A DNA stretch of 64,000 bases from Gordonibacter sp. Marseille-P4307. Lineage in GTDB: Bacteria; Actinomycetota; Coriobacteriia; Coriobacteriales; Eggerthellaceae. Numbering within the stretch: position 1 is the first letter of the stretch; the number at the start of each line of letters is the position of its first letter. The position numbers and the translations under genes are program-made. Below are positions 1-64,000 of this stretch, one piece after another. The notes beneath the pieces are model-generated. The model was not told the origin of the DNA. It made no database searches and worked only from the letters and a program-made list of their open reading frames with translations. The stretch spans positions 186,001-250,000 of the forward strand of contig NZ_UWPD01000001.1 of the NCBI RefSeq assembly GCF_900604965.1, written 5' to 3'.

Positions 1-1582
1 GCAACGTCGCCGATGCCGATGCGCTGACGCGCTTCATCTCGAGCTTGAAGCCCTCGTCAGCCGCTTCTCGAAAACGGTCCCCCAATCCGACAAGCGGATA
101 CTTTCCCTCGCTCACTTCCAGATAGCGCGTCGAAGCCAAAAGCTCGATCACTTCTTTAACTGTTCGCGCGGAATCCTGGACGCTGCCGTAGGAAAAGCAG
201 TGGTCCAGCCCCGCCTCGCGAATCTTCTGGCTGCGCGAACCGGTAACCACGTCTGCCACCATGCCCTTGCCGTACTGACCGCGCAGTTCGTGCACGCAGC
301 GCATGATCGCCCGCGCGGTCGAGGTCACGTCCACGGTCGAAAACCCTCCCGCGCAATTCGAGCAGTTCCCGCACCGATCGCGCACGGATCGTTCGCCGAA
401 ATACCCCAGGATGTACGAACGCAGGCACTGCGTGGTGGTGCAGTACCCCACCATCGACGCCAGAAGGCGCCGCTGCGTCATGCGCACGCACGCGGCCTCG
501 TCATCGGTGAGCTTTTCGTTTCCGGACTCGGCTTCGATGAAGAATCGGCAGGTGGCGATATCCGAATCGTTCCACAAAAGGATGCATTCGGACGGCTCGC
601 CATCACGTCCGGCACGCCCGGCCTCCTGGTAGTACGCCTCGATGCTGCCCGGCATGTTGTGGTGGATGACGTAGCGCACGTTCGACTTGTCGATTCCCAT
701 ACCGAATGCATTGGTGGCTACCATCACCTGGACATCGTCGTTGACGAACGCGCGTTGGTTCTCCGTTCGCTCCATGCTGGCAAGACCGGCATGGTATCGC
801 GTTGCCGACGCGCCCCGCTCGCGCAGATATTCGCACACGCGGTCGGTGTCCTTGCGCGTCGAGCAGTACACGATGCCGCTATCGTTCGGATGTTCAGCCA
901 CGTGCCGCGCTATACGCTCGAGTTTGTGCTTCGTTGCCCTTTGCTCGACCGAAAAACCGAGGTTGGGGCGATCGAACCCCGTCACGACGACGAACGGGTC
1001 GGACAGACCCAAGATTCGCTCGATATCGCTTCTTACCTGCTGGGTTGCCGTCGCCGTGAACGCCGCGAAGACGGGACGGCGGGGCAGAGACGCCACGAAC
1101 TCCCCGATGCCCAGATACGAAGGGCGAAAGTCCTGGCCCCATTGCGAAACGCAGTGCGACTCGTCAACCGCGAACACAACGACGTCGGCCTCGCGGGCAA
1201 ACAGCGCGAACCGCGGGTCGGCGAGACGTTCGGGAGCAACGTACATGATCTGATAGGCGCCCTCCCGCGCGCGCCTCAGCACGGTCTCTTGCTGGCCCGG
1301 CGTAAGGGACGAGTTCAGGTAGGCCGCACGCACCCCGGCCTCCAGCAAGCTGCGCACCTGGTCTCCCATAAGCGACACCAGCGGAGACACCACGATGGTG
1401 ACGCCTCCCAAGACCACCGCCGGGATCTGGTAGCACACCGATTTCCCCGCACCCGTGGGCATCACGCCCAGGCAGTCGCGACCTTCCAGCAAAGCCTGGA
1501 CGACCCGATCCTGCCCGGGCCGAAACCCTTCGTACCCGAAATGCATTCTGAGCGCTTGACGCGCCTCGTCGATAGAGGGCAT
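1..1582 (-). CDS. recQ: ATP-dependent DNA helicase RecQ (partial, 3' end cut by window edge)
   Basis: Superfamily 2 3'-5' DNA helicase for recombination and fork repair. My translation from the ATG at 1580-1582 gives the Walker A motif PTGAGKSVCYQIP near 1430, the DEAH-like box DESHCVSQWG near 1160, the helicase C-terminal GMGIDKSNVR and QEAGRAGRDG motifs, and the RecQ zinc cysteines CGNCSNC near 350. The window ends inside the RQC/HRDC part, after about 527 codons; the family is usually around 600 residues or longer, so roughly the last 70 or more are missing. The start lies 6 bp after the ychF stop, so the two are probably co-transcribed. Several plus-strand open frames across this stretch are antisense shadows. 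Confidence 0.93.
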   Translation of the reverse strand, partial: MPSIDEARQALRMHFGYEGFRPGQDRVVQALLEGRDCLGVMPTGAGKSVCYQIPAVVLGGVTIVVSPLVSLMGDQVRSLLEAGVRAAYLNSSLTPGQQETVLRRAREGAYQIMYVAPERLADPRFALFAREADVVVFAVDESHCVSQWGQDFRPSYLGIGEFVASLPRRPVFAAFTATATQQVRSDIERILGLSDPFVVVTGFDRPNLGFSVEQRATKHKLERIARHVAEHPNDSGIVYCSTRKDTDRVCEYLRERGASATRYHAGLASMERTENQRAFVNDDVQVMVATNAFGMGIDKSNVRYVIHHNMPGSIEAYYQEAGRAGRDGEPSECILLWNDSDIATCRFFIEAESGNEKLTDDEAACVRMTQRRLLASMVGYCTTTQCLRSYILGYFGERSVRDRCGNCSNCAGGFSTVDVTSTARAIMRCVHELRGQYGKGMVADVVTGSRSQKIREAGLDHCFSYGSVQDSARTVKEVIELLASTRYLEVSEGKYPLVGLGDRFREAADEGFKLEMKRVSASASATL

Positions 1583-1588
1583 GAAGGC

Positions 1589-2653
1589 CTACACGTTGAA
1601 TTTGAAGTGCATGACATCGCCGTCCTTGACGACGTATTCCTTGCCCTCCTGGCGAAGCTTTCCGGCCGCACGGCACCCCGCCTCCCCGTTGTAGGCAACA
1701 TAGTCCTCATACGATGCAGTTTCGGCCTTGATGAAGCCGCGCTCGAAGTCGGTATGGATAACTCCGGCCGCCTGGGGAGCTTTGGCACCGACGGGAATGG
1801 TCCAGGCGCGGGTCTCCTGCACGCCGCTGGTGAAGTACGACTGCAACCCCAAAAGCGCATAGGCCTCGCGAGCCAAGCGCGCCAAACCGCTTTCCTCCAA
1901 ACCCAGCTCTTCCAAGAACAAGGCGGCGTCTTCGGGATCGAGTTCGGCGAGATCGGCCTCGACCTTCGCGCTAATGGGAACCGGTTTGCAACCGTCGATC
2001 TCGGCAAGATCGACCGCAACCTGACCCTCGTCCACATTCGCCACGTACAAGACGGGCTTCATCGTAAGCAGGTGGAGATCTCGGATAGACCCTTTCTGCT
2101 CGTCGAAAAGATCGAGCGTGCGGGCGCGGTGGCCCTCCCCCAGATGCGCGGCCAGACTGCGGGCGGTTTCCAACTTGAGCACCAGCGTTTTATCGCGTTT
2201 CGCGTCCTTCTCGAGACGCGGCAGGGCCTTCTCGACCGTTGCCAGATCGGCCAGGATCAACTCGGTGTTGATGGTCTCCACATCGCTTGCCGGGTTCACC
2301 TTGCCATCGACATGCACCACGTCGGGATCGCTGAAATAGCGCACGACTTGGCAGATCGCGTCGGTCTCGCGAATGTTGGCCAGAAACTGGTTGCCCAGGC
2401 CCTCGCCACGCGACGCTCCCGCAACCAGCCCGGCGATGTCCACGAACTCCACCGTTGCAGGGATGATGCGCGCCGCACCGTCGATGGCGGACAGCTTCTC
2501 GAGGCGTCCGTCGGGCACGGGCACCACGCCCACGTTGGGCTCGATCGTGGCGAAAGGATAGTTTGCCGCAAGAGCCTCGTTGCTGGTCAGTGCATTGAAG
2601 AGAGTCGATTTCCCTACGTTGGGCAATCCGACGATTCCGATCGATAAAGCCAT
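1589..2653 (-). CDS. ychF: Redox-regulated ATPase YchF (OBG family)
   Basis: Universally conserved ribosome-associated P-loop ATPase of the OBG GTPase family, 354 aa, the normal length. The G1 motif GLPNVGKST is at residues 9-17, the G3 DIAGL at 72-76, and the G4 position reads NVDE at 206-209 rather than NKxD. That substitution is the family hallmark giving ATP over GTP preference. The C-terminal about 85 residues form the TGS domain and end in the typical [12 protein letters not shown] clean ribosome site sits ahead of the start at 2653. recQ follows by 6 bp, suggesting a two-gene unit. Confidence 0.97.
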
Positions 2654-2684
2654 GTGACTCCTAAACCCGATGAATACACGAAAA

Positions 2685-2713
2685 CGCGCAGCAACATACT
2701 ATGCTGCTGCGCG
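2685..2713 (-). terminator. Probable intrinsic terminator after the NSS symporter
   Basis: A perfect nine-base inverted repeat (CGCGCAGCA pairing with TGCTGCGCG) around an 11-base loop. On the minus strand it is followed by GTTTTCG. It lies between the symporter stop (2771) and the ychF start (2653). The U-tract is short, so termination may be partial. Confidence 0.5.
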
Positions 2714-2770
2714 CTCCCTCGCAACCGCGATGCGGGCCGACCCGTCGGGACGCCCGCACCCGCGATCCGC

Positions 2771-4150
2771 CTAGAACTTGAAGATGCCGAACTGCGCACC
2801 CACGTACGCGACCAAAATGAGGGTCACGAGAACCGGAGCGACGTACTTGATCATAACCGTCCAGGCGCTCTTCAGCTTGAACGGACCGGCAAGCTCGACC
2901 TCGTCGATAAGCGTCTGGGGCTTGAGGATCCAGCCGACAAACACGCAGGTGATCAGCGCGACGATGGGCATGATGACCGAATTCGAGACGAAGTCGAACA
3001 GATCGAGAATCGACGAGCCCTCGCCAAGCGGCTGGACGAAGCTGAGGCCGTTGTAGCCCAGGTTGATGAAGACGCCCGCGACCACCACGATGACGATGGT
3101 GGTGGTCAGCGACTTCTTACGCGACCAGCCCGCACCGTCCTGAATGATGGACACGCACGTCTCAACCAGAGAGATCGCGCTGGTCAGAGCCGCAAACAGC
3201 ACCAACAGGAAGAACAGGAAGCCCAATATGGCCGCAATGCCGCCCATGCTCTCGAACACCGAGGGAAGGGTGATGAACATAAGCGAGGGACCCGACTTGG
3301 CGGCAACCGCTTCACCCGAGCCCATGGCCACGAAAGCGGCCGGAACGATCATGAGGCCGGCCAGGATGGAGACGCCCAGATCGAACATGCCGATCTGGCT
3401 CACGCTGGACGTGAGGCTGGACTTCTTATCCAGATAAGAGCCATAGGTGATCATGATGCCCATAGCAAGCGACAGGCTGTAGAACATCTGGCCCAACGCG
3501 CCGATGAACAGCTCGGCAGATAGCTTCGAGACATCGGGCACCAGATAGTACGCGACACCATCGAGGGCTCCGGGCATGGTTATGGTGTAGATGGCAATGC
3601 CGACGGCCATGATGATGAGCGCAGGCATCATAAACGTATTCGTCTTCTCGATGCCGCCCTTGACGCCGAAGCCGACCACCACGAACACGATGGCCATGAA
3701 GATGCCCATCCACACGAAGCTCTCGACCGGGCTGGTAATGAAGCCGACGAAGAAGTTGCCGCCGTCAGCGAGGGCGGCGGGGCCGTTCATTAGATATGCC
3801 GCTGCGTACTTCGTCACCCAACCGCCGATGATGCTGTAATACGGGGTGATGATGAAGGGCACAGCGGAAGCCAGAACGCCGATGAATGCGAACTTCTTGC
3901 CGAAATGCTTGAACGCGCCGATGGCGGACAGACCGGTCTTGCGGCCCAAAGCCGTCTCGAGCAGCAGAAGCGACACGCCGAACGTGAACACCAGCAGCAG
4001 GTACGTAAGGATGAACGTGCCTCCGCCGTACTTCGCGGCCAGATACGGGAACCGCCACATGTTGCCCAGGCCCACGGCGGAAGCCGCGCCAGCCAACACG
4101 AACGCCCATCGCCCTGACCAGGCCGAGCGCGCTTCGTTACTTGATGCCAT
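2771..4150 (-). CDS. Neurotransmitter:sodium symporter (NSS/SNF) family transporter
   Basis: Sodium-coupled secondary transporter of the LeuT fold, probably for an amino acid or amine. The unwound TM1 signature GLGNMWRFPYLAAKYGGGTF is near residues 27-46; the GNxxRFP core forms the Na+ and substrate site in this family. About eleven to twelve hydrophobic segments follow over 459 residues, typical of bacterial NSS proteins. An in-frame upstream extension to 4240 exists. I chose the ATG at 4150 because AGGAGAGG sits immediately upstream and the protein then starts just before TM1. The gene is monocistronic, divergent from asnB, with a likely terminator at 2685-2713. Substrate cannot be told from sequence. 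Confidence 0.9.
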   Translation of the reverse strand: MASSNEARSAWSGRWAFVLAGAASAVGLGNMWRFPYLAAKYGGGTFILTYLLLVFTFGVSLLLLETALGRKTGLSAIGAFKHFGKKFAFIGVLASAVPFIITPYYSIIGGWVTKYAAAYLMNGPAALADGGNFFVGFITSPVESFVWMGIFMAIVFVVVGFGVKGGIEKTNTFMMPALIIMAVGIAIYTITMPGALDGVAYYLVPDVSKLSAELFIGALGQMFYSLSLAMGIMITYGSYLDKKSSLTSSVSQIGMFDLGVSILAGLMIVPAAFVAMGSGEAVAAKSGPSLMFITLPSVFESMGGIAAILGFLFFLLVLFAALTSAISLVETCVSIIQDGAGWSRKKSLTTTIVIVVVAGVFINLGYNGLSFVQPLGEGSSILDLFDFVSNSVIMPIVALITCVFVGWILKPQTLIDEVELAGPFKLKSAWTVMIKYVAPVLVTLILVAYVGAQFGIFKF

Positions 4151-4222
4151 TTCCTCTCCTCTTCCTTTCTCCATGCGTTCTGCCCGAACGCTCCCTTCCA
4201 TAGGTAATCTGGGAATCCGCAC

Positions 4223-4228
4223 ATTATA
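4223..4228 (-). promoter_or_regulatory. Consensus -10 box for the NSS symporter
   Basis: Minus-strand TATAAT matches the sigma-A -10 consensus exactly and lies about 75 bp before the chosen symporter start. No good -35 hexamer is visible 16-18 bp upstream. The asnB promoter should lie in the same 176 bp divergent gap; a TATCAT at 4270-4275 on the plus strand is a weak -10 candidate. Confidence 0.45.
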
Positions 4229-4326
4229 GCGACTTTGCATAGAGGAAACACCGGCTAATGGTATTCGGCTATCATTAATCCGCTAACGACAAAAACTCGA
4301 ACCCCCAGGGCAAGGAGAGCGGTCTC

Positions 4327-6285
4327 ATGTGCGGCATCTGCGGCTTTACCGGCGCAACAGAGCAAGACGGAGCGATCCTCCGATCCATGTGCGACATCAT
4401 GGAGCATCGCGGGCCCGACGGCGAGGGCCGCTACCTCGACGACGGCATCGCCCTGGGACACCGGAGGCTGTCCCTGATCGATCTTGCCGGGGGCGGACAA
4501 CCCATGGTGCGCGCAACCCGCGATCTCCGCGCACGCGTCACGTCCCCCGCGTATCGCGGCGACGGCTCCCCTTGCGCCGACGAAGCGTCGATGCAGGCCA
4601 AAGGGGATCTCGCGATCGTATTCAACGGCGAGATCTACAACTACCGCGACCTGCGCGGCGAGCTGGAAGCGGCCGGCTGGGAGTTTTCCACCAACTCCGA
4701 CACCGAAGTGCTGCTGGTAAGCTATCTGGCCTGGGGGGAAGACATGCTCGAGCGGCTGCGCGGCATGTTCGCCTTCGCCATCTGGGACCGGCAGACCCGC
4801 GAGCTGTTCTGCGCCCGCGACTTCTTCGGCATCAAGCCCTTCTACTACACCGCGACCGAGGGGCGCTTCATCTTCGCGTCCGAAATCAAATCCATCCTCG
4901 AACATCCCGCGTACAAACGCGAGCTGAACGAAGAGGCCCTCGCCCAGTACCTGTGCTTTCAGTTCTCGGCTTTGAACGAAACGTTCTTCAAGGGGGTCTT
5001 CAAGCTTCCCCAGGGTCACTGCCTGCGCGTGAAGGCCGATGGAACCCTCGAGATGCGGCGCTGGTGGAAGCCCGCATACTGCTTCGATGACGCCCGCAGC
5101 CAAGCCAATACGGTCGAGGCGATCGATCGGACCATGCGCGAATCGGTTCGCTACCACAACGTGGCCGATGTCGAAGTCGGTTCGTTTCTGTCCAGCGGCA
5201 TCGACTCCAGCTACATGGCCGCCTGCCTCGCGAAGGAAAACCCCGATATCAAAACGTTCACCGTCGGATTCGCCGAATACGAAGGGGAGCGCGACGAGAT
5301 TTCGTGGGCCCGCGAGCTGGCCGACGAGCTGCACATCGCCAACACCTCCAAGCATATCGGGGAAGAAGAGTACTGGGCCAGCCTGCCGCGGGTCCAGTGG
5401 CATATGGACGAGCCTTCCGCCGACCCCAGCGCCGTGGCCCTGTACTTCGTCGATCAGATCGCCGCAACCCAGGTGAAGGCGGTTCTGTCGGGCGAGGGCG
5501 CCGACGAGTTCTTCGGCGGGTACCGCATCTACCAGACCCCCTTCTCGAACGGGAAGCTCGCGTGGTGCCCGAAGCCGGTGCTGCGCGGCGCGTCCAAGCT
5601 GATGCGCGCGCTGGGCATCCGCGGAGCGAACTACCTCGAGCGCGCGTCCCAGACCGCCGAGGACTGGTACTACACCAACGCGAACGGCGTGGCGTTTTCC
5701 CCCGCCGAACGCGTTGCGATCATGAAGAACCCACCCAACGTCCCCTCGCCCCAGGCCCTGTGCGCCCCCGCCTACGCCGAGGTTGCGAACCTGGACGAGG
5801 TAACCAGGATGCAGTACGTCGATCTGCAGTTCTGGCTGGTGGGAGACATCCTGTTGAAAACCGACAAGATGTCGATGGCCCATTCGCTTGAATCGCGCGT
5901 GCCCTTCCTCGACCGCGAGGTGTTCGCCATGAGCGCCACCATCCCCACCAGGCAGAAGGTAAGCGATACGCAGACCAAACTCACGCTGCGCCAGGCGGCC
6001 GAACGGGCGATCCCGCGCGACTGGGCCCAGAAGGAAAAGCTCGGATTCCCCGTTCCCGTAGTGAACTGGCTGCGCCAGGACCGCTACTACAACGAGGTGA
6101 AGGGGTGGTTCACGGGGGATCTGGCCGAGAGGTTCTTCGACACCGGAGAGCTCGTGCGCATTCTGGACGAGCACCGCGCCGGAGCCGATCGCTCGCGCAA
6201 GATCTGGATCGTCTACATGTTCCTCGTGTGGTACCGCATCTACTTCGTGGACCGCACGGCTCCCGCCAAGCCCTCGGTCTGCTAG
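4327..6285 (+). CDS. asnB: Asparagine synthase (glutamine-hydrolysing)
   Basis: Makes asparagine from aspartate, glutamine and ATP in the cytoplasm. The protein starts MCGICGFTG, so Cys2 becomes the N-terminal nucleophile of the class II glutaminase domain. The synthetase half carries the PP-loop LSSGIDSS near residue 290 and a GEGADEFFGGY motif near 390. At 652 aa it is longer than E. coli AsnB (554); part of the excess is an insertion near residues 60-95 of the glutaminase domain. The ribosome site AAGGAGAG is 8 bp before the ATG. The 3' end abuts the convergent ABC gene with 1 bp between stops, leaving no room for a separate terminator. AsnB-like amidotransferases also act in secondary metabolism, but no such cluster surrounds it. 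Confidence 0.92.
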   Translation: MCGICGFTGATEQDGAILRSMCDIMEHRGPDGEGRYLDDGIALGHRRLSLIDLAGGGQPMVRATRDLRARVTSPAYRGDGSPCADEASMQAKGDLAIVFNGEIYNYRDLRGELEAAGWEFSTNSDTEVLLVSYLAWGEDMLERLRGMFAFAIWDRQTRELFCARDFFGIKPFYYTATEGRFIFASEIKSILEHPAYKRELNEEALAQYLCFQFSALNETFFKGVFKLPQGHCLRVKADGTLEMRRWWKPAYCFDDARSQANTVEAIDRTMRESVRYHNVADVEVGSFLSSGIDSSYMAACLAKENPDIKTFTVGFAEYEGERDEISWARELADELHIANTSKHIGEEEYWASLPRVQWHMDEPSADPSAVALYFVDQIAATQVKAVLSGEGADEFFGGYRIYQTPFSNGKLAWCPKPVLRGASKLMRALGIRGANYLERASQTAEDWYYTNANGVAFSPAERVAIMKNPPNVPSPQALCAPAYAEVANLDEVTRMQYVDLQFWLVGDILLKTDKMSMAHSLESRVPFLDREVFAMSATIPTRQKVSDTQTKLTLRQAAERAIPRDWAQKEKLGFPVPVVNWLRQDRYYNEVKGWFTGDLAERFFDTGELVRILDEHRAGADRSRKIWIVYMFLVWYRIYFVDRTAPAKPSVC

Positions 6286-6286
6286 C

Positions 6287-6901
6287 TTAAGGCCGCGGCT
6301 CCGCTTCCAGATCGACCACCCTCGTGGCGAGGCGTGCCGTAAGATCGGAGCTGTGCGATACCAGCACCATGCCCACCCCTTCCCGGCAGACGAACTCCAG
6401 CAGGAAGCGCCATATCTGAGCCTGGGTAACGGCATCCAGCATGGTCGATATCTCGTCGGCGATCAGATAGCGCGGACCCACGGCGACAGCCCGCGCTATG
6501 CAGAACCGCTGCAGCTCGCCTCCCGAAAGCTCGTGGGGAAACCTCCGCAGCCATTCGCCCTTGATGCCCAGCGCGTCAAGTACGTCGGGTGCAACATCGC
6601 CCGCTTCGCGAAGCGACTGCTCCATCCTCATGCGCGGATCGAGGGCATGCTCGGGATGCTGGCCTATCAGCTGGACGGGGCAGACGCCGCGCTTCGGAAG
6701 CGGCGCTCCGTCCACCGTGATGCTTCCCGAAAGCGGCGTCTCGAAACCGGCCAGCAAACGGCACAGCGTGGTTTTCCCGAACCCGGAAGAAGCGGCAAGC
6801 GCCACGCGCTCCGACGGCTCTACAGACAGCGAGAACCCCCGGTAAAGCACGGTGCCGCCGCCCTGGTATCCGAACGTGACGTTTTCAGCTTCCAGCGCCA
6901 T
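6287..6901 (-). CDS. Peptide/nickel-type ABC transporter ATP-binding protein (OppF/NikE-like, short)
   Basis: Second ATPase of the five-gene importer. The ABC signature LSGGE is near residue 124, Walker B YLIADE near 147 and the H-loop SHSSD near 181. Walker A reads ASSGFGKTT, so the usual first glycine is alanine; the GKTT catalytic core is intact. At 204 aa it is much shorter than OppF/DppF (about 330) and NikE (about 268), and lacks the C-terminal oligopeptide-transporter extension. It starts 3 bp after the preceding ATPase gene, so expression is coupled. The length suggests a stripped-down but probably working NBD that pairs with the upstream ATPase. Confidence 0.85.
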   Translation of the reverse strand: MALEAENVTFGYQGGGTVLYRGFSLSVEPSERVALAASSGFGKTTLCRLLAGFETPLSGSITVDGAPLPKRGVCPVQLIGQHPEHALDPRMRMEQSLREAGDVAPDVLDALGIKGEWLRRFPHELSGGELQRFCIARAVAVGPRYLIADEISTMLDAVTQAQIWRFLLEFVCREGVGMVLVSHSSDLTARLATRVVDLEAEPRP

Positions 6902-6904
6902 CGC

Positions 6905-7876
6905 CTAGCGCTCCTTTCCCGCATCGACGCGATCGGCAGCGATATCCTCGGGCTTCCCCGCCGCGGCTTGACCCCGCCGATCCTCGACGTTGAAGCCGTG
7001 CGCGGGAAGGGCGTGCCACAGCGCACGGGAAAACGGATGAGAGAGCAGCGCAGGATCGTCGAAGCAGCTTACCGGAACCTCTTCCACCACGGTTCCGTCC
7101 TTGAAAACCGCCACCCGATCAGCCGCTTGAAGGGCAAGTTCGATGTCGTGGGTAATCAGCAGAACGCCACCGCCCGTATCAGCGAACGCCCGGAAATCCT
7201 CCAGGGCCTTCAAGGCCAGCGGCAGGTCCAACCCGGGCGTGGGCTCGTCGGCGATGATCAGAGACGGGTGGTCGATGAGGGCGCAGCACAGCAGCACACG
7301 GCGCGCCATACCGCCCGACAACTCGAAGGGATACAGGTCGGCAACGCGCTTATCCAACCGGTAACGGTCGAACAGCTCTTCTCTACGCGCGCGGCGGCCC
7401 TCCGCATCTTCCGATGCAAACGAACCTTCAACCTGGCGCCCCACCTTCATCAAGGGATCGAGGAACGCCACGCTCTGGGGAACGAGGGCTATCCCGGTTC
7501 CGCGCGCGGCGACCAGCGCGTCGGCATCCATGTGCCGCCCCTCGAACCATATATCGCCCGACACCACGGCGTTTGGTTCGAACGAACCCATAACGGCATT
7601 GGCCAGAAGGGTCTTTCCCGACCCCGACGCTCCGACGATCGCCACGATCTCTCCGCGGTCGATCGACAGGCTCAAACCGTCAATCACCTTCCTCTCGCGC
7701 CGGTGCGCGCGGAAAAACGACGAAGCGTCCTCATCGTACATGCGAAAACCGATGCTCAGCCCTTCCACCCTGAGCAAAGGGGCACCGCGATGGGCGCATT
7801 CCAAACCGGAAGAAGAGGGCCGCGTATCCGCGCGATCCGACCCGCCACGCGCCATGCGGCAACGTTTGCCGTCCAT
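6905..7876 (-). CDS. Peptide/nickel-type ABC transporter ATP-binding protein (OppD/NikD-like)
   Basis: First ATPase of the importer, 323 aa. It carries Walker A GASGSGKT near residue 80, Q-loop VPQSVAFLDP, signature LSGGMARR, Walker B LIIADEPTPGLD and H-loop LLITHD. An N-terminal stretch of about 35 residues rich in Arg, Ser and Gly precedes the domain. The ATG at 7876 has AGGGGG upstream and lies 9 bp after the permease stop. Together with the 204-aa partner it would form the heterodimeric motor for the two permeases. Confidence 0.9.
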   Translation of the reverse strand: MDGKRCRMARGGSDRADTRPSSSGLECAHRGAPLLRVEGLSIGFRMYDEDASSFFRAHRRERKVIDGLSLSIDRGEIVAIVGASGSGKTLLANAVMGSFEPNAVVSGDIWFEGRHMDADALVAARGTGIALVPQSVAFLDPLMKVGRQVEGSFASEDAEGRRARREELFDRYRLDKRVADLYPFELSGGMARRVLLCCALIDHPSLIIADEPTPGLDLPLALKALEDFRAFADTGGGVLLITHDIELALQAADRVAVFKDGTVVEEVPVSCFDDPALLSHPFSRALWHALPAHGFNVEDRRGQAAAGKPEDIAADRVDAGKER

Positions 7877-7885
7877 CGAAGCCCC

Positions 7886-8767
7886 CTATTCCTGCGAACT
7901 GCGCGGATCGACCAGCTTGCGCAGGCTAGATCCGGCGAGATCGAACAACATGACCACGACGATAAGCGCAAGGCCGGGAAACACCGCCAGCCACCACATG
8001 CCCGCCGAAAGGTACGACATCGACTCGGACAGGACCACCCCGATAGCCGGCTGCTCGGGGGGGATGCCGAAACCGAGGAACGTGATGGCGGCCTCGTGCA
8101 GGATCGCGTGGGGAAACAGCAGCACGAACCCTACGATGAGCTGGGGAAGCACATAGGGAACCATATGACGCGCGGCGATCTGCAGGCGGCTGGCCCCCAG
8201 CTTGCGAGCGGTCGCCACGAAATGGGACTGGCGCAGCTGCAGTATCTCGGCGCGCAGCACGCGCGTAAGGCTGGGCCAATGGGTAACCGCAACCGCCACG
8301 ATGATGCCCACCGCGCCCTTCCCCAACGCATACGAGATGAGGATCAAAAGCACGATATGGGGAATCCCCATCATGAGATCGACCATCCATGCAACCACCG
8401 CATCGGCCTTCGGCCCCCCGAGGGTTGCGAACAGCGATAGCGCAAGGGCGATGAGCGCCGAAAGCGCGGCCGCCACCAACCCCACGGTAATGCTGGTGGA
8501 AAGCCCCGCCGCGACGCGCAGCAGCATATCGCGCCCCATCCAGTCGGTGCCGAACAGATGGGACATCGACGGAACGAGGCCCTTCTGGGAGAAATCGGTC
8601 GCACAGGCAGCATCCTGCAACTGGAAGCCCAGCCACGCCACCAGCGCCAAGAGCACGGCCGACACCGAAAAAGCCGCCAGCGTGCGCACGCGGTTGCTGG
8701 TCCGCGAAACACGCGGAACATGAAGCGGCGCGGCGCTTCGGTTGCGAGGAATTTCGAGATCAGACAT
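7886..8767 (-). CDS. Peptide/nickel-type ABC transporter permease (DppC/NikC-like)
   Basis: Inner-membrane permease, 293 aa, with about six hydrophobic segments starting near residue 30. The coupling (EAA) region reads ATARKLGASRLQIAARHMVP near residues 185-205, the expected contact site for the ATPases, and FGTDWMGRDM in the first periplasmic part is typical of DppC-type permeases. Its start overlaps the preceding permease gene by 8 bp, so translation is coupled. Confidence 0.9.
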   Translation of the reverse strand: MSDLEIPRNRSAAPLHVPRVSRTSNRVRTLAAFSVSAVLLALVAWLGFQLQDAACATDFSQKGLVPSMSHLFGTDWMGRDMLLRVAAGLSTSITVGLVAAALSALIALALSLFATLGGPKADAVVAWMVDLMMGIPHIVLLILISYALGKGAVGIIVAVAVTHWPSLTRVLRAEILQLRQSHFVATARKLGASRLQIAARHMVPYVLPQLIVGFVLLFPHAILHEAAITFLGFGIPPEQPAIGVVLSESMSYLSAGMWWLAVFPGLALIVVVMLFDLAGSSLRKLVDPRSSQE

Positions 8768-9752
8768 CGGCGCACGCCCCTTCTCCGCGCCGTATCCGCG
8801 GATCGACCACGCCGTACAAGATGTTGGCGATCAGGTTCCCGCTGAACACGAACAGCGCCGACACAAGAGCGATGCCCACCAGCAGCGCCACATCGCCGCC
8901 CGTGGCCGCAACGACGGCGGCCTGACCCAGGCCCGGATACGAAAACACCTGCTCGACCAGCACCGACCCTCCGAATATCTCGGCGATCGATGCGAACTGC
9001 AGCGTAATGGCCGGAAGCACGAGGTTTCTCAAACCGTGCCTGCACAGAGCCTGGCGCCCGCTCGCTCCGCGCAGGCAGGCGAACCGCATATAATCGCTCT
9101 CGAGCACATCGATCGCCTTCTCACGCGTATGCAATGCGATGTTGGCGACCCCCGTCACCGACAGAGTGATCGCGGGAAGCGCCAGATGATGCAAGAGGTC
9201 GCCAAAAGTCACATCGGACGCCGACGTGCCGATGGGCACCGAGAACCCCAGGGGGAACCATCCCAGGCGCACGCTGAACACGATAAGGAACACCAGACCC
9301 AGCCAGAACGCGGGCGTAGACGCCAATAGATAGCAGTACCCCTTCACCAGTTTGTCGATGCGCCCTCCCCGACGAGCGGCCGCAAGGACTCCCAACCCGA
9401 ACCCCACGACGCCGCTTGCCGCCCAAGCGACCGCCATCAGCAGAATCGTGTTGCCCGCCCGCTGCGCGATCACGTCAAGAACCGGAGCGTTGAACCTCAG
9501 CGAGGTGCCCCAATCGCCCTGAAGAAAGGCCGAAGCCCAGGTGGTGTAGCGCTCCCACAGCGGGGTTCCGCTTCCCCACACCTGGGCGAGCGCGGCCTTC
9601 TTCTCGGGAGACATGCCCGCATAAGCGGCTTGGCCGACGTTGGCCTGAACCGGATCTATGGGAGAGAGGCTTACCAGCACGAACACAAGCACGCTGACGG
9701 CGACCATCAGCAATGCGAACCGCACCAGGTTCCTTGCGATAAAGCGTCTCAA
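8760..9752 (-). CDS. Peptide/nickel-type ABC transporter permease (DppB/NikB-like)
   Basis: Partner permease, about 330 aa, six hydrophobic segments, with the N-terminal LVSLSPIDPV motif typical of DppB/NikB. The frame stays open into the upstream binding-protein gene. I place the start at the TTG at 9750-9752, giving LRRFIARNLVRF, which matches how family members begin and leaves 19 bp after the upstream stop. No strong ribosome site is visible, so the exact start is uncertain. Confidence 0.87.
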   Translation of the reverse strand: MRRFIARNLVRFALLMVAVSVLVFVLVSLSPIDPVQANVGQAAYAGMSPEKKAALAQVWGSGTPLWERYTTWASAFLQGDWGTSLRFNAPVLDVIAQRAGNTILLMAVAWAASGVVGFGLGVLAAARRGGRIDKLVKGYCYLLASTPAFWLGLVFLIVFSVRLGWFPLGFSVPIGTSASDVTFGDLLHHLALPAITLSVTGVANIALHTREKAIDVLESDYMRFACLRGASGRQALCRHGLRNLVLPAITLQFASIAEIFGGSVLVEQVFSYPGLGQAAVVAATGGDVALLVGIALVSALFVFSGNLIANILYGVVDPRIRRGEGACADV

Positions 9753-9771
9753 GATAGGCGCCCCGTTTCGC

Positions 9772-11394
9772 CTACCAGGTCCACCGGTCGATGTTGTTGG
9801 CAAACGACCAACCATGACCGTGCGGATGGGGCTTCTGGGGCGCTATATGGAGGCCTTCGCGCACGAAGTACAGATGGTCGATGTTCGCCAACCAGACCCA
9901 AGCCGCCTCGCCCTGCGGGGCGAACCCCTGAGAGCCATCCCACTGCGCAAGTTTCCAGTACTCGAACGACGCTTCGACGTTGGGCTGCGCGAGCGCAGCG
10001 TCGAGATAGGCGTCGCATGCCTCGCTGACATAGCCGGCGTAGTTCCCCTCGCTGGTCGAGCGATACAGGCTGTTCGTCTCGAGAGGGCTGTTGGTGCCCC
10101 ATCCCCACACAACGGGATCAGAGTATCCGTGGGCGAAGATCTCGTCCCAGTCGGTTCCGCGCAGGTTCACCGCGATACCCAGGTCTTTCATCTGGTTGGC
10201 GAACTCGTTCGCAAACGATTGGCGCACCTTGTCGTTGGCCGGGTAGAACAGATCGAACGCGGCCCGCACGCCGTCCTTCTCCAGAACGCCGTCCGCGCCC
10301 GCCGACCATCCGCCCGAAGCGAGGATCTCCTTCGCGTACGCGACGTCGGTTTTGCACTTCATGTCGTCAGACGACCAGGGCATCCCGTCGCCGACACTGT
10401 ACGCGACCGAGCCGTAGCCGTTCAGGATGTTGTCGACGAACTTCTGACGGTCCAGTCCGTAGTTGATGGCCCGTCTGATGGAAAGATCGCACGTCACCGC
10501 GTTGCCAACCGGATAAACCGCTCCATCCTCCGCCGTCTTGCTGGTACCGGGAGCGGTCATCGGCAGCGAGATGCCGCGCGAGTCGACCGACGAATAGTGC
10601 TCGAGCGAATAGCCGGGCACCGTCGCTCCGGACAGCACCGCCGATGTGTAGGCAACGTCCACCTTGCCCGACTGCACGGCGGCCAACGCGGCATCTTCTT
10701 CCATGAACAAGACGACAACGCGCTCGATCTTCGGAGCCTCGCCGTAGTAGCCGGGGTTTGCCACCAGTATGGCCTGCTGGCCCTTATCCCACTGCTCCAG
10801 CTTGTAGCGTCCCGAACCGATCGGGTTGGAACCGTAATCGGCTCCGTACGCATGCTGGGGAACGATGCCGATGGTCGCAACAAGGTACAGCAAGGCGTTG
10901 AACGGCTTGTTCAGTGAGAACACCGCAGTCTGGTCGTCGGGGGCCGACACCTCCTTGACAAACGACAGATCAACCTCGGATTCAGCCGTGTTCATGATGG
11001 TGTTGAAGGTGAAGGCGACATCGCGAGCCGTCAGGGGCTTGTCGTCAGTGAACTTCACGTCGCTGCGAATCTTGAACTCCCACGACAAGCCATCCGAAGA
11101 TACGGCATACGACGTGGCAAGATCGTTTTGGAACGCAAGCTTCTCATCGGTTGTAACCAGAGTCGATTGGATCAGCGGCTCGTGACCGTGTCCGCCGTCT
11201 CCCCATCCCCTGATCGGATCGAAGCCCGCCTCGGGCTCGGACCCAACCGGCATCGCCATGACAACCTGTTTATTCTCCGTAACCTCGCCCGATGAAGACG
11301 AACGGGACGACCCACAGGCGGAAAGCAGACCGCCCGCCGAAACCGCGGCAGCCGCAATTCCCGACATCTTCACAAACCCACGCCTCGTAAGCAT
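9772..11394 (-). CDS. Family 5 extracellular solute-binding lipoprotein (peptide/nickel-type)
   Basis: Substrate-capture protein of the importer, 540 aa. The N-terminus has a twin-arginine motif (TRRGFVK, residues 3-9), a hydrophobic segment and a lipobox LLSAC ending at about Cys27, so it should be exported folded and lipid-anchored. The rest is a typical SBP_bac_5 fold. The extreme C-terminus has the histidine-rich run KPHPHGHGW. The order binding protein-B-C-D-E equals nikABCDE and dppABCDF. Nickel is therefore a possible substrate, fitting the NiFe hydrogenase elsewhere in the window, but peptides or other ligands cannot be excluded. Confidence 0.9.
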   Translation of the reverse strand: MLTRRGFVKMSGIAAAAVSAGGLLSACGSSRSSSSGEVTENKQVVMAMPVGSEPEAGFDPIRGWGDGGHGHEPLIQSTLVTTDEKLAFQNDLATSYAVSSDGLSWEFKIRSDVKFTDDKPLTARDVAFTFNTIMNTAESEVDLSFVKEVSAPDDQTAVFSLNKPFNALLYLVATIGIVPQHAYGADYGSNPIGSGRYKLEQWDKGQQAILVANPGYYGEAPKIERVVVLFMEEDAALAAVQSGKVDVAYTSAVLSGATVPGYSLEHYSSVDSRGISLPMTAPGTSKTAEDGAVYPVGNAVTCDLSIRRAINYGLDRQKFVDNILNGYGSVAYSVGDGMPWSSDDMKCKTDVAYAKEILASGGWSAGADGVLEKDGVRAAFDLFYPANDKVRQSFANEFANQMKDLGIAVNLRGTDWDEIFAHGYSDPVVWGWGTNSPLETNSLYRSTSEGNYAGYVSEACDAYLDAALAQPNVEASFEYWKLAQWDGSQGFAPQGEAAWVWLANIDHLYFVREGLHIAPQKPHPHGHGWSFANNIDRWTW

Positions 11395-11729
11395 ACGAAC
11401 GCCTTCCTCTCCGAAGTGTTACCCTTCTAAAATACGTATCACTTTATCATAGGAAATTCGACATAATAGGGGTTTTTCTCCATCTCGCGCAAAACCGGGC
11501 GACATGCGGCAAGACGGGCAAACGGGCACCCGCCAACCGAAAAACCGCCTGCCGAGATTATCGTCTTCGCCGTCTTTCTCTCCGCATCTCCGCGCATACC
11601 GCACCGCGCGCCCTCCCGAATACGCAATGCGCTACAATGCTGAAAAACAGGCACGTTTTCCACTTCGGACGCCCGCCTTTTCGAATGGGCCGCCCGCAAC
11701 CGATCCCGAAGCGAAAACGGGGAACCATC
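11395..11729. promoter_or_regulatory. Divergent intergenic region between the ABC importer and the glycosyltransferase
   Basis: 335 bp without a supported gene. The part nearest the importer (11425-11480) is A+T-rich and includes a minus-strand TATGAT at 11446-11451, a candidate -10 box about 50 bp before the binding-protein start. I see no convincing -35 hexamer and no NikR-type operator (GTATGA and TCATAC half-sites separated by 16). The part nearest the glycosyltransferase is G+C-rich and holds nothing I recognise. An in-frame extension of the glycosyltransferase runs through 11637-11729. Confidence 0.4.
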
Positions 11730-12947
11730 TTGAAGATTCTCAACGTCATAGCCCAGAAGCCCGATTTCACCGGAAGCGGCATCTTCCTTGCCCGCACCGT
11801 CGAACAAGAGCTGTTACTGGGTCACGAAACCGCTGTGATCTGCGGTATTGAAAACAACGAGACAATCGAGACCCTTCCAGATCGAACAGAGGTCGCTCCC
11901 GTGCGGTTCAGCACCGACGAGGTGCCGTTCAACGTGTGCGGCATGTCCGACACCATGCCCTACCCTTCCACCCGCTACCGCGACCTCGAACCTGACGCCG
12001 CCGCTGCGTTCGAGGCGGCGTTTTCCCGCAGGCTGACAGAGACCCTGGAATCCTTCGATCCCGACATCGTCGTTTGCCATCATCTGTATCTGCTGACCAG
12101 CATCGTGCGCGAAACCGTAACGGATCGGCCCGTCGTGGCATTTTGCCACTCCACCGATCTGCGCCAAATGGAGCAGCACGACCTTCAGCGCGACCGCATA
12201 ATCCAAGCCGTGCGCGATCTCGACCGCATCTTCGCTCTCCATGCGCAGCAGCAAGCTGATATCGAGCGGATCTACGGGGTCGATCCCCAACGCATCAGCC
12301 AGACCGGACCGGGATTCGATCAAGACGCCTTCAACCTCGACGGCCCTCCCGTCCATCGCGCGCAGGGCTCGCTTGTGTTCGTGGGCAAGGTATCCCGCGC
12401 GAAGGGAGTCCAGGCGCTTGTCGAAGCCCTCAACCTTATCTCGGCCGATCGAGTGCCCGAGGGGTTCTCCCTCGATCTCGTGGGCGGACACGGAAGCGAC
12501 CGAGCGGAGTACGAAACCCTCTGCGAATGCGCCCGCACCTGCGCCTGGCCCGTCGCGCTGCGCGGGCGCGTACCCCTCGACGAACTGGTGGCGAAATACC
12601 GCTCGAGCGAGGTGTTCGTGCTGCCCTCGTTCTTCGACGGGCTTCCACTGTCGGCCGTCGAAGCCCTGGCTTGCGGGTGCAAGGCGGTTCTGTCCGACTT
12701 GCCCGGCCTGCGTCCCTGGTTCGAGAAGAACATCCCCGACGCCCCCATCGTCTGGGTGGCGCCGCCGCGCATGAAGGCCGTAGACGAACCGATCGAAGAA
12801 GACCTGCCCGCCTTCGAGCGGCGCCTGGCCGATGCTGTCGTCGAATGCCTCGCCATGCCCTCCCGCCCCGCCTGCGTCAATTCGCTTTCCTGGAAAAGCC
12901 TGACGGAGCGCTTCGTGAGGGAGGCAGCCGAACCGAGGCTATGCTAA
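11730..12947 (+). CDS. Glycosyltransferase family 4 (GT-B fold)
   Basis: Probable retaining GT-B glycosyltransferase transferring a sugar to a cell-envelope or other acceptor. The C-terminal donor domain contains LVFVGKVSRAKGVQALVEAL, LVGGHG and the acidic pair region FVLPSFFDGLPLSAVEALACG, the EX7E-like signature of GT4. About 405 aa with the TTG start at 11730 (protein starts KILNVIAQKPDFTGSGIF). An upstream start at 11637 is possible but would add a basic 31-residue tail unlike family members. It stands alone between minus-strand operons and overlaps the convergent small gene by 9 bp. Acceptor and donor are unknown. Confidence 0.82.
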   Translation: MKILNVIAQKPDFTGSGIFLARTVEQELLLGHETAVICGIENNETIETLPDRTEVAPVRFSTDEVPFNVCGMSDTMPYPSTRYRDLEPDAAAAFEAAFSRRLTETLESFDPDIVVCHHLYLLTSIVRETVTDRPVVAFCHSTDLRQMEQHDLQRDRIIQAVRDLDRIFALHAQQQADIERIYGVDPQRISQTGPGFDQDAFNLDGPPVHRAQGSLVFVGKVSRAKGVQALVEALNLISADRVPEGFSLDLVGGHGSDRAEYETLCECARTCAWPVALRGRVPLDELVAKYRSSEVFVLPSFFDGLPLSAVEALACGCKAVLSDLPGLRPWFEKNIPDAPIVWVAPPRMKAVDEPIEEDLPAFERRLADAVVECLAMPSRPACVNSLSWKSLTERFVREAAEPRLC

Positions 12948-13088
12948 CCGGATTGCACGCACGCAGGTGAGATGCCCTTTGGCATCCTCGAATACGCACA
13001 AGCGCCCGTCACGGCTGGTATACAGCTGCCGGAACCGCGCGGCCTCGGTGCGCTTCTTGTCGCCCTTGGGTTCCCTTCTCGCGCGCAT
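12939..13088 (-). CDS. Small basic protein of 49 residues, downstream of truA
   Basis: A 49-codon frame starts with ATG directly after the truA TGA (TGAATG) and ends at 12939-12941, overlapping the glycosyltransferase 3' end by 9 bp. The product is basic at the N-terminus (MRARREPKGDKKR) and then has a plausible compact segment containing LYTSRDGRLCVFEDAKGHL and ending CVRAIRLA. The DGRLxVFED-type stretch looks like a beta-hairpin fold. Tight coupling to truA and sensible composition argue that it is real. I do not recognise the family, and function is unknown. Confidence 0.5.
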   Translation of the reverse strand: MRARREPKGDKKRTEAARFRQLYTSRDGRLCVFEDAKGHLTCVRAIRLA

Positions 13089-13922
13089 TCAGTACCTCAC
13101 ATCCCAGAAAACCAGGCCGTGCGCAGGGGCGCATTCGCCTGCCGCCGTACGGTCGCGCGCCTCGAGGGCGCGCTCGATCCAGTCGGGGTCGCGCTGGCCC
13201 TTCCCCACCATGACAAGCGACCCCACCATCGTGCGCACCATAGAGTGCAGAAACGCGTTTCCCACCACGCGCACGACAAGGGCGAGTTCGCCCATGACGT
13301 CCTCTTCGAACAAAGACACCTCGCTCACGTACCGACAGGTGGGCTTGTCGATGGCAGACGCCGCCTTGCAGAAGCTCTTGTAGTCGCGCTCGCCGATGAA
13401 GTGAGCCGCCGCCGCGCGCATGGCCCCGACATCCAAAGACCCGGAAACGAACCAGGCGAAATCGCCTGCGAAGAGGGGCGGCACGTCGCCCGTGCAGATG
13501 CGGTAGCGGTATTCGCGCTCGACGGCATCGAACCGGGCGGAAAACCCGAGTGCCCGGCGCCGGACCTCGTGCACGACGATATCGTCGTGGGTAAGGGCGT
13601 TAAGCGACCTTACGGCGCGGCGACTCGCGAGCCTTTCAACCTCGCTTGCGTATACGTCCACCGAAACCACCTGTTTGCGGGCGTGAACGCCGGCATCGGT
13701 GCGACCCGCGCACACCACTTCCACCGGTCGGCGCAGCATGAGCGACAGCGCGTGCTCGACCTCGCCCTGAACCGTCAGACGTCCCGGTTGGCGCGCGAAG
13801 CCGCAAAACGCCGCGCCCCGATATCCCAGCGCGATCGAAAACGTGGCCTCGGGAACCGCGCGACCGCCCTCCTGCAACTCGAAAGCCGCCCGATCGGCCG
13901 ATATGCACCTGCAGTCCTGCAT
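13089..13922 (-). CDS. truA: tRNA pseudouridine(38-40) synthase TruA
   Basis: Converts U38-U40 of the tRNA anticodon stem to pseudouridine. The catalytic aspartate lies in AGRTDAGVHA near residues 72-81. Further family motifs include YRGAAFCGFARQPG near the N-terminus, YRYRI in the middle and FLHSMVRTMVGSL near the C-terminus. 277 aa is normal. It starts 9 bp after the dnaE stop, with only a weak ribosome site, and is followed directly by the 49-residue gene, giving a dnaE-truA-small protein unit. Confidence 0.95.
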   Translation of the reverse strand: MQDCRCISADRAAFELQEGGRAVPEATFSIALGYRGAAFCGFARQPGRLTVQGEVEHALSLMLRRPVEVVCAGRTDAGVHARKQVVSVDVYASEVERLASRRAVRSLNALTHDDIVVHEVRRRALGFSARFDAVEREYRYRICTGDVPPLFAGDFAWFVSGSLDVGAMRAAAAHFIGERDYKSFCKAASAIDKPTCRYVSEVSLFEEDVMGELALVVRVVGNAFLHSMVRTMVGSLVMVGKGQRDPDWIERALEARDRTAAGECAPAHGLVFWDVRY

Positions 13923-13931
13923 ACCGCCCGC

Positions 13932-16900
13932 CTACCAGACCACTTGCCCGAATAGCTGCTGAAGCTCGGATTTCAAAAATACGCTGGTGGAATCTACCGT
14001 GATGGGAAGTTCGGCCCGAAATTTGCGGCCGTCTTCCTGAGCCACGAACAGCACCACGAAGTCGTTGCCCGGATACTGGCCCAGAAGGCGGTTGAGCTGC
14101 TGGATCTTCGCCTGATCGAACAGATGGCACGGCACGCGCAGCTCGAAGTGGCCCGCACGCGCGCTTCCCGACGCCGCCGATTCGTCGCCTTCTCCCAGAT
14201 CGAGTTCTTCGATGTCGTACGCAATGATCTGATCGCCCCGGTCGCCGTGCTCGAACTTTCCCTTGACCTTGACGATCTTGTCTTCCATGAGGGCGTCGGC
14301 GTTGTCGTCGTACTTGAAGCAGATGCACTCGACCGAGCCCGTCACATCCTCGAGATTGAACGTCGCCATGCGCTTGCCCGTCTTGGTGAGCTTGGTCACC
14401 ACGCCGTTCACCATGCCGGCGAACACATCGGACTTGATGTCGCCCTTGTGGTCGGCCAGATCCCCCAACCGGTGCTTGGTGATCTTGGCGACGGCGCGCT
14501 CGTAGGGGCGCATGGGATGGTCGGAGACGTAGATCCCCAAGATGCTCTTCTCGTACGCAAGCTTCTGCCGTTTGGGCCACTCGATGCCGTCGGGCTCGGG
14601 GGTATCGTCCTCGAATCCGGAATCGGGATCGTCGCCGAACATGTCGAACATGCTGACCTGGCCGGCATCGCGGTCCTTCTGGGTCTTGGCGGCGCTGTCA
14701 AGCAGAGGCGTTTCGTCCACGAAGTACATCAGCTGCTTGCGCGTGTAGCCCGTCGAATCGAACGCGCCGCCTTTGATCAGCGCTTCGAGCGTTTTGCGGT
14801 TGTAGCATTTCGCATCGACGCGGCGCACGAAGTCGTGCAGCGAAGTGAACCCGCCCCGCGCCTCGCGTTCGGCGATGATGAGCTCGGCCACGTTGCGCCC
14901 GACGCCGCGCACGCCCACCAACCCGAAGCGGATTCCATCATCGACCGGGGTGAACTCGGCATTCGACGAGTTGATGTCGGGCGGCAGCACGGGCGTGCCG
15001 TTATGGTTGCAGCTGGCGATGTAGTGAATAAGCTTGTCGGTGTTGCCCATGTAGCTGGACAGCACCGCCGCCATGTACTCGTTGGGATAGTGCGCCTTCA
15101 TGTAGGCCGTGCGCATGACCAGGATGGCGTAGGCCGCCGAGTGCGACTTGTTGAAGGCGTACTTCGCGAACTTCTCCGCGTCGTCCCATATCTTCTCGGC
15201 GATTTCCAGTGCGTAGCCGCGCTCGGTCGCGCCCTGGTTCCAGTCGGCCTGGAGCTGGCGCATGATATCGATCTTCTTCTTGCCCATCGCCTTGCGCAGC
15301 TTGTCGGCCTTGCCGGCCGAAAAACCGCTCATCTCCATGGACACCTGCATGATCTGTTCTTGATAGACCATGGTGCCGTACGTTTCCTCCAAAATGCCGC
15401 GCAGCCGATCGTCGTAGTAATGCGGTGCCACGCGCCCGGACGCAACCTTCACGTAGTCGTCCACCATGCCCGACTCGAGCGGGCCGGGACGGTTCAGCGC
15501 GATGGAGGCGACGACGTCGGAGAAGCGCTTGGGAGGCAAGCGGCTGAACAGGCTGACATACAGAGCACCCTCGACCTGGAACAGGCCGTCCATGTTCGCA
15601 TCCTGCATGATCTTGAACGACAGCGGATCGTCGGTGGGAATCTCCTCGGGTACGATCTCGATACCGCGCGACGCCTTCACGTTGCGACATGCGCGCGAAA
15701 GAACGCCCAGCGTGCGCAGACCCAGGAAGTCCATCTTCAGCAAACCCAGATCGGGCGTGTAATGGCCGTCGTACTGGGTGATGATGCCGCCTCCCTTGGT
15801 ATCGCGCTTCATGGGCACGTGATCGCTCATGGGATCGCGGCAGATGATGGTGGCGCACGCATGGACGCCCTCGTTGCGAAGGTGCCCCTCGATACCCAGC
15901 GCGGCATCGATCACGGTATGCACGTCCTCCTCGGCAGCGTAGGCTGCCTTGAGGTCGGGGTTTTTCTCCAGCGCTTCGGCGATGGTGATGCCCAGCTCGT
16001 CGCCGATCAGCTTCGTGATCCGATCGCCCACGCCATAGGGGTAGTCCAACACGCGCGCCGCATCGCGCACGGCGTTTTTGGCCTGCAGCTTACCGTAGGT
16101 GATAACGCCCGACACGTGATCTTCGCCGTACACCTCTTTGATGTGCTCGATCACCTCGCCGCGACGCTCGTCCTCGAAATCGACGTCGATATCGGGCATC
16201 TCCACGCGTTCGGGCGACAAGAAGCGCTCGAACAGCAACCCGTTGCTCAAAGGGTCGAGGTCGGTGATGCCCATCGCGTACGCGACGATGGCTCCTGCGG
16301 CCGACCCGCGCCCAGGACCGACGCCGATACCCTGGCTGCGGGCCCACTCGATGTACTCTTGCACGATGAGGAAGTACGCCGGAAACCCCTGTTGGATGAC
16401 GATGTCCATCTCGTAGTCGGCGCGCTTCTGGGCTTCGTCGGGAACGGGATCCCCGTAACGTTTGACAAGGCCCTCCTGAACGCGCTTGCGAAACCAGCTG
16501 TCCTCGGTCTCTCCTTCGGGAAGCGGAAAGCGCGGCAGGATGGAGTCGCGCTCGAGTTCGACGTTGCATTTTTCGGCGATCTCGATGGTGGTGTCGCACG
16601 CCTCGGGAAACTCGGAGAGCGCCTCGCGCATCTCCTGTTCGGTCTTCATGTAGAACTGGTCGTTGGGAAAGCGCATGCGGTCGGTCTCGTTCACCTTGCG
16701 GCCCGTGCCGATGCACAGCAAGACGTCGTGGGCTTCGGCGTCTTCGCGCAAGAGGTAGTGGAAGTCGTTGGCCGCAACCGTTTTGAACCCGCACGTCCGG
16801 GCCACCTCGTTCAACTGGCGATTCATCTGCGTCTGCGACATGCCGCTGTCGGTGCGCACCTCGGGACCCTGGTTCTGCAGCTCGATGTAGAAGTCTCCGG

Positions 16901-17411
16901 GCGCAAAGCAGCTTGCCAGCTTCCGCGCCCACGCGCAAGCGTCGTCGAACAGCCCCTTGTCCAGATGACGCGGCACGATGCCTGCAATGCACGCCGACGT
17001 CGCGATAACGCCCTCTCCGTACTTCTGAAGCATGGTGAACGTCGTGCGCGGTTTGTAGTAGAAGTTATCGACGTGCGACTCGCTGACCAGCTTCAACAGG
17101 TTGTGATATCCCGTGTTGTCCTTCGCCAGCAAAATGAGGTGGAACAGGCGCGGCTTGCCGTCGCGGCGCAGCTCGTCATCGTCGGTGAAGTACACCTCGC
17201 ATCCGTAGATGGGTTTGACCTTCTTGCCCGTCTCCCGTTCGACGGCGGCGCAGGCGTCGCACAGCTCCGGAACGCCCGACATGACGCCGTGGTCGGTGAT
17301 GGCGACGGCCGGCATATCCAGATCGGCGGCGCGCTTCACCATATCTTTGATTTTAGTCATACCGTCGAGCAGAGAATATTCGGTATGGTTGTGCAAGTGG
17401 ACGAACGCCAT
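13932..17411 (-). CDS. dnaE: DNA polymerase III alpha subunit
   Basis: Catalytic subunit of the replicative polymerase, 1159 aa, DnaE type rather than PolC. The N-terminal PHP domain begins FVHLHNHTEYSLLDG. The polymerase palm carries the acidic motif MPDIDVDFEDERR (PDIDVDF) and the GVGPGRGSAAGAIVAYAMGI fingers motif. Helix-hairpin-helix and OB-fold segments follow toward the C-terminus. The frame stays open upstream to 17519, but I chose the ATG at 17411, where DnaE proteins normally begin. The upstream in-frame extension runs through an intrinsic-terminator-like hairpin and is unlikely to be translated. Confidence 0.96.
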   Translation of the reverse strand: MAFVHLHNHTEYSLLDGMTKIKDMVKRAADLDMPAVAITDHGVMSGVPELCDACAAVERETGKKVKPIYGCEVYFTDDDELRRDGKPRLFHLILLAKDNTGYHNLLKLVSESHVDNFYYKPRTTFTMLQKYGEGVIATSACIAGIVPRHLDKGLFDDACAWARKLASCFAPGDFYIELQNQGPEVRTDSGMSQTQMNRQLNEVARTCGFKTVAANDFHYLLREDAEAHDVLLCIGTGRKVNETDRMRFPNDQFYMKTEQEMREALSEFPEACDTTIEIAEKCNVELERDSILPRFPLPEGETEDSWFRKRVQEGLVKRYGDPVPDEAQKRADYEMDIVIQQGFPAYFLIVQEYIEWARSQGIGVGPGRGSAAGAIVAYAMGITDLDPLSNGLLFERFLSPERVEMPDIDVDFEDERRGEVIEHIKEVYGEDHVSGVITYGKLQAKNAVRDAARVLDYPYGVGDRITKLIGDELGITIAEALEKNPDLKAAYAAEEDVHTVIDAALGIEGHLRNEGVHACATIICRDPMSDHVPMKRDTKGGGIITQYDGHYTPDLGLLKMDFLGLRTLGVLSRACRNVKASRGIEIVPEEIPTDDPLSFKIMQDANMDGLFQVEGALYVSLFSRLPPKRFSDVVASIALNRPGPLESGMVDDYVKVASGRVAPHYYDDRLRGILEETYGTMVYQEQIMQVSMEMSGFSAGKADKLRKAMGKKKIDIMRQLQADWNQGATERGYALEIAEKIWDDAEKFAKYAFNKSHSAAYAILVMRTAYMKAHYPNEYMAAVLSSYMGNTDKLIHYIASCNHNGTPVLPPDINSSNAEFTPVDDGIRFGLVGVRGVGRNVAELIIAEREARGGFTSLHDFVRRVDAKCYNRKTLEALIKGGAFDSTGYTRKQLMYFVDETPLLDSAAKTQKDRDAGQVSMFDMFGDDPDSGFEDDTPEPDGIEWPKRQKLAYEKSILGIYVSDHPMRPYERAVAKITKHRLGDLADHKGDIKSDVFAGMVNGVVTKLTKTGKRMATFNLEDVTGSVECICFKYDDNADALMEDKIVKVKGKFEHGDRGDQIIAYDIEELDLGEGDESAASGSARAGHFELRVPCHLFDQAKIQQLNRLLGQYPGNDFVVLFVAQEDGRKFRAELPITVDSTSVFLKSELQQLFGQVVW

Positions 17412-17453
17412 GTACGTGCCTCGAATCCGTAAGCGAGATGCTGTCAAACGCTG

Positions 17454-17493
17454 AAAAAAGCGCGGCCGGCTTGCTGAAAAGTCGGTACCGCGC
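17454..17493 (-). terminator. Terminator-like hairpin in the dnaE leader (possible attenuator)
   Basis: On the minus strand GCGCGG and CCGCGC arms enclose a second stem (CCGACTT against AAGCCGG, one mismatch), followed directly by six T. This is a textbook intrinsic terminator shape reading toward dnaE. The next gene upstream, kup, is divergent, so there is no upstream transcript for it to end. A minus-strand TATGAT near 17517-17522 could be the -10 box of a short leader RNA that ends here or reads through into dnaE. Confidence 0.5.
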
Positions 17494-17705
17494 CCTTTGG
17501 TTCCTGGAGGCTCAATCATAGCAGGAATCCGGTACGCAAGGCACCGAACAAACCGTGGAGAATTCCTCCGAACCCTCCCGCTGTTCGCCGACTATTCGGC
17601 GCTACCGCCTCCGTTTTGAAAGATTTCGGCGATTGCCCCCTTTCACCGCAAGGACGGTTGGAGTATAACGAGTCGTCATATTTTTTCGGGAGATCGAGAC
17701 GTTTC

Positions 17706-19880
17706 ATGAATGAGATTGAAACCGATTCGCCGATAGAGGAACCCCCTCGTACCGACACAATCAAACCTTCTGCAACAACCTTTGGCCCCGCGCATCGGAC
17801 AACCGATAGGGTCCGCACGGCGAAAAGCCGCAAACCCCGCATCGGGCTTGCGCTCGTCGCCCTGGGGGTGGTGTACGGAGATATCGGAACCAGCCCGCTG
17901 TACGTGATGAAGGCGATCGTGAACGGCAACGGCGGGATCGAATCCCTCTCCGAGCAAACCGTGATCGGCGCGCTCTCCCTGATCATCTGGACCGTCACGC
18001 TCATCACCACCGTCAAATACGTGCTCGTCGCGCTCAATGCCGACAACAAGGGCGAGGGAGGCATATTCGCCCTCTACAGCTTGGTGAGGAAGCACTGTCC
18101 CCAACTCGTCGGCCTCGCCATCGTGGGGGGTGCGGCGCTTCTAGCCGACGGAATCCTCACGCCCGCGGTCACCATCACCACCGCCGTGGAGGGCCTGCGC
18201 ACCGTCGGGCCCGTCGCACCGTTCTTCGAAGGAGGGCAGGCCCACGTGGCTCTGGTGGCCATCGGTATCATCGCTATCCTGTTCGGCGTGCAACGGGCCG
18301 GCACCTCCGCCATCGGAGGCGTGTTCGGAATCGTCATGACGTGCTGGTTCGGTTTTCTGGGAATCGCGGGTGCCGTCCAGTTGGCCGGATGCCCCTCGGT
18401 GCTGGCAGCCGTCAATCCGATGCACGCGATCGCGTTCGTCTTCTCGCCGGACAACCATGCAGGACTCATGATCCTCGGCAGCGTCTTTCTCGCAACGACC
18501 GGCGCCGAGGCGCTCTACTCCGACATGGGCCATGTGGGCAAAGCGAACATTTACGCCTCGTGGCCGATCGTCAAAACTTGCCTGATCCTGTGCTACCTCG
18601 GACAAGGAGCGTGGCTCGCGTCGAACATCGGCAATGCGGAGATCGCCGCCGTTGCAGATATGAATCCCTTCTTCCAGATGCTCGACCCGTCGGTGCGCCC
18701 CTTATCGGTGGGTCTGTCGACGGCGGCGGCCATCATCGCCAGCCAGGCGCTCATCACCGGTTCGTTCACCCTCGCATCCGAAGCCATGCGCCTCGACCTC
18801 ATGCCGCATCTGCACCTCAAATACCCCTCGCAGGCAAAGGGCCAGGTATACATCCCCCGTATCAATCTGATGCTGGCGATCGGATGCATAGCCGTCGTTT
18901 TGTTCTTCAAATCATCCAGCGCCATGGAAGCCGCCTACGGTCTTGCGATCACCGTAACCATGCTGATGACCACCGCTCTTATGGGCGTCTATCTGTGGAA
19001 GCTCCGAGGGCTCCGGATTGCGGCCGCGGTGTTCGTCGCGACGTTCGCCTCGCTTGAAACGGGATTCTTCCTATCAAGCCTCTCGAAGTTTCCCCATGGC
19101 GGCTACATCACCGTCGCCATCGCCGCCGTGCTGGCCTACGTCATGGTCGTATGGCAGCGCGGCACGGCAATAGAGCGAAGCCAGGCCAACCTTTTGCCTC
19201 TGGCGCGCTACAAAGCCCAGATCGGCAGGCTTTCGGAAGATGCACGGCTACCTCTGACAGCCGACAACCTCGTCTACATCACCAAACCCGGGCGCATGGG
19301 CAAGATCGACCGCGACGTCCTGTATTCTATCCTCGACAACCGACCCAAACGAGCGCGGGCGTACTGGCTGGTCGATATCGTGGTCACCGACGATCCGTTC
19401 GAGCGCAGCTACGCGGTAGAGAGCTTCGGAACCGACTATCTGTTCCGCGTGCGCCTGAACCTGGGGTACAAATGCGGTCAGTTCGTGGACGAGTACCTTC
19501 ACCAGATCATGGGCGATTTGATAGAGGCCGGAGAACTCCCCCTCCAGCAGCGCTCTTACTCGGTGTTCCGCAGGCCCAACCCCGTGGGAAGCGTGAGGTT
19601 CTGCTTCCTCAGGAAGTATGCGACCTCGAATAGAACCCTCAGCAACATCGACCGGTTCGTCATCAACTCAAAGTACGCCATCAGGCACCTCTGCGGAACC
19701 CCGATGCGCTGGTACGACCTTCAGGGAAGCTCGGTCGACATCGAGTACGTCCCCCTCTTCGGCCCTGCGCACCGGGCTGAAAAACTCTCACGCCAAAGCA
19801 TCAAGCGCAGCCAGCTGTGTCCTGAGGCGATCAGCTCAGCGCCGCACCAATCGCCCCGGCAAAACGCGCCCGAGGGGTAG
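17706..19880 (+). CDS. kup: Low-affinity potassium transporter Kup
   Basis: KUP/HAK/KT family K+ uptake protein, probably K+/H+ symport, 724 aa. It has about twelve hydrophobic segments from residue 45 to about 500 and a soluble C-terminal domain. The signature GDIGTSPLYV is at residues 58-67 and DNKGEGGIFALYSLV near 115. The ATG at 17706 follows GGGAGATCGAGACG. The protein is longer than E. coli Kup (622), mainly by a hydrophilic N-terminal tail of about 45 residues. A TATAAC at 17664-17669 is a candidate -10. I looked for a c-di-AMP (ydaO-type) riboswitch in the 294 bp leader and did not see one. The 3' end overlaps the convergent activase gene by 50 bp. Confidence 0.93.
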   Translation: MNEIETDSPIEEPPRTDTIKPSATTFGPAHRTTDRVRTAKSRKPRIGLALVALGVVYGDIGTSPLYVMKAIVNGNGGIESLSEQTVIGALSLIIWTVTLITTVKYVLVALNADNKGEGGIFALYSLVRKHCPQLVGLAIVGGAALLADGILTPAVTITTAVEGLRTVGPVAPFFEGGQAHVALVAIGIIAILFGVQRAGTSAIGGVFGIVMTCWFGFLGIAGAVQLAGCPSVLAAVNPMHAIAFVFSPDNHAGLMILGSVFLATTGAEALYSDMGHVGKANIYASWPIVKTCLILCYLGQGAWLASNIGNAEIAAVADMNPFFQMLDPSVRPLSVGLSTAAAIIASQALITGSFTLASEAMRLDLMPHLHLKYPSQAKGQVYIPRINLMLAIGCIAVVLFFKSSSAMEAAYGLAITVTMLMTTALMGVYLWKLRGLRIAAAVFVATFASLETGFFLSSLSKFPHGGYITVAIAAVLAYVMVVWQRGTAIERSQANLLPLARYKAQIGRLSEDARLPLTADNLVYITKPGRMGKIDRDVLYSILDNRPKRARAYWLVDIVVTDDPFERSYAVESFGTDYLFRVRLNLGYKCGQFVDEYLHQIMGDLIEAGELPLQQRSYSVFRRPNPVGSVRFCFLRKYATSNRTLSNIDRFVINSKYAIRHLCGTPMRWYDLQGSSVDIEYVPLFGPAHRAEKLSRQSIKRSQLCPEAISSAPHQSPRQNAPEG

Positions 19881-20631
19881 TATGCACCGGAGCCCCCAGG
19901 TGAGCCGATAGGCGCTCGACCACGTAATCGTTCTCGCACAGACCGCCGGTCAGATAGTATTCGCCGCTGCGCAGCTGGCCTACAAGCGAGCTCACGCGAC
20001 TTACCACCGATTCGATGATCCCGTTGGCGATGTTTTCCAACGGCTCCCCCCGGCCGATCAGGGACACCACTTCGGAATCGGCGAACACCGTGCACACGTT
20101 GGTGATCGGGGTGGGCTGCCCCGCCCGCGCAAGTTCGGACAGCGTCGGCTGGGATACGCCCATGCGATCGGCCATGAGTTCGAGGAACTTGCCCGTGCCC
20201 GACGCGCACTTGTTGTTCATCACGAACTTTCTCACCTTGCCATCGGCTATCTGGATGATCTTGGTGTCCTGACCGCCCACGTCGATAACCGTCCCGTCGG
20301 CGCCGAACAGGTGCACCGCGCCCCGCGCATGGCAGGTGATCTCGGTCAGGGTGCGCGCCGCATACGGAACCGACACGCGGCCGTAGCCGGTGGCCACCAC
20401 ATCGCTGCCCTCGACCGCGTACCCACGCGCTTCGAGCTCGCGCGCAACGCGCTCGGACGCATCGACACTGCTGAAACCCGTCGGCGTCAGAAACGCCTCG
20501 ATCAGCCTGCCTTCGTCCATAACCGCCACCTTCGTCGCGGTCGATCCGATGTCGATACCGATAGATGCCGTTTTCAGCCGAGGTTCATCCGCTTTCCTAG
20601 GCAAGCTCGCGCGCGATCTCTTCAAGTGCAC
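19831..20631 (-). CDS. 2-hydroxyacyl-CoA dehydratase activase / double-cubane protein reductase (HgdC/YjiL-like)
   Basis: ASKHA-fold ATPase that injects low-potential electrons into a partner iron-sulfur protein with ATP hydrolysis. Visible motifs are the phosphate-binding GIDIGSTATK (residues 25-34), DVGGQDTK, and the two cluster-ligating cysteines in NNKCASGTG (Cys142) and NVCTVFADSE (Cys180). Their spacing of 38 matches known activases, which form a homodimer bridging one [4Fe-4S] cluster. 266 aa with the GTG at 20631, overlapping the NifS-like gene by 35 bp; a TTG at 20604 is an alternative nearer the conserved start. Last gene of the operon with the double-cubane protein, DUF3343 and the cysteine desulfurase. 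Confidence 0.9.
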   Translation of the reverse strand: MHLKRSRASLPRKADEPRLKTASIGIDIGSTATKVAVMDEGRLIEAFLTPTGFSSVDASERVARELEARGYAVEGSDVVATGYGRVSVPYAARTLTEITCHARGAVHLFGADGTVIDVGGQDTKIIQIADGKVRKFVMNNKCASGTGKFLELMADRMGVSQPTLSELARAGQPTPITNVCTVFADSEVVSLIGRGEPLENIANGIIESVVSRVSSLVGQLRSGEYYLTGGLCENDYVVERLSAHLGAPVHTTPRARFAGAIGAALS

Positions 20632-21742
20632 CTACCCCCTCGTCGATCTCTTCTTCCGTGTTGAAATGCGAGAAGCTGAAGCGAACCACTCCCCGATCGG
20701 ACGTCCCCAAAGCCTCGTGCATGAGGGGTGCGCAGTGGGCGCCCGCCCGCGTGCAGATACCGAAATCAGCGTTCAGGCGATCGGCGACGAGCGCCGAGTC
20801 GGCCCGACCCACATTCAACGCAACGATACCGCATCGCGCAGCATCGGGGGAGCCCCCGTAGACGCAAACGCCGTCGATCCGGGATACGGCCTCCTCGAAG
20901 CGACGAGCAAGGCTCCTGACCCGCGCGCCGACCGCTTCGATTCCCGCTTCCTCGAGATAGGCCGCACCGGCCGCAAGCCCCGCAAGCCCATGAGCGTTCA
21001 GGGTTCCCGCCTCGAGACGTTCGGGCATGAACGACGGATGGACGCGATCGTAGCTGTGCGTACCCGATCCCCCTACGCGATACGACGGAATCTCGAGCGC
21101 GGAGGAAAGGGCGATTCCTCCCGTCCCCTGGGGACCGAACAGGCTCTTGTGCCCCGTGAACGCTACGGCGTCGAAACCGTCTTCTTGCAGGTGGATCGGA
21201 ATCGCGCCGGCAGTTTGGGCTGCATCGAGCACGAACAGCGCGCCGTGGTCGTGGGCGATGCGCGCCATGCGGCGGACATCGTAGACGTTGCCCGTGACGT
21301 TAGACGCATGAGTGGCCACCACCAGAACCGTTTCGGGACGAAACAGCTTCTCGTAGGTCTTAATGTCAAGGGAGCCGTCAGGCGCGATGGGGGCGATCGA
21401 CAACGAGGCGCCATCGCGATCGACCTTGCGGTACAGCGGCCTGAGAACCGAGTTATGTGACGCGGCCGTGGTGATCGCATGCGAACCCGGAGGGAGCAGA
21501 CCCTCGATGGCGGCGTTCAGCGCATCGGTGGCGTTGCAGCCGAACGCCACGCGACCCGCGCTCTGCGCCCCCAAAAGGCGGGCGATCGTTGCACGGGCCT
21601 CGTACACCGCCAAAGACGACGCGATCGAAGCCTCGTGAACGCCGCGTGCCGGACCGCCGAACGACTCGAGGGCGCGCACCACCGCCTCGGCTACCGACGG
21701 CGGCTTCATCAACGTGGTCGCCGCGTTATCGAAATAGATCAT
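20597..21742 (-). CDS. Cysteine desulfurase family protein (class V aminotransferase, TIGR01977-like)
   Basis: PLP enzyme of the NifS/SufS fold, 381 aa, starting MIYFDNAATT. The PLP lysine is Lys199 in FTGHKSLFGPQGTGG and the candidate catalytic cysteine is Cys335 in CTRAGAHCAPLMH; RxGxHCAPL is typical of the TIGR01977 branch. In the family the cysteine takes sulfur (or selenium) from cysteine (or selenocysteine) as a persulfide. Comparative genomics has linked this branch with selenium metabolism and DUF3343 proteins. Here it sits 89 bp after a DUF3343 gene and overlaps the activase, which supports a dedicated S/Se donor for this operon rather than general Fe-S assembly. Confidence 0.88.
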   Translation of the reverse strand: MIYFDNAATTLMKPPSVAEAVVRALESFGGPARGVHEASIASSLAVYEARATIARLLGAQSAGRVAFGCNATDALNAAIEGLLPPGSHAITTAASHNSVLRPLYRKVDRDGASLSIAPIAPDGSLDIKTYEKLFRPETVLVVATHASNVTGNVYDVRRMARIAHDHGALFVLDAAQTAGAIPIHLQEDGFDAVAFTGHKSLFGPQGTGGIALSSALEIPSYRVGGSGTHSYDRVHPSFMPERLEAGTLNAHGLAGLAAGAAYLEEAGIEAVGARVRSLARRFEEAVSRIDGVCVYGGSPDAARCGIVALNVGRADSALVADRLNADFGICTRAGAHCAPLMHEALGTSDRGVVRFSFSHFNTEEEIDEGVGALEEIARELA

Positions 21743-21831
21743 CGAATCGTCCCTTCATCGATGGACCTCTGCGCTCCAGGTGCGCAGCACCTTGCCCCCA
21801 CTTTACCGCCTTCGGCAACGGCGTGCACGCC

Positions 21832-22140
21832 CTAGCAGTACCGGTCTCGGTACGGATCGATCTGCCGCGGAAGCGCCACGACTCCTTCAAGCGGTATGCC
21901 CCGATCATGCGCAAGCCGGCAGGCGGCAGCCGCGTCGTCGCCTCCCGCGAGAAGCGACACCCCGCAGCATGCGCGGGCCTGCCGCGGGGTCGGAGAGACA
22001 CGCACGGACAATCCCTCCGCGCGCGCCTCCCCGAATAGGGCCATCGCGTCGTTATTGCTGGAAAACAGCAGGTAGCAGTCGATCACGCGCCCTGGATGAT
22101 CCGCCCGCGCACGTTCGATCAGCTCCCCGACATCGATCAT
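21832..22140 (-). CDS. DUF3343 small protein, putative Se/S carrier
   Basis: 102 aa. The frame extends upstream into the double-cubane gene, but the ATG at 22138-22140, 1 bp after that gene's stop, gives a protein that fits DUF3343: CYLLFSSNNDAMALF near the N-terminus, then PTPRQARACCGVSL with Cys58-Cys59, and a C-terminal Cys102. The family resembles TusA/YedF-type sulfur carriers and is described as a putative Se/S carrier. The cysteine in the R..(S/C)CG motif would accept a persulfide or selenide from the adjacent cysteine desulfurase. Biochemical function is unproven, so this is family inference plus context. Confidence 0.8.
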   Translation of the reverse strand: MIDVGELIERARADHPGRVIDCYLLFSSNNDAMALFGEARAEGLSVRVSPTPRQARACCGVSLLAGGDDAAAACRLAHDRGIPLEGVVALPRQIDPYRDRYC

Positions 22141-22141
22141 C

Positions 22142-23416
22142 CTAGGCGCCCAGCATCTCGACGAAGGCCCCGATGCGCGTGCGCAGCTGCTCGGTGTCGC
22201 CGTCGGAATAGTCCGTCTCGATGTTGAGGACGGGGAATCCAGCCTCCTCGACGGCGCGTTCGAGCGCGGGACCTTCCAGCTTGTACGTCGTGCAGAACGT
22301 AAGGTTCGTATTGATGATGCCGTCGACCTGGTATTCCCGCGCAAGGCGGATAACGTCGTCGATGCGTCCGGTGTTCGGAGTGAAGCATGCGCAGTTGTTC
22401 TTCATATAACGCTCGGACAGAGCGCGGAACTGACCCTCCAGCGTCGTCTGCGTCTCGTCCACCAGGTTCTCGAAATAACGCGTGCCCGTGCACATCTCCT
22501 CGCAGACCACCACGGCACCGCACGTCTCGATGATATGGTGCAGCTTCCAGTTCGGAACCGCCAGCGGCGTTCCCGTGATAAGGATGCGCTTCGAGCCGGC
22601 CGGCATGGCGCTTACGCCCTCGGCGATGCGCTGCTCCAGTTCGTCAGCCAGTTTGTTGCACATCTCGGCACAGCGCACCGGATCGTCGAAAAACGCGATC
22701 TGCATCATCAGCAACGCATCGGTGCCGCTTATGGGGGCGACCTTGGACTTGCGGGCATCGTAGACGCGGGCGAGAGCGCGGCGCTTGTCGTTGATCACCT
22801 TGATGGCGCGACCCAGGCCCTCCGGTGTCAGCTTGCTGCCGGTAACCTCTTCGACCATAGCTGCGAAGTCTTCGATCTCGCCCGCCCACTTGACGATGTC
22901 CCTCTCTCGCTTCATCTGCGGAACGTCCATGACGTACATCGGAGCGTCGTTCGCAAGAATCTCGTAGGCCTTCTTTTTGCCATCGCACGTGGTTTCCCCT
23001 ACAAACACGTCGGCTATGCGGAAAAACGGGCAGGTGCGCCCGAGACGCGCTCCGACCGACGCCTTGATGAGAGGACACACGTCGCTGGGAAGAACCTGCT
23101 CGCCATCGGGGACCCAGAATTGGGATCCGCCGCACAGCCCCGTCACGATGCCGTTGCATGCCACAACCACCTCGTCGGGAACGTACACGCAAAACGTGCC
23201 GAACACCTTCTGGCCCCTCTTCTGCGCCTCGACCAACTCGGCGGGGCGAATGCCGTGGATGTCGGCGGTCACCATATCCCAATAGGCCATCCCGGCCGGC
23301 CGGTTATCCTGCGAAAGGAACACGTCGCCGAATGCCGTGGGAAGCACCGCACAGAGGTTATCGTGCGCTTCGAGATCCATGCCGAGTTCGGCCCACATTT
23401 CACTGCGTTCGTTCAT
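22142..23416 (-). CDS. Double-cubane cluster protein / 2-hydroxyacyl-CoA dehydratase subunit homologue (YjiM-like)
   Basis: 424 aa, HgdB/FldB superfamily. A single such subunit next to an HgdC-type activase is the arrangement of double-cubane cluster proteins (YjiM with YjiL), which hold an [8Fe-9S] cluster reduced by the ATP-driven activase and can reduce small molecules. True dehydratases need two different subunits plus a CoA substrate, and no second subunit is present here. Conserved cysteines occur in FGTFCVYVPDE, VACNGIVTGLCGG, SDVCPLIKAS, GRTCPFF and ETTCDGKKK (about residues 75-175). The ATG at 23416 follows AAAGGAGC. It is the first gene of the operon. The physiological substrate is unknown. 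Confidence 0.87.
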   Translation of the reverse strand: MNERSEMWAELGMDLEAHDNLCAVLPTAFGDVFLSQDNRPAGMAYWDMVTADIHGIRPAELVEAQKRGQKVFGTFCVYVPDEVVVACNGIVTGLCGGSQFWVPDGEQVLPSDVCPLIKASVGARLGRTCPFFRIADVFVGETTCDGKKKAYEILANDAPMYVMDVPQMKRERDIVKWAGEIEDFAAMVEEVTGSKLTPEGLGRAIKVINDKRRALARVYDARKSKVAPISGTDALLMMQIAFFDDPVRCAEMCNKLADELEQRIAEGVSAMPAGSKRILITGTPLAVPNWKLHHIIETCGAVVVCEEMCTGTRYFENLVDETQTTLEGQFRALSERYMKNNCACFTPNTGRIDDVIRLAREYQVDGIINTNLTFCTTYKLEGPALERAVEEAGFPVLNIETDYSDGDTEQLRTRIGAFVEMLGA

Positions 23417-23745
23417 TGCAGCTCCTTTTGTTGTGCCGCACGCCGCGCTGACCATATGAAATCGCCGCACGCCGCGTCAGCGGCTCGCCTGTGAATGAGA
23501 ATGCAGAAACGAGGACCCCCAAGACCCCGCGCAGAATGCCGCGCCTGCAGATGGGCGTCGGCCGGCCTTTTCCCTCTTGCGAAACTTTATCACGACTGCG
23601 ATCGGATGCACCCCGTCACTTTCATGCGCACTCCGCTTGGTCGCGTTCGATGCGTTATATTTACTTCGTCTGTCGCACCGAAGCGCAGCGAGACGACGCA
23701 TCGGAGGCGCGCGAGCGCTGCGCTAACGCCTGCAAAAGGAGCCCC
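23417..23745. promoter_or_regulatory. Divergent intergenic region between the double-cubane operon and the LRR gene
   Basis: 329 bp without a gene I can support. It contains an exact 13-bp direct repeat, GCCGCACGCCGCG, at 23435-23447 and 23464-23476 (29 bp apart) in what should be the leader of the minus-strand operon. A TATATT at 23656-23661 is a plausible -10 box for the LRR gene. No riboswitch or small RNA was recognised. Confidence 0.35.
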
Positions 23746-24498
23746 ATGGATTTCTACAAGATGGTGTTTGCCGAGTACTCAGGCATGAACTCCTGCGTAC
23801 GGATTCCCATCGGAGCCACCCATATCGGCCCGGGCGCGTTCCAGCGCAACCGCTACGTGCACGAAGTGGTCATTCCCGAAGGCGTGGTCGAGATCGAAGA
23901 CGAAGCCTTCGACGCCTGCGTGAACCTCGAAGTCGTCTGCCTCCCTTCGACGCTGAGGCGCATCGGAAGGCGCGCTTTCAAGGGCTGCTGGCGCATCGAC
24001 AGCATCCAGCTGCCCAAGGAGCTTGAAGTTATCGATGATCAGGCGTTTCTTAGGTGTCGCGGACTGAATTCGATCGAGCTTCCCCCCAGCGTGACCGCCA
24101 TAGGCAAGGAGGCGTTCCGGAACTGCGTGTGCCTGAGATCCATCGCGTTTCCCCCGTGCCTCGCCACTGTCGAAGTCGGCGTCATGCGCGATTGCATGAC
24201 ACTTGAAGACGTGTCGCTTCCTTCCGACCTCGAGGTGATCGAGGACGACGCATTCAACACCTGCCCCAGCTTGGTGGAGGTAAACCTCCCTCCCAACCTG
24301 GGGTGGATCGGGCAGCGGGCGTTTCGCGCGTGCGGGGCGCTGAAGCGCATCAACATCCCCGCAGGCGTGCGCTCGCTTGAAGAGCGGGTATTCTACGGAT
24401 GCCGCGTGCTACATGACATCGAGCTGCACGACGGTATCGAGTACGTGGACGAGACCGCCTTCGACCCGGATGCCGACCCTTTTGCCGAAAAGCCCTAA
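23746..24498 (+). CDS. BspA-like leucine-rich repeat protein (LRR_5), cytoplasmic
   Basis: 250 aa built almost wholly of BspA-type leucine-rich repeats of about 23 residues. Repeat units share the pattern I..xAFxxC..L..I.LP..l..I, for example AFKGCWRIDSIQLPKELEVI and AFNTCPSLVEVNLPPNLGWI; I count about eight to nine units. I placed the start at the ATG at 23746 because AAAAGGAG lies just upstream; the open frame reaching to 23491 would add an arginine-rich tail of doubtful reality. There is no signal peptide, membrane anchor or wall-binding repeat, unlike typical secreted BspA adhesins. It is probably a cytoplasmic protein-interaction scaffold. Function is unknown. Confidence 0.75.
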   Translation: MDFYKMVFAEYSGMNSCVRIPIGATHIGPGAFQRNRYVHEVVIPEGVVEIEDEAFDACVNLEVVCLPSTLRRIGRRAFKGCWRIDSIQLPKELEVIDDQAFLRCRGLNSIELPPSVTAIGKEAFRNCVCLRSIAFPPCLATVEVGVMRDCMTLEDVSLPSDLEVIEDDAFNTCPSLVEVNLPPNLGWIGQRAFRACGALKRINIPAGVRSLEERVFYGCRVLHDIELHDGIEYVDETAFDPDADPFAEKP

Positions 24499-25793
24499 TC
24501 TGACGGCTTTCCCCGGGCAAACATCTCGTCAAGCGACCAGGTGGCTCCGTCGTAGAGGTTCGCCGCATACGAGGGGAGCAGCCCCGCAAGCGCGGCGAGG
24601 GCGAAATACGGCGCGCAGGCGAAACCGAACAGCTCCACCCCCAGAAGAAACGCCGCAAAGGGACACCGCGCGCAGGCGGACAGGATCGCAACCACGCCCA
24701 CGGCGGCTGCAAACGCAGAGGGTTCCCCGGTCATGGACGACCATGCCGCACCCGTCAAAGCTCCGATGCAGATAACCGGCATGATCTCACCGCCTTTGAT
24801 GCCGAACCCCAGGCATACGGCAGTGAGCCCTATCTTAAATGCGACCTCGTAAAACGCGTGCGGGTCAGCCGTCAGGGCCGAAAGCACCTGCCACGACCCC
24901 GTCCCGTTCGCAACCGCCTCCCCCGTCACCGAAAACGCAACGAGCGACAACCCGCTTGCACACGCGGCGCCCACCACGACGCGTGCGAGATCGTTTGAGA
25001 ACAACGCGCTTGAAGCCGTGTGGACCAGCTTGAGCGTCACGACGAACCCCAGACCGGCGCAGCAGCACAAAACGCTGACCATAATCGCCTCGACGAAAGC
25101 GTCGGGCGGCTCGGGGGCAGCGATGGGCATCTGCCAGGGATTATCCATCCCGATAAGCATTGCGGGAACCCACGAGGCGGCCACCGAAACCACCACGCTC
25201 GCCGAGCGGGCATCGAGGAGGTCGCGCATGCGCGGGCGCACCACCTCGACGACGAACGCAACCGCTGCGAAAGGAGCGCAGAGAAGCACCGAGAAGGCCG
25301 CCGCCATGCCCGCGGCGACAAGGAACCGCACCGAGGTCCCCTCGAGGCGAAACAAACGGGCAGTGCCGGCCGCCACCGATCCGCCCGACTGCAGTGCAGC
25401 CGCCTCTTTGCCCACCGAAGCGCCTCCCACGAGGCTCAGCGCAGTCGAGATCACGACAGCGAACGCCGTTTCGACCTTAAGGAGCCCCCCGCTTCTGGCC
25501 GCGTTCACCACCGACAGCGTCCCTGTGGAAAACGAAACACCCAGCACCCGGTACAAGCCGTACGATGCAAGCACGCAGGGAACCAGCAGCCCCCCTGCAA
25601 GGGGATGAAGCGAGAAGAAATGCTCCGACCCGTTCGCCGCGAAGGTGAGCAGAAGCGCGACGGCGCCCGAAATCGCGCCGATCAGCGTCGAACAGGCCGC
25701 CCATTTAAGCGCGTGCAGCCCGTGGTATGTTCCGTCATCCCTCACAGAAAGCGGGTCCCTTATGTCCGGCGACCAGCCGCACCGCGCACCCAA
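24495..25793 (-). CDS. ClC-family chloride channel/antiporter-like protein
   Basis: 432 aa integral membrane protein with about ten to twelve hydrophobic segments. The two recognisable filter regions are GGASVGKEAAAL near residue 125, corresponding to the G(K/R)EGP motif, and GIKGGEIMPV near residue 335, corresponding to GxFxP. Both deviate: proline is missing in the first and GGEIMP replaces GxFxP in the second, so ion selectivity may differ from chloride. The TTG at 25793 gives the longest product; a GTG at 25745 with AAGGGA upstream is an alternative start. The 3' end overlaps the convergent LRR gene by 4 bp. Confidence 0.8.
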   Translation of the reverse strand: MGARCGWSPDIRDPLSVRDDGTYHGLHALKWAACSTLIGAISGAVALLLTFAANGSEHFFSLHPLAGGLLVPCVLASYGLYRVLGVSFSTGTLSVVNAARSGGLLKVETAFAVVISTALSLVGGASVGKEAAALQSGGSVAAGTARLFRLEGTSVRFLVAAGMAAAFSVLLCAPFAAVAFVVEVVRPRMRDLLDARSASVVVSVAASWVPAMLIGMDNPWQMPIAAPEPPDAFVEAIMVSVLCCCAGLGFVVTLKLVHTASSALFSNDLARVVVGAACASGLSLVAFSVTGEAVANGTGSWQVLSALTADPHAFYEVAFKIGLTAVCLGFGIKGGEIMPVICIGALTGAAWSSMTGEPSAFAAAVGVVAILSACARCPFAAFLLGVELFGFACAPYFALAALAGLLPSYAANLYDGATWSLDEMFARGKPSD

Positions 25794-25878
25794 GCGCAGT
25801 GAGGCTGGTCGTCTTCATCACCTGTTCGCGTCTGCCGGCAAACTCGCGAACCCATCGGCAGCTCGCCCCTTGTCCGGC

Positions 25879-26706
25879 TTACGCCCGATCGCGCTTGCCG
25901 TAGGTGAACCAGTAGGCGATTCCCACCAAACCGCCCCCCACGACATTACCCAGCGTGACGATGACCAGGTTCAACACCACACCGCCCAACGTGACCGCGC
26001 CCGGGGTTCCGATTCCGGCCACCGTGTTCAGCAAAAGACCCATCGGAAGAAACGCCATGTTGGCAACGCAGTGCTCGAAGCCCGCCGCCACGAAGGCCGA
26101 AATCGGAAGCAGAATGCCGACGATCTTGTCAACCGTGGTGCGCGCGCCGAACCCGATCCACACCGCCAGGCACACGAAGATGTTGCACATGATCCCCTTG
26201 AAGAACATGGTTTCGGGAGCGAGCACCACCTTTCCGGCCGCCACGCCCACCATAGCCGTGCCCACACCGCCGCTGTTCAGCAGATAGACCTGAGCCATAT
26301 AGATAAGGAACACGGCCAGAAGGGAACCGGCGAGGTTACCCACCCAGACGATACCCCAGTTCTTGAGCATCTGGCCCCACGAGATCTTTCCCGACGCCCT
26401 GGCGGCCACCATCAGCGAGTTCCCGGTGAACAGCTCGCAGCCGCAGCACAGAACCAAAACCAGGCCCAGACAGAAGCAGATTCCGCCCACCATGCGCTGC
26501 GCCGCGAACGGCATGGTCGCATCGCCCAGGAACACGCAGAAGTACATGCCGCCGAAGGCGATGAACGCACCGGCCAGCATAGCTGCCACAAACGTCTTCG
26601 CGGCGGTCATCTTGGTCTTTCCCACCGCCAATACCTCGGCCTTCGCCTCGATCTCGGCCGGACCCAGCGCGTCCGGCTTCACCAACTTGACGTCCTCAGA
26701 ATTCAT
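25879..26706 (-). CDS. focA: Formate/nitrite transporter family channel (FocA-like)
   Basis: Pentameric FNT channel, 275 aa, six hydrophobic segments. It has ELFTGNS, the pore histidine in GFEHCVANM, and the typical GNVVGGGLVGIAYWFTYG C-terminus. In this family the buried histidine gates formate passage. The ATG at 26706 (MNSEDVKLVKPDALG) is preferred to the upstream in-frame start at 26754. It follows hycI by 51 bp as the last gene of the formate hydrogenlyase block, as focB follows hyf in E. coli. Context therefore favours formate over nitrite. A seven-base inverted repeat at 25824-25851 lies after its stop. Confidence 0.9.
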   Translation of the reverse strand: MNSEDVKLVKPDALGPAEIEAKAEVLAVGKTKMTAAKTFVAAMLAGAFIAFGGMYFCVFLGDATMPFAAQRMVGGICFCLGLVLVLCCGCELFTGNSLMVAARASGKISWGQMLKNWGIVWVGNLAGSLLAVFLIYMAQVYLLNSGGVGTAMVGVAAGKVVLAPETMFFKGIMCNIFVCLAVWIGFGARTTVDKIVGILLPISAFVAAGFEHCVANMAFLPMGLLLNTVAGIGTPGAVTLGGVVLNLVIVTLGNVVGGGLVGIAYWFTYGKRDRA

Positions 26707-26757
26707 ACCATCCCGTCCTTTCATCGCATTGAAACGGACCCTCGCAACTTCCAAACC

Positions 26758-27291
26758 TTACGCCGCAGACTCGAACCGACTGAAATCCCCTCCTTCCCGC
26801 ACGCACTGCGCTATCGACTCGATAGCCGATACGACCTCGGGAGACAACGGGTCGAAGAACTCGGTTGAGCGCACTTGAACACCCAGGAAGACGATATCGG
26901 AGCAGTATTGGGCCATCCGATTCAGAAGAAAGGTAACCGGAAGGCTGTGCGTGGTGAACAGAAACCTGTCGGCCACGTCGCCCACAGATATCCGCCTGAC
27001 GGCTCCGACTTCCACGCCCATCTGGGCGGCATCGACGAACAGCACGCGTGCGGGAGCGACCTCGCGGATGTAGTACAGATCATCTTCGGGAGTCTGCCCC
27101 CCATCGACAACCTCCCAGCCCGGCACCGGATCGTCCTCCAGCATCTTGGCGAGCATCGGGCCGGCGGCATCGTCGCCGCGCAGCACGCTGCCCGCCGTGA
27201 ACACGATGTTGCGCTCAAACCCGTCTGCAGGCGCGTCCTTCCCTTCAGGCGCATTGCGGCGCGTCTTGCCACCATCCGGCGCTTCGCTCAT
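26758..27291 (-). CDS. hycI: Hydrogenase maturation endopeptidase (HycI family)
   Basis: Nickel-dependent protease that trims the C-terminus of the hydrogenase large subunit after the NiFe site is built. 177 aa. The family pattern is clear: GSVLRGDDAAGP (first nickel-ligand aspartate), VDGGQTPEDD, FVDAAQMG (second aspartate) and TTHSLP (histidine). The N-terminal about 28 residues are an extra charged tail. The ATG at 27291 overlaps the hycH stop by one base with AGGAGGGG just upstream. Its substrate should be HyfG, whose C-terminal tail is present in this operon. Confidence 0.92.
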   Translation of the reverse strand: MSEAPDGGKTRRNAPEGKDAPADGFERNIVFTAGSVLRGDDAAGPMLAKMLEDDPVPGWEVVDGGQTPEDDLYYIREVAPARVLFVDAAQMGVEVGAVRRISVGDVADRFLFTTHSLPVTFLLNRMAQYCSDIVFLGVQVRSTEFFDPLSPEVVSAIESIAQCVREGGDFSRFESAA

Positions 27292-27785
27292 CAACCCCTC
27301 CTAACCATGAGGTAGACATTCGTCTCATCCCTCACTTTAAGCAGCAGATCAATCAGCCCGACCAGATAATCGAGCTCGCCAACCTCAAGCGGAAGACTGG
27401 TCTTGCCCGGCGCATCGTACACATCGATGGTCGACAGCGCCAAGCGGGCGGCGGGAAGGAGCACGCCAATGTGCTCCTTCCCGATCTCGATCTCGCCGAA
27501 CCTGAACACACCCTCCAGTTTACGACGCGCGTCGTCTTTCTCGAAGAGTGCCGCGATCCTGCGGTAGCTTTCAACGGGAACCGCAAGCGCACGCTCGAAG
27601 CAATCCACAACCCCGGTATGGTGCCCGACGGACAAGGTGTAGTACAGCACGTCCTGAGCGTCGTCGGGAATCGCCTCCGCCCGATCGACGAACTTCATGC
27701 GCAGCAGGTAGAACACGATATGGTCCCCCGACGTGCCGATGGACTCCATGCGGTTTTCCCCAGCCTTGTAATCAGCGGTTGCCAT
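27291..27785 (-). CDS. hycH: Formate hydrogenlyase maturation protein HycH/HyfJ
   Basis: 164 aa homologue of E. coli HycH (136 aa), a chaperone-like protein needed for maturation of the formate hydrogenlyase large subunit. Recognised by VLYYTLSVGHHTGVVDCFERAL, closely matching the HycH core, by RRKLEGVFRFGEIEI, and by the C-terminal NVYLMVRRG. The start overlaps the hyfI stop by one base (TAATG). A short internal insertion (about residues 110-135) makes it longer than HycH. Position between hyfI and hycI equals hyfJ in the E. coli hyf operon. Confidence 0.9.
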   Translation of the reverse strand: MATADYKAGENRMESIGTSGDHIVFYLLRMKFVDRAEAIPDDAQDVLYYTLSVGHHTGVVDCFERALAVPVESYRRIAALFEKDDARRKLEGVFRFGEIEIGKEHIGVLLPAARLALSTIDVYDAPGKTSLPLEVGELDYLVGLIDLLLKVRDETNVYLMVRRG

Positions 27786-28570
27786 TACGCGATGCTCACG
27801 ATCCTTTTCTCCAGAATATCCTTCAGTTCGGCGAAGATCTCCACTTTGCGCGGATCGTCCTCGGCGCGTATCAGCCCGTCAACCGACGCAAGCACGTCGC
27901 CCGACGACGGATCGAGCGCATCCATGAACCGGTTGACCAAATCGCGCCCGTACCGGTAACCCGCCAGCTTCCGCGCCTCGCGTTCCAGCTCGACCTTCAG
28001 CTTGTAGGGCACGTCGCCATGCAGGATGGGAGCCTGCTCGCCCTCTCCCTCCACCAGATGGGTCTCATGGAGCTTCTGGCCCAGAAGGCCCAGCGCGATG
28101 GCGAACCCGTAGATGGTCTGCGCGGGGGAAGGCGGGCAACCCGGAATGTAGACGTCCACCGGCATGAGCTTGTCCGTGCCGCCCCACACGCAGTAGTTGT
28201 CGTGGAAGATCCCGCCCGTGCACCCGCAGGCGCCGTAGGATACGATCAGCTTGGGATTGGGCGCGGCCTCGTAGGCGCGCATCGCCGGAAGGCGCATCGC
28301 GCGCGTTACCGCGCCCGTGTACACCAAGATGTCGGCATGGCGCGGGCTGGCCATGTTCTTGATGCCGAACCGCTCGGTATCGAACACCGGCGTGATGGTG
28401 CCGAAGATCTCGATCTCGCACCCGTTGCACCCTCCGCAGTCGACGCGGTAGATGTAGACAGAGCGCTTGATCTTGCCCAGCAAAGCCGCCTTAGCCTCTT
28501 GGATCTTGGCGTCCAGCTCGATGGGTTCGAGCCGGGTCTGCAAGCGCTCGGGAAGCACCAGTTCACTCAT
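27785..28570 (-). CDS. hyfI: Hydrogenase-4 small subunit HyfI (NuoB/HycG-like)
   Basis: Small electron-transfer subunit of the NiFe hydrogenase, 261 aa, close to HycG (255). The single proximal [4Fe-4S] cluster ligands are visible: CGGCNGCEIEI (residues 45-55), GACGCTGGIF near 115 and PGCPPSP near 145. It lacks a twin-arginine signal, as expected for a cytoplasm-facing group 4 hydrogenase. Its start overlaps hyfH by one base. It pairs with HyfG and is analogous to NuoB in complex I. Confidence 0.94.
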   Translation of the reverse strand: MSELVLPERLQTRLEPIELDAKIQEAKAALLGKIKRSVYIYRVDCGGCNGCEIEIFGTITPVFDTERFGIKNMASPRHADILVYTGAVTRAMRLPAMRAYEAAPNPKLIVSYGACGCTGGIFHDNYCVWGGTDKLMPVDVYIPGCPPSPAQTIYGFAIALGLLGQKLHETHLVEGEGEQAPILHGDVPYKLKVELEREARKLAGYRYGRDLVNRFMDALDPSSGDVLASVDGLIRAEDDPRKVEIFAELKDILEKRIVSIA

Positions 28571-29106
28571 TATCTGCCTCCTTCAGCACGGGCGGCGGCC
28601 AGGGCGCTCACCGCATCGGCGCGGCGCTTGCACTCGGGGCACACGCGCGCGACTTCGATGGACTCGTCGGCTTCGGCGTTGCCCTCCAAAGTAGCCAGCA
28701 CGCGACAGGCGTAATCCACCTGTTTGCGCGGAGCGAAGTAGCGACCGCACTCCGAGCAGCACTCGAGGGCGTAGGTTGCATCCTCGGTGAGGTCGGACTT
28801 GCTCATAACGGCAAGCTCGAACTCGTCTCCCAACCTGATGGCCTCGACGGGACAGGCTTCTTCGCACCGACCGCAGAATATGCAGCGACCGTAGTCGATG
28901 GACCAGGTAATCGTACCAGCTTTCAAATCGGTCGCCATCTGGATGGCGTTGGGCGGGCAGGCGACGGCACAAGCGGCGCATGCGATGCAGCGTTCGAGGT
29001 CGTGCTCGGGTTTGCCGCGGAAATCGGGTACGGTCTCCAAGGGGGCGAAGGGGTACTTGACCGTCGCGTCCCCGGTTTTGAATGCGTTGCGCAGTGTTTT
29101 GAGCAT
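28570..29106 (-). CDS. hyfH: Hydrogenase-4 ferredoxin-like subunit HyfH (NuoI/HycF-like)
   Basis: 178 aa. It starts MLKTLRNAFKTGDATVKYPFAPLETVPDFRGKP, the typical HycF/HyfH N-terminus (first part shown only in summary form here: TVKYPFAPLE). Two [4Fe-4S] motifs, CIACAACAVACP and CIFCGRCEEACP, are followed by a C-terminal zinc- or cluster-like set, CCSECGRYFAP and CPECKRRAD. It carries electrons from FdhF/HyfA-type clusters toward HyfI. It begins 10 bp after hyfG. Confidence 0.94.
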   Translation of the reverse strand: MLKTLRNAFKTGDATVKYPFAPLETVPDFRGKPEHDLERCIACAACAVACPPNAIQMATDLKAGTITWSIDYGRCIFCGRCEEACPVEAIRLGDEFELAVMSKSDLTEDATYALECCSECGRYFAPRKQVDYACRVLATLEGNAEADESIEVARVCPECKRRADAVSALAAARAEGGR

Positions 29107-29116
29107 ATCCGATCAC

Positions 29117-30847
29117 CTAATCCTTCAGCGGCGAGTGGGTGCGCCTCAAGCAATAGGACTCGAGCTGCGACTTGCTTACGGTTTTCTCGGTGCCCTTCTT
29201 CACGTCCACGAACGTCACGCGGTCGGTGCACGAATAGCACGGATCCATCGAACCTACGATCAGGGCTGCGTCGGAAACGGTGTTGCCACGGAACATGTAG
29301 CGCAGGATGGGCCAGTTGCTGTATGTAGCCGCCTTGCAGCGCCAGCGGTAGCACTTCTGGTTGTCACCGATCTGCGCCCAGTGAACGTCCTCGCCGCGCG
29401 GGGCCTCGGTATAGCCGATGGCGAACCTATGCGGCTCGTACTTCCAATCCTCGTTGAGGATGGCACCTGCGGGCAGGTTCTCAAGCCACCACTCGACCAT
29501 TGCCACCGAGTCCATGAACTCCTCGATGCGCACGAGGGTACGGCTCATGACGTCGCATCCATCGTGGCCGCGAGCCTTGAACAGGCCCTGGATGTCCCTG
29601 TACCCGTCATAGGGATGGTCGAAGCGCACATCGCGCGAGAACCCCGAACCGCGCACGCACGGGCCCACCGGGCTGAACGCACGTGCGATCTTGGGATCGA
29701 GCCTGCCGACGCCCTTGGTGCGGTCCTCGAAGTTGGGCGTACTCATCAGCTCGTCCAGAAGACTCTTCACATCGTCGCGCAGCTTGCGGATAACCCGCAG
29801 CGTCTCGGCCCTGCGATCCTCCAGAATGTCGCGGCGCACGCCTCCGATAAGGTTCAAACCGTAGGTCTTGCGATGACCGGTAAGAAGCTCGGCAAGGCGC
29901 ATCGAATCCTCGCGCACGCGGAAGAAGTGCATGAACCCGGTGTCGAAGCCGCTGTAGTGGCACACGAGGCCCAGGTTCAGCAGATGAGAGTGCATGCGCT
30001 CGACCTCGAGCGAGATGGCCCTGATGTATTGGGCGCGCAGGGGAACAGCGATGCCCTGCGCATGCTCGACCGACTCGGCGTAAGCCACCGAGTGGGCGTT
30101 TCCGCAGATACCGCAGACGCGGTCGGCCAGAAATGTGACGGCATCGTAGTTCATGCGCGACTCGGCCACCTTCTCCATACCGCGATGGACGTAGAACAGG
30201 CGGTAGTCGGCATCGATGATGTGCTCGCCTTCCACGAACAGGCGGAAGTGCCCCGGCTCGTCGGAGGTGACATGCAAGGGACCCATGGGCACGACGGTGG
30301 TTTCTCGGTCGCCCGTTTCGGCAAGGAACTCGTAGTTTTCGACTTCGCTCGCGATCATGGGCCGCTGACGGTAGTCCATGGAATCCTTACGCAGCGGGTA
30401 CAGGTCGTCCGGCCAGTCGTCGGGCAGCACCAGACGACGCTGGTCGGGAAGGCCAACGGGACGCAGGCCGAACATATCGCGCACCTCGCGCTCGGACCAC
30501 ACGCACGCCGGGACGCGTGGCGTAACCGAGGGGAACTCGCAGGTATCGGCGGGCACCTCGACACGAACGACGCACCAGCAGCGGTCTTCTTCCTCCATCG
30601 AGAGGATGTAGTACAGAGCGTAGTTTCCGTTCAAGGAACGCTCGTCGTTGCCCACCATCATGGGCAGCCAGCCGCCGCGGCCGAAATACAGGAACTCGAC
30701 CACATCCGGCAGGGAATCGAGGGCGACCGTGATGGTCACCTGGTCGTCGCACTGCCATTCGGCGGACTTGAGAACCCCCGGGAACCTCTCGGACACGGCC
30801 TGCACATGCGTCGTTCCGGGGCGCGCGGGTGTGATTACGTTATCCAT
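29117..30847 (-). CDS. hyfG: Hydrogenase-4 large subunit HyfG (NuoC-NuoD/HycE-like)
   Basis: NiFe catalytic subunit, 576 aa. Residues 1 to about 165 are a NuoC-like domain; the rest is NuoD/hydrogenase-like. The four NiFe-ligand cysteines are Cys245 and Cys248 (RVCGICGNAHS) and Cys537 and Cys540 (DPCYSCTDR). A 33-residue tail follows Arg543, the expected HycI cleavage site, so the protein should need maturation before activity. All four cysteines mark it as a true hydrogenase rather than a complex I subunit. It has an AGGAGG ribosome site and starts just after hyfF. Confidence 0.96.
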   Translation of the reverse strand: MDNVITPARPGTTHVQAVSERFPGVLKSAEWQCDDQVTITVALDSLPDVVEFLYFGRGGWLPMMVGNDERSLNGNYALYYILSMEEEDRCWCVVRVEVPADTCEFPSVTPRVPACVWSEREVRDMFGLRPVGLPDQRRLVLPDDWPDDLYPLRKDSMDYRQRPMIASEVENYEFLAETGDRETTVVPMGPLHVTSDEPGHFRLFVEGEHIIDADYRLFYVHRGMEKVAESRMNYDAVTFLADRVCGICGNAHSVAYAESVEHAQGIAVPLRAQYIRAISLEVERMHSHLLNLGLVCHYSGFDTGFMHFFRVREDSMRLAELLTGHRKTYGLNLIGGVRRDILEDRRAETLRVIRKLRDDVKSLLDELMSTPNFEDRTKGVGRLDPKIARAFSPVGPCVRGSGFSRDVRFDHPYDGYRDIQGLFKARGHDGCDVMSRTLVRIEEFMDSVAMVEWWLENLPAGAILNEDWKYEPHRFAIGYTEAPRGEDVHWAQIGDNQKCYRWRCKAATYSNWPILRYMFRGNTVSDAALIVGSMDPCYSCTDRVTFVDVKKGTEKTVSKSQLESYCLRRTHSPLKD

Positions 30848-30856
30848 GATCGCCTC

Positions 30857-32446
30857 CTAGCTATGACGCACGGTGGAAGATCCGGGCGCCGAGGCGCCCT
30901 GATCGGGATTGAAAAGCTGATCGAACAGCGGCACGTCGCGAAGGACCGCGCCATCGTCTTGCAAGACGATGGCCGTCGCATCCTCGATGCCGTTGAGCAC
31001 CGGTTGGGGCATGGCGATGCCGAACCATAGGATCAGGCACACCAGCGCCGCTTCCGGAACGAGGGCCAACGGGCTGACGTCGCCCTTCTCCATACCCTCG
31101 GGAACCTTGCCGAACACCGCTCTATGCACGACCTGAGAGAACGCGGCAACCACGATGGTCAGAGCGGCTGCCATGACAGCTACAACGACCCAGTGATCTC
31201 CCTGGATACCCGAAACGATGCCGACGATCTCGGATACGAACATCGCGAATGGAGGAAATCCTGAAAGCGCGAACAATCCGATGGAAAGGATGACGGCACT
31301 TGCGGGCATGACCTTCACCATGCCGCTGATCCTGTTGAGATCGCGTGTCCCGTACTTCATCACGATATTGCCCGATGCACAGAACGCAAGCGCTTTCGTG
31401 AAACCGTGCGCGACGCAGTGTATAAGCGCCGCCGCAACTCCAAGGGGGCCGCCGAATCCGAGAAAAAGCGCCACGATACCCACGTTCTCACACGAGCTGT
31501 ATGCAAGCTTCCGCTTGATATCGTCCTGGGAGAATACGGCGAGCGCCGCCATGCACACCGAGACGATGCCCACGATCAGCATAACCGTCTGCGGGAACCA
31601 CGGACCGACCGCCTGGATCGCCAGAACGTAGAAGCGCATGATGATGAGCATCGCGCACTTCAGGAGGACGCCCGACAGAAGGCCCGACACGGGGCTGGGA
31701 GCCTCTGAGTGGGCGTCGGGAAGCCAGGTGTGCATGGGGAACAGACCGGCCTTCGTGCCGAAGCCGATGGCGGCGAACACGAACGCGATCTGCACCAGCG
31801 CGCCGTCGAGCTGCGCGGCGTAGGGCACGACGGAGGTCCACAGGACCGCCTCGTGCGCGTTTGCCATCACATCGGCGGCGTTAGCATAGATGAGCACCGT
31901 GCTGTACAGGCCGAACGCGACGCCGGCCGTGCAGACCACCACGTATTTCCACGCGGCTTCCAGCGAGAGCTTGGCGTCGTAGGCGCCCACCAGAAACACG
32001 GTGGACAGCGTTGTGGCCTCGATACCCACCCACATCAGGATGATGTTGTTGGAGGCAGCGACCACCAGCATGGTGAACAGGAACAAGCTGAAGAACACGT
32101 AGAACTGCTTGACGCGGGCGGGCGCCATATGGCCCGCTTCGACGTCGTGGCGAATGTAGGGTATCGAGTAGATGCCCGTCAGGCATCCGATCACGCCGAT
32201 GAGCGCGACGAACACGCTTCCCAGCGCATCGAGATGCAGCCAGAGGCCGAAAGCGTCGATGGAGCGCCCCGATGAGAACACCTGGGCGACCACGTACAAC
32301 GACAAAACCAGTACGGCGACGATGGATGCGACGTGAATCGCCTCGTACACCGGGCGCGGAACGGCCTTGGAAGGCAGAACCGCCATCAGAAGCGCGAAGA
32401 GCAGCGGGGCCGCGATCAGCGTCGTCAAAAGCGATGCGTAATCCAT
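30857..32446 (-). CDS. hyfF: Hydrogenase-4 membrane subunit HyfF (antiporter-like)
   Basis: NuoL/M/N-type proton-translocating antiporter-like subunit, about 529 aa, with about fourteen hydrophobic segments. Landmarks are the TM5-like glutamate in WVGIEATTLS, the TM7 lysine in GTKAGLFPMHTWLPDAHSEAPSP, and DIKRKLAYSSCENVG. Two ATGs are six bases apart; the second (32446, MDYASLL) has better spacing to GGGGG and is preferred. It is the third antiporter-like subunit of this complex, after HyfB and HyfD. Confidence 0.93.
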   Translation of the reverse strand: MDYASLLTTLIAAPLLFALLMAVLPSKAVPRPVYEAIHVASIVAVLVLSLYVVAQVFSSGRSIDAFGLWLHLDALGSVFVALIGVIGCLTGIYSIPYIRHDVEAGHMAPARVKQFYVFFSLFLFTMLVVAASNNIILMWVGIEATTLSTVFLVGAYDAKLSLEAAWKYVVVCTAGVAFGLYSTVLIYANAADVMANAHEAVLWTSVVPYAAQLDGALVQIAFVFAAIGFGTKAGLFPMHTWLPDAHSEAPSPVSGLLSGVLLKCAMLIIMRFYVLAIQAVGPWFPQTVMLIVGIVSVCMAALAVFSQDDIKRKLAYSSCENVGIVALFLGFGGPLGVAAALIHCVAHGFTKALAFCASGNIVMKYGTRDLNRISGMVKVMPASAVILSIGLFALSGFPPFAMFVSEIVGIVSGIQGDHWVVVAVMAAALTIVVAAFSQVVHRAVFGKVPEGMEKGDVSPLALVPEAALVCLILWFGIAMPQPVLNGIEDATAIVLQDDGAVLRDVPLFDQLFNPDQGASAPGSSTVRHS

Positions 32447-32456
32447 AATCATCCCC

Positions 32457-33110
32457 CTAACCCTTCAGTTCCATGAGATCTTCGGCATCAAGCGTGCCGG
32501 CCACCTTGTAGATGCGATAGGCCATAACCGCCATGATGATGACAGCGAGGAACGCGTCGGTGGCCACGCCCACCTCGACCAGCTCGGGCGCATTGGGGGC
32601 CAGCAGAGCCAAGGTCAGATGCGAGCCGTTTTCCATCAGACAGTAGCCGAAGATCTGCTTGACGATATTTCTTTGCGTAACAATGCACGTCAAACCGATG
32701 AAGAAATGCGCAAGCGAGATGGCGAGCGCGGGTTTGACCTCCAGGGCGGTGGGAAGCGAAACCCCTTGAACCGCCGCAAAGCACGCTGCAACCTCGACCG
32801 CGATGATAATCGGGAGAACCGACTTGTTCACACGCGGCCCGAGCGCAGCCCCCGCATCCCCCACCTTGTTGGACAAATAGAGGATGATGCCGGGAACCAC
32901 CAGCACCTTCGTAACAAATGCGGTACCGGCCCAAGTGAAGAGCTCGGCAGAGCCCGTCGTGGCCCCCAGGGTCACGAACGAGAGCACCAGCACGAGCGAT
33001 TGGGCGGCATAGCAGTACGCCGCCGTCTTCGATTTCTTGGCGAGGACCACCATCATCGACGTGACGATCAGCAGACCGCCTAGAACGTTAACCAAGGTAA
33101 ATCCAGTCAT
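32457..33110 (-). CDS. hyfE: Hydrogenase-4 membrane subunit HyfE (NuoK-like)
   Basis: 217 aa, similar in size to E. coli HyfE (216), with about six to seven hydrophobic segments. The C-terminal part contains FGYCLMENGSHL, resembling the NuoK glutamate region in hydrogenase-4 and Mbh-type complexes. I chose the ATG at 33110 over the GTG at 33119, because the GGGGGTGG ribosome site has better spacing to the ATG. The subunit is absent from hydrogenase-3, so its presence identifies the operon as hydrogenase-4 type. Confidence 0.92.
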   Translation of the reverse strand: MTGFTLVNVLGGLLIVTSMMVVLAKKSKTAAYCYAAQSLVLVLSFVTLGATTGSAELFTWAGTAFVTKVLVVPGIILYLSNKVGDAGAALGPRVNKSVLPIIIAVEVAACFAAVQGVSLPTALEVKPALAISLAHFFIGLTCIVTQRNIVKQIFGYCLMENGSHLTLALLAPNAPELVEVGVATDAFLAVIIMAVMAYRIYKVAGTLDAEDLMELKG

Positions 33111-33122
33111 GGTATCCACCCC

Positions 33123-34583
33123 CTAACCCAGCCATGCAGCGGCGATGAAGCTGGAAGCCATCACCATGACGATCAACACGACGAACACGACGACCATGGG
33201 CCGCGGCACCGCCTGGGACTTCGCCACGGTCTCGGAGGGCTCGCCGAACAGAACCGAACCGGTCCACTTGAGGAACCAGGCGAAGCAGCCGATCGTCTCG
33301 ATAAGCGCGATGATGACGATCGCCATGAGGATCGGGTTGGAACCCGCCGCCTCGATGCCGCCGCAGAAGATCACGTACTTGCTGAAGAACAGGTTCATGG
33401 GCGGAGCTCCCGCGATGGAAAGCGCCCCGATACCGAACCCGACGCCCAGAAGCGGCTGCTTTTTCAGCACGCCTTTGAGCTTGGGAAGCATGCGCGTTCC
33501 CATGGTGTAGCTGAACGCACCGGCGATAAGGAAGAACAGGGTCTTGGTGAACGCGTGGTTGAAGATGTGCATCACGCTGCCCTGCAAAGCCAGGTCGCTT
33601 CCGAAGATGTAGAACCCGAAGCCCAGGAAGATATAGGCCAGCTGGGAGATGGTCGAGAACGCCAGCAAGCGCTTCATATCCTTCTGGGGAAGGTACATGA
33701 AGAAGGCGAACAGGCAGGTGAGGATACCGCCCACGACGACGACCCAACCGACCGACAGGGGCACGGTCCCCGCACCGATGAGGGCGCGCGCGAACACCGC
33801 GACGCCCACCTTGACCATCGAGGCGCCGTGCAGGTACGCGGAAACGGGCGTGGGAGCCTCCATGGCGGAGGGCAGCCACATGTAGAACGGCAGCTGCGCC
33901 GATTTGCCCCATGCCGCGATGAGGATGAGGATCAGGCAGGCCGTCTTGGCCGACTCGCCCAGGCCGGCGATAGCCGATGTTTCGAACGTGCCGGTGTTGA
34001 AGAACAGGATGCCGGCGGCCGCATACAGGCCCAAGGACGCGATGTGCGTGAGGATGAGGGCCTTCATGGCGGACTTGCGGGCCGTCTCCGTGTCGTAGTA
34101 GCCGATGAGGGCCCACGAGCAAGCGCCCGTGACCTCGAAGAACACAAGCTGTCCCAGCACGGTGGACGAGTACACCAAGCCGGCCATCGCGCCGATGAAC
34201 ACGGTGAAGAACGCGTAGAATCGGCGGCGCGGCGCATCGGCGTGCTCGCGGTTGCCGGCGTTGAGGTAGCCCACCGAGTAGATGGAGATGAGCAGGCCGA
34301 TGCCGACGAAACACGGAGCCAGAAGGACGCTTACCTTGTCGAACACGAAACCGAAAATGGCAACGTCATTCAGCGCCAGGAAGTTCACGACCAGAGAGTC
34401 GCTACCCGATGCGGCAAGCTGGGACCACACGCCCAGCGTGAGCGCCGTGGCGATAGCCGCGGCCGAGATGCAGATGCCCTTCGCGAATCGCCTCGGGCTC
34501 ACCACGATGATCAGCGCCGCAACGAACGGCACCAGCACCGAGGCAAGGGAGAGGAGGGAAAGGGCGTTCAATGTAGCCATCAT
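33123..34583 (-). CDS. hyfD: Hydrogenase-4 membrane subunit HyfD (antiporter-like)
   Basis: Second NuoL/M/N-like subunit, about 486 aa. It aligns by eye with E. coli HyfD throughout: REHADAPRRRFYAF, FIGAMAGLVYSSTVLGQL, FFEVTGACSWALIGYY, AAWGKSAQLPFYMWLPSAME and PTPVSAYLH, with the key glutamate and lysines kept. A GTG at 34595 and ATGs at 34583 and 34580 compete; spacing from GGGGAGG favours 34583. Only a few bases separate it from hyfE. Confidence 0.93.
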   Translation of the reverse strand: MMATLNALSLLSLASVLVPFVAALIIVVSPRRFAKGICISAAAIATALTLGVWSQLAASGSDSLVVNFLALNDVAIFGFVFDKVSVLLAPCFVGIGLLISIYSVGYLNAGNREHADAPRRRFYAFFTVFIGAMAGLVYSSTVLGQLVFFEVTGACSWALIGYYDTETARKSAMKALILTHIASLGLYAAAGILFFNTGTFETSAIAGLGESAKTACLILILIAAWGKSAQLPFYMWLPSAMEAPTPVSAYLHGASMVKVGVAVFARALIGAGTVPLSVGWVVVVGGILTCLFAFFMYLPQKDMKRLLAFSTISQLAYIFLGFGFYIFGSDLALQGSVMHIFNHAFTKTLFFLIAGAFSYTMGTRMLPKLKGVLKKQPLLGVGFGIGALSIAGAPPMNLFFSKYVIFCGGIEAAGSNPILMAIVIIALIETIGCFAWFLKWTGSVLFGEPSETVAKSQAVPRPMVVVFVVLIVMVMASSFIAAAWLG

Positions 34584-34601
34584 ATTCGCTTCCACCTCCC
34601 C

Positions 34602-35531
34602 TTAAATTCCCAGGACGCAGAACACGAGGGCCACGACGGAAACGCCGACGACCATCCATGTCTGCCGTCCCATGTACTTCCAGCGCACGCGGGACACCGA
34701 GTTCTCGATAAGCGAGCACACGATACCGACAACGCCGGCTTTGGTTGAAAACGCGCAGGCGCCCAGCAAGACGGCCAGCGGGGCGAATTCCACCGCGCTG
34801 CCGAAAGGCGCGAAAATCGCCAGGAACCAAGCGATGACGAGGATCTGCTTCATCGACATGGCGACCTTCAGCATGGCCAGGGAAGGACCGGAGTACTCCT
34901 GAAGCGGGCCTTCCTGGATCTCCTGCTCGGCCTCGGCCGCATCGTAGGGCAGCTTGCCCAGCTCGATATAGCAGGCGATGGCGAACGCCACCCCCGCTAC
35001 CATGACGGCGACCGGAGACGACTGCATTAGCGAGCCGATGGCCTCGCCCATACCGCCGATGTTGGTGGTGCCCGTGGCAAGCGCAGCCACGAACAGCGCG
35101 AGCATCATAGACGGTTCAACCAGCACGCCGATGATGAGCTCGCGAATGCCGCCTATGCCGCCATAGGCGCTGGAGCTGTCGACAGCGGCCAAGGCGAAGA
35201 AGAAGCGCGGGATGGCCAGCAGGTAGATGATAGTGATGATGTCGCCGAGCGCAGGAACGGGACATGCGCGCGTGAACAGGGGAACCCCGCACGCAAGCAC
35301 GAGCATGGTCGCGAAGTACAGCGGCGGCATAAGGCGCGAGACGAAGCTCGAATTCGCCGTACGCAGATCTTCGCGCGCAAGCAGCTTAAAGATGTCGTAG
35401 TAGTCCTGGAAGATCGACGGACCGCGGCGCGTGTGTATCTTCGCGCGCAGCCAGCGGGCGATTCCCGAGAACAGAGGCGCCACCAGAACCAAGACGAGCG
35501 CCTGCAGGATTGCAACGATGATTTCAGCCAT
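34602..35531 (-). CDS. hyfC: Hydrogenase-4 membrane subunit HyfC (NuoH/HycD-like)
   Basis: 309 aa, the normal HycD/HyfC length (about 307-322). It is the NuoH-like subunit that anchors the hydrogenase arm to the membrane. Family motifs are RRGPSIFQDYYDIFKLL near residue 35 and the acidic loop PYDAAEAEQEIQEGPLQEYSGP near 190, which contacts the small subunit. The ATG at 35531 gives MAEIIVAILQAL; a 40-residue arginine-rich upstream extension is rejected. Confidence 0.95.
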   Translation of the reverse strand: MAEIIVAILQALVLVLVAPLFSGIARWLRAKIHTRRGPSIFQDYYDIFKLLAREDLRTANSSFVSRLMPPLYFATMLVLACGVPLFTRACPVPALGDIITIIYLLAIPRFFFALAAVDSSSAYGGIGGIRELIIGVLVEPSMMLALFVAALATGTTNIGGMGEAIGSLMQSSPVAVMVAGVAFAIACYIELGKLPYDAAEAEQEIQEGPLQEYSGPSLAMLKVAMSMKQILVIAWFLAIFAPFGSAVEFAPLAVLLGACAFSTKAGVVGIVCSLIENSVSRVRWKYMGRQTWMVVGVSVVALVFCVLGI

Positions 35532-35542
35532 TTCGCACCTCC

Positions 35543-37558
35543 TTACTTGAATACCGCGAGAGCGAGGAGCACTATCAACGCGACTACGATGTACAGAATG
35601 TACGAACGGAAGTCGCCGCCCTCGATTCTCTGGACTTTCGCGCTCACCCAATGTACGAAGCGAGCAGCGGTATCGACTACATATCTGTCGCCCAGCGTCT
35701 CGGCGACCTTGGTGCCCTCGACCGTCTTATCGAACGCAGACACGAAACGCGGGGCAAGCGACGCGCAGGCCGTGCGGATGCGGTACAGAGGACCGAGCAC
35801 CATATCGACCTGGGACGCGAAGCTGGTCGCGATGACTGGCATGTGAGCGTTGGGCTGATAGCCACACGCCCACGGATCCTCACGCACGCCGGAGCGGGAA
35901 GAGGACAGCGCCGAGCGAAGCCCCCAGGCCAACGCAACGGTAGCAATCAGGAGCACCGCAATAAGCGGGGTGGATACCACGCCTTCGGTGGCGGTGTTCA
36001 CCATCGAGGCACCGCTTACGACGGAAGCCGACGAGGCCTTCACCATCGTGGCGGCGGCGTTTTGCATGACCGGAGCGACCATAGGGGCGCCCACGCCAAG
36101 GAACACGCAGATGACGGCGATCAGAATCATGCCGAACCGCATCGGGGCGGGCACTTCCTCAGCTTCTGCGGCAACCGCAGAGCGCGGAGCCGACAGGAAA
36201 GTCACGCCGTAGGCCTTCACGAAGCAGGTCACGGCAAGCGCACCGGTGATGGCCAGGGAAACGGCGCCGAAAGCGGCGAACGCCTTCACCACCGCATCGC
36301 CCTGGAACGCGACGGTGATCATAGACTGATAGGTGAACCACTCGGACACGAAGCCGTTCAAAGGCGGAATAGCCGAAATGGCCAGGGATCCGACGAGGAA
36401 GCACATCGCGGTGACCGGCATGACGCGCACCAGGCCTCCCATGGCCTCCATGTTGCGCGTTCCCGTGGAATACAGAACCGAGCCGGCCCCCAAAAACAGC
36501 AGGCCCTTGAACATAGCGTGGTTGAGCAGGTGGTAGAAACCGGCGAGGAAGCCCAGAACCGCAACGGGCGTATTGCTCACGGCCAAGCCGATGAACCCGG
36601 TTCCCACGCCCAGAAGGATGATGCCGATGTTCTCGACCGAGTGATAGGCCAAAAGTCGCTTGATGTCGTGCTCGTTGAGAGCATAGACCACGCCGAGCAC
36701 CGACGAGACCGCACCGAACACCAGCACCAAAACGCCCCACCACAACTCGACGTTGCAAGACTGCAGCATGTCCAGACCGACCTTCACCATACCGAAGACG
36801 CCGATCTTGATCATGCCGCCGGACATGAGCGCCGACACGTTCGAGGGAGCCGCGGGGTGCGCCTGGGGCAGCCACGAATGGAAGGGCACCATACCGGCCT
36901 TGCACCCAAAGCCGATGAAGCACAGCACGAACACCAGCGAAGCGATCGCCGGGCTGAACGCCGTGTGGCGGAAGGCCTCGAACTCGAACGATCCCGTGAT
37001 GCCGTACATCACGAAGAACGCGATCATGATGAGGAAGAATCCCACATGGGCCATGATCAGGTAGAGGAAGCCGCCCTTGATCGAGTTCTCGTTCTGCTCG
37101 ATAACCACAAGGAAGTACGAGGTCAGAGACATCAGCTCGAAGAACACCAGGAACCAGAACGCGTTATCGACGCAGATGACGAATCCCATCGACGCGACGA
37201 ACAGGTTCATGAAAAAGCCCGCCGTACCCAGGCCGTGGCCCTTGTACTCGTCGAAGTAGTTCAAGCCGTAGATCCAGGCTGCCAACGCCAGAAGCGAGAT
37301 GACCAGCATCAAAAGACCCGACAGCGGGTTCAGCATAAGACTGAAGTCCGCGAACGAAAACGGCGTCGCCACCAATGTAAGCTCGGCTTTGCCGGTAAGG
37401 GCGAAAAGGCCCGAACCGACACCCGCCAAAGCGGACAGGACCCCGAAGAAGCATCCGACGACCTTCGAGGTGTTCTCGGAGCGGAGGAAGGCCAACGAAA
37501 GAAGGGCTCCCGCACATGAGAGCGCTATCGAGAACAGGAACAGTCCCGTAGACGTCAT
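35543..37558 (-). CDS. hyfB: Hydrogenase-4 membrane subunit HyfB (NuoL-like)
   Basis: Largest antiporter-like subunit, 671 aa (E. coli HyfB 672). Landmarks are the TM5 glutamate in FFELMSLTSYFLVVIEQNE, the TM7 lysine in GCKAGMVPFHSWLPQAHPAAPS, DIKRLLAYHSVENIG, and a C-terminal extension rich in small residues that ends in one or two further helices. Its ATG overlaps the hyfA stop (ATGA). Together with HyfD and HyfF it gives three potential ion-pumping modules. Confidence 0.95.
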   Translation of the reverse strand: MTSTGLFLFSIALSCAGALLSLAFLRSENTSKVVGCFFGVLSALAGVGSGLFALTGKAELTLVATPFSFADFSLMLNPLSGLLMLVISLLALAAWIYGLNYFDEYKGHGLGTAGFFMNLFVASMGFVICVDNAFWFLVFFELMSLTSYFLVVIEQNENSIKGGFLYLIMAHVGFFLIMIAFFVMYGITGSFEFEAFRHTAFSPAIASLVFVLCFIGFGCKAGMVPFHSWLPQAHPAAPSNVSALMSGGMIKIGVFGMVKVGLDMLQSCNVELWWGVLVLVFGAVSSVLGVVYALNEHDIKRLLAYHSVENIGIILLGVGTGFIGLAVSNTPVAVLGFLAGFYHLLNHAMFKGLLFLGAGSVLYSTGTRNMEAMGGLVRVMPVTAMCFLVGSLAISAIPPLNGFVSEWFTYQSMITVAFQGDAVVKAFAAFGAVSLAITGALAVTCFVKAYGVTFLSAPRSAVAAEAEEVPAPMRFGMILIAVICVFLGVGAPMVAPVMQNAAATMVKASSASVVSGASMVNTATEGVVSTPLIAVLLIATVALAWGLRSALSSSRSGVREDPWACGYQPNAHMPVIATSFASQVDMVLGPLYRIRTACASLAPRFVSAFDKTVEGTKVAETLGDRYVVDTAARFVHWVSAKVQRIEGGDFRSYILYIVVALIVLLALAVFK

Positions 37559-38154
37559 TGCTGCGCCTCCTTCCTCAACTCGGACAGGGCCGCCTGGACG
37601 GCTCCCTGGTTAACCGCCGCCTCGACGCGGCGGCTCTTGGTTTGCCCGGAAAGGTCCTCGTCGACCACGTACGTAAGCGCGTTGGTCGGACATGCCGGCA
37701 CGCAGTGCGGGCCGCCTTCCGGATCGTACGAACACAGATCGCACTTGACGGCGCAGGTGTACACGCCGATTTCCCACTGGAGAAGAGGGCTGAGCGATTT
37801 GGGGAACGTCGGAATAGACACCATCGTGCCCGCCACGCCGGCGATCGAGGTACCCGAAGGATGGATCGCGCCGAAGGGGCAGGCGATCCCACACAGCTTG
37901 CAACCGATACACGTCTGCTCGTTGACCTGTATCGATCCGTTCTCCCTGGTGATTGCATTTACGGGACAGATCTCCAGACACGGAGCGCCCTCGCAATGAT
38001 GACACGTTACGGCTGCTGAGACGTCTTTGGTCATGACCATCGACAGACGCGGCTCGCCTTGAAGGCCGACAAGTTTGTGACCCTCGCTGCAAGCCGCACG
38101 ACAGGTGCCGCAACCTATGCACCTATCGGGGTTTATAGCAATAAATCGGTTCAC
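37555..38154 (-). CDS. hyfA: Hydrogenase-4 iron-sulfur subunit HyfA (HycB-like)
   Basis: 199 aa ferredoxin-like electron carrier with four [4Fe-4S] motifs: CIGCGTCRAACSEGH near residue 12, CHHCEGAPCLEICPVNAI, CIGCKLCGIACPFGAI and a C-terminal CDLCSYDPEGGPHCVPACP. It should be the contact between FdhF and the hydrogenase arm. It starts at a GTG (38154) with AGGAG five bases upstream. It is 60 bp downstream of fdhF, with a strong hairpin between. Confidence 0.93.
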   Translation of the reverse strand: MNRFIAINPDRCIGCGTCRAACSEGHKLVGLQGEPRLSMVMTKDVSAAVTCHHCEGAPCLEICPVNAITRENGSIQVNEQTCIGCKLCGIACPFGAIHPSGTSIAGVAGTMVSIPTFPKSLSPLLQWEIGVYTCAVKCDLCSYDPEGGPHCVPACPTNALTYVVDEDLSGQTKSRRVEAAVNQGAVQAALSELRKEAQQ

Positions 38155-38172
38155 GTTTACTCCTCATCCCTT

Positions 38173-38205
38173 AAACCCGGCCCGCAAGGGTGGCGGGCCG
38201 GGTTT
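38173..38205 (-). terminator. Strong stem-loop between fdhF and hyfA
   Basis: A perfect 13-bp stem (AAACCCGGCCCGC on one arm, exact complement on the other) with a seven-base loop lies between the fdhF stop (38215) and the hyfA GTG (38154). The minus-strand sequence after it is AAGGG, with only the three T of the stem, so it is a poor intrinsic terminator. It more likely acts as a processing or stability element, or a partial terminator, that lets fdhF-hydN mRNA exceed hyf mRNA. Confidence 0.6.
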
Positions 38206-38214
38206 GTGCGGCGC

Positions 38215-40425
38215 CTAGGCCATGACGACTTCGGCTTGGCGAGAGGAACGAGCTTGGCCAGGTTCGATGTCCTGAGCTGCGGCGGTATTAGCCAGATCGC
38301 TCTTCAGCTCGTCGTACATCTCCTGGAGCCTGCGCTCGGCCCATACCTGGTCCTCGATGGCTTCCACCTGGCAGGCACTGAACTTGTCCTCGGGCGTATG
38401 CGAGCGCGGATCGGTCGCATGGAGCGTGAGGTTGTTGCACTTGCCAATCCACCACTGGTAGGTCATGTAGACCGTGCCCTTGTTGATGCGCTCGTCGAGG
38501 ACCGCGCGGCTCATCGCCTCGCCGCGCCGCGAGTGGGCGCGCACCAGCTCGCCGTCGCCGATGCCGCGCACAGACGCATCGTCGGGATGGATGTGGATCT
38601 CGCCCGGTTCTTCGGCCAGCAGGGACAGGGCGCGGCAGTTGCCCGTCATCGAGCGGCAGGAGTAATGGCCGACCTCGCGCACCGTGCACAGGATGAGCGG
38701 GTACTCGTCGTCGGGAAGCTCGGTAGGGGGCTCCCAATCGTGGGCCATAAGCAGCGCATGCTGGTCGGGGGTGGTGAACTTGCCGCCCAGGAACATGTCG
38801 GGCGTGCCCGGATGCTCGATCGTGGGGATCGGCCACTGGGCGTGCCCCACGCCGGCCATCTTCTCGTAGGTGGCGCCGTAGAACGTCGGGCACAGTTCGC
38901 GCACTTCGTTCCAGATCTCCTCGGTGTCGTTGTAGTGCATGGGGTATCCCATGCGCGTCGAGAGGTCCTGGAAGATCTCCCAGTCGTGACGGCACTCGCC
39001 CTTAGGGGGAACTGCGGCCGTGAAGCGCTGGAAAGTACGGTCGGACGCAGAGAACACGCCGTCGTGCTCGCCCCACGACGTACCCGGAAAGATGACGTCG
39101 GCAAGCATCGTAGTCTGCGTCATGAAGATGTCCTGGCAGATGAATAGATCAAGCATACCCAGCTGACGCGCCAGATCGATGGCGTCGGGCTCGGTCTGCA
39201 GGGGATCTTCGCCGAAGTTGTAGAACGCGTGGACCTTGCCCTCTTCGGCAAGATGGCCCACGTCGGTGAGCTTGTAGCCCTCGTGGTCGGACAGCTGCTC
39301 GACCGGAACGTTCCAAGCCTTCGCGAACTTCTCGCGGGCCGCGGGATCGGTGACCTTCTGGTAACCCGGATAGAGGTTGGGCAGCATGCCCATATCGCAC
39401 GAGCCCTGGACGTTGTTCTGGCCGCGCACGGGAGCAAGACCGGCGTTGGGTTTTCCGATCTGCCCGGTGATGCAGGCGATCGCCGCGATGGTGTGGACCG
39501 TGGGGACGTTCTGCTTCTGCTGGGCGACGCCCATGCCCCATCCGATAATCGAGGTTTCGGCGGTGGCGTAGATGCGGGCGGCCTCGTGGATGCGCTCCGC
39601 GGGAATGCCGGTGATGTGCTCGACCGACTCGGGAGTGTAGTTCTTGATGGTCTCCCACCACTCGTCGAACCCATGCGTGTGCTCCGCGATGAATTCCTTG
39701 TTGTGGAGACCCTGATTAACGATGGAGTTTGCAAACGCGTTCAAGAACGCGATGTTGCAGCCGTTGTTAATCTGAAGGTGCATGTCCGCGATGCGGGCCG
39801 TTTCGATAACGCGCGGGTCGCAGACGATGATCTTTGCGCCCTTCTCCTTCGCCTTGACGATGCGGCGGGAGACGATGGGGTGCGATGCGCTCGGGTTGTA
39901 CCCGAACAGCATGATGCATTTTGCTTCTTCCATGCCCGGAATGCTGACGCTCATGCAACCGGAGCCAACTGTGTCCATCAGACCGATGACAGTGGGACCG
40001 TGTCAAGTACGGGCGCAGTTATCGATATTGTTCGTACCGATGCATGCGCGGGTGAACTTCTGCATCACGAAGTTCGCTTCGTTTCCGGGACCACGGGAAG
40101 AACCTGTGAGCATAATCGAGTCGGGACCGTATTTCTCTTTGATCTCCAGCAGCTTCTTCGCCGTGAAATCAAGTGCCTCGTCCCACGTCACACGCTCGAG
40201 ATCCGCTCCTTTGGTGCGGCGGATCATCGGGTGGTAGATACGCGGGGTCAAGATTTTGGTGTCGTTGATAAAGTCGAATCCGTGCAGGCCCTTCAAACAC
40301 AGCTCGCCTTGATTGGTGATGCCGTCGAGACCTTCGGCAGCGACCACCTTTCCGCTGTCGTCAACAACGAGGTCAAGTTTGCAGCCGGCCCCGCAATACG
40401 GGCAGACCGCCATATGCCTCTCCAT
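38215..40425 (-). CDS. fdhF: Formate dehydrogenase H, selenocysteine-containing
   Basis: Molybdopterin formate dehydrogenase of the formate hydrogenlyase complex. It is 736 residues with an in-frame TGA at 40003-40005 read as selenocysteine 141 (E. coli FdhF Sec140). The context NCART-U-HGPTVIGLMDTVGS matches the FdhF active site, where the following histidine is also catalytic. The [4Fe-4S] cluster is bound by CPYCGAGC near residue 8 and LCLKG near 42. Downstream of the TGA the reading frame continues with full FdhF similarity, for example FGYNPSASHPIVSRRI and VRGQNNVQGSCDMG. The ATG at 40425 has AAGGAGGGG upstream. An apparent break at the TGA is recoding, not a frameshift. Confidence 0.96.
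39968..40005 (-). promoter_or_regulatory. UGA selenocysteine codon plus bacterial SECIS hairpin in fdhF
   Basis: On the minus strand the TGA (40003-40005) is followed, 9 nt later, by a hairpin spanning 39993 to 39968. ACTGT pairs with ACAGT, CATC pairs with GATG, a 3-nt bulge lies on the 3' side, and the apical loop is GGTCT. The distance, two-part stem and GGUCU loop equal the SelB-binding element of E. coli fdhF. Confidence 0.9.
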
Positions 40426-40571
40426 TTCCCCTCCTTCTTTCGTTGCGTGCAAACGCTCTCGTACCCAAGAGGCGATCGCTCGACTTGGCCTTCCCTATAG
40501 GGGCGAAGAGCTTGTGCCCTAAGCCCTCTTCCGCTCGACCGGCCCAGGTCGATAGATGAAAAACTCTCCGA

Positions 40572-41093
40572 TCAGCTCGCCCGATTCTCTGCTTTGATCT
40601 GGCGTCGGGCCAACTCGACCTTATCCACCAGAACCAAACCCTTGGTCGGACACGCCTCGATGCATGCAGGACCGCTCGGACGATCGGCACACAGGTCGCA
40701 CTTGATCACCGTGGGCTTCTCGTGCTGTTCGAGGACCAGATCCCCGAGCCTGGTGGTTACGGTGCGCGTAACAACGTTGACCGCACCGTACGGACACGCC
40801 GCCACGCAGCCGCGACAGCCAATGCAGGCGGCTTCGTTCACGGCAACGCGCCCACCGTCTCGGTACAGGGCATGCGTCGGGCACACCTGGGCGCACGGCG
40901 CATCGGCACAGTGCTGGCAAACGATCGGCGCTGAGATCTTCATGGTCGAAACCAGATTCAGCCGCGCGACCGCGATATCGTCGAGCACATCGTGCTTGGA
41001 CAGGCAGGCCGCCATGCACGTACGGCAACCGATGCACACATCGGGATCGGCCATCACGCTTTTGATGCGTTGGGTAGGTGCTACGGAAACCAC
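40572..41093 (-). CDS. hydN: HydN-like four-cluster ferredoxin
   Basis: 173 aa electron-transfer protein with four [4Fe-4S] motifs: CIGCRTCMAACLSKHD, CQHCADAPCAQVCPTHAL, CIGCRGCVAACPYGAV and CDLCADRPSGPACIEACPTKGL. In E. coli HydN is needed for FdhF activity and resembles HycB. The frame is open to 41309, but I chose the GTG at 41093, which has AAAGGGGG four bases upstream. It is first in the block, 146 bp before fdhF; that gap has a six-base hairpin at 40535-40552 and no gene. Confidence 0.87.
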   Translation of the reverse strand: MVSVAPTQRIKSVMADPDVCIGCRTCMAACLSKHDVLDDIAVARLNLVSTMKISAPIVCQHCADAPCAQVCPTHALYRDGGRVAVNEAACIGCRGCVAACPYGAVNVVTRTVTTRLGDLVLEQHEKPTVIKCDLCADRPSGPACIEACPTKGLVLVDKVELARRQIKAENRAS

Positions 41094-41473
41094 GATTCCC
41101 CCTTTCGTTTCTCTCGTCGTCTTGAAACCAGAGTCATTGACTCGATCCGACGCCCTCACACATCGGAACTCCGCACGACCCCCTTTCATGAACTTATCGA
41201 GTAATGATGGATTCATGAATTCTTTATAAATACGGAGCACCACCATTCTAAGCATTCTCCGCCGCTTTCCTCTCTTGATTTGCAAGAAATTCTGTAGAAA
41301 TTTACTCATAAGCGCATGTCATAAGCGAAAAATAACGAGATTTATCTGTTTGTATCGATCGTTTTCACAAGTGTGTTACTACCTAAGTTTTTGGTATTAC
41401 AAAACTTAAATCATTTTTTTGTAATACTATTGCATTACATCTAACTATAACATCATGAAAGAAAGGGCAGATC
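41094..41473. promoter_or_regulatory. A+T-rich divergent control region between hydN and the toxin-antitoxin pair
   Basis: 380 bp without a supported gene, strikingly A+T-rich from 41200 on. For hydN, minus-strand TATAAA near 41230 with TTAGAA 17 bp upstream is a candidate promoter. Two copies of the palindrome TTCATGAA, at 41185-41192 and 41212-41219 (27 bp apart), lie just downstream of it and could be operator half-pairs. A nine-base direct repeat TCATAAGCG occurs at 41306-41314 and 41319-41327. No sigma-54 (-24/-12) or clear FNR site was found. The part from 41394 belongs to the antitoxin promoter. Confidence 0.5.
41394..41439 (+). promoter_or_regulatory. Likely operator of the toxin-antitoxin operon
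   Basis: A perfect 11-base inverted repeat (GTATTACAAAA and TTTTGTAATAC, 41394-41404 and 41417-41427) is followed by another inverted half-site ATTACA at 41434-41439. This makes three TGTAAT-type half-sites in about 45 bp. It lies 35 bp upstream of the antitoxin start, where ribbon-helix-helix antitoxins of the RelB/DinJ type bind to repress their own operon. A TATAAC at 41446-41451 is a candidate -10. Confidence 0.6.
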
Positions 41474-41815
41474 ATGGGAAAAGACGCATTGATACAGGTA
41501 CGCATCGATGCCGAAAAAAAGCGGCGAGCGGAAGCGTTTTTCGAGGCGATGGGCATGTCGCTTTCCGACGGGATTCGCATTTTCGTGTCCCATTGCGTCG
41601 CTCGGCAGCGATTTCCCTTCGAAATCCATCCTTCGGTGAAAGAGACCAAGGGAAACGGGTTCGCAATACTGAAACCGTATGCGAGCGCGGCCCAGCGCGG
41701 CAGCGAACGCGAGGCGTGGATCAATTCGCTTATCTCGGCACCCGACGTTCTGATCGGAAATGCGGATGAAACCACCAATGTAGGCGGCGACAAAGCCTAC
41801 CGCATCGGCTACTAA
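41474..41815 (+). CDS. RelB/DinJ-family antitoxin
   Basis: 113 aa. The N-terminal about 50 residues are a ribbon-helix-helix DNA-binding domain, LIQVRIDAEKKRRAEAFFEAMGMSLSDGIRIFV, the canonical RelB/DinJ pattern in which the strand DALIQVRID contacts DNA. The C-terminal half, including AQRGSEREAWINSLI, would wrap the toxin. It has AAAGGGCAG before the ATG and is followed 9 bp later by the PIN-domain gene. It probably neutralises the toxin and represses transcription at the repeats upstream. Confidence 0.85.
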   Translation: MGKDALIQVRIDAEKKRRAEAFFEAMGMSLSDGIRIFVSHCVARQRFPFEIHPSVKETKGNGFAILKPYASAAQRGSEREAWINSLISAPDVLIGNADETTNVGGDKAYRIGY

Positions 41816-41824
41816 GGAGGCGTC

Positions 41825-42193
41825 GTGCATACCGTTATCGACGAATCGGTTATTCTGCGCTACCTGCTTGACGACGACAAGACGGAATCCAAGCAGGCCT
41901 TCAATATCATCTCCACCGGCGAGGCTCGAACCTACCCCGAGTCCATCGCACGCGTCGCCATTACCCTGCGCGACGTCTACCACGTCCCCCGCACGGTCAT
42001 CGGTACGGCGTTGCTCTACCTTCTGGAAGACGTCCATATCAACGACCAGGCCATCGTCGAGTACTCGGTGCGCCTGTTCGCCTCGACCGTACTGGACTAC
42101 AACGACTGCCTCCTGCTTGCCCGCAACGCAGTAGCCGGAAACCCCATCGTCACCTTCGACAAACCCATCCTGAAGCGCAGCTTCAAGATATAG
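41825..42193 (+). CDS. PIN-domain ribonuclease toxin (VapC-like)
   Basis: 122 aa, starting at a GTG with AAGGAGG just upstream. It follows the PIN pattern: an N-terminal acidic residue and RYLL in VIDESVILRYLLDDD, a conserved glutamate in YPESIARVAITLRDVY, and the C-terminal acidic cluster DYNDCLLLARNAV with IVTFDKPILKR. Asp6 followed by Glu-Ser replaces the usual DTN/DAN. PIN toxins cleave RNA with metal-ion catalysis. It is paired with a RelB/DinJ rather than VapB antitoxin, which is a mixed arrangement. Activity is likely but unproven. Confidence 0.8.
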   Translation: MHTVIDESVILRYLLDDDKTESKQAFNIISTGEARTYPESIARVAITLRDVYHVPRTVIGTALLYLLEDVHINDQAIVEYSVRLFASTVLDYNDCLLLARNAVAGNPIVTFDKPILKRSFKI

Positions 42194-42268
42194 GCATGAT
42201 GACGAGATTTGAATTCCGGACAAGACAGTCATACGATAGATCGCTCCCTCTTCTCAAACATCGTTTTG

Positions 42269-42296
42269 AAAAAAACGAGCCGGCTATGCCGGCTCG
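42269..42296 (-). terminator. Intrinsic terminator of the two-component operon
   Basis: A perfect nine-base stem (CGAGCCGGC and GCCGGCTCG) with a three-base loop is followed on the minus strand by seven T. It is a strong intrinsic terminator reading away from the histidine kinase gene (stop at 42477). The remaining 42300-42476 stretch holds nothing I recognise. Confidence 0.85.
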
Positions 42297-42476
42297 AGTC
42301 TGAGAGGAAAGAGATCCGGGTTCGGTGAGAACGATGGGTGCCGATTCGGAACCGGCCAAAGACGAGGCGGCCTTATGGGCAGCTGTCAGCAAAAGAGAGG
42401 AAGGAAACGAAACGCTCAGATCGACCCGTTGGTCGGTATCGACCGAGGAAGTCGCAACCGCCCATCCACAGGATGG

Positions 42477-43859
42477 CTATCCGACTCGATGCGGAAGCGT
42501 TATGAGAACACGCGTACCTCGTCCAACGAGATTCCCCCCTATTTCGATGCAGCCGTCATGCGCCTGAACGATCGCCTTGGCCATCGCCAACCCAAGACCC
42601 CTGCCGCCTTGAGAAGCCCGCGCTTTGTCAGCCCTGTAGAATCGATCGAAGGCGTTGTGGGCATCCTCGGCCGAAATCCCTATGCCGGTATCGCGCACCT
42701 CGATATACACGTTGCGACCGCCGGAATACGTCGATACCTCTATACGATCTCCCGGTTCCGTGTACTTCACGGCATTATCGAGCACGATAGCCGCAAGCTG
42801 CCTTATCTTATCGAGATCGGCGCACAGCACAATCGAATCCGGACCAGAGAACGCGATCTGCTTACCCTGCAAAGAAGCGTATTCGGAATACGCCGTCGTC
42901 ATAGACCCCAAAACTTCCACCAGATCGAAGGACGACCGATCCAACTGCGGCTCATCCGAGTCCAAAGCGGTAAGCGACAGGAGATCTTCCGCCAACCTCG
43001 CCAATCTATCAGACTCTTCCACCGTAGCCACGATGTTCTCGAAATGATCGATTATCCGATCATTGGGCTTCTCTAAAAGAAGCTCCTGCGAGGCTTTGAT
43101 AACAGCCAAAGGAGTTTTCAACTCGTGCGAGGCGTTCTGCACGAAATCGGCTTGCTTGCGCCAAGCATGGGTGAGGGGACGAACCGCCCTCTTGGAAAGG
43201 AAGAAGCTCAGGCAAGCCGCCAAAACGAGCGCCACGGTAAATCCGATGATCATCGTTTTGGTGAATATATGAAGAATCGAAACCTCCGAATCGACTCCCG
43301 CCATAACTTCGGCGTACCCAACTAAATCAGACCCGGATTCCAGTTTGAAAGATAGAACCCTCAGACTAACCCCATCGTAGAACCGAACTTCGGGAACCTC
43401 TAAAGACGCGGTGTTAAAAGAGGTCTGGTCAAGAAACCTAGGATAGGACGAGTACATGCTAACCGCATTCACCAACCGACCATCCACGTCTCTAATGGTG
43501 AAGATGAACAGGGGGTTCTCTCCTATGCTGTTATCTGCGGCCTCAAGCAGTACCTTGGAGAGCTTACCGTCTAATTCAGAGTCCTCGTCGATCGGGGGGG
43601 AGAACTCAAAAGCATCCTGCCCCCCGATCGACGAGGCGAAAAAGCCGAGATCGCCCGGTTCGGATATAGAATCCCTCACAGAGTACAGCCGCTTGTCCAC
43701 ACTCGAAAACAAGCTACTGCTTACCTGGTAGTATATGAAGAACCCCAGAATAGACAGGACCGCGAACATCACAGCAAAGAAAGTGAGCGAGCTTTTAACT
43801 AGTTCTTTGTTGAGAAGACGCCGCTCAGCTCGTAGCATTTTTTTCTCTCTCATCGTCAT
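42477..43859 (-). CDS. Sensor histidine kinase of an OmpR-type two-component system
   Basis: About 460 aa membrane sensor. A first TM at about residues 20-45 and a second at about 215-235 flank an extracytoplasmic sensor of about 165 residues. The dimerisation helix has the phospho-acceptor in NASHELKTPLAVI, and the ATPase part has LDNAVKYTEPGD (N box), DTGIGISAED (G1), FDRFYRAD (F box) and GRGLGLAMAKAIV (G2). The sensor domain is not recognised. The start overlaps the regulator gene: ATG at 43859, or 43853 or 43838. G+C is lower than in flanking operons. Confidence 0.9.
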   Translation of the reverse strand: MTMREKKMLRAERRLLNKELVKSSLTFFAVMFAVLSILGFFIYYQVSSSLFSSVDKRLYSVRDSISEPGDLGFFASSIGGQDAFEFSPPIDEDSELDGKLSKVLLEAADNSIGENPLFIFTIRDVDGRLVNAVSMYSSYPRFLDQTSFNTASLEVPEVRFYDGVSLRVLSFKLESGSDLVGYAEVMAGVDSEVSILHIFTKTMIIGFTVALVLAACLSFFLSKRAVRPLTHAWRKQADFVQNASHELKTPLAVIKASQELLLEKPNDRIIDHFENIVATVEESDRLARLAEDLLSLTALDSDEPQLDRSSFDLVEVLGSMTTAYSEYASLQGKQIAFSGPDSIVLCADLDKIRQLAAIVLDNAVKYTEPGDRIEVSTYSGGRNVYIEVRDTGIGISAEDAHNAFDRFYRADKARASQGGRGLGLAMAKAIVQAHDGCIEIGGNLVGRGTRVLITLPHRVG

Positions 43860-44535
43860 CGAGCAGATACCCCGCTCCCCGTATGGTTTTAATGTAGCGA
43901 TCGTATCCATAAGGTCTGAGCTGTTTTCTTACGGCACTCACATACACCTCCACTACGCTTTCGGACGTATCGGACAGAAACCCCCACACTCGATCGAAAA
44001 TCTTACCCTTGGAAACCAATTGTCCTTTCTTTGAAACCAGGAACTCCAGCACATCGTACTGACGGCCTTTCACATCCACCACTTCCCCATTGATGGATAC
44101 CGAATGAGTTTCGGGATAAAGCACCATGCCCTTGAAGATCAACTCGTTTTTTTGCTCCATCCCTAAGCTGCGACGCAAAATCGCGTCTATCCGAAGCAGG
44201 AACTCGTCTTTTGAAAAAGGTTTGACCAGATAGTCATCCGCACCCAGTTTGAACCCCCTGATCCGACCGTCAAGGGATCCGATAGCCGTCAGAACCAAAA
44301 CGGGTGTGCCGATACCCTCTTTCCGTATCTTCTCCAAAACCTCGTATCCGCCCATCTCGGGAAGAAGCAGGTCGAGAACGATAAGGTCGAACACACCCTC
44401 TTTTGCGTAGAAGTATCCTTCGTATCCATCAAAGGCCTGCACGACGGAATATCGAGGTTCCAGAATGCTTTTGATAGCATGGGATAGGCGCTCGTTATCC
44501 TCGATTACCAGTATCTTCAACGACTTTCCCTTCAT
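43825..44535 (-). CDS. OmpR/PhoB-family response regulator
   Basis: About 236 aa. The receiver domain has acidic residues in VIEDNERL, the phosphorylated aspartate in DLIVLDLLLPEMGG, the switch threonine in LVLTAIGS and the lysine in DDYLVKPF. The C-terminal winged helix ends with VEVYVSAVRKQLRPYGYDRYIKTIRGAGYLL. The preferred start is the ATG at 44535 (KGKSLKILVIEDNERL); an upstream start at 44577 would add 14 odd residues. It is divergent from the exporter operon, whose promoter carries a matching direct repeat, so it probably controls that operon. Confidence 0.92.
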   Translation of the reverse strand: MKGKSLKILVIEDNERLSHAIKSILEPRYSVVQAFDGYEGYFYAKEGVFDLIVLDLLLPEMGGYEVLEKIRKEGIGTPVLVLTAIGSLDGRIRGFKLGADDYLVKPFSKDEFLLRIDAILRRSLGMEQKNELIFKGMVLYPETHSVSINGEVVDVKGRQYDVLEFLVSKKGQLVSKGKIFDRVWGFLSDTSESVVEVYVSAVRKQLRPYGYDRYIKTIRGAGYLLDDDEREKNATS

Positions 44536-44607
44536 TAAGAGAACCCGACGTTCAGGTCCCATAACGCAACCGAACACCTCGCCATGGTATCACGCTAGAA
44601 AACTCGC

Positions 44608-44623
44608 TTAAGACTTCTTTAAG
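44608..44623 (+). promoter_or_regulatory. TTAAG direct repeat with 11-bp period upstream of the exporter operon
   Basis: TTAAG at 44608-44612 repeats at 44619-44623, exactly 11 bp apart. This is the repeat geometry bound by OmpR/PhoB-type regulators. It lies 58-74 bp before the first gene, overlapping or just upstream of the expected -35, with TACACT at 44635-44640 as a possible -10. The most likely binder is the adjacent divergent response regulator. Confidence 0.5.
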
Positions 44624-44681
44624 GGTTGCTCCCTTACACTTCGCTCTGTCCTAGGAAACGGCAAACGAAAAGGAGACAGAC

Positions 44682-44912
44682 ATGAAAAAGAACTCTTCGT
44701 TTAAATGGATCGTCATAGCACTGATCGCGGCAATCGCGATAGCCGGAGCGCTCTTGGCGGTAAAGAATTCGGGGGTACAGACCATAAACGGAGATCCTAC
44801 CGAACAGGCCCAGGGGCAGTCCTTCGAAGTTGATCCCAACAATCCTCCCGAGGGGATGGATATCCAAATCGATCCCGGCGCCAAGGAACTCATGTCCAAC
44901 GACAAGAAATAA
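44682..44912 (+). CDS. Small membrane-anchored acidic protein, first gene of the exporter operon
   Basis: 76 aa. A short basic start (MKKNSSFKW) precedes one hydrophobic segment of about 18-20 residues, then an acidic tail outside the membrane: residues 40-76 contain FEVDPNNPPEGMDIQIDPG and end SNDKK. It has AAAAGGAGAC before the ATG and is 45 bp before the adaptor gene. I do not recognise the family. Position suggests an accessory, sensor-linked or exported peptide of the MacAB-like system. Confidence 0.65.
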   Translation: MKKNSSFKWIVIALIAAIAIAGALLAVKNSGVQTINGDPTEQAQGQSFEVDPNNPPEGMDIQIDPGAKELMSNDKK

Positions 44913-44957
44913 CCCGATACCCCTCACCCCAAGCCAATCGCACCCGAAAGGCCATCA

Positions 44958-45866
44958 ATGAACAGAGTTGGAAAGACAATCACCGCGCTTGCGCTATGCA
45001 GCGTCTTCGCGGCCCTCGTATGGGCCCTCGCTGGGTGGTCTCTGCCCTTCGCAGGGCAAGATTCCATGGCCAGCACAGATGAAACTGCTAATCAGCCTAC
45101 TGCCTTGGTAGAAAAAGGCACCGTCGAGACAAAGGTGACCGGTCCAGGAGAAATCAAGGGCTCGTGGAGCGGCAAGCTTTCAGTAGATAAGAACCGTTGG
45201 TTCAAAGACTCGCCCGTTACCTTGAACCAACGTATCGCCAAAGGGACAACCCTGGTGAATTACACCTACGGAAAGCCCCTCGTCGCACCTTACGATCTGG
45301 TGGTTACTTCAAAGAACCTCCCGTCCAAAACAAATCAGCCCCTCAGCGACGACCATTACCTCGAAGTGACACGCGTCGATTCCCTCAACGTCGATGTTGC
45401 TGTCAACGAAAGCGATATTCTGAAGGTACACGAAGGTCAGGAAGTAGACGTAACCGTCGGTTCCTCCGAAGAAACGCCGATCAAAGGATCAGTTGCATCC
45501 ATAAACCAGATCGGAGCCTACAACACGTCCGGATCAAAATACACCGTAACCGTTTCCATCCCCAACGAAGATGGAAATATATTCGTCGGCATGTCCGCGA
45601 ATCTCAGCATCAAAGCATCCCAGGTTTCCGACGTGCTTACGGTTCCCGTCAGTGCCATTTCAACCGATGGAGAAAAGCCGATGGTCTCAGTGATCGGAGA
45701 CGACGGCTCCGTCGAACACAAAGAGGTTTCGATCGGACTTTCCGACGGCCAGAAAACCGAGATCAGCGGTGATATCCACGAAGGTGACCGAGTTATCTTG
45801 AAGATCGCTTCTCCTTCGGGTGGAATGTCGATCCCCTCCAACGAAAACCACGAACCATCGAAATAG
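44958..45866 (+). CDS. HlyD/MacA-like membrane fusion (adaptor) protein
   Basis: 302 aa, one N-terminal membrane anchor (about residues 8-32), then an extracytoplasmic adaptor. It has a degenerate lipoyl region (VEKGTVETKVTGPGEIKG, then a contiguous barrel half), a beta-barrel domain around VNESDILKVHEGQEVDVTV and a membrane-proximal domain ending VILKIASPSGG. No alpha-helical hairpin of the Gram-negative type is visible between the lipoyl halves, so it is shorter than MacA (about 370). It works with the ATPase and FtsX-like permease downstream, as in Gram-positive YknXYZ-type exporters. Confidence 0.82.
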   Translation: MNRVGKTITALALCSVFAALVWALAGWSLPFAGQDSMASTDETANQPTALVEKGTVETKVTGPGEIKGSWSGKLSVDKNRWFKDSPVTLNQRIAKGTTLVNYTYGKPLVAPYDLVVTSKNLPSKTNQPLSDDHYLEVTRVDSLNVDVAVNESDILKVHEGQEVDVTVGSSEETPIKGSVASINQIGAYNTSGSKYTVTVSIPNEDGNIFVGMSANLSIKASQVSDVLTVPVSAISTDGEKPMVSVIGDDGSVEHKEVSIGLSDGQKTEISGDIHEGDRVILKIASPSGGMSIPSNENHEPSK

Positions 45867-45873
45867 GGATCCC

Positions 45874-46587
45874 ATGAAACCACAAGAGCTTACACAGACA
45901 AGCACAAAGCCCCCTGCAATAGAGATGTCCGGGATCCGAAAATCCTACCGAATGGGCGACGAAGAGGTGCACGCCCTAGATGGCATCGACTTCAGAGTCG
46001 ATGTCGGAGAATTCGTCGCAGTAGTTGGAGCATCAGGTTCGGGAAAATCGACCCTGATGAACATCATCGGGCTTTTGGATGAACCCGATGAGGGGGTCTA
46101 TCTTCTCAACGGGCGCAATGCCCGATCGCTCTCGGACGGCGAATCAGCAGCTATACGCAACCGAACCATCGGGTTCGTATTCCAGGACTTCAGCCTTTTG
46201 CCAACCATGAACGCATTCGAGAACGTCCGCCTACCCCTGCTTTATCGGGGGATGCATCCCAAAGAAGCAAGCGAAAAGGCGATGGAGCACCTCGATCTGG
46301 TGGGACTGGAATCCAGGGCCCACCATCTGCCCACTCAACTTTCCGGTGGACAGCAGCAACGCGTCGCCATAGCACGAGCTCTGGCAGGAGATCCCCAGGT
46401 GCTTTTGGCCGATGAACCAACTGGAGCCCTGGACTCCAAAACCAGCGAAGAAGTAATGCAGCTTCTGGAAAAATCAAACAAGAGCGGCCAAACCATCGTG
46501 TTCATCACCCATAACCCCGATCTCGCCTTGAGAACGGGTCGCACCGTATCGATTTCCGATGGGAAGATAAGGGAAGGAGCGATCTAG
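45874..46587 (+). CDS. MacB-like ABC exporter ATP-binding protein
   Basis: 237 aa, LolD/MacB-type ATPase. It carries Walker A GASGSGKST, Q-loop FQDFSLLPTMNAFENVRLPL, signature LSGGQQQRVAIARAL, Walker B VLLADEPTGALD and H-loop FITHNPDLA. The frame opens at 45820, but the ATG at 45874 lies 8 bp after the adaptor stop and is preferred. It ends 3 bp before the permease gene. It should power mechanical transmission through the FtsX-like permease rather than classical substrate pumping through the membrane. Confidence 0.93.
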   Translation: MKPQELTQTSTKPPAIEMSGIRKSYRMGDEEVHALDGIDFRVDVGEFVAVVGASGSGKSTLMNIIGLLDEPDEGVYLLNGRNARSLSDGESAAIRNRTIGFVFQDFSLLPTMNAFENVRLPLLYRGMHPKEASEKAMEHLDLVGLESRAHHLPTQLSGGQQQRVAIARALAGDPQVLLADEPTGALDSKTSEEVMQLLEKSNKSGQTIVFITHNPDLALRTGRTVSISDGKIREGAI

Positions 46588-46590
46588 AGC

Positions 46591-47748
46591 ATGAAGCTTT
46601 TGCAAATACTGCGTGAATCGTTCCTGAACGTGATGAGGAACAAGCTACGCACCGCCCTCACCATGCTGGGTCTGGTCATAGGCATCGCCTCGGTCATCAT
46701 TCTAGTGGGGATCGGAGACGGATCTAACCATCAGGTATCTCAGAAGATCAAATCCCTCGGAGGCGACGTCATCTCAGCATATGCCTACAACGGGAGCAAC
46801 ATGACATACAGGGACATCGAGGGTATCCGATCACTAGACAGCGTTGGCGCAGCCGCCCCCTCTAAAAGTCTGTCTGCCAATGTCTCGTCCAACCACCGCA
46901 AGCTCGGTCAGACAAGCCTCACCGCTTCGGATGAAAACTATCTGGAGGCAAGGAACCTCAAACTCCTCAGCGGACGAAATCTATCCATCGCCGATCGCGT
47001 GAACAAGAGCAAGGTCTGCGTCGTCGGAGAGAAAGTGGCCAGAGAGGTATCGCGAGGAGGTGAAGCGCTGGGGACCAGACTAAAAATAGATGGCGATATC
47101 TTCACTATCGTAGGAGTTGTGAAATCGCAAGGCGAATCAATGGGGCTTAATACCGACGACCTGGTGACCATCCCTCTGACAACCGCCGACGACATGGGAT
47201 ACGGATCTGACTTTAACAAAGCCTACGTAAAGGCTGCCGACGCAGATAGCGTCAATGCGGCGAAAAAGGATACGGAGTCGTTCTTGGCGAACGAGGCGCA
47301 CCTGAAACCCAGCTCTTTTGTGGTAAACACCCAGGGCGAGCTTCTCAACGCCGGAGCGTCGGTCAACCAAACCATGAGCGCCCTTCTGGGCGGTATCGCC
47401 AGCATATCCCTGATCGTTGCGGGGGTCGGCGTCATGAACGTGATGCTGGTATCGGTAACGGAGCGCATCCGAGAAATCGGAATCAAAAAGGCGCTCGGAG
47501 CCCGCAAGATAGACATTATGGGACAATTCCTCTGCGAAGCGCTCATCATAAGCGCCCTTGGAGGAGCGGCGGGTATCGCAGGCGGTTTGGCACTCGGGTA
47601 TGCGGTAGGGTCAGCTGGACTCGCATTCGAACCTTCCGCAGGCATCGTAGGCATCGCAGCCGTCACCAGCATTGCAATCGGTCTGATATTCGGTTTGCTT
47701 CCTTCGTACCGAGCGGCCAGCCTCAATCCGATCGAAGCTCTGAAATAA
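46591..47748 (+). CDS. MacB-like FtsX-family permease
   Basis: 385 aa. One TM after a conserved cytoplasmic N-terminus (LRESFLNVMRNKLRTALTMLG), then a large extracytoplasmic MacB_PCD domain (about residues 45-260), then three TMs with the FtsX core GVGVMNVMLVSVTERIREIG and KKALGARKIDI. It is the standard topology for MacB-type permeases. A strong terminator follows at 47783-47810. Substrate is unknown: peptide, antimicrobial or lipid-linked compounds are all plausible for a TCS-controlled member. Confidence 0.93.
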   Translation: MKLLQILRESFLNVMRNKLRTALTMLGLVIGIASVIILVGIGDGSNHQVSQKIKSLGGDVISAYAYNGSNMTYRDIEGIRSLDSVGAAAPSKSLSANVSSNHRKLGQTSLTASDENYLEARNLKLLSGRNLSIADRVNKSKVCVVGEKVAREVSRGGEALGTRLKIDGDIFTIVGVVKSQGESMGLNTDDLVTIPLTTADDMGYGSDFNKAYVKAADADSVNAAKKDTESFLANEAHLKPSSFVVNTQGELLNAGASVNQTMSALLGGIASISLIVAGVGVMNVMLVSVTERIREIGIKKALGARKIDIMGQFLCEALIISALGGAAGIAGGLALGYAVGSAGLAFEPSAGIVGIAAVTSIAIGLIFGLLPSYRAASLNPIEALK

Positions 47749-47782
47749 ACCGGAATCTCTGCGAATCAATCGATAGTTTCTG

Positions 47783-47810
47783 GAAAGGCCGCCCGATTGG
47801 GCGGCCTTTC
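47783..47810 (+). terminator. Intrinsic terminator of the exporter operon
   Basis: A perfect 12-bp stem (GAAAGGCCGCCC and its complement) with a GATT loop, followed by TCCGTTT on the plus strand. It lies 34 bp after the permease stop. The A-rich 5' arm makes it potentially bidirectional. Confidence 0.8.
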
Positions 47811-47851
47811 TCCGTTTACGAAGCACCTTTGCAGAACCTGGTGGCTTTAAC

Positions 47852-47882
47852 AAAAAAGGTGCGCCCTCAGCAGACGCACCTT
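47852..47882 (-). terminator. Intrinsic terminator of the atp operon
   Basis: AAGGTGCG and CGCACCTT arms enclose an 11-base loop, and on the minus strand the second arm runs into TTTTTTG. It lies about 50 bp after the atpC stop (47934) and faces the exporter-operon terminator, so the two operons are well insulated. Confidence 0.78.
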
Positions 47883-47933
47883 CAAAATCGAAGATTTTGG
47901 ATACTCGGCAAAGCTCAATGAAGAGCTCGGCTC

Positions 47934-49821
<1,888 letters not shown>

Positions 49822-50751
49822 TTAATCCTCCAAAGCAGCGGCGCCGCCGACGATCTCGTTGATCTCGGTAGTGATGGCGCCCTGACGTTCACGGTTATAC
49901 AGTCTGGTAAGCGTCTCGACCATCTCGATGGCGTTGTCGGTGGCCGACTTCATGGCAGTGCGGCGAGCACCCTGCTCTGCAGCGGCTGAATCGACCAGCG
50001 CGAAATACATGATCGTGTCCAAGAACGACTGCAAAAGATAGGCCATGGCCGTCTCCGCGTCGGGCTCGAAATCGACATCTCCTCCGGGCACGTCCGCCGC
50101 GTGGTCGCGGAAGTCGTAGTAGACGTCCTCGTCCTTGGCTTTGATGCCCAGGGCCTCGGAAAAACGCCGTTCGGGAACGGGAAGCACCATCTCGGTCACC
50201 AGTCGCTGCTCGGCGCTGTTCTTAGCGTGATTGAACAGAACGACCACCTCGTCGAGGGATCCCGTACGATAGCCCTCGCTCACGTAGCCGGCGATCTGAG
50301 CCGCCTGCTCGAAAGTCGGATCGGCGGAGAGGTTCGCGAACGCGAGCACGGGCTTGACGCCGCGGTACTCGAAGTATCCGGTTCCCTTCTTTCCGCAGGA
50401 AACGACCTCGACCTCGATGCCCTGCCGCTCCTTCTCGTGGATGAGCTTTTCGGCGGCGCGCAGGATGTTGCTGTTGAAACCGCCGGCAAGCCCTCGATCG
50501 GACGTCACGACCACGATGGCGCTTCGCTTCACTTCCTCGCGCCTCTGCAAAAGGGGCTCGGAAGCGAGAGGCGCGTACTTCGCGGTGCTCATGAGGGCGT
50601 CGGACAAGGCGTTTGCCCAGGGAACCGACTGCTCCATGCGCGCCGTCGCACGGCGGATCTTCGCAGCGGCGACCATTTCCATGGTGCGCGTGATCTGCTT
50701 CGTGGACGTGACAGAGTTGATACGTCGTTCTATGTCGTGAAGGTTAGGCAT
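49822..50751 (-). CDS. atpG: F1F0 ATP synthase gamma subunit
   Basis: 309 aa central shaft. It has the family N-terminus DIERRINSVTSTKQITRTMEMVAAAKI and the C-terminus KSATDNAIEMVETLTRLYNRERQGAITTEI. Rossmann-like middle domain includes VVVTSDRGLAGGFNSNI. The ATG follows AGGGAG. Position between atpA and atpD is classical. Confidence 0.96.
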   Translation of the reverse strand: MPNLHDIERRINSVTSTKQITRTMEMVAAAKIRRATARMEQSVPWANALSDALMSTAKYAPLASEPLLQRREEVKRSAIVVVTSDRGLAGGFNSNILRAAEKLIHEKERQGIEVEVVSCGKKGTGYFEYRGVKPVLAFANLSADPTFEQAAQIAGYVSEGYRTGSLDEVVVLFNHAKNSAEQRLVTEMVLPVPERRFSEALGIKAKDEDVYYDFRDHAADVPGGDVDFEPDAETAMAYLLQSFLDTIMYFALVDSAAAEQGARRTAMKSATDNAIEMVETLTRLYNRERQGAITTEINEIVGGAAALED

Positions 50752-50763
50752 ATGCTCCCTGCC

Positions 50764-52335
50764 TTACACCGAAGGCGCGAACTGGGTCTTGAACGCCTCG
50801 AGAGCGGCATCCAGACCGGCTTTGGTCTCGTCGGTGAACTTCTTTTCCTTCTCGATGTCATCGATGAGCTCGGGCTTCGACGCGTGCAGGTACTCCAGCA
50901 TCTCGGCGCGGAAACGCACCGTGTCGCCAACCGGAATGTCGTCGAGGAAGCCCCGACCGCCCGCATAGATGGAGATGGACTGATCCATGAACGACATCGG
51001 CACGTAGCGGCCCTGCTTCAACAGCTCGGTCATGTGCGCACCGCGGTTCAGCTGATCCTGCGTGGCCTTGTCCAGGTCGCTACCGAACTGGGTGAACGCC
51101 TGCAGCTCGCGATAGGCCGCCAGGTCGAGGCGCAGCGTACCGGCAACGGACTTCATGGCCTTGGTCTGCGCGGAGCCGCCGACGCGAGAGACGGACAGAC
51201 CGACGTTGACCGCAGGACGCTGACCCTGGAAGAACTGGTCGGTTGACAGGTAGATCTGACCGTCCGTAATCGAGATCACGTTGGTAGGAATGTAGGCGGA
51301 AACGTCGCCCGCCTGGGTCTCGATGATCGGCAGAGCCGTCATGGAACCGCGGCCGTACTCGTCGGACATCTTCACGGCGCGCTCCAGCAAGCGGGAGTGC
51401 AGGTAGAAGATGTCACCGGGGTACGCCTCGCGTCCGGGCGGACGGCGCAGCGTCAGCGACATCTGACGGTATGCAACGGCCTGCTTGGACAGGTCGTCGT
51501 AGACCACCAGCACGTGGCGACCCGGATTCTCGGGGCCGGCGGGCTTGCCGTCCTCGCCGTTGTAGACGAAGTGCTCGCCGATCGCAGCGCCCGCCATCGG
51601 GGCGATGTATTGCAGAGGGGCGGAATCGGCAGCCGTGGCGGACACGACGACGGTGTAATCCATGGCGCCAAAGCGCTCGAGGTTCTCGACGACGCCGGCA
51701 ACCGTGGCGGCTTTCTGACCGACTGCAACGTAGATGCAGATCATGTCTTTGCCCTTTTGGTTGATAATGGCATCGATCGCGATGGCCGTCTTGCCGGTCT
51801 GACGGTCGCCGATGATAAGCTCGCGCTGGCCGCGCCCAATGGGCACCATCGCGTCGATGGCCAAAATACCGGTCTGCATGGGCTCGTGAACAGGTTTGCG
51901 GCTGATGACGCCGGGCGCCTTGAACTCGACCGGACGCATGCCCTCGGCCTCGATGGGACCCTTGCCGTCGATCGGCATGCCCAGGGGGTTCACCACGCGA
52001 CCGAGCATGGCCCTGCCCGAAGGAACCTCCATGATACGACCCGTGGTGTGGACCTGGTCGTTTTCCTTGATTGCGGTGACGTCACCGAGAAGAACGGCGC
52101 CGACCTCGTCCTCTTCGAGGTTCTGAGCCAAACCGTACACGGTTTTTCCGCCCGCGCCGACGAACTCGAGAAGCTCGCCTGCCATAGCGCCTTTCAGGCC
52201 GTCAACGCGCGCGATGCCGTCGCCGATCTGAATGACGGTTCCGACCTCGCGGGAATCGACGCCTACCTCCAAATTCTCCAGCTGCTTGCGCAGGGTTTCG
52301 TCGATAGACTGTGCGGTGATTTCAGTCACTAGCAT
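50764..52335 (-). CDS. atpA: F1F0 ATP synthase alpha subunit
   Basis: Non-catalytic nucleotide-binding subunit, 523 aa, P-loop GDRQTGKTA, and the alpha signature [25 protein letters not shown] near residues 280-310. Either the ATG at 52335 or the GTG at 52329 ([13 protein letters not shown]) could be the true start; the latter has the better spacing to GGAGG. It is followed 12 bp later by atpG. Confidence 0.97.
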
Positions 52336-52348
52336 TCACCTCCGTCTT

Positions 52349-52909
52349 CTATACTCGTTTGAGCGCTTCGCGAACGTTATCGACCTTCGTTTGCACGCTT
52401 GCGTCGATGCGCTCGCCATTGGCGCTCATTACAATGCCGCCCAGAATGGACTCGTCGATGCGCTCGTCAAGCACAACGTTCATGCCCAGTCCGGATTCGG
52501 CTTTCCGTTTAATAACTTCGCGAAGGCGATCGTCAAGCGCAACGGCGGTGGTGACGGACACCACGCACACCTTCAGCTTGCTGGCGATCAGACCCTCGTA
52601 CGCGTCCCGCACGTGCGGGAGAAGCGCCGTTTCTCGGCGCTCGGCCATGACGCCCAGCACCTCGACCAAAGCGAGGTTCGCATCCGCAAAGACGCTCTTG
52701 ATCACGCTCGCATGCTGCTCGGGCGTATAGGCAGAGTCTGCCAGAACGCTTTTGAGCTCGGCGTTCTCACGGATCGCGGAGACGACCTCGGCGGCCTGGC
52801 CGCGCACTTCCAGCACGCCGTCCTGCCCACCTGCGTTGAATGCAGCGTCGAATAGGATCTGCGCATACGTGGCGATCTGCCCTTTTACGACAAGACGGTT
52901 AGTTGGCAT
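52349..52909 (-). CDS. atpH: F1F0 ATP synthase delta subunit
   Basis: 186 aa peripheral-stalk subunit. It fits the OSCP/delta family: an N-terminal helical bundle (YAQILFDAAFN) and a C-terminal segment with ESGLGMNVVLDERIDESILGGIVM and ERIDASVQTKVDNVREAL. It overlaps atpF by 11 bp. Confidence 0.94.
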   Translation of the reverse strand: MPTNRLVVKGQIATYAQILFDAAFNAGGQDGVLEVRGQAAEVVSAIRENAELKSVLADSAYTPEQHASVIKSVFADANLALVEVLGVMAERRETALLPHVRDAYEGLIASKLKVCVVSVTTAVALDDRLREVIKRKAESGLGMNVVLDERIDESILGGIVMSANGERIDASVQTKVDNVREALKRV

Positions 52910-53507
52910 TGAAGCTGCCCGCCTCGTTCACGTAGCGCTCGATGATGCGGCGATGCTCGTCGTCGGACAGATCCTCGCCCACAAGGCGGGACGCAACGGA
53001 CACCGAGATGTCGGCGATGGAGCCCTGAAGCTCGGCCATAGCGGCCTTCTTCTCGGCTTCGATGGCGATGCGCGCCTTCTCGATCATCGCGGAAGCTTCG
53101 CTTTGCGCCTGATTGGTGATTTCGGCCTTCGCCGCCTCACCCGTCTGCTTGGCGTCGGCCACGATCTTGGCGGCCTGGGCCTTCGCTTCGGCGAGTTCCT
53201 TTTTGTACTCTTCCAGAACGCGCTCGGATTCGATGCGCGACTCCTCGGATTTCCTGAGGGACTCGGCGATGGTCGCCTCGCGCTTCTCCAGCATGCCCTC
53301 GAACAGGGGCCAGCCGAACTTGCCGAGGATGACGACCAAGATCAGGAAGGCGATCAGCATGGGGATGAACTCCACCATGTCGGGCAGGATAACCGCCACG
53401 CCCTCCTTGGACTCCGCGAATGCGAGCGCAGGGAAAGCAAAAGCCATGCTCGCACCGGCCGCGACGCGGACCAGGAGAGCGGATGCTTCGTTTGCTCTCT
53501 TATTCAC
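52899..53507 (-). CDS. atpF: F1F0 ATP synthase b subunit, with signal-like N-terminus
   Basis: 202 aa peripheral stalk. The usual single TM (VEFIPMLIAFLILVVILGKFGWPLF, about residues 40-63) is followed by a long charged coiled coil. Ahead of the TM is a second hydrophobic stretch ending in ALAFAES (about residues 8-33), resembling a cleavable signal peptide with an AxA site. Most b subunits lack this. The GTG at 53507 is chosen for the GAAGGAGG eight bases upstream; the upstream extension is arginine-rich and rejected. Confidence 0.92.
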   Translation of the reverse strand: MNKRANEASALLVRVAAGASMAFAFPALAFAESKEGVAVILPDMVEFIPMLIAFLILVVILGKFGWPLFEGMLEKREATIAESLRKSEESRIESERVLEEYKKELAEAKAQAAKIVADAKQTGEAAKAEITNQAQSEASAMIEKARIAIEAEKKAAMAELQGSIADISVSVASRLVGEDLSDDEHRRIIERYVNEAGSFNAN

Positions 53508-53563
53508 TGAGTAACCTCCTTCAAAAGCCTTATGCGGCGAAACGATTCCGATAAGGGCGAAGG

Positions 53564-53815
<252 letters not shown>

Positions 53816-53926
53816 TCAAAGACACCGGTTTTACTATGCGCCAACGGCCGTGGAAGAGAGCCGATGAGACCTGGATGAACGCACCGCTTCGGGGAAGGTG
53901 CCTCCCGCATTCGCCGCCTAAGCGAC

Positions 53927-54715
53927 CTAGTGCTCGGACGTGGCCAACTGGATGTACACGGCCGACAGCACCGTGAAGACGTACGCCTGAAGAAACGCGA
54001 CCAGCGTTTCGAGGGCGTACATGGCCACCAGCAGGGCCATCCAGAGAATGGAAACGCCGCCGACGAGGGGCATGGCTCCCTCGATGACGGACTGGATGAA
54101 CGAGAACGCGAAGATGGAGAACACGCCGAGAGCCATATGGCCTGCGAACATGTTGCCGTACAGTCGGACCGCAAGGGTAAGCGCGCGCAGCACGAGCGAC
54201 AGGAACTCGAAGAACCAGATGACGGGAACCATAGGCGCGGGCAGTCCGGACGGGGCGATGGACTTGAGGTAGCCCCAACCGCCATGGGCCTTGACGCCCC
54301 AGTAGTTGAAGTAGACGAATGCGATAAGGGAAAGCGCCCAGGTGATGCTGATAGATCCCGTGGGCGTCTTGCAGCCGGGGATCAGACCGACCATGTTCGA
54401 AATCAGGATGAAGAAGAACATGGTGGCCAGAAACGGCACGTGCTTGCGGTACCCATGGCCGATGGTGCCCTCGCCCATATCGCGGCGGACGAACTGGTAG
54501 CCGGTTTCGATCATGTTGACGAACCGGTTGTTCGGGACCAGCGTGAGGCGCCGCGCCGCAACCAGAACGACAACGAGGGTAAGGGCACACGTGATGCACA
54601 GCCAAAGCACGTACTGGGTGATACCGATGCCGGATCCGAAATTGGCGACGAACGCCGAGTCGAACGACTCCTTAAGCTCCGGTACGTGGTGATTGACCAA
54701 GTCTAGTGGATTCAC
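53927..54715 (-). CDS. atpB: F1F0 ATP synthase a subunit
   Basis: 262 aa integral stator subunit with about five to six TMs. The essential arginine sits in RALTLAVRLYGNMFAGHMALG, and the C-terminal VFTVLSAVYIQLATSEH is typical. A GTG at 54715 has AAGGGT upstream. 144 bp separate it from atpE, without a gene. Confidence 0.95.
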   Translation of the reverse strand: MNPLDLVNHHVPELKESFDSAFVANFGSGIGITQYVLWLCITCALTLVVVLVAARRLTLVPNNRFVNMIETGYQFVRRDMGEGTIGHGYRKHVPFLATMFFFILISNMVGLIPGCKTPTGSISITWALSLIAFVYFNYWGVKAHGGWGYLKSIAPSGLPAPMVPVIWFFEFLSLVLRALTLAVRLYGNMFAGHMALGVFSIFAFSFIQSVIEGAMPLVGGVSILWMALLVAMYALETLVAFLQAYVFTVLSAVYIQLATSEH

Positions 54716-54730
54716 GAAACTACCCTTTCC

Positions 54731-55012
54731 CTACTTGCGAACAAGCTTGTATACGTTGAAGGCAACCGCCGATCCGATGAGGGCGAAGAACTCGGCCAGA
54801 ACGAAGGGCAGCGCCGCATCGCGCGCAACCGCGATGCAAGCGACGACCGCGACAGCCACAACCAAAAAAGAAACGAGCACCCCGAGCAGAAGCGCTCCGA
54901 GGAACCCGAAGTTACTGGTGGGGGTAGCCTTTCGCGCGATGCGCTGGGCGCCCATGAGCGGGAGGAAGCCCGCAACACCGGCCAGAGCGCCAAGTACGAT
55001 AGCTACGACCAT
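54731..55012 (-). CDS. atpI: Putative ATP synthase protein I (AtpI-like), small membrane protein
   Basis: 93 aa with about four hydrophobic segments (residues 2-20, 33-62 and 67-88 region). It is first in the atp operon, 15 bp before atpB, where atpI usually sits; that protein assists c-ring assembly. Sequence similarity to AtpI is weak by eye, so the name rests on size, topology and position. Confidence 0.65.
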   Translation of the reverse strand: MVVAIVLGALAGVAGFLPLMGAQRIARKATPTSNFGFLGALLLGVLVSFLVVAVAVVACIAVARDAALPFVLAEFFALIGSAVAFNVYKLVRK

Positions 55013-55063
55013 GTCTCTCTTTCTTTGCGCGCGGCGATTCGCGTACGTACATAAAGCATCAAT

Positions 55064-55105
55064 ATAATAGCGGATGGATGCGTATTCGTTAAACGTTATC
55101 CGCTA
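55064..55105 (-). promoter_or_regulatory. Promoter of the atp operon with flanking inverted repeat
   Basis: Minus-strand TTAACG (55087-55092) and TATTAT (55064-55069) with a 17-bp spacer form a good sigma-A promoter about 50 bp before atpI. Perfect eight-base arms TAGCGGAT and ATCCGCTA (55068-55075 and 55098-55105) flank the spacer and -35, a possible operator. Confidence 0.6.
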
Positions 55106-55189
55106 ATAGGCCCCGTAAAACCCTCGATCGTCGGTGAAGAACCCATTTTGCACACAAGCGGCCGAGGCGCATCCCCCTCGAGGGAAAAC

Positions 55190-55840
55190 CTACTTCGTGC
55201 CGAAGATGCGGTCGCCCGCGTCGCCCAGACCCGGCACGATATAGCAGTCCTCATTCATGCCTTCGTCAACGGCGCACGTGAACACCTGCACCTCGGGATC
55301 GGCCGCCAAAACAGCGCGAATACCCTCGGGAGCCGCGACGATAACCGCAAGCTTGAGGTTTTTCACGCCGCATTTGCGCAGGTAGTGCAAGGCGGCGATG
55401 GCGGATCCGCCCGTTGCCAGCATAGGATCGACCACCAGAACCTCACGCGAGGCGATGTCCTCGGGCATCTTGGCGTAGTACTCGTGGGGCTCGTGCGTGG
55501 TCTCGTCGCGGTACATGCCCAGATGCCCCACCTTGGCGGCCGGCATAAGCTCGAGCATGCCCTCGACCATGCCCAGACCCGCACGCAGGATGGGAACGAT
55601 CGCAAGCTTCTTCCCCTGGACCATCTTGCAGGTCGCTTCGGTGATCGGGGTCTTCACCCGCACATCTTCCAGGGGAAGGTCGCGCGTGGCCTCGTACCCC
55701 TCGAACAGCGCCAGCTCGCGCACCAGTTCGCGAAACTGCTTGGACGACGTGCCCTCATCGCGCAGAATGGCGAGCTTGTGCTGAACCATCGGATGATCGA
55801 CGACGGTTACGCGGGTACCGAACTCTTCGATGAAGCTCAT
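55190..55840 (-). CDS. upp: Uracil phosphoribosyltransferase
   Basis: Pyrimidine salvage: uracil plus PRPP to UMP. 216 aa, normal length. The PRPP-binding loop reads [16 protein letters not shown] near residues 130-145, and the uracil-binding segment [39 protein letters not shown] lies at the C-terminus (summarised: [12 protein letters not shown]). AAAGG precedes the ATG. Confidence 0.97.
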
Positions 55841-55913
55841 AGGTTCGACCTTTCGTATGAGGACTGGGCAGCTGTTCCAGACGGTTTTTATCTATCCGAA
55901 CGAGGATACAACA

Positions 55914-55940
55914 AAGGAGCCCGCCATATGCGGGCTCCTT
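55914..55940 (-). terminator. Intrinsic terminator after glyA
   Basis: A perfect 11-bp stem (AAGGAGCCCGC and complement) with a five-base loop, followed on the minus strand by TTGTTGT. It lies about 105 bp after the glyA stop and upstream of upp. Confidence 0.7.
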
Positions 55941-55959
55941 GCAAGTTCTTCAAGAAGAG

Positions 55960-56018
55960 ATGCGACGCGATTCCGAGTTCGGGGCCGCCCGCCGAAGCGG
56001 CGCCCCACCGAGTCGCAT
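55960..56018 (-). other. Nested hairpin structure between glyA and upp
   Basis: An outer seven-base pair (ATGCGAC with GTCGCAT) closes a 59-base element whose centre is a G+C-rich hairpin (GGGGC/GCCCC arms, CCGC/GCGG inner arms) with a TTCG tetraloop on the minus strand. It lies just after the glyA stop. It may be a second terminator, an mRNA end-protecting structure or a small RNA. Confidence 0.4.
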
Positions 56019-56044
56019 GGTTTTCACAGACGGCCCAAAAAAGC

Positions 56045-57298
56045 CTAGTACTCGATGGCATCGTACAGAGGGTGCGCGGCGATGAGCGCGTCGACGCCCG
56101 CCTTGACTTCAGCGAGTCCGGCCTCGTCGCCCGCGTTGAACACCGCTTCGGCGATGAACTTGCCGATCTGGTAGAACTCGTCGGCGCTGAATCCGCGCGT
56201 CGTGCCCGCCGCGGTTCCCACGCGGATGCCCGACGTGACGAACGGGGAAAGCTGCTCGTTGGGGATGGTGTTCTTGTTCACGGTCAGCCCCACCGACTCC
56301 AGCAGCTTCTCGGCGTCCTTGCCGGTCACGCCCGCAGGGGTCAGATCGACCAGGCACAGATGGTTGTCCGTGCCGCCCGTCACAAGGCGCAGGCCCCCTT
56401 CGGTCATGCCGCGACCCATGGCCGCGCAGTTCTCGACCACGCGCGCGATGTAGTCGGCGAAAGACGGCTGAAGGGCCTCGCCGAAGGCAACGGCCTTGGC
56501 GGCGATAACGTGCATGAGCGGACCGCCCTGAGATCCGGGGAACACGGCGGAGTTCAGCTTTTTGGCCAGCTCCTCGCTATTCGTGAGGATGAGGCCGCCG
56601 CGCGGGCCGCGCAGGGTCTTGTGCGTCGTGGTGGTGACCACGTCAGCATGGGGAACGGGACTGGGGTGCGCGCCCGTCGCCACCAGGCCGGCGATGTGGG
56701 CCATATCAACCATGAGCAGCGCACCGACGCCGTGCGCGATCGCGGCGATGCGCTCGAAATCGATGAGGCGGGGGTAGGCCGAAGCTCCGGCAACGATGAG
56801 CTGGGGCCGATGCTGCTCAGCCAAACGCTGCATCTCGTCGTAGTCGATTCGCTCGTCGGCGGTGAGGCCGTACGGGATCACGTTGTACAGCTTGCCCGAG
56901 AAGTTCGCCTTAGAGCCGTGCGTGAGATGCCCGCCGTTGTCGAGGCTCATGCCCAGCACGGTGTCGCCGGGCTTGACGAGCGCCGCGTAGGCCGCGTAGT
57001 TCGCCTGGGCGCCCGAATGGGGCTGAACGTTGGCGAACTTGGCTCCGAACAACTGCTTGGCGCGCTCGATGGCCAGATTCTCGACGATATCGACCTTCTC
57101 GCATCCGCCGTAGTAGCGCTTGCCCGGATAGCCCTCCGCGTACTTATTGGTGAGAACCGTGCCCATGGCCTCCATGACAGCTGGTGAGACGATGTTCTCA
57201 GATGCGATCAGCTCGATCGTGCCGCGCTGGCGTGAGAGCTCTTGCCTCAACGCGTCGGCTACCTGAGGATCCGTCTGTGGTACGTAATTCAGCGTCAT
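56045..57298 (-). CDS. glyA: Serine hydroxymethyltransferase
   Basis: PLP enzyme interconverting serine and glycine with tetrahydrofolate, 417 aa. The PLP lysine lies in [16 protein letters not shown] near residues 220-235. Other signatures are [18 protein letters not shown] and [15 protein letters not shown]. The ATG at 57298 has AAGGAGG upstream; a 12-residue upstream in-frame extension is rejected. Confidence 0.97.
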
Positions 57299-57369
57299 GA
57301 ATGCCTCCTTGACTCGGTACCTGCCACTTCCCACGCTGTGGCCGCGTATACGAGCATCTACCCTAGCGC

Positions 57370-57441
57370 AATATCCCAGAAAAAACCGAGAAAACCGCCC
57401 ACTGGTTAAAAGCGCTGGTTAGCGGAATGTTTTGGGATATT
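57370..57441. repeat. Inverted and direct repeats between rpiB and glyA
   Basis: Nine-base inverted arms AATATCCCA and TGGGATATT lie at 57370-57378 and 57433-57441. Between them CTGGTTA occurs twice, 13 bp apart (about 57402 and 57415). The element fills the gap upstream of glyA. It could be an operator, or the stem of a long leader structure; no glycine riboswitch core is visible. Confidence 0.4.
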
Positions 57442-57442
57442 C

Positions 57443-57877
57443 CTAGTCGAGCGCCATGATCTTCTCGACGCGGCCGGCATGGCGACCGCCCCCGAACGGA
57501 GTCGAGAGGAAGGCCTCCACAATAGCGAGGTTGGTATCCGCATCGACGAAACGCCCCGACAGCGCGATGACGTTCGCATTGTTGTGCTCGCGAGCCAGCT
57601 GAGCGAACTCGACCGATACCACGTTGGCGGCGCGGATGCCCGCACACTTGTTCGCAGCGATGGCCATCCCTATACCCGTCCCGCACACCAGCACGCCGCG
57701 CTCGGCCCGCCCGGACTGGACGTCGCGCGCAACCGCCTCGGCGAAATCGGGATAGTCCACACGATCCTCGTTGTCGGGTCCGCGGTCGATCACCTCGTGC
57801 CCCAGCGCAGCGAGATGCCGTCTCACAAGCTCTTTCCCTTCAAATCCCGCATGGTCGCCGGCGATGCTGATCTTCAT
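57443..57877 (-). CDS. rpiB: Ribose-5-phosphate isomerase B
   Basis: RpiB/LacAB-family isomerase of the pentose phosphate pathway, 144 aa. It begins KISIAGDHAGFEGKELV, has the active cysteine in VLVCGTGIGMAIAANK (about residues 63-78) and the histidine in AREHNNANVIALSGR. The ATG at 57877 has GGAAGGGG upstream; 31 upstream residues are dropped. Confidence 0.95.
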   Translation of the reverse strand: MKISIAGDHAGFEGKELVRRHLAALGHEVIDRGPDNEDRVDYPDFAEAVARDVQSGRAERGVLVCGTGIGMAIAANKCAGIRAANVVSVEFAQLAREHNNANVIALSGRFVDADTNLAIVEAFLSTPFGGGRHAGRVEKIMALD

Positions 57878-58018
57878 GCGCGCCCCTTCCGAACGAAACG
57901 AACCGTCTGCCGGTCCCATGGTACGCATCGGGCCGATCGCGCCTCGCTCCGACAGGGTGAAATCCACCAAAACCGCAGTTTGCGAACCGGACCGCGAACC
58001 GAAGGAGAGACGGCGCCC

Positions 58019-59527
58019 CTATCGTTCGCGCGGGGCGACCGTCATCGTGCGCTCAACCGCGCGATGCCAGCGCGCCAGAAGCGACGCCTGGGTCCGATCG
58101 TCCATCTCGGGCATGAACACCGAATCGGCGCGCCGCAGATCGTGCAGGCGGGCAAGCGACTCCCAGAATCCCGTCGTCAGACCCGCCAGATAGGCCGCGC
58201 CCAAAACGGTGGTCTCGGTGTTTTGCGGGCGGCGCAGCGGGGTGCGCAGGATATCGCTTTGGAACTGCAGCAGAAAGTCGTTGGATGACGCGCCGCCGTC
58301 CACGTTGAGCGTGCGCAGCTGGATGCCCGAATCGATCTGCATGGCATCGACCAGGTCGTACACCTGGTAGGCCAGAGCCTCCACGCCGGCGCGCACGATA
58401 TGGGCGGCCTTCGTCCCGCGCGTCAAACCGAAAACGGCGCCGCGCGCGTCGGCGTCCCAGTACGGGGCGCCCAGACCCGTGAACGCCGGAACCACCACGA
58501 CGCCGTCGGTGCCCGAAACGCTGCGCGCAACCGCTTCGGCATCCGCCGACGATGCGATAAGCCCCAGCTCGTCGCAAAGCCACTGGATAAGCGCACCGCC
58601 CATGAACACGCTGCCCTCCAACACGTATTCGGGCGCACGGGTTCCGGGCGCGCTTGCCGCCACCGATGTGATCAGCCCGTGCGTCGACGAGCACGCCTCA
58701 TTGCCGGTGTGCATGAGCAGAAAGCAGCCGGTTCCGTAGGTGTTTTTCGCCTGGCCCGTCTCGAAGCAGAACTGCCCGAACAGAGCCGACTGCTGATCCC
58801 CCGCCACGCCGCAGATGGGAACTCCGGGCACCACCCCGTCCTTCGCGGTCCTGCCGAACACGCTGGCAGACGGCTTCACCTCGGGAAGCATCGACATCGG
58901 GACCCCGAACAGCTCGCACAGCCACGGATCCCAGCTCATGGTATGGATATCGAACAGCATGGTTCTGCTGGCGTTCGTAACGTCGGTAGCGTGAACCGCG
59001 CCATTGGTAAGCGTCCAGATAAGCCACGAATCGATCGTGCCAAACGCAAGGCGGCCCGCTTCGGCCCGTTGGCGCGCTCCCTCCACGTTGTCGAGGATCC
59101 ACTTTATCTTGCTGGCCGAGAAATACGCGTCGGGAATCAGTCCCGTCTTCGCGCGCACCTCCCGCGCAATCACCGGATCCCCGCAGATCGCATCTACGAT
59201 CTGAGCCGTTCGCCTGCACTGCCACACAATCGCGTTGTACACGGGCTCGCCCGTTTCGCGATCCCATACCACCGTGGTCTCGCGCTGGTTCGTGATGCCG
59301 ATGCTGTCGATGTCCGACGCATCGAAACCGCGTGAAACCAGCAGCTCGGTCAAGGCCCCCAACTGAGCGGACAGGATATCGCGCGGATTGTGCTCGACCC
59401 AGCCGGGCCGCGGATAGTGCTGGGCGAAGGCGTTGCGAGCCACCCCGCAGATGCGGCCCTGAACATCGACCAGCATCGCGCGCGCCGACGTGGTCCCCTC
59501 GTCAAGCGCCACTACGTAGTCAGCCAT
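58019..59527 (-). CDS. glpK: Glycerol kinase
   Basis: FGGY-family kinase, ATP plus glycerol to glycerol 3-phosphate, 502 aa, normal length. Motifs are DEGTTSARAML at the N-terminus, TNQRETTVVWDRETGEPVYNAIVWQ, VAGDQQSALFGQ and the C-terminal FGGY region with LNVDGGASSNDFLLQFQSDIL. The ATG overlaps the stop of the upstream Sua5-hydrolase gene by 8 bp, so the two are translationally coupled. No glpF or glpD neighbour lies in the window. Confidence 0.96.
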   Translation of the reverse strand: MADYVVALDEGTTSARAMLVDVQGRICGVARNAFAQHYPRPGWVEHNPRDILSAQLGALTELLVSRGFDASDIDSIGITNQRETTVVWDRETGEPVYNAIVWQCRRTAQIVDAICGDPVIAREVRAKTGLIPDAYFSASKIKWILDNVEGARQRAEAGRLAFGTIDSWLIWTLTNGAVHATDVTNASRTMLFDIHTMSWDPWLCELFGVPMSMLPEVKPSASVFGRTAKDGVVPGVPICGVAGDQQSALFGQFCFETGQAKNTYGTGCFLLMHTGNEACSSTHGLITSVAASAPGTRAPEYVLEGSVFMGGALIQWLCDELGLIASSADAEAVARSVSGTDGVVVVPAFTGLGAPYWDADARGAVFGLTRGTKAAHIVRAGVEALAYQVYDLVDAMQIDSGIQLRTLNVDGGASSNDFLLQFQSDILRTPLRRPQNTETTVLGAAYLAGLTTGFWESLARLHDLRRADSVFMPEMDDRTQASLLARWHRAVERTMTVAPRER

Positions 59528-61121
59528 CGATCAGCTCCTCGAGAAAACCCAGCACGTCGGCGAACAGCCGATCGCGCACGTAATCGTTGTGGGGCTCGTG
59601 ACGCGCTCCCGCATACAGCCTCACCCTCACATCCCGAACGCCGGCGCCCGACAGCAGCGCCGAAACGCGCCTGACGCCCGCGCCGCGCTCCCCCACCGGG
59701 TCCTCGTCGCCCGATACCAAGAGAAAGGGCAGATCAGATGAGATGCAACGGGCGCTTTCAGGGGAAACGGCGCTGGATACGAACTGGGCGAGCACCGCAT
59801 ACCCTCCCGCCGAGAACATGAAACCACACAGGGGATCGGCCAGATAGGCATCGACTTCGCGCTCGTCGGTGGAAATCCAGTCGAGCGGCGTCCGCGCGTT
59901 TTCAACCGAACGGCTGTATCCGCCCACGCCCAAACCGTCGAGCAGCGAACTGCGATGCGTCGCGCCCTTCACCGCGATGATCGCGCGGGCCGCGATCCCG
60001 CCGGCCGCCGCAAGCGCCGCCGAAGGGTTTCCCGTACCCGACAGCACGGCCCCCGCCACGCCCTCGGAATGCCGGGCCAGGTAGGTACGGACGATGAAGC
60101 TCCCCATCGAGTGCCCGTACATGAAATACGGCGCTTCCGGAAAACGCTCGGAGGCGATGCGGCGCACCTCGTGCACGTCGTCGAGAATGGCTCGGTAGCC
60201 GCAGTCGGGCGGAATGTGGCCCCGGTCGTCGACAGATGGGGCCGTAAGTCCGTGTCCGAGCATGTCCATGCCGCACACCGCGAACCCGCGATGCACCAGA
60301 AATCCGATGAGGGGCCGGTAACGCTCGATGTATTCGGCCATCCCATGAACCAGATGGATCACGCCGCGAACCGGGCGCGCCGCGGGAACCCATACGAACG
60401 CGTTTACCCGGCAGCCCCCTCCATGCGATGGGAACGCTATCGACCAGGCCTCCAAATCGGTCTCTGCAGAATCACTCCGCTCTCGGCCCCCCGCGTCGCA
60501 AAGCGCAGAAGCGCCCCCCTCGGACAAAACCGCAAGCAAGTCCGATTCAGAGATCGATCCCGCACGAAGCACCACGGGAGCCTCGCCCGTGCAGTCGAGA
60601 ACCGTGGATGCGCACCCGCACGGATCGATCGAGGGATCGTCGAGGACGACGCCGGCCGCATCGGCCACATCGGCATCGACGTGTTCGAGCGTCGGGGTGT
60701 CGGGCGCGCCCGAAACGTTCGCCGACGTGGTGGCAAGGGGGGATCCGACCGCCTCGACAAGCGCGCGGGCCGTCGCCGCGGCGGGCATGCGCAAACCGAT
60801 GGTTCCCCGCGGACCGCGATACGCCTCGGGCACCTCGTCTGACGCCTTCACGATCAACGTGAGGGCGCCGGGCCAGAAGCGCTCGGCTGCAGCGCGCGCG
60901 AACGGCGCAACGTCCTTGCCGTAGCGCAGCAGATCCCCAACCGAGCCGACCAGCCAGGCGATGGGCTTGCCCTCGTCGCGGCGCTTGAGGTCGTAAAGAA
61001 CCCGGGGGCTCGGGGCGTATCGCACGCTCACGCCCAGACCGCACACCGTATCGGTGGGAAAAATGACGGCCCGACCCTTGCGCAGCGCCTCCACCGCCTG
61101 GGGAAAGCTTGCAATATCCAT
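59520..61121 (-). CDS. Fusion: Sua5/YrdC threonylcarbamoyl-AMP synthase + monoacylglycerol lipase-like hydrolase
   Basis: 533 aa, single uninterrupted frame. Residues 1-200 are a TsaC/YrdC domain making threonylcarbamoyl-AMP for tRNA t6A: FPTDTVCGLG (21-30), KRRDEGKPIAWLV (46-58), FWPGALTLIVKA (82-93) and TTSANVSGAP (131-140). Residues about 225-533 are an alpha/beta hydrolase of the Hydrolase_4/monoacylglycerol lipase type: HLVHGMAEYIERY near 256-268, nucleophile Ser338 in YGHSMGS, acid Asp474 in SGDEDPVG, and His508 in ARHEPHNDY. All catalytic residues are present in both halves. The ATG at 61121 has AGGAGG upstream, 13 bp after the flavoprotein gene. It is coupled to glpK, so the lipase half could supply glycerol. 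Confidence 0.9.
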   Translation of the reverse strand: MDIASFPQAVEALRKGRAVIFPTDTVCGLGVSVRYAPSPRVLYDLKRRDEGKPIAWLVGSVGDLLRYGKDVAPFARAAAERFWPGALTLIVKASDEVPEAYRGPRGTIGLRMPAAATARALVEAVGSPLATTSANVSGAPDTPTLEHVDADVADAAGVVLDDPSIDPCGCASTVLDCTGEAPVVLRAGSISESDLLAVLSEGGASALCDAGGRERSDSAETDLEAWSIAFPSHGGGCRVNAFVWVPAARPVRGVIHLVHGMAEYIERYRPLIGFLVHRGFAVCGMDMLGHGLTAPSVDDRGHIPPDCGYRAILDDVHEVRRIASERFPEAPYFMYGHSMGSFIVRTYLARHSEGVAGAVLSGTGNPSAALAAAGGIAARAIIAVKGATHRSSLLDGLGVGGYSRSVENARTPLDWISTDEREVDAYLADPLCGFMFSAGGYAVLAQFVSSAVSPESARCISSDLPFLLVSGDEDPVGERGAGVRRVSALLSGAGVRDVRVRLYAGARHEPHNDYVRDRLFADVLGFLEELIDG

Positions 61122-61134
61122 CGATCCTCCTCCG

Positions 61135-62892
61135 TTAAGCGCCCCGGCCGAACGATACGGGAAGGCGCTCGATATCGATACCGTTGCGCTCCGCCCGATG
61201 CCGGGCGAGTGCTTCGGCAACGCGCACGCCATCCACCGCCGCGCTCATGATGCCGCCCGCATACCCCGGTCCCTCGCCCGCCGGATACACGCCGCTTTCC
61301 GCCGCAGACCCGTTAAACGACGCCTGGAACCGCTCGTCGCGCACGATACGCACCGGACTTGAGCTGCGCGTCTCCACGCCGGTCATCACGGCGTCGGGGT
61401 TCGCGAACCCTCTGAGCCTGCGATCCAGCAGCGGCAGCGCCTCGGCCAGCGCCCGGGTTGCAAACGGAGGCAGGCACTCGTGCAGATCACACCACACCAC
61501 GCCGCGCGCGTACGAGGGCTCCACCGTGCGCGAAGGGGCGCACGCGTGCGAAGGATCGTGCGAGCAGGCCAGGAAATCGCCCACCGTCTGGGCGGGAGCC
61601 TGGTAGGCATCCCCGCCGGCCGCGCGCGAGAGATCGAACGCCGCACGCTCCACGCGCCGCTGTAGATCGACGCCCGCCAGCACGTCACCCTCGCCGAAAT
61701 CATCGGGGGACACCGACACCAGAAGGGCGCTATTGGCGTTGACCTCGTCGCGGGCGAACCGACTCATGCCATTTACCACCACGCCGCCCTCTTCGCTTGC
61801 AGCGCACACCACCGTGCCTCCGGGGCACATGCAAAACGTGTAGACGCTGCGTCCTCCGGGAAGGTGCGCCACCAGCTTGTAATCGGCGGCGCCCAGCGCG
61901 GGATGCGCGGCCGCCCGCCCGTACTGGGAGACGTCGATGTCGCGTTGCGGGTGCTCGATGCGCACGCCGATGGAAAACGCCTTGCGCTCCATGCGCGCCC
62001 CGGCATCGCGCGCCAACCGAAACGTATCGCGCGCCGAGTGCCCACACGCGAGGATCAGCTGATCGGCTGCGACGGTCTCGGTCGCCCCCGTTGCCGCATC
62101 CTCGATCTCGACGCTGCGGAGTCGGCCGCCTTCGATGAGCCAGTCCGATAAGCGGGCATCGAAGCGCACCTCTGCGCCCAGCGAGACAATGCGTTCGCGC
62201 AGTCTGCGCACGACCGTCTCCAGCTTGTCGGTTCCCACATGGGGCTTAGCCTGCCACCAGATCTCTTCGGGAGCGCCGGCGTCGATGAGCCAACGCAGAA
62301 TATGGCGGGCGATCGGGCTTTTCGTTCCCGTGGTGAGCTTCCCGTCGGAAAACGTCCCCGCACCCCCTTCCCCGAACTGGATGTTCGTTCCCACATCGAG
62401 GGGGCCTCCCGCCTCGAACGCGTCGACCGCCGCCCTGCGGCGCTCGATGCTGGACCCGCGCTCGACCACCAGCGGACGCAAGCCCGCCTCGGCCAGGTAC
62501 AGTGCCGCGAACATACCCGCGGGGCCGAACCCCACCACAACCGGACGAAGAGGCGAAGCGTCGCCGCCCAGCATGCCGACGGTCTGCGAGAAGCAGGGAA
62601 TGCGCATGCGCTCGTAGGGCTTATGGATCCTGACGCGCGCACCGCGGGAACGCCCGTTATCGCCCGCGATCAGACGCCGCTCCAAATCGGGATCGATGAG
62701 GGAAACCACAAACGTCGCAATGAAGTGCACGTCGTTTTTCTTGCGCGCATCGACGCTGCGCCTCGAAAGCTCGAACGATGCGATATCGGAGGGCTTGCAG
62801 GAAAGCGACCGCGCAATCGCGCGCCTTTCCAGACGCGCCCCGTCGGGCAGGCCCGCATCAAGGGGCAGCGAAACGTTCGATACCTCGATCAC
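61135..62892 (-). CDS. FAD-dependent oxidoreductase (COG2509-like)
   Basis: 585 aa flavoprotein. The FAD-binding GxGxxG region reads VVVGFGPAGMFAALYLAEAG near residue 105, followed by QFGEGGAGTFSDGKL (about 160-175), a motif typical of the COG2509 family, and a C-terminal EGPGYAGGIMSAAVDGVRVA. An N-terminal domain of about 95 residues precedes the Rossmann fold, also typical. The GTG start at 62892 overlaps the upstream TGA (GTGA). The frame runs open further to 63747, but that part is antisense-like and unrelated. The substrate is unknown. Confidence 0.85.
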   Translation of the reverse strand: MIEVSNVSLPLDAGLPDGARLERRAIARSLSCKPSDIASFELSRRSVDARKKNDVHFIATFVVSLIDPDLERRLIAGDNGRSRGARVRIHKPYERMRIPCFSQTVGMLGGDASPLRPVVVGFGPAGMFAALYLAEAGLRPLVVERGSSIERRRAAVDAFEAGGPLDVGTNIQFGEGGAGTFSDGKLTTGTKSPIARHILRWLIDAGAPEEIWWQAKPHVGTDKLETVVRRLRERIVSLGAEVRFDARLSDWLIEGGRLRSVEIEDAATGATETVAADQLILACGHSARDTFRLARDAGARMERKAFSIGVRIEHPQRDIDVSQYGRAAAHPALGAADYKLVAHLPGGRSVYTFCMCPGGTVVCAASEEGGVVVNGMSRFARDEVNANSALLVSVSPDDFGEGDVLAGVDLQRRVERAAFDLSRAAGGDAYQAPAQTVGDFLACSHDPSHACAPSRTVEPSYARGVVWCDLHECLPPFATRALAEALPLLDRRLRGFANPDAVMTGVETRSSSPVRIVRDERFQASFNGSAAESGVYPAGEGPGYAGGIMSAAVDGVRVAEALARHRAERNGIDIERLPVSFGRGA

Positions 62893-64000
62893 GAGCGGCC
62901 CCCGATCGAAAACCGAGCCACTGCACGACCCGCGACCAGGCCCGATCCCCAGGCCCAGTGAAGATTGTACCCACCGCACGGCCCGTCCACGTCCAAAGCC
63001 TCCCCCGCGAAGAACATCCCCGGCACACCCAGCGCCTGAAGGTCGCGATCGGACACGGACGCAACGTCGATGCCGCCGCGGCGCACCTGGCATAGGTCCG
63101 CATCGCCCATACCCTGGACTTCGAAGGAAAACGCCGAGAGCGTCGCGGAAAGCGCATCGAGGACGGCATCCGAGCACGCCGATTTGCCCGAAAGACCGCA
63201 GCGCTTCAGCACCACGCGCCCGATCTGGGGAAGCACCAGGCCCCTCATCATGTCGTCGCAGGTGATACCGTCGCCTCCGAACACATGGGAAAGGCGCTCG
63301 CGGCGGCGGCGGAGCTCGAAGCGCGCCTCGGACGCGTCGCACCCGAGCATGTTCAGCTCGACCGCATCGCCTGCGCGTGCAAAGCGGGACAGGTCGTACA
63401 CCACGATTCCCGACAGCCCGTATTTGCGGAACAGTACCTCGCCGGCAACAGAAGGCGCGATCACGCGGCGCTTGCCCGATCGATCGGTCCTGACCAGGGA
63501 GGCCTTGCAGCGAAGGCGAATGTTGTCCAGCTCGCGGGTCCACGCGGGGTCGGTTCTGAGCGGCCCCAGAACCGGACGCGGGCTCAAAACGCGCACCCCC
63601 TCGACAGACAGCGACTCCAACGCCCGCCCGCCAACGGCGACGACCACCGCATCGGCCCGCTCGAAAGCGCCGTCGGCCATACGCAGGGTGAAGCGTCCCG
63701 ACGGCGTGCGCGGCGGCTCGACCGCCTTGACGCAGCGCCCGCAGCACTCGACCACCCCGGCGCGACGGGCGGCCGCGCGCAGCACGTCAAGCACGCTGGT
63801 CGCCTTGTTCGCCGCAGGATAAAGGCGACCGCCGGATTCTTCGCGAAACGCCAAACCTCGATCGGAGAAGAAGCAGAAGACGGGGTCGGCCGAGCGCAGC
63901 AATCCGTCGCTGCGGCACTGATCGCCCGCCCCGTCGGCGGTTGCGGCGCGAGCACCCAAAAGCCCAAGCACGCGCGCGACGAACTCGCCGTTGTGAAACG
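62889..64000 (-). CDS. HI0933/BaiN-like flavoprotein (partial, 5' end cut by window edge)
   Basis: FAD-dependent protein of the HI0933 family; members include aminoacetone oxidase-like and bile-acid-type flavoenzymes. At least 370 codons are present. The frame stays open to the right edge (FHNGEFVARVLGLLG), so the N-terminal FAD-binding motif lies outside. Visible signatures are FREESGGRLYPAANKATSVLDVL near the edge, VVVAVGG, CQVRRGGIDVASV, and the C-terminal FFAGEALDVDGPCGGYNLHWAWGSGLVAGRAV. Its stop overlaps the next gene by 4 bp, so the two flavoproteins are co-translated. Confidence 0.87.
   Translation of the reverse strand, partial: FHNGEFVARVLGLLGARAATADGAGDQCRSDGLLRSADPVFCFFSDRGLAFREESGGRLYPAANKATSVLDVLRAAARRAGVVECCGRCVKAVEPPRTPSGRFTLRMADGAFERADAVVVAVGGRALESLSVEGVRVLSPRPVLGPLRTDPAWTRELDNIRLRCKASLVRTDRSGKRRVIAPSVAGEVLFRKYGLSGIVVYDLSRFARAGDAVELNMLGCDASEARFELRRRRERLSHVFGGDGITCDDMMRGLVLPQIGRVVLKRCGLSGKSACSDAVLDALSATLSAFSFEVQGMGDADLCQVRRGGIDVASVSDRDLQALGVPGMFFAGEALDVDGPCGGYNLHWAWGSGLVAGRAVARFSIGGRS

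Follow-up and report, generated by a model that had tools for sequence, protein, structure and literature searches.

The double-cubane-cluster protein (DCCP) of Carboxydothermus hydrogenoformans and its reductase (PDB 6ENO, 7YYL and 7YZM) have their fold, family, cysteine set and activase partner in common with a protein encoded in the window (the whole 64,000-nucleotide stretch of DNA analysed here), although 6ENO falls outside the clade of the window protein and lacks three of its cysteines, C22, C249 and C305. DCCP reduces small molecules with ATP, and its physiological role was stated in 2025 to be unknown; TudS, which is related to this reductase family but has a single domain, has been described as a sulfur-transferring Fe-S enzyme (PMC11971306). 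The form in which selenium reaches SelD, and its donor, were stated in 2026 to be incompletely elucidated (PMC13188914). A neighbourhood of the kind described here is already known, since it was listed by Lin et al. (2015), whose main text proposes that DUF3343 traffics Se or S and whose Table 1 groups Slackia heliotrinireducens genes for an activase, a Sec-lyase family protein, YedF and an HGD-D protein as functionally linked; as far as that main text goes, the reductase is left unexplained, with no role given to the HGD-D/activase pair, and the terminal cysteine of DUF3343 is not described (PMC5322559). The Slackia selenium cluster, as given there, resembles the window locus in its activase, DUF3343, Sec-lyase family protein, YedF and HGD-D near SelD, but the window operon itself lacks YedF and SelD, which lie about 110 kb away on the same contig. 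Among the open-access papers searched, none was found that links a double-cubane protein to selenium.

Escherichia coli K-12 carries a related set, yjiM-yjiL-ytiA, which like the window encodes a DCCP-type protein, an activase and a DUF3343 protein on one strand. YjiM, however, belongs to a separate short DCCP branch and the window DCCP lies elsewhere in the tree; YtiA ends in SPR, with no terminal cysteine, and no desulfurase gene adjoins the set. We note that YtiA of strain MG1655 (set at L160:5669-7851) is recognized as a DUF3343 protein at 48.9 bits (cut-off 25), and that the literature on E. coli ytiA, judged by titles and abstracts, seems to deal with a like-named ribosomal protein gene. 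The yjiM and yjiL genes were seen to change together with formate hydrogenlyase genes in a study of YgfI, which gave them no function. A further comparison is offered by Enterococcus faecalis SclA (NF040779), which belongs to the same class-V desulfurase branch, TIGR01977, as the window desulfurase, and also comes from a selD-linked operon.

The window operon, which belongs to a gut-type anaerobe, runs on the minus strand from 23416 to 19831 and contains the four genes that a sequence-only reading had proposed (a double-cubane protein, DUF3343, a NifS-like desulfurase and an activase), all intact and co-directional. Its features are as follows.

22142..23416, minus strand: DCCP, double-cubane-cluster anaerobic reductase, 424 aa (NF040772, 6eno, AlphaFold model, cysteine set)
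21832..22140, minus strand: DUF3343 / Se_S_carrier protein, subtype with a C-terminal cysteine (ends YRDRYC), 102 aa (PF11823)
21835..21837, minus strand: codon of the DUF3343 terminal cysteine, C102 (read from the sequence)
21743..21831, minus strand: 89-bp gap between the DUF3343 and desulfurase genes, where YedF stands in family relatives (L148, L149, L150, L153)
20597..21742, minus strand: class-V cysteine desulfurase / selenocysteine-lyase-like enzyme, 381 aa (TIGR01977, SclA model scores)
19831..20631, minus strand: acyl-CoA dehydratase activase-type ATPase, partner of the DCCP reductase, 266 aa (TIGR00241)

The spacing had been read as 1 bp followed by overlaps, and this is correct for the 1-bp gap between the DCCP and DUF3343 genes and for the 35-bp overlap of the desulfurase and activase genes (if the activase starts at the GTG at 20631), the sole overlap within the operon. 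It is wrong for the second junction, which is the 89-bp gap, and the equal production deduced from the spacing thus rested on a misread gap. The operon is bounded at its 3′ end by a convergent potassium-transporter-like gene that ends at 19880, and at the other end by a divergent gene starting near 23650; the 3′ ends of the activase and transporter-like genes overlap by 50 bp (19831-19880). A scan of 19700-23800 found no promoter-like site, and terminators at chance level.

In a profile search the product of the first gene scores 479.6 bits against NF040772, above the curated cut-off of 350, it matches PDB 6eno with an E-value of 2.5e-142 and about 50% identity, its AlphaFold model superposes on 6eno with a TM score of 0.98, and all eight of the DCCP-invariant cysteines (C76, C95, C114, C129, C144, C309, C342 and C375) are present. 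A dedicated activase is encoded nearby (224.5 bits against TIGR00241, cut-off 125.4), with the cysteine motifs KCASGTGKF and NVCTVFADSE visible in its sequence. An HGD-D domain and an activase are also what an ordinary 2-hydroxyacyl-CoA dehydratase with unrelated neighbours would present, but we reject this explanation as extremely improbable: the score against the dehydratase-subunit model is 107.1 bits (cut-off 700), the DCCP cysteine set is complete, and a dehydratase would be expected to have two different subunits, whereas no second complete HGD-D subunit was found in the genome, the only other match being a domain within a long ORF that is incomplete and scores below the cut-off. No CoA-transferase was seen among the window gene calls, which were read by eye. 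The NF040772 score and the single HGD-D protein bear out the earlier view that a lone HgdB-type subunit with an ATP-driven activase is the double-cubane pattern, and the combined data support classification of the protein as a predicted double-cubane reductase with an activase partner and not as a dehydratase.

The window DUF3343 protein scores 53.0 bits against PF11823 (cut-off 25), and its internal cysteine C59 is invariant in 52 alignment rows. Its structural model has a pLDDT of 91, with the last residues the least certain, which would fit a mobile tail. The model has no PDB match at E <= 0.001, and in a fold search a common ferredoxin-like arrangement reached Z scores that were no more than middling, with UreE, CutA and Atx1 domains among the matches but none of them conspicuous. 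The desulfurase matches TIGR01977 over its full length at 376.0 bits, one bit short of the cut-off of 377, and scores 291.7 bits against the selenocysteine lyase SclA model NF040779, below its cut-off of 525; the PLP lysine is seen in FTGHKSL and a cysteine in RAGAHCAP. A separate observation concerns a locus of a Coriobacteriia MAG (L018:12099-13205), where a DUF3343 domain (44.5 bits) and FdhD (201.8 bits) are fused in a single reading frame; the locus also holds the DCCP module. No second full-length fusion of this type was found in 135 genomes of the order, and this single case is compatible with a role of DUF3343 as a chalcogen carrier.

The neighbourhood is strongly conserved among relatives, and neither of the outcomes that had been named as refuting the proposal (a lack of such conservation, or a second dehydratase subunit and CoA-transferase nearby) was encountered. 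In 78 of 80 close homologues from public genomes the next recognized gene downstream of the DCCP gene encodes DUF3343, and among the 44 loci from close DCCP homologues that have full 6-kb flanks, DUF3343 is present in 44, the activase in 38, a desulfurase of this type in 33 and all three in 29, with YedF in 22, SelD in 9, SelB in 6, SelA in 3 and YedE in 3. Gene order differs among the loci, the desulfurase and activase genes standing either before or after the DCCP gene, and this speaks for selection that keeps the genes together and against plain inheritance. Four family relatives (L148, L149, L150 and L153) have the arrangement DCCP-DUF3343-YedF-desulfurase-DUF3343-activase beside SelD and SelA, and at L159 a single-strand run (3678-10389) encodes DCCP, a second DCCP, activase, SelD, YedF, DUF3343 and desulfurase. 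The four-gene operon is thus a real, conserved module. Tandem DCCP paralogues of long and short type, as at L159:3678-10389, are found in many members of the order (L117-L131). The occasional presence nearby of YedE, a putative transporter, together with the ATP-dependent reduction of small molecules by the known DCCP (PMC11971306), brings to mind a reductase whose substrate is a small selenium species taken up by the cell (selenite, selenocyanate or an organoselenium compound), with the lyase and carrier working downstream on the product. We regard this as improbable, in that no transporter is constant in the neighbourhood and the constant partner is the DUF3343 carrier.

In addition to the internal cysteine of the family, the very last residue is a cysteine in 92 of 93 DCCP-linked DUF3343 copies (a set that includes a few genomes twice), as against 0 of 74 other DUF3343 copies of the fetched loci. 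A branch with SH-aLRT support of 100 separates the DCCPs paired with this DUF3343 from 6ENO, E. coli YjiM and the DCCPs that have no such carrier; the tree was a quick one that came with a long-branch warning, and the DUF3343-partner label needs three changes on it. Within this clade C22 and C249 are present in 39 of 39 rows and C305 in 97%, the corresponding figures for other long DCCPs being 0, 0 and 4%. A further cysteine, C344, never varies within the clade of the window DCCP but is shared by 38% of the others.

That DUF3343 directly adjoins the DCCP gene and follows one DCCP clade could also mean that the desulfurase and DUF3343 supply sulfide or selenide for building or repairing the double-cubane cluster, the substrate of the reductase being something else. 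Other DCCPs, however, including several lines near the solved enzyme (L083-L090, L093, L094 and L099), have only an activase adjoining them, so that the carrier is not generally needed for a double-cubane cluster; this explanation also leaves the link with SelD unaccounted for, and we think it quite improbable.

A survey of co-occurrence with selD, as had been proposed, was carried out. Among 179 genomes of the order, DCCP is found above the cut-off in 62, and SelD is present in 61 of these 62 as against 39 of the 117 lacking DCCP (Fisher p 9e-20), while in a second family, the Lachnospiraceae-type one of a Coprococcus comes genome (n=250), a DCCP at 63-74% identity occurs in 21 genomes, with SelD in 19 of these and in 63 of the 229 others (p 1.5e-8); both tests take genomes as independent and ignore relatedness, and their significance is accordingly overstated. 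The two main lineages nevertheless support each other. Of the 50 genomes from which the public loci come, a set with many MAGs, 47 have SelD, and in a phylum-wide sample it is present in 35 of 37 DCCP genomes as against 159 of 259. The carrier families behave similarly within the order: DUF3343 occurs in 97 of the 179 genomes, 95 of them with SelD, and YedF in 96, of which 95 have SelD. The relationship is asymmetric, in that 39 of 100 SelD genomes of the order have no DCCP, which is therefore not needed for selenium use in general. The genomic link between DCCP and selenium is strong, and selenium handling, raised earlier as a real option, gains support both from the co-occurrence with SelD and from the Sec-decoding capacity of the genome.

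Two genomes, G604 and G730 (loci L161 and L162), depart from the pattern: they have no SelD match yet keep a complete operon of DCCP, terminal-cysteine DUF3343, activase and TIGR01977 desulfurase. Their desulfurases score 430 and 444 bits against TIGR01977 and 376 and 389 bits against SclA, above the window enzyme in both cases, and below it on a profile built from the collected loci. Of all the data, these two genomes speak most strongly for sulfur being sufficient by itself, and together with the failure of the window desulfurase to reach the SclA cut-off and the existence of the DUF3343-FdhD fusion (FdhD being a sulfur-transfer protein for formate dehydrogenase) they would favour a module in which the same reaction serves sulfur physiologically, converting persulfide to sulfide for, e.g., cluster or cofactor assembly, with a selenium link that is secondary and arises through shared carriers and anaerobic life. 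The whole surveyed order is anaerobic, however, and DCCP tracks SelD at 61/62 all the same; with the physical clustering with SelD, YedF and SelA/B, this makes a primarily sulfur-serving module rather unlikely in our view.

The window does encode a selenoprotein, as had been claimed, by read-through of one in-frame TGA.

38215..40425, minus strand: selenocysteine-containing formate dehydrogenase, one in-frame TGA at codon 141 (40005-40003), with Molybdop_Fe4S4 and Molybdopterin domains

This gene forms the upstream end of a formate hydrogenlyase-like cluster (26758-40425) with hycI-/HycH-type maturation proteins, hydrogenase subunits and membrane subunits. The SelD-dependent selenium utilization set of the genome is complete (SelD, SelA, SelB and a selenoprotein); selA, selB and SelD are located at G000:C2:88-95 kb, where a YedF-like C-terminal domain and a second DUF3343 adjoin them, and a third DUF3343 lies near C2:953 kb with YedE and a SirA-like domain. 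SelD (G000:C2:93715-94647, locus L146) has an in-frame TGA near its N-terminus and so seems itself to be a selenoprotein. The YedF-like gene beside selA (L146:3547-4214) encodes only the C-terminal DsrE-like half, of 123 aa, with the second DUF3343 directly after it; no SirA-like N-terminal half was found at this place. In relatives, the selenium genes that lie elsewhere in this genome form one cluster with the module, from which the four-gene operon here seems to have become separated. A link with selenium-dependent molybdenum hydroxylases, for which yqeB had been included in the proposed survey, was rejected: the genome, which is 97.8% complete, has no TIGR03309 match, and that branch is therefore not the reason for the operon.

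The explanation that we prefer, held tentatively but quite possibly correct, is that the operon encodes a chalcogen-mobilizing reductase module mainly serving selenium, in which ATP drives the release of selenide or sulfide from a carrier, mainly for SelD. Starting from the observed genes, families, neighbourhood, SelD co-occurrence and cysteines, we infer a chemistry, an order of transfer and an acceptor. The desulfurase/lyase would take selenium (or sulfur) from selenocysteine (or cysteine) and load it as a perselenide (or persulfide) onto cysteines of the DUF3343 carrier, whose C-terminal cysteine, on a mobile tail, would present it to the DCCP. With ATP, the activase would push electrons into the double-cubane cluster, and the cluster would release selenide (or sulfide), mainly for SelD and hence for selenoproteins such as the window formate dehydrogenase. 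Because the reductase occurs, over several hundred genomes, almost only alongside SelD, it probably serves to produce selenide (or sulfide) in usable form. This selenium-serving route is supported by the DCCP/SelD co-occurrence, the neighbourhood, the terminal cysteine and the clade cysteines C22, C249 and C305, and by the presence of SelA, SelB, SelD and a selenoprotein formate dehydrogenase in the same genome. It is supported also by the independent proposal of DUF3343 trafficking in the main text of Lin et al. (PMC5322559) and by the precedent of TudS (PMC11971306); it is weakened by the SelD-less genomes G604 and G730, which keep the operon, and by a desulfurase that falls so far below the SclA cut-off. 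The earlier proposal that a persulfide or selenide is delivered to the reductase, or produced by it, is partly supported: the tie of DCCP to a Se/S carrier and a NifS-like lyase holds, while transfer could run to or from the reductase and the element could be selenium or sulfur.

Two open questions meet in this operon, the cellular job of double-cubane reductases (PMC11971306) and the form and donor of the selenium that reaches SelD (PMC13188914), and owing to the genomic link both can be put to the test with named genes, among them those of E. coli K-12, since that strain carries the related yjiM-yjiL-ytiA set. It also points to precise residues, namely the terminal cysteine of DUF3343 and C22, C249 and C305 of DCCP. 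There is a modest chance that the whole DCCP clade serves physiologically to free selenide, by ATP-driven reduction, from a DUF3343 protein dedicated to carrying perselenide, with the terminal cysteine of this carrier reaching the double-cubane site; if this were true, many anaerobes would have in the module a donor system for SelD.
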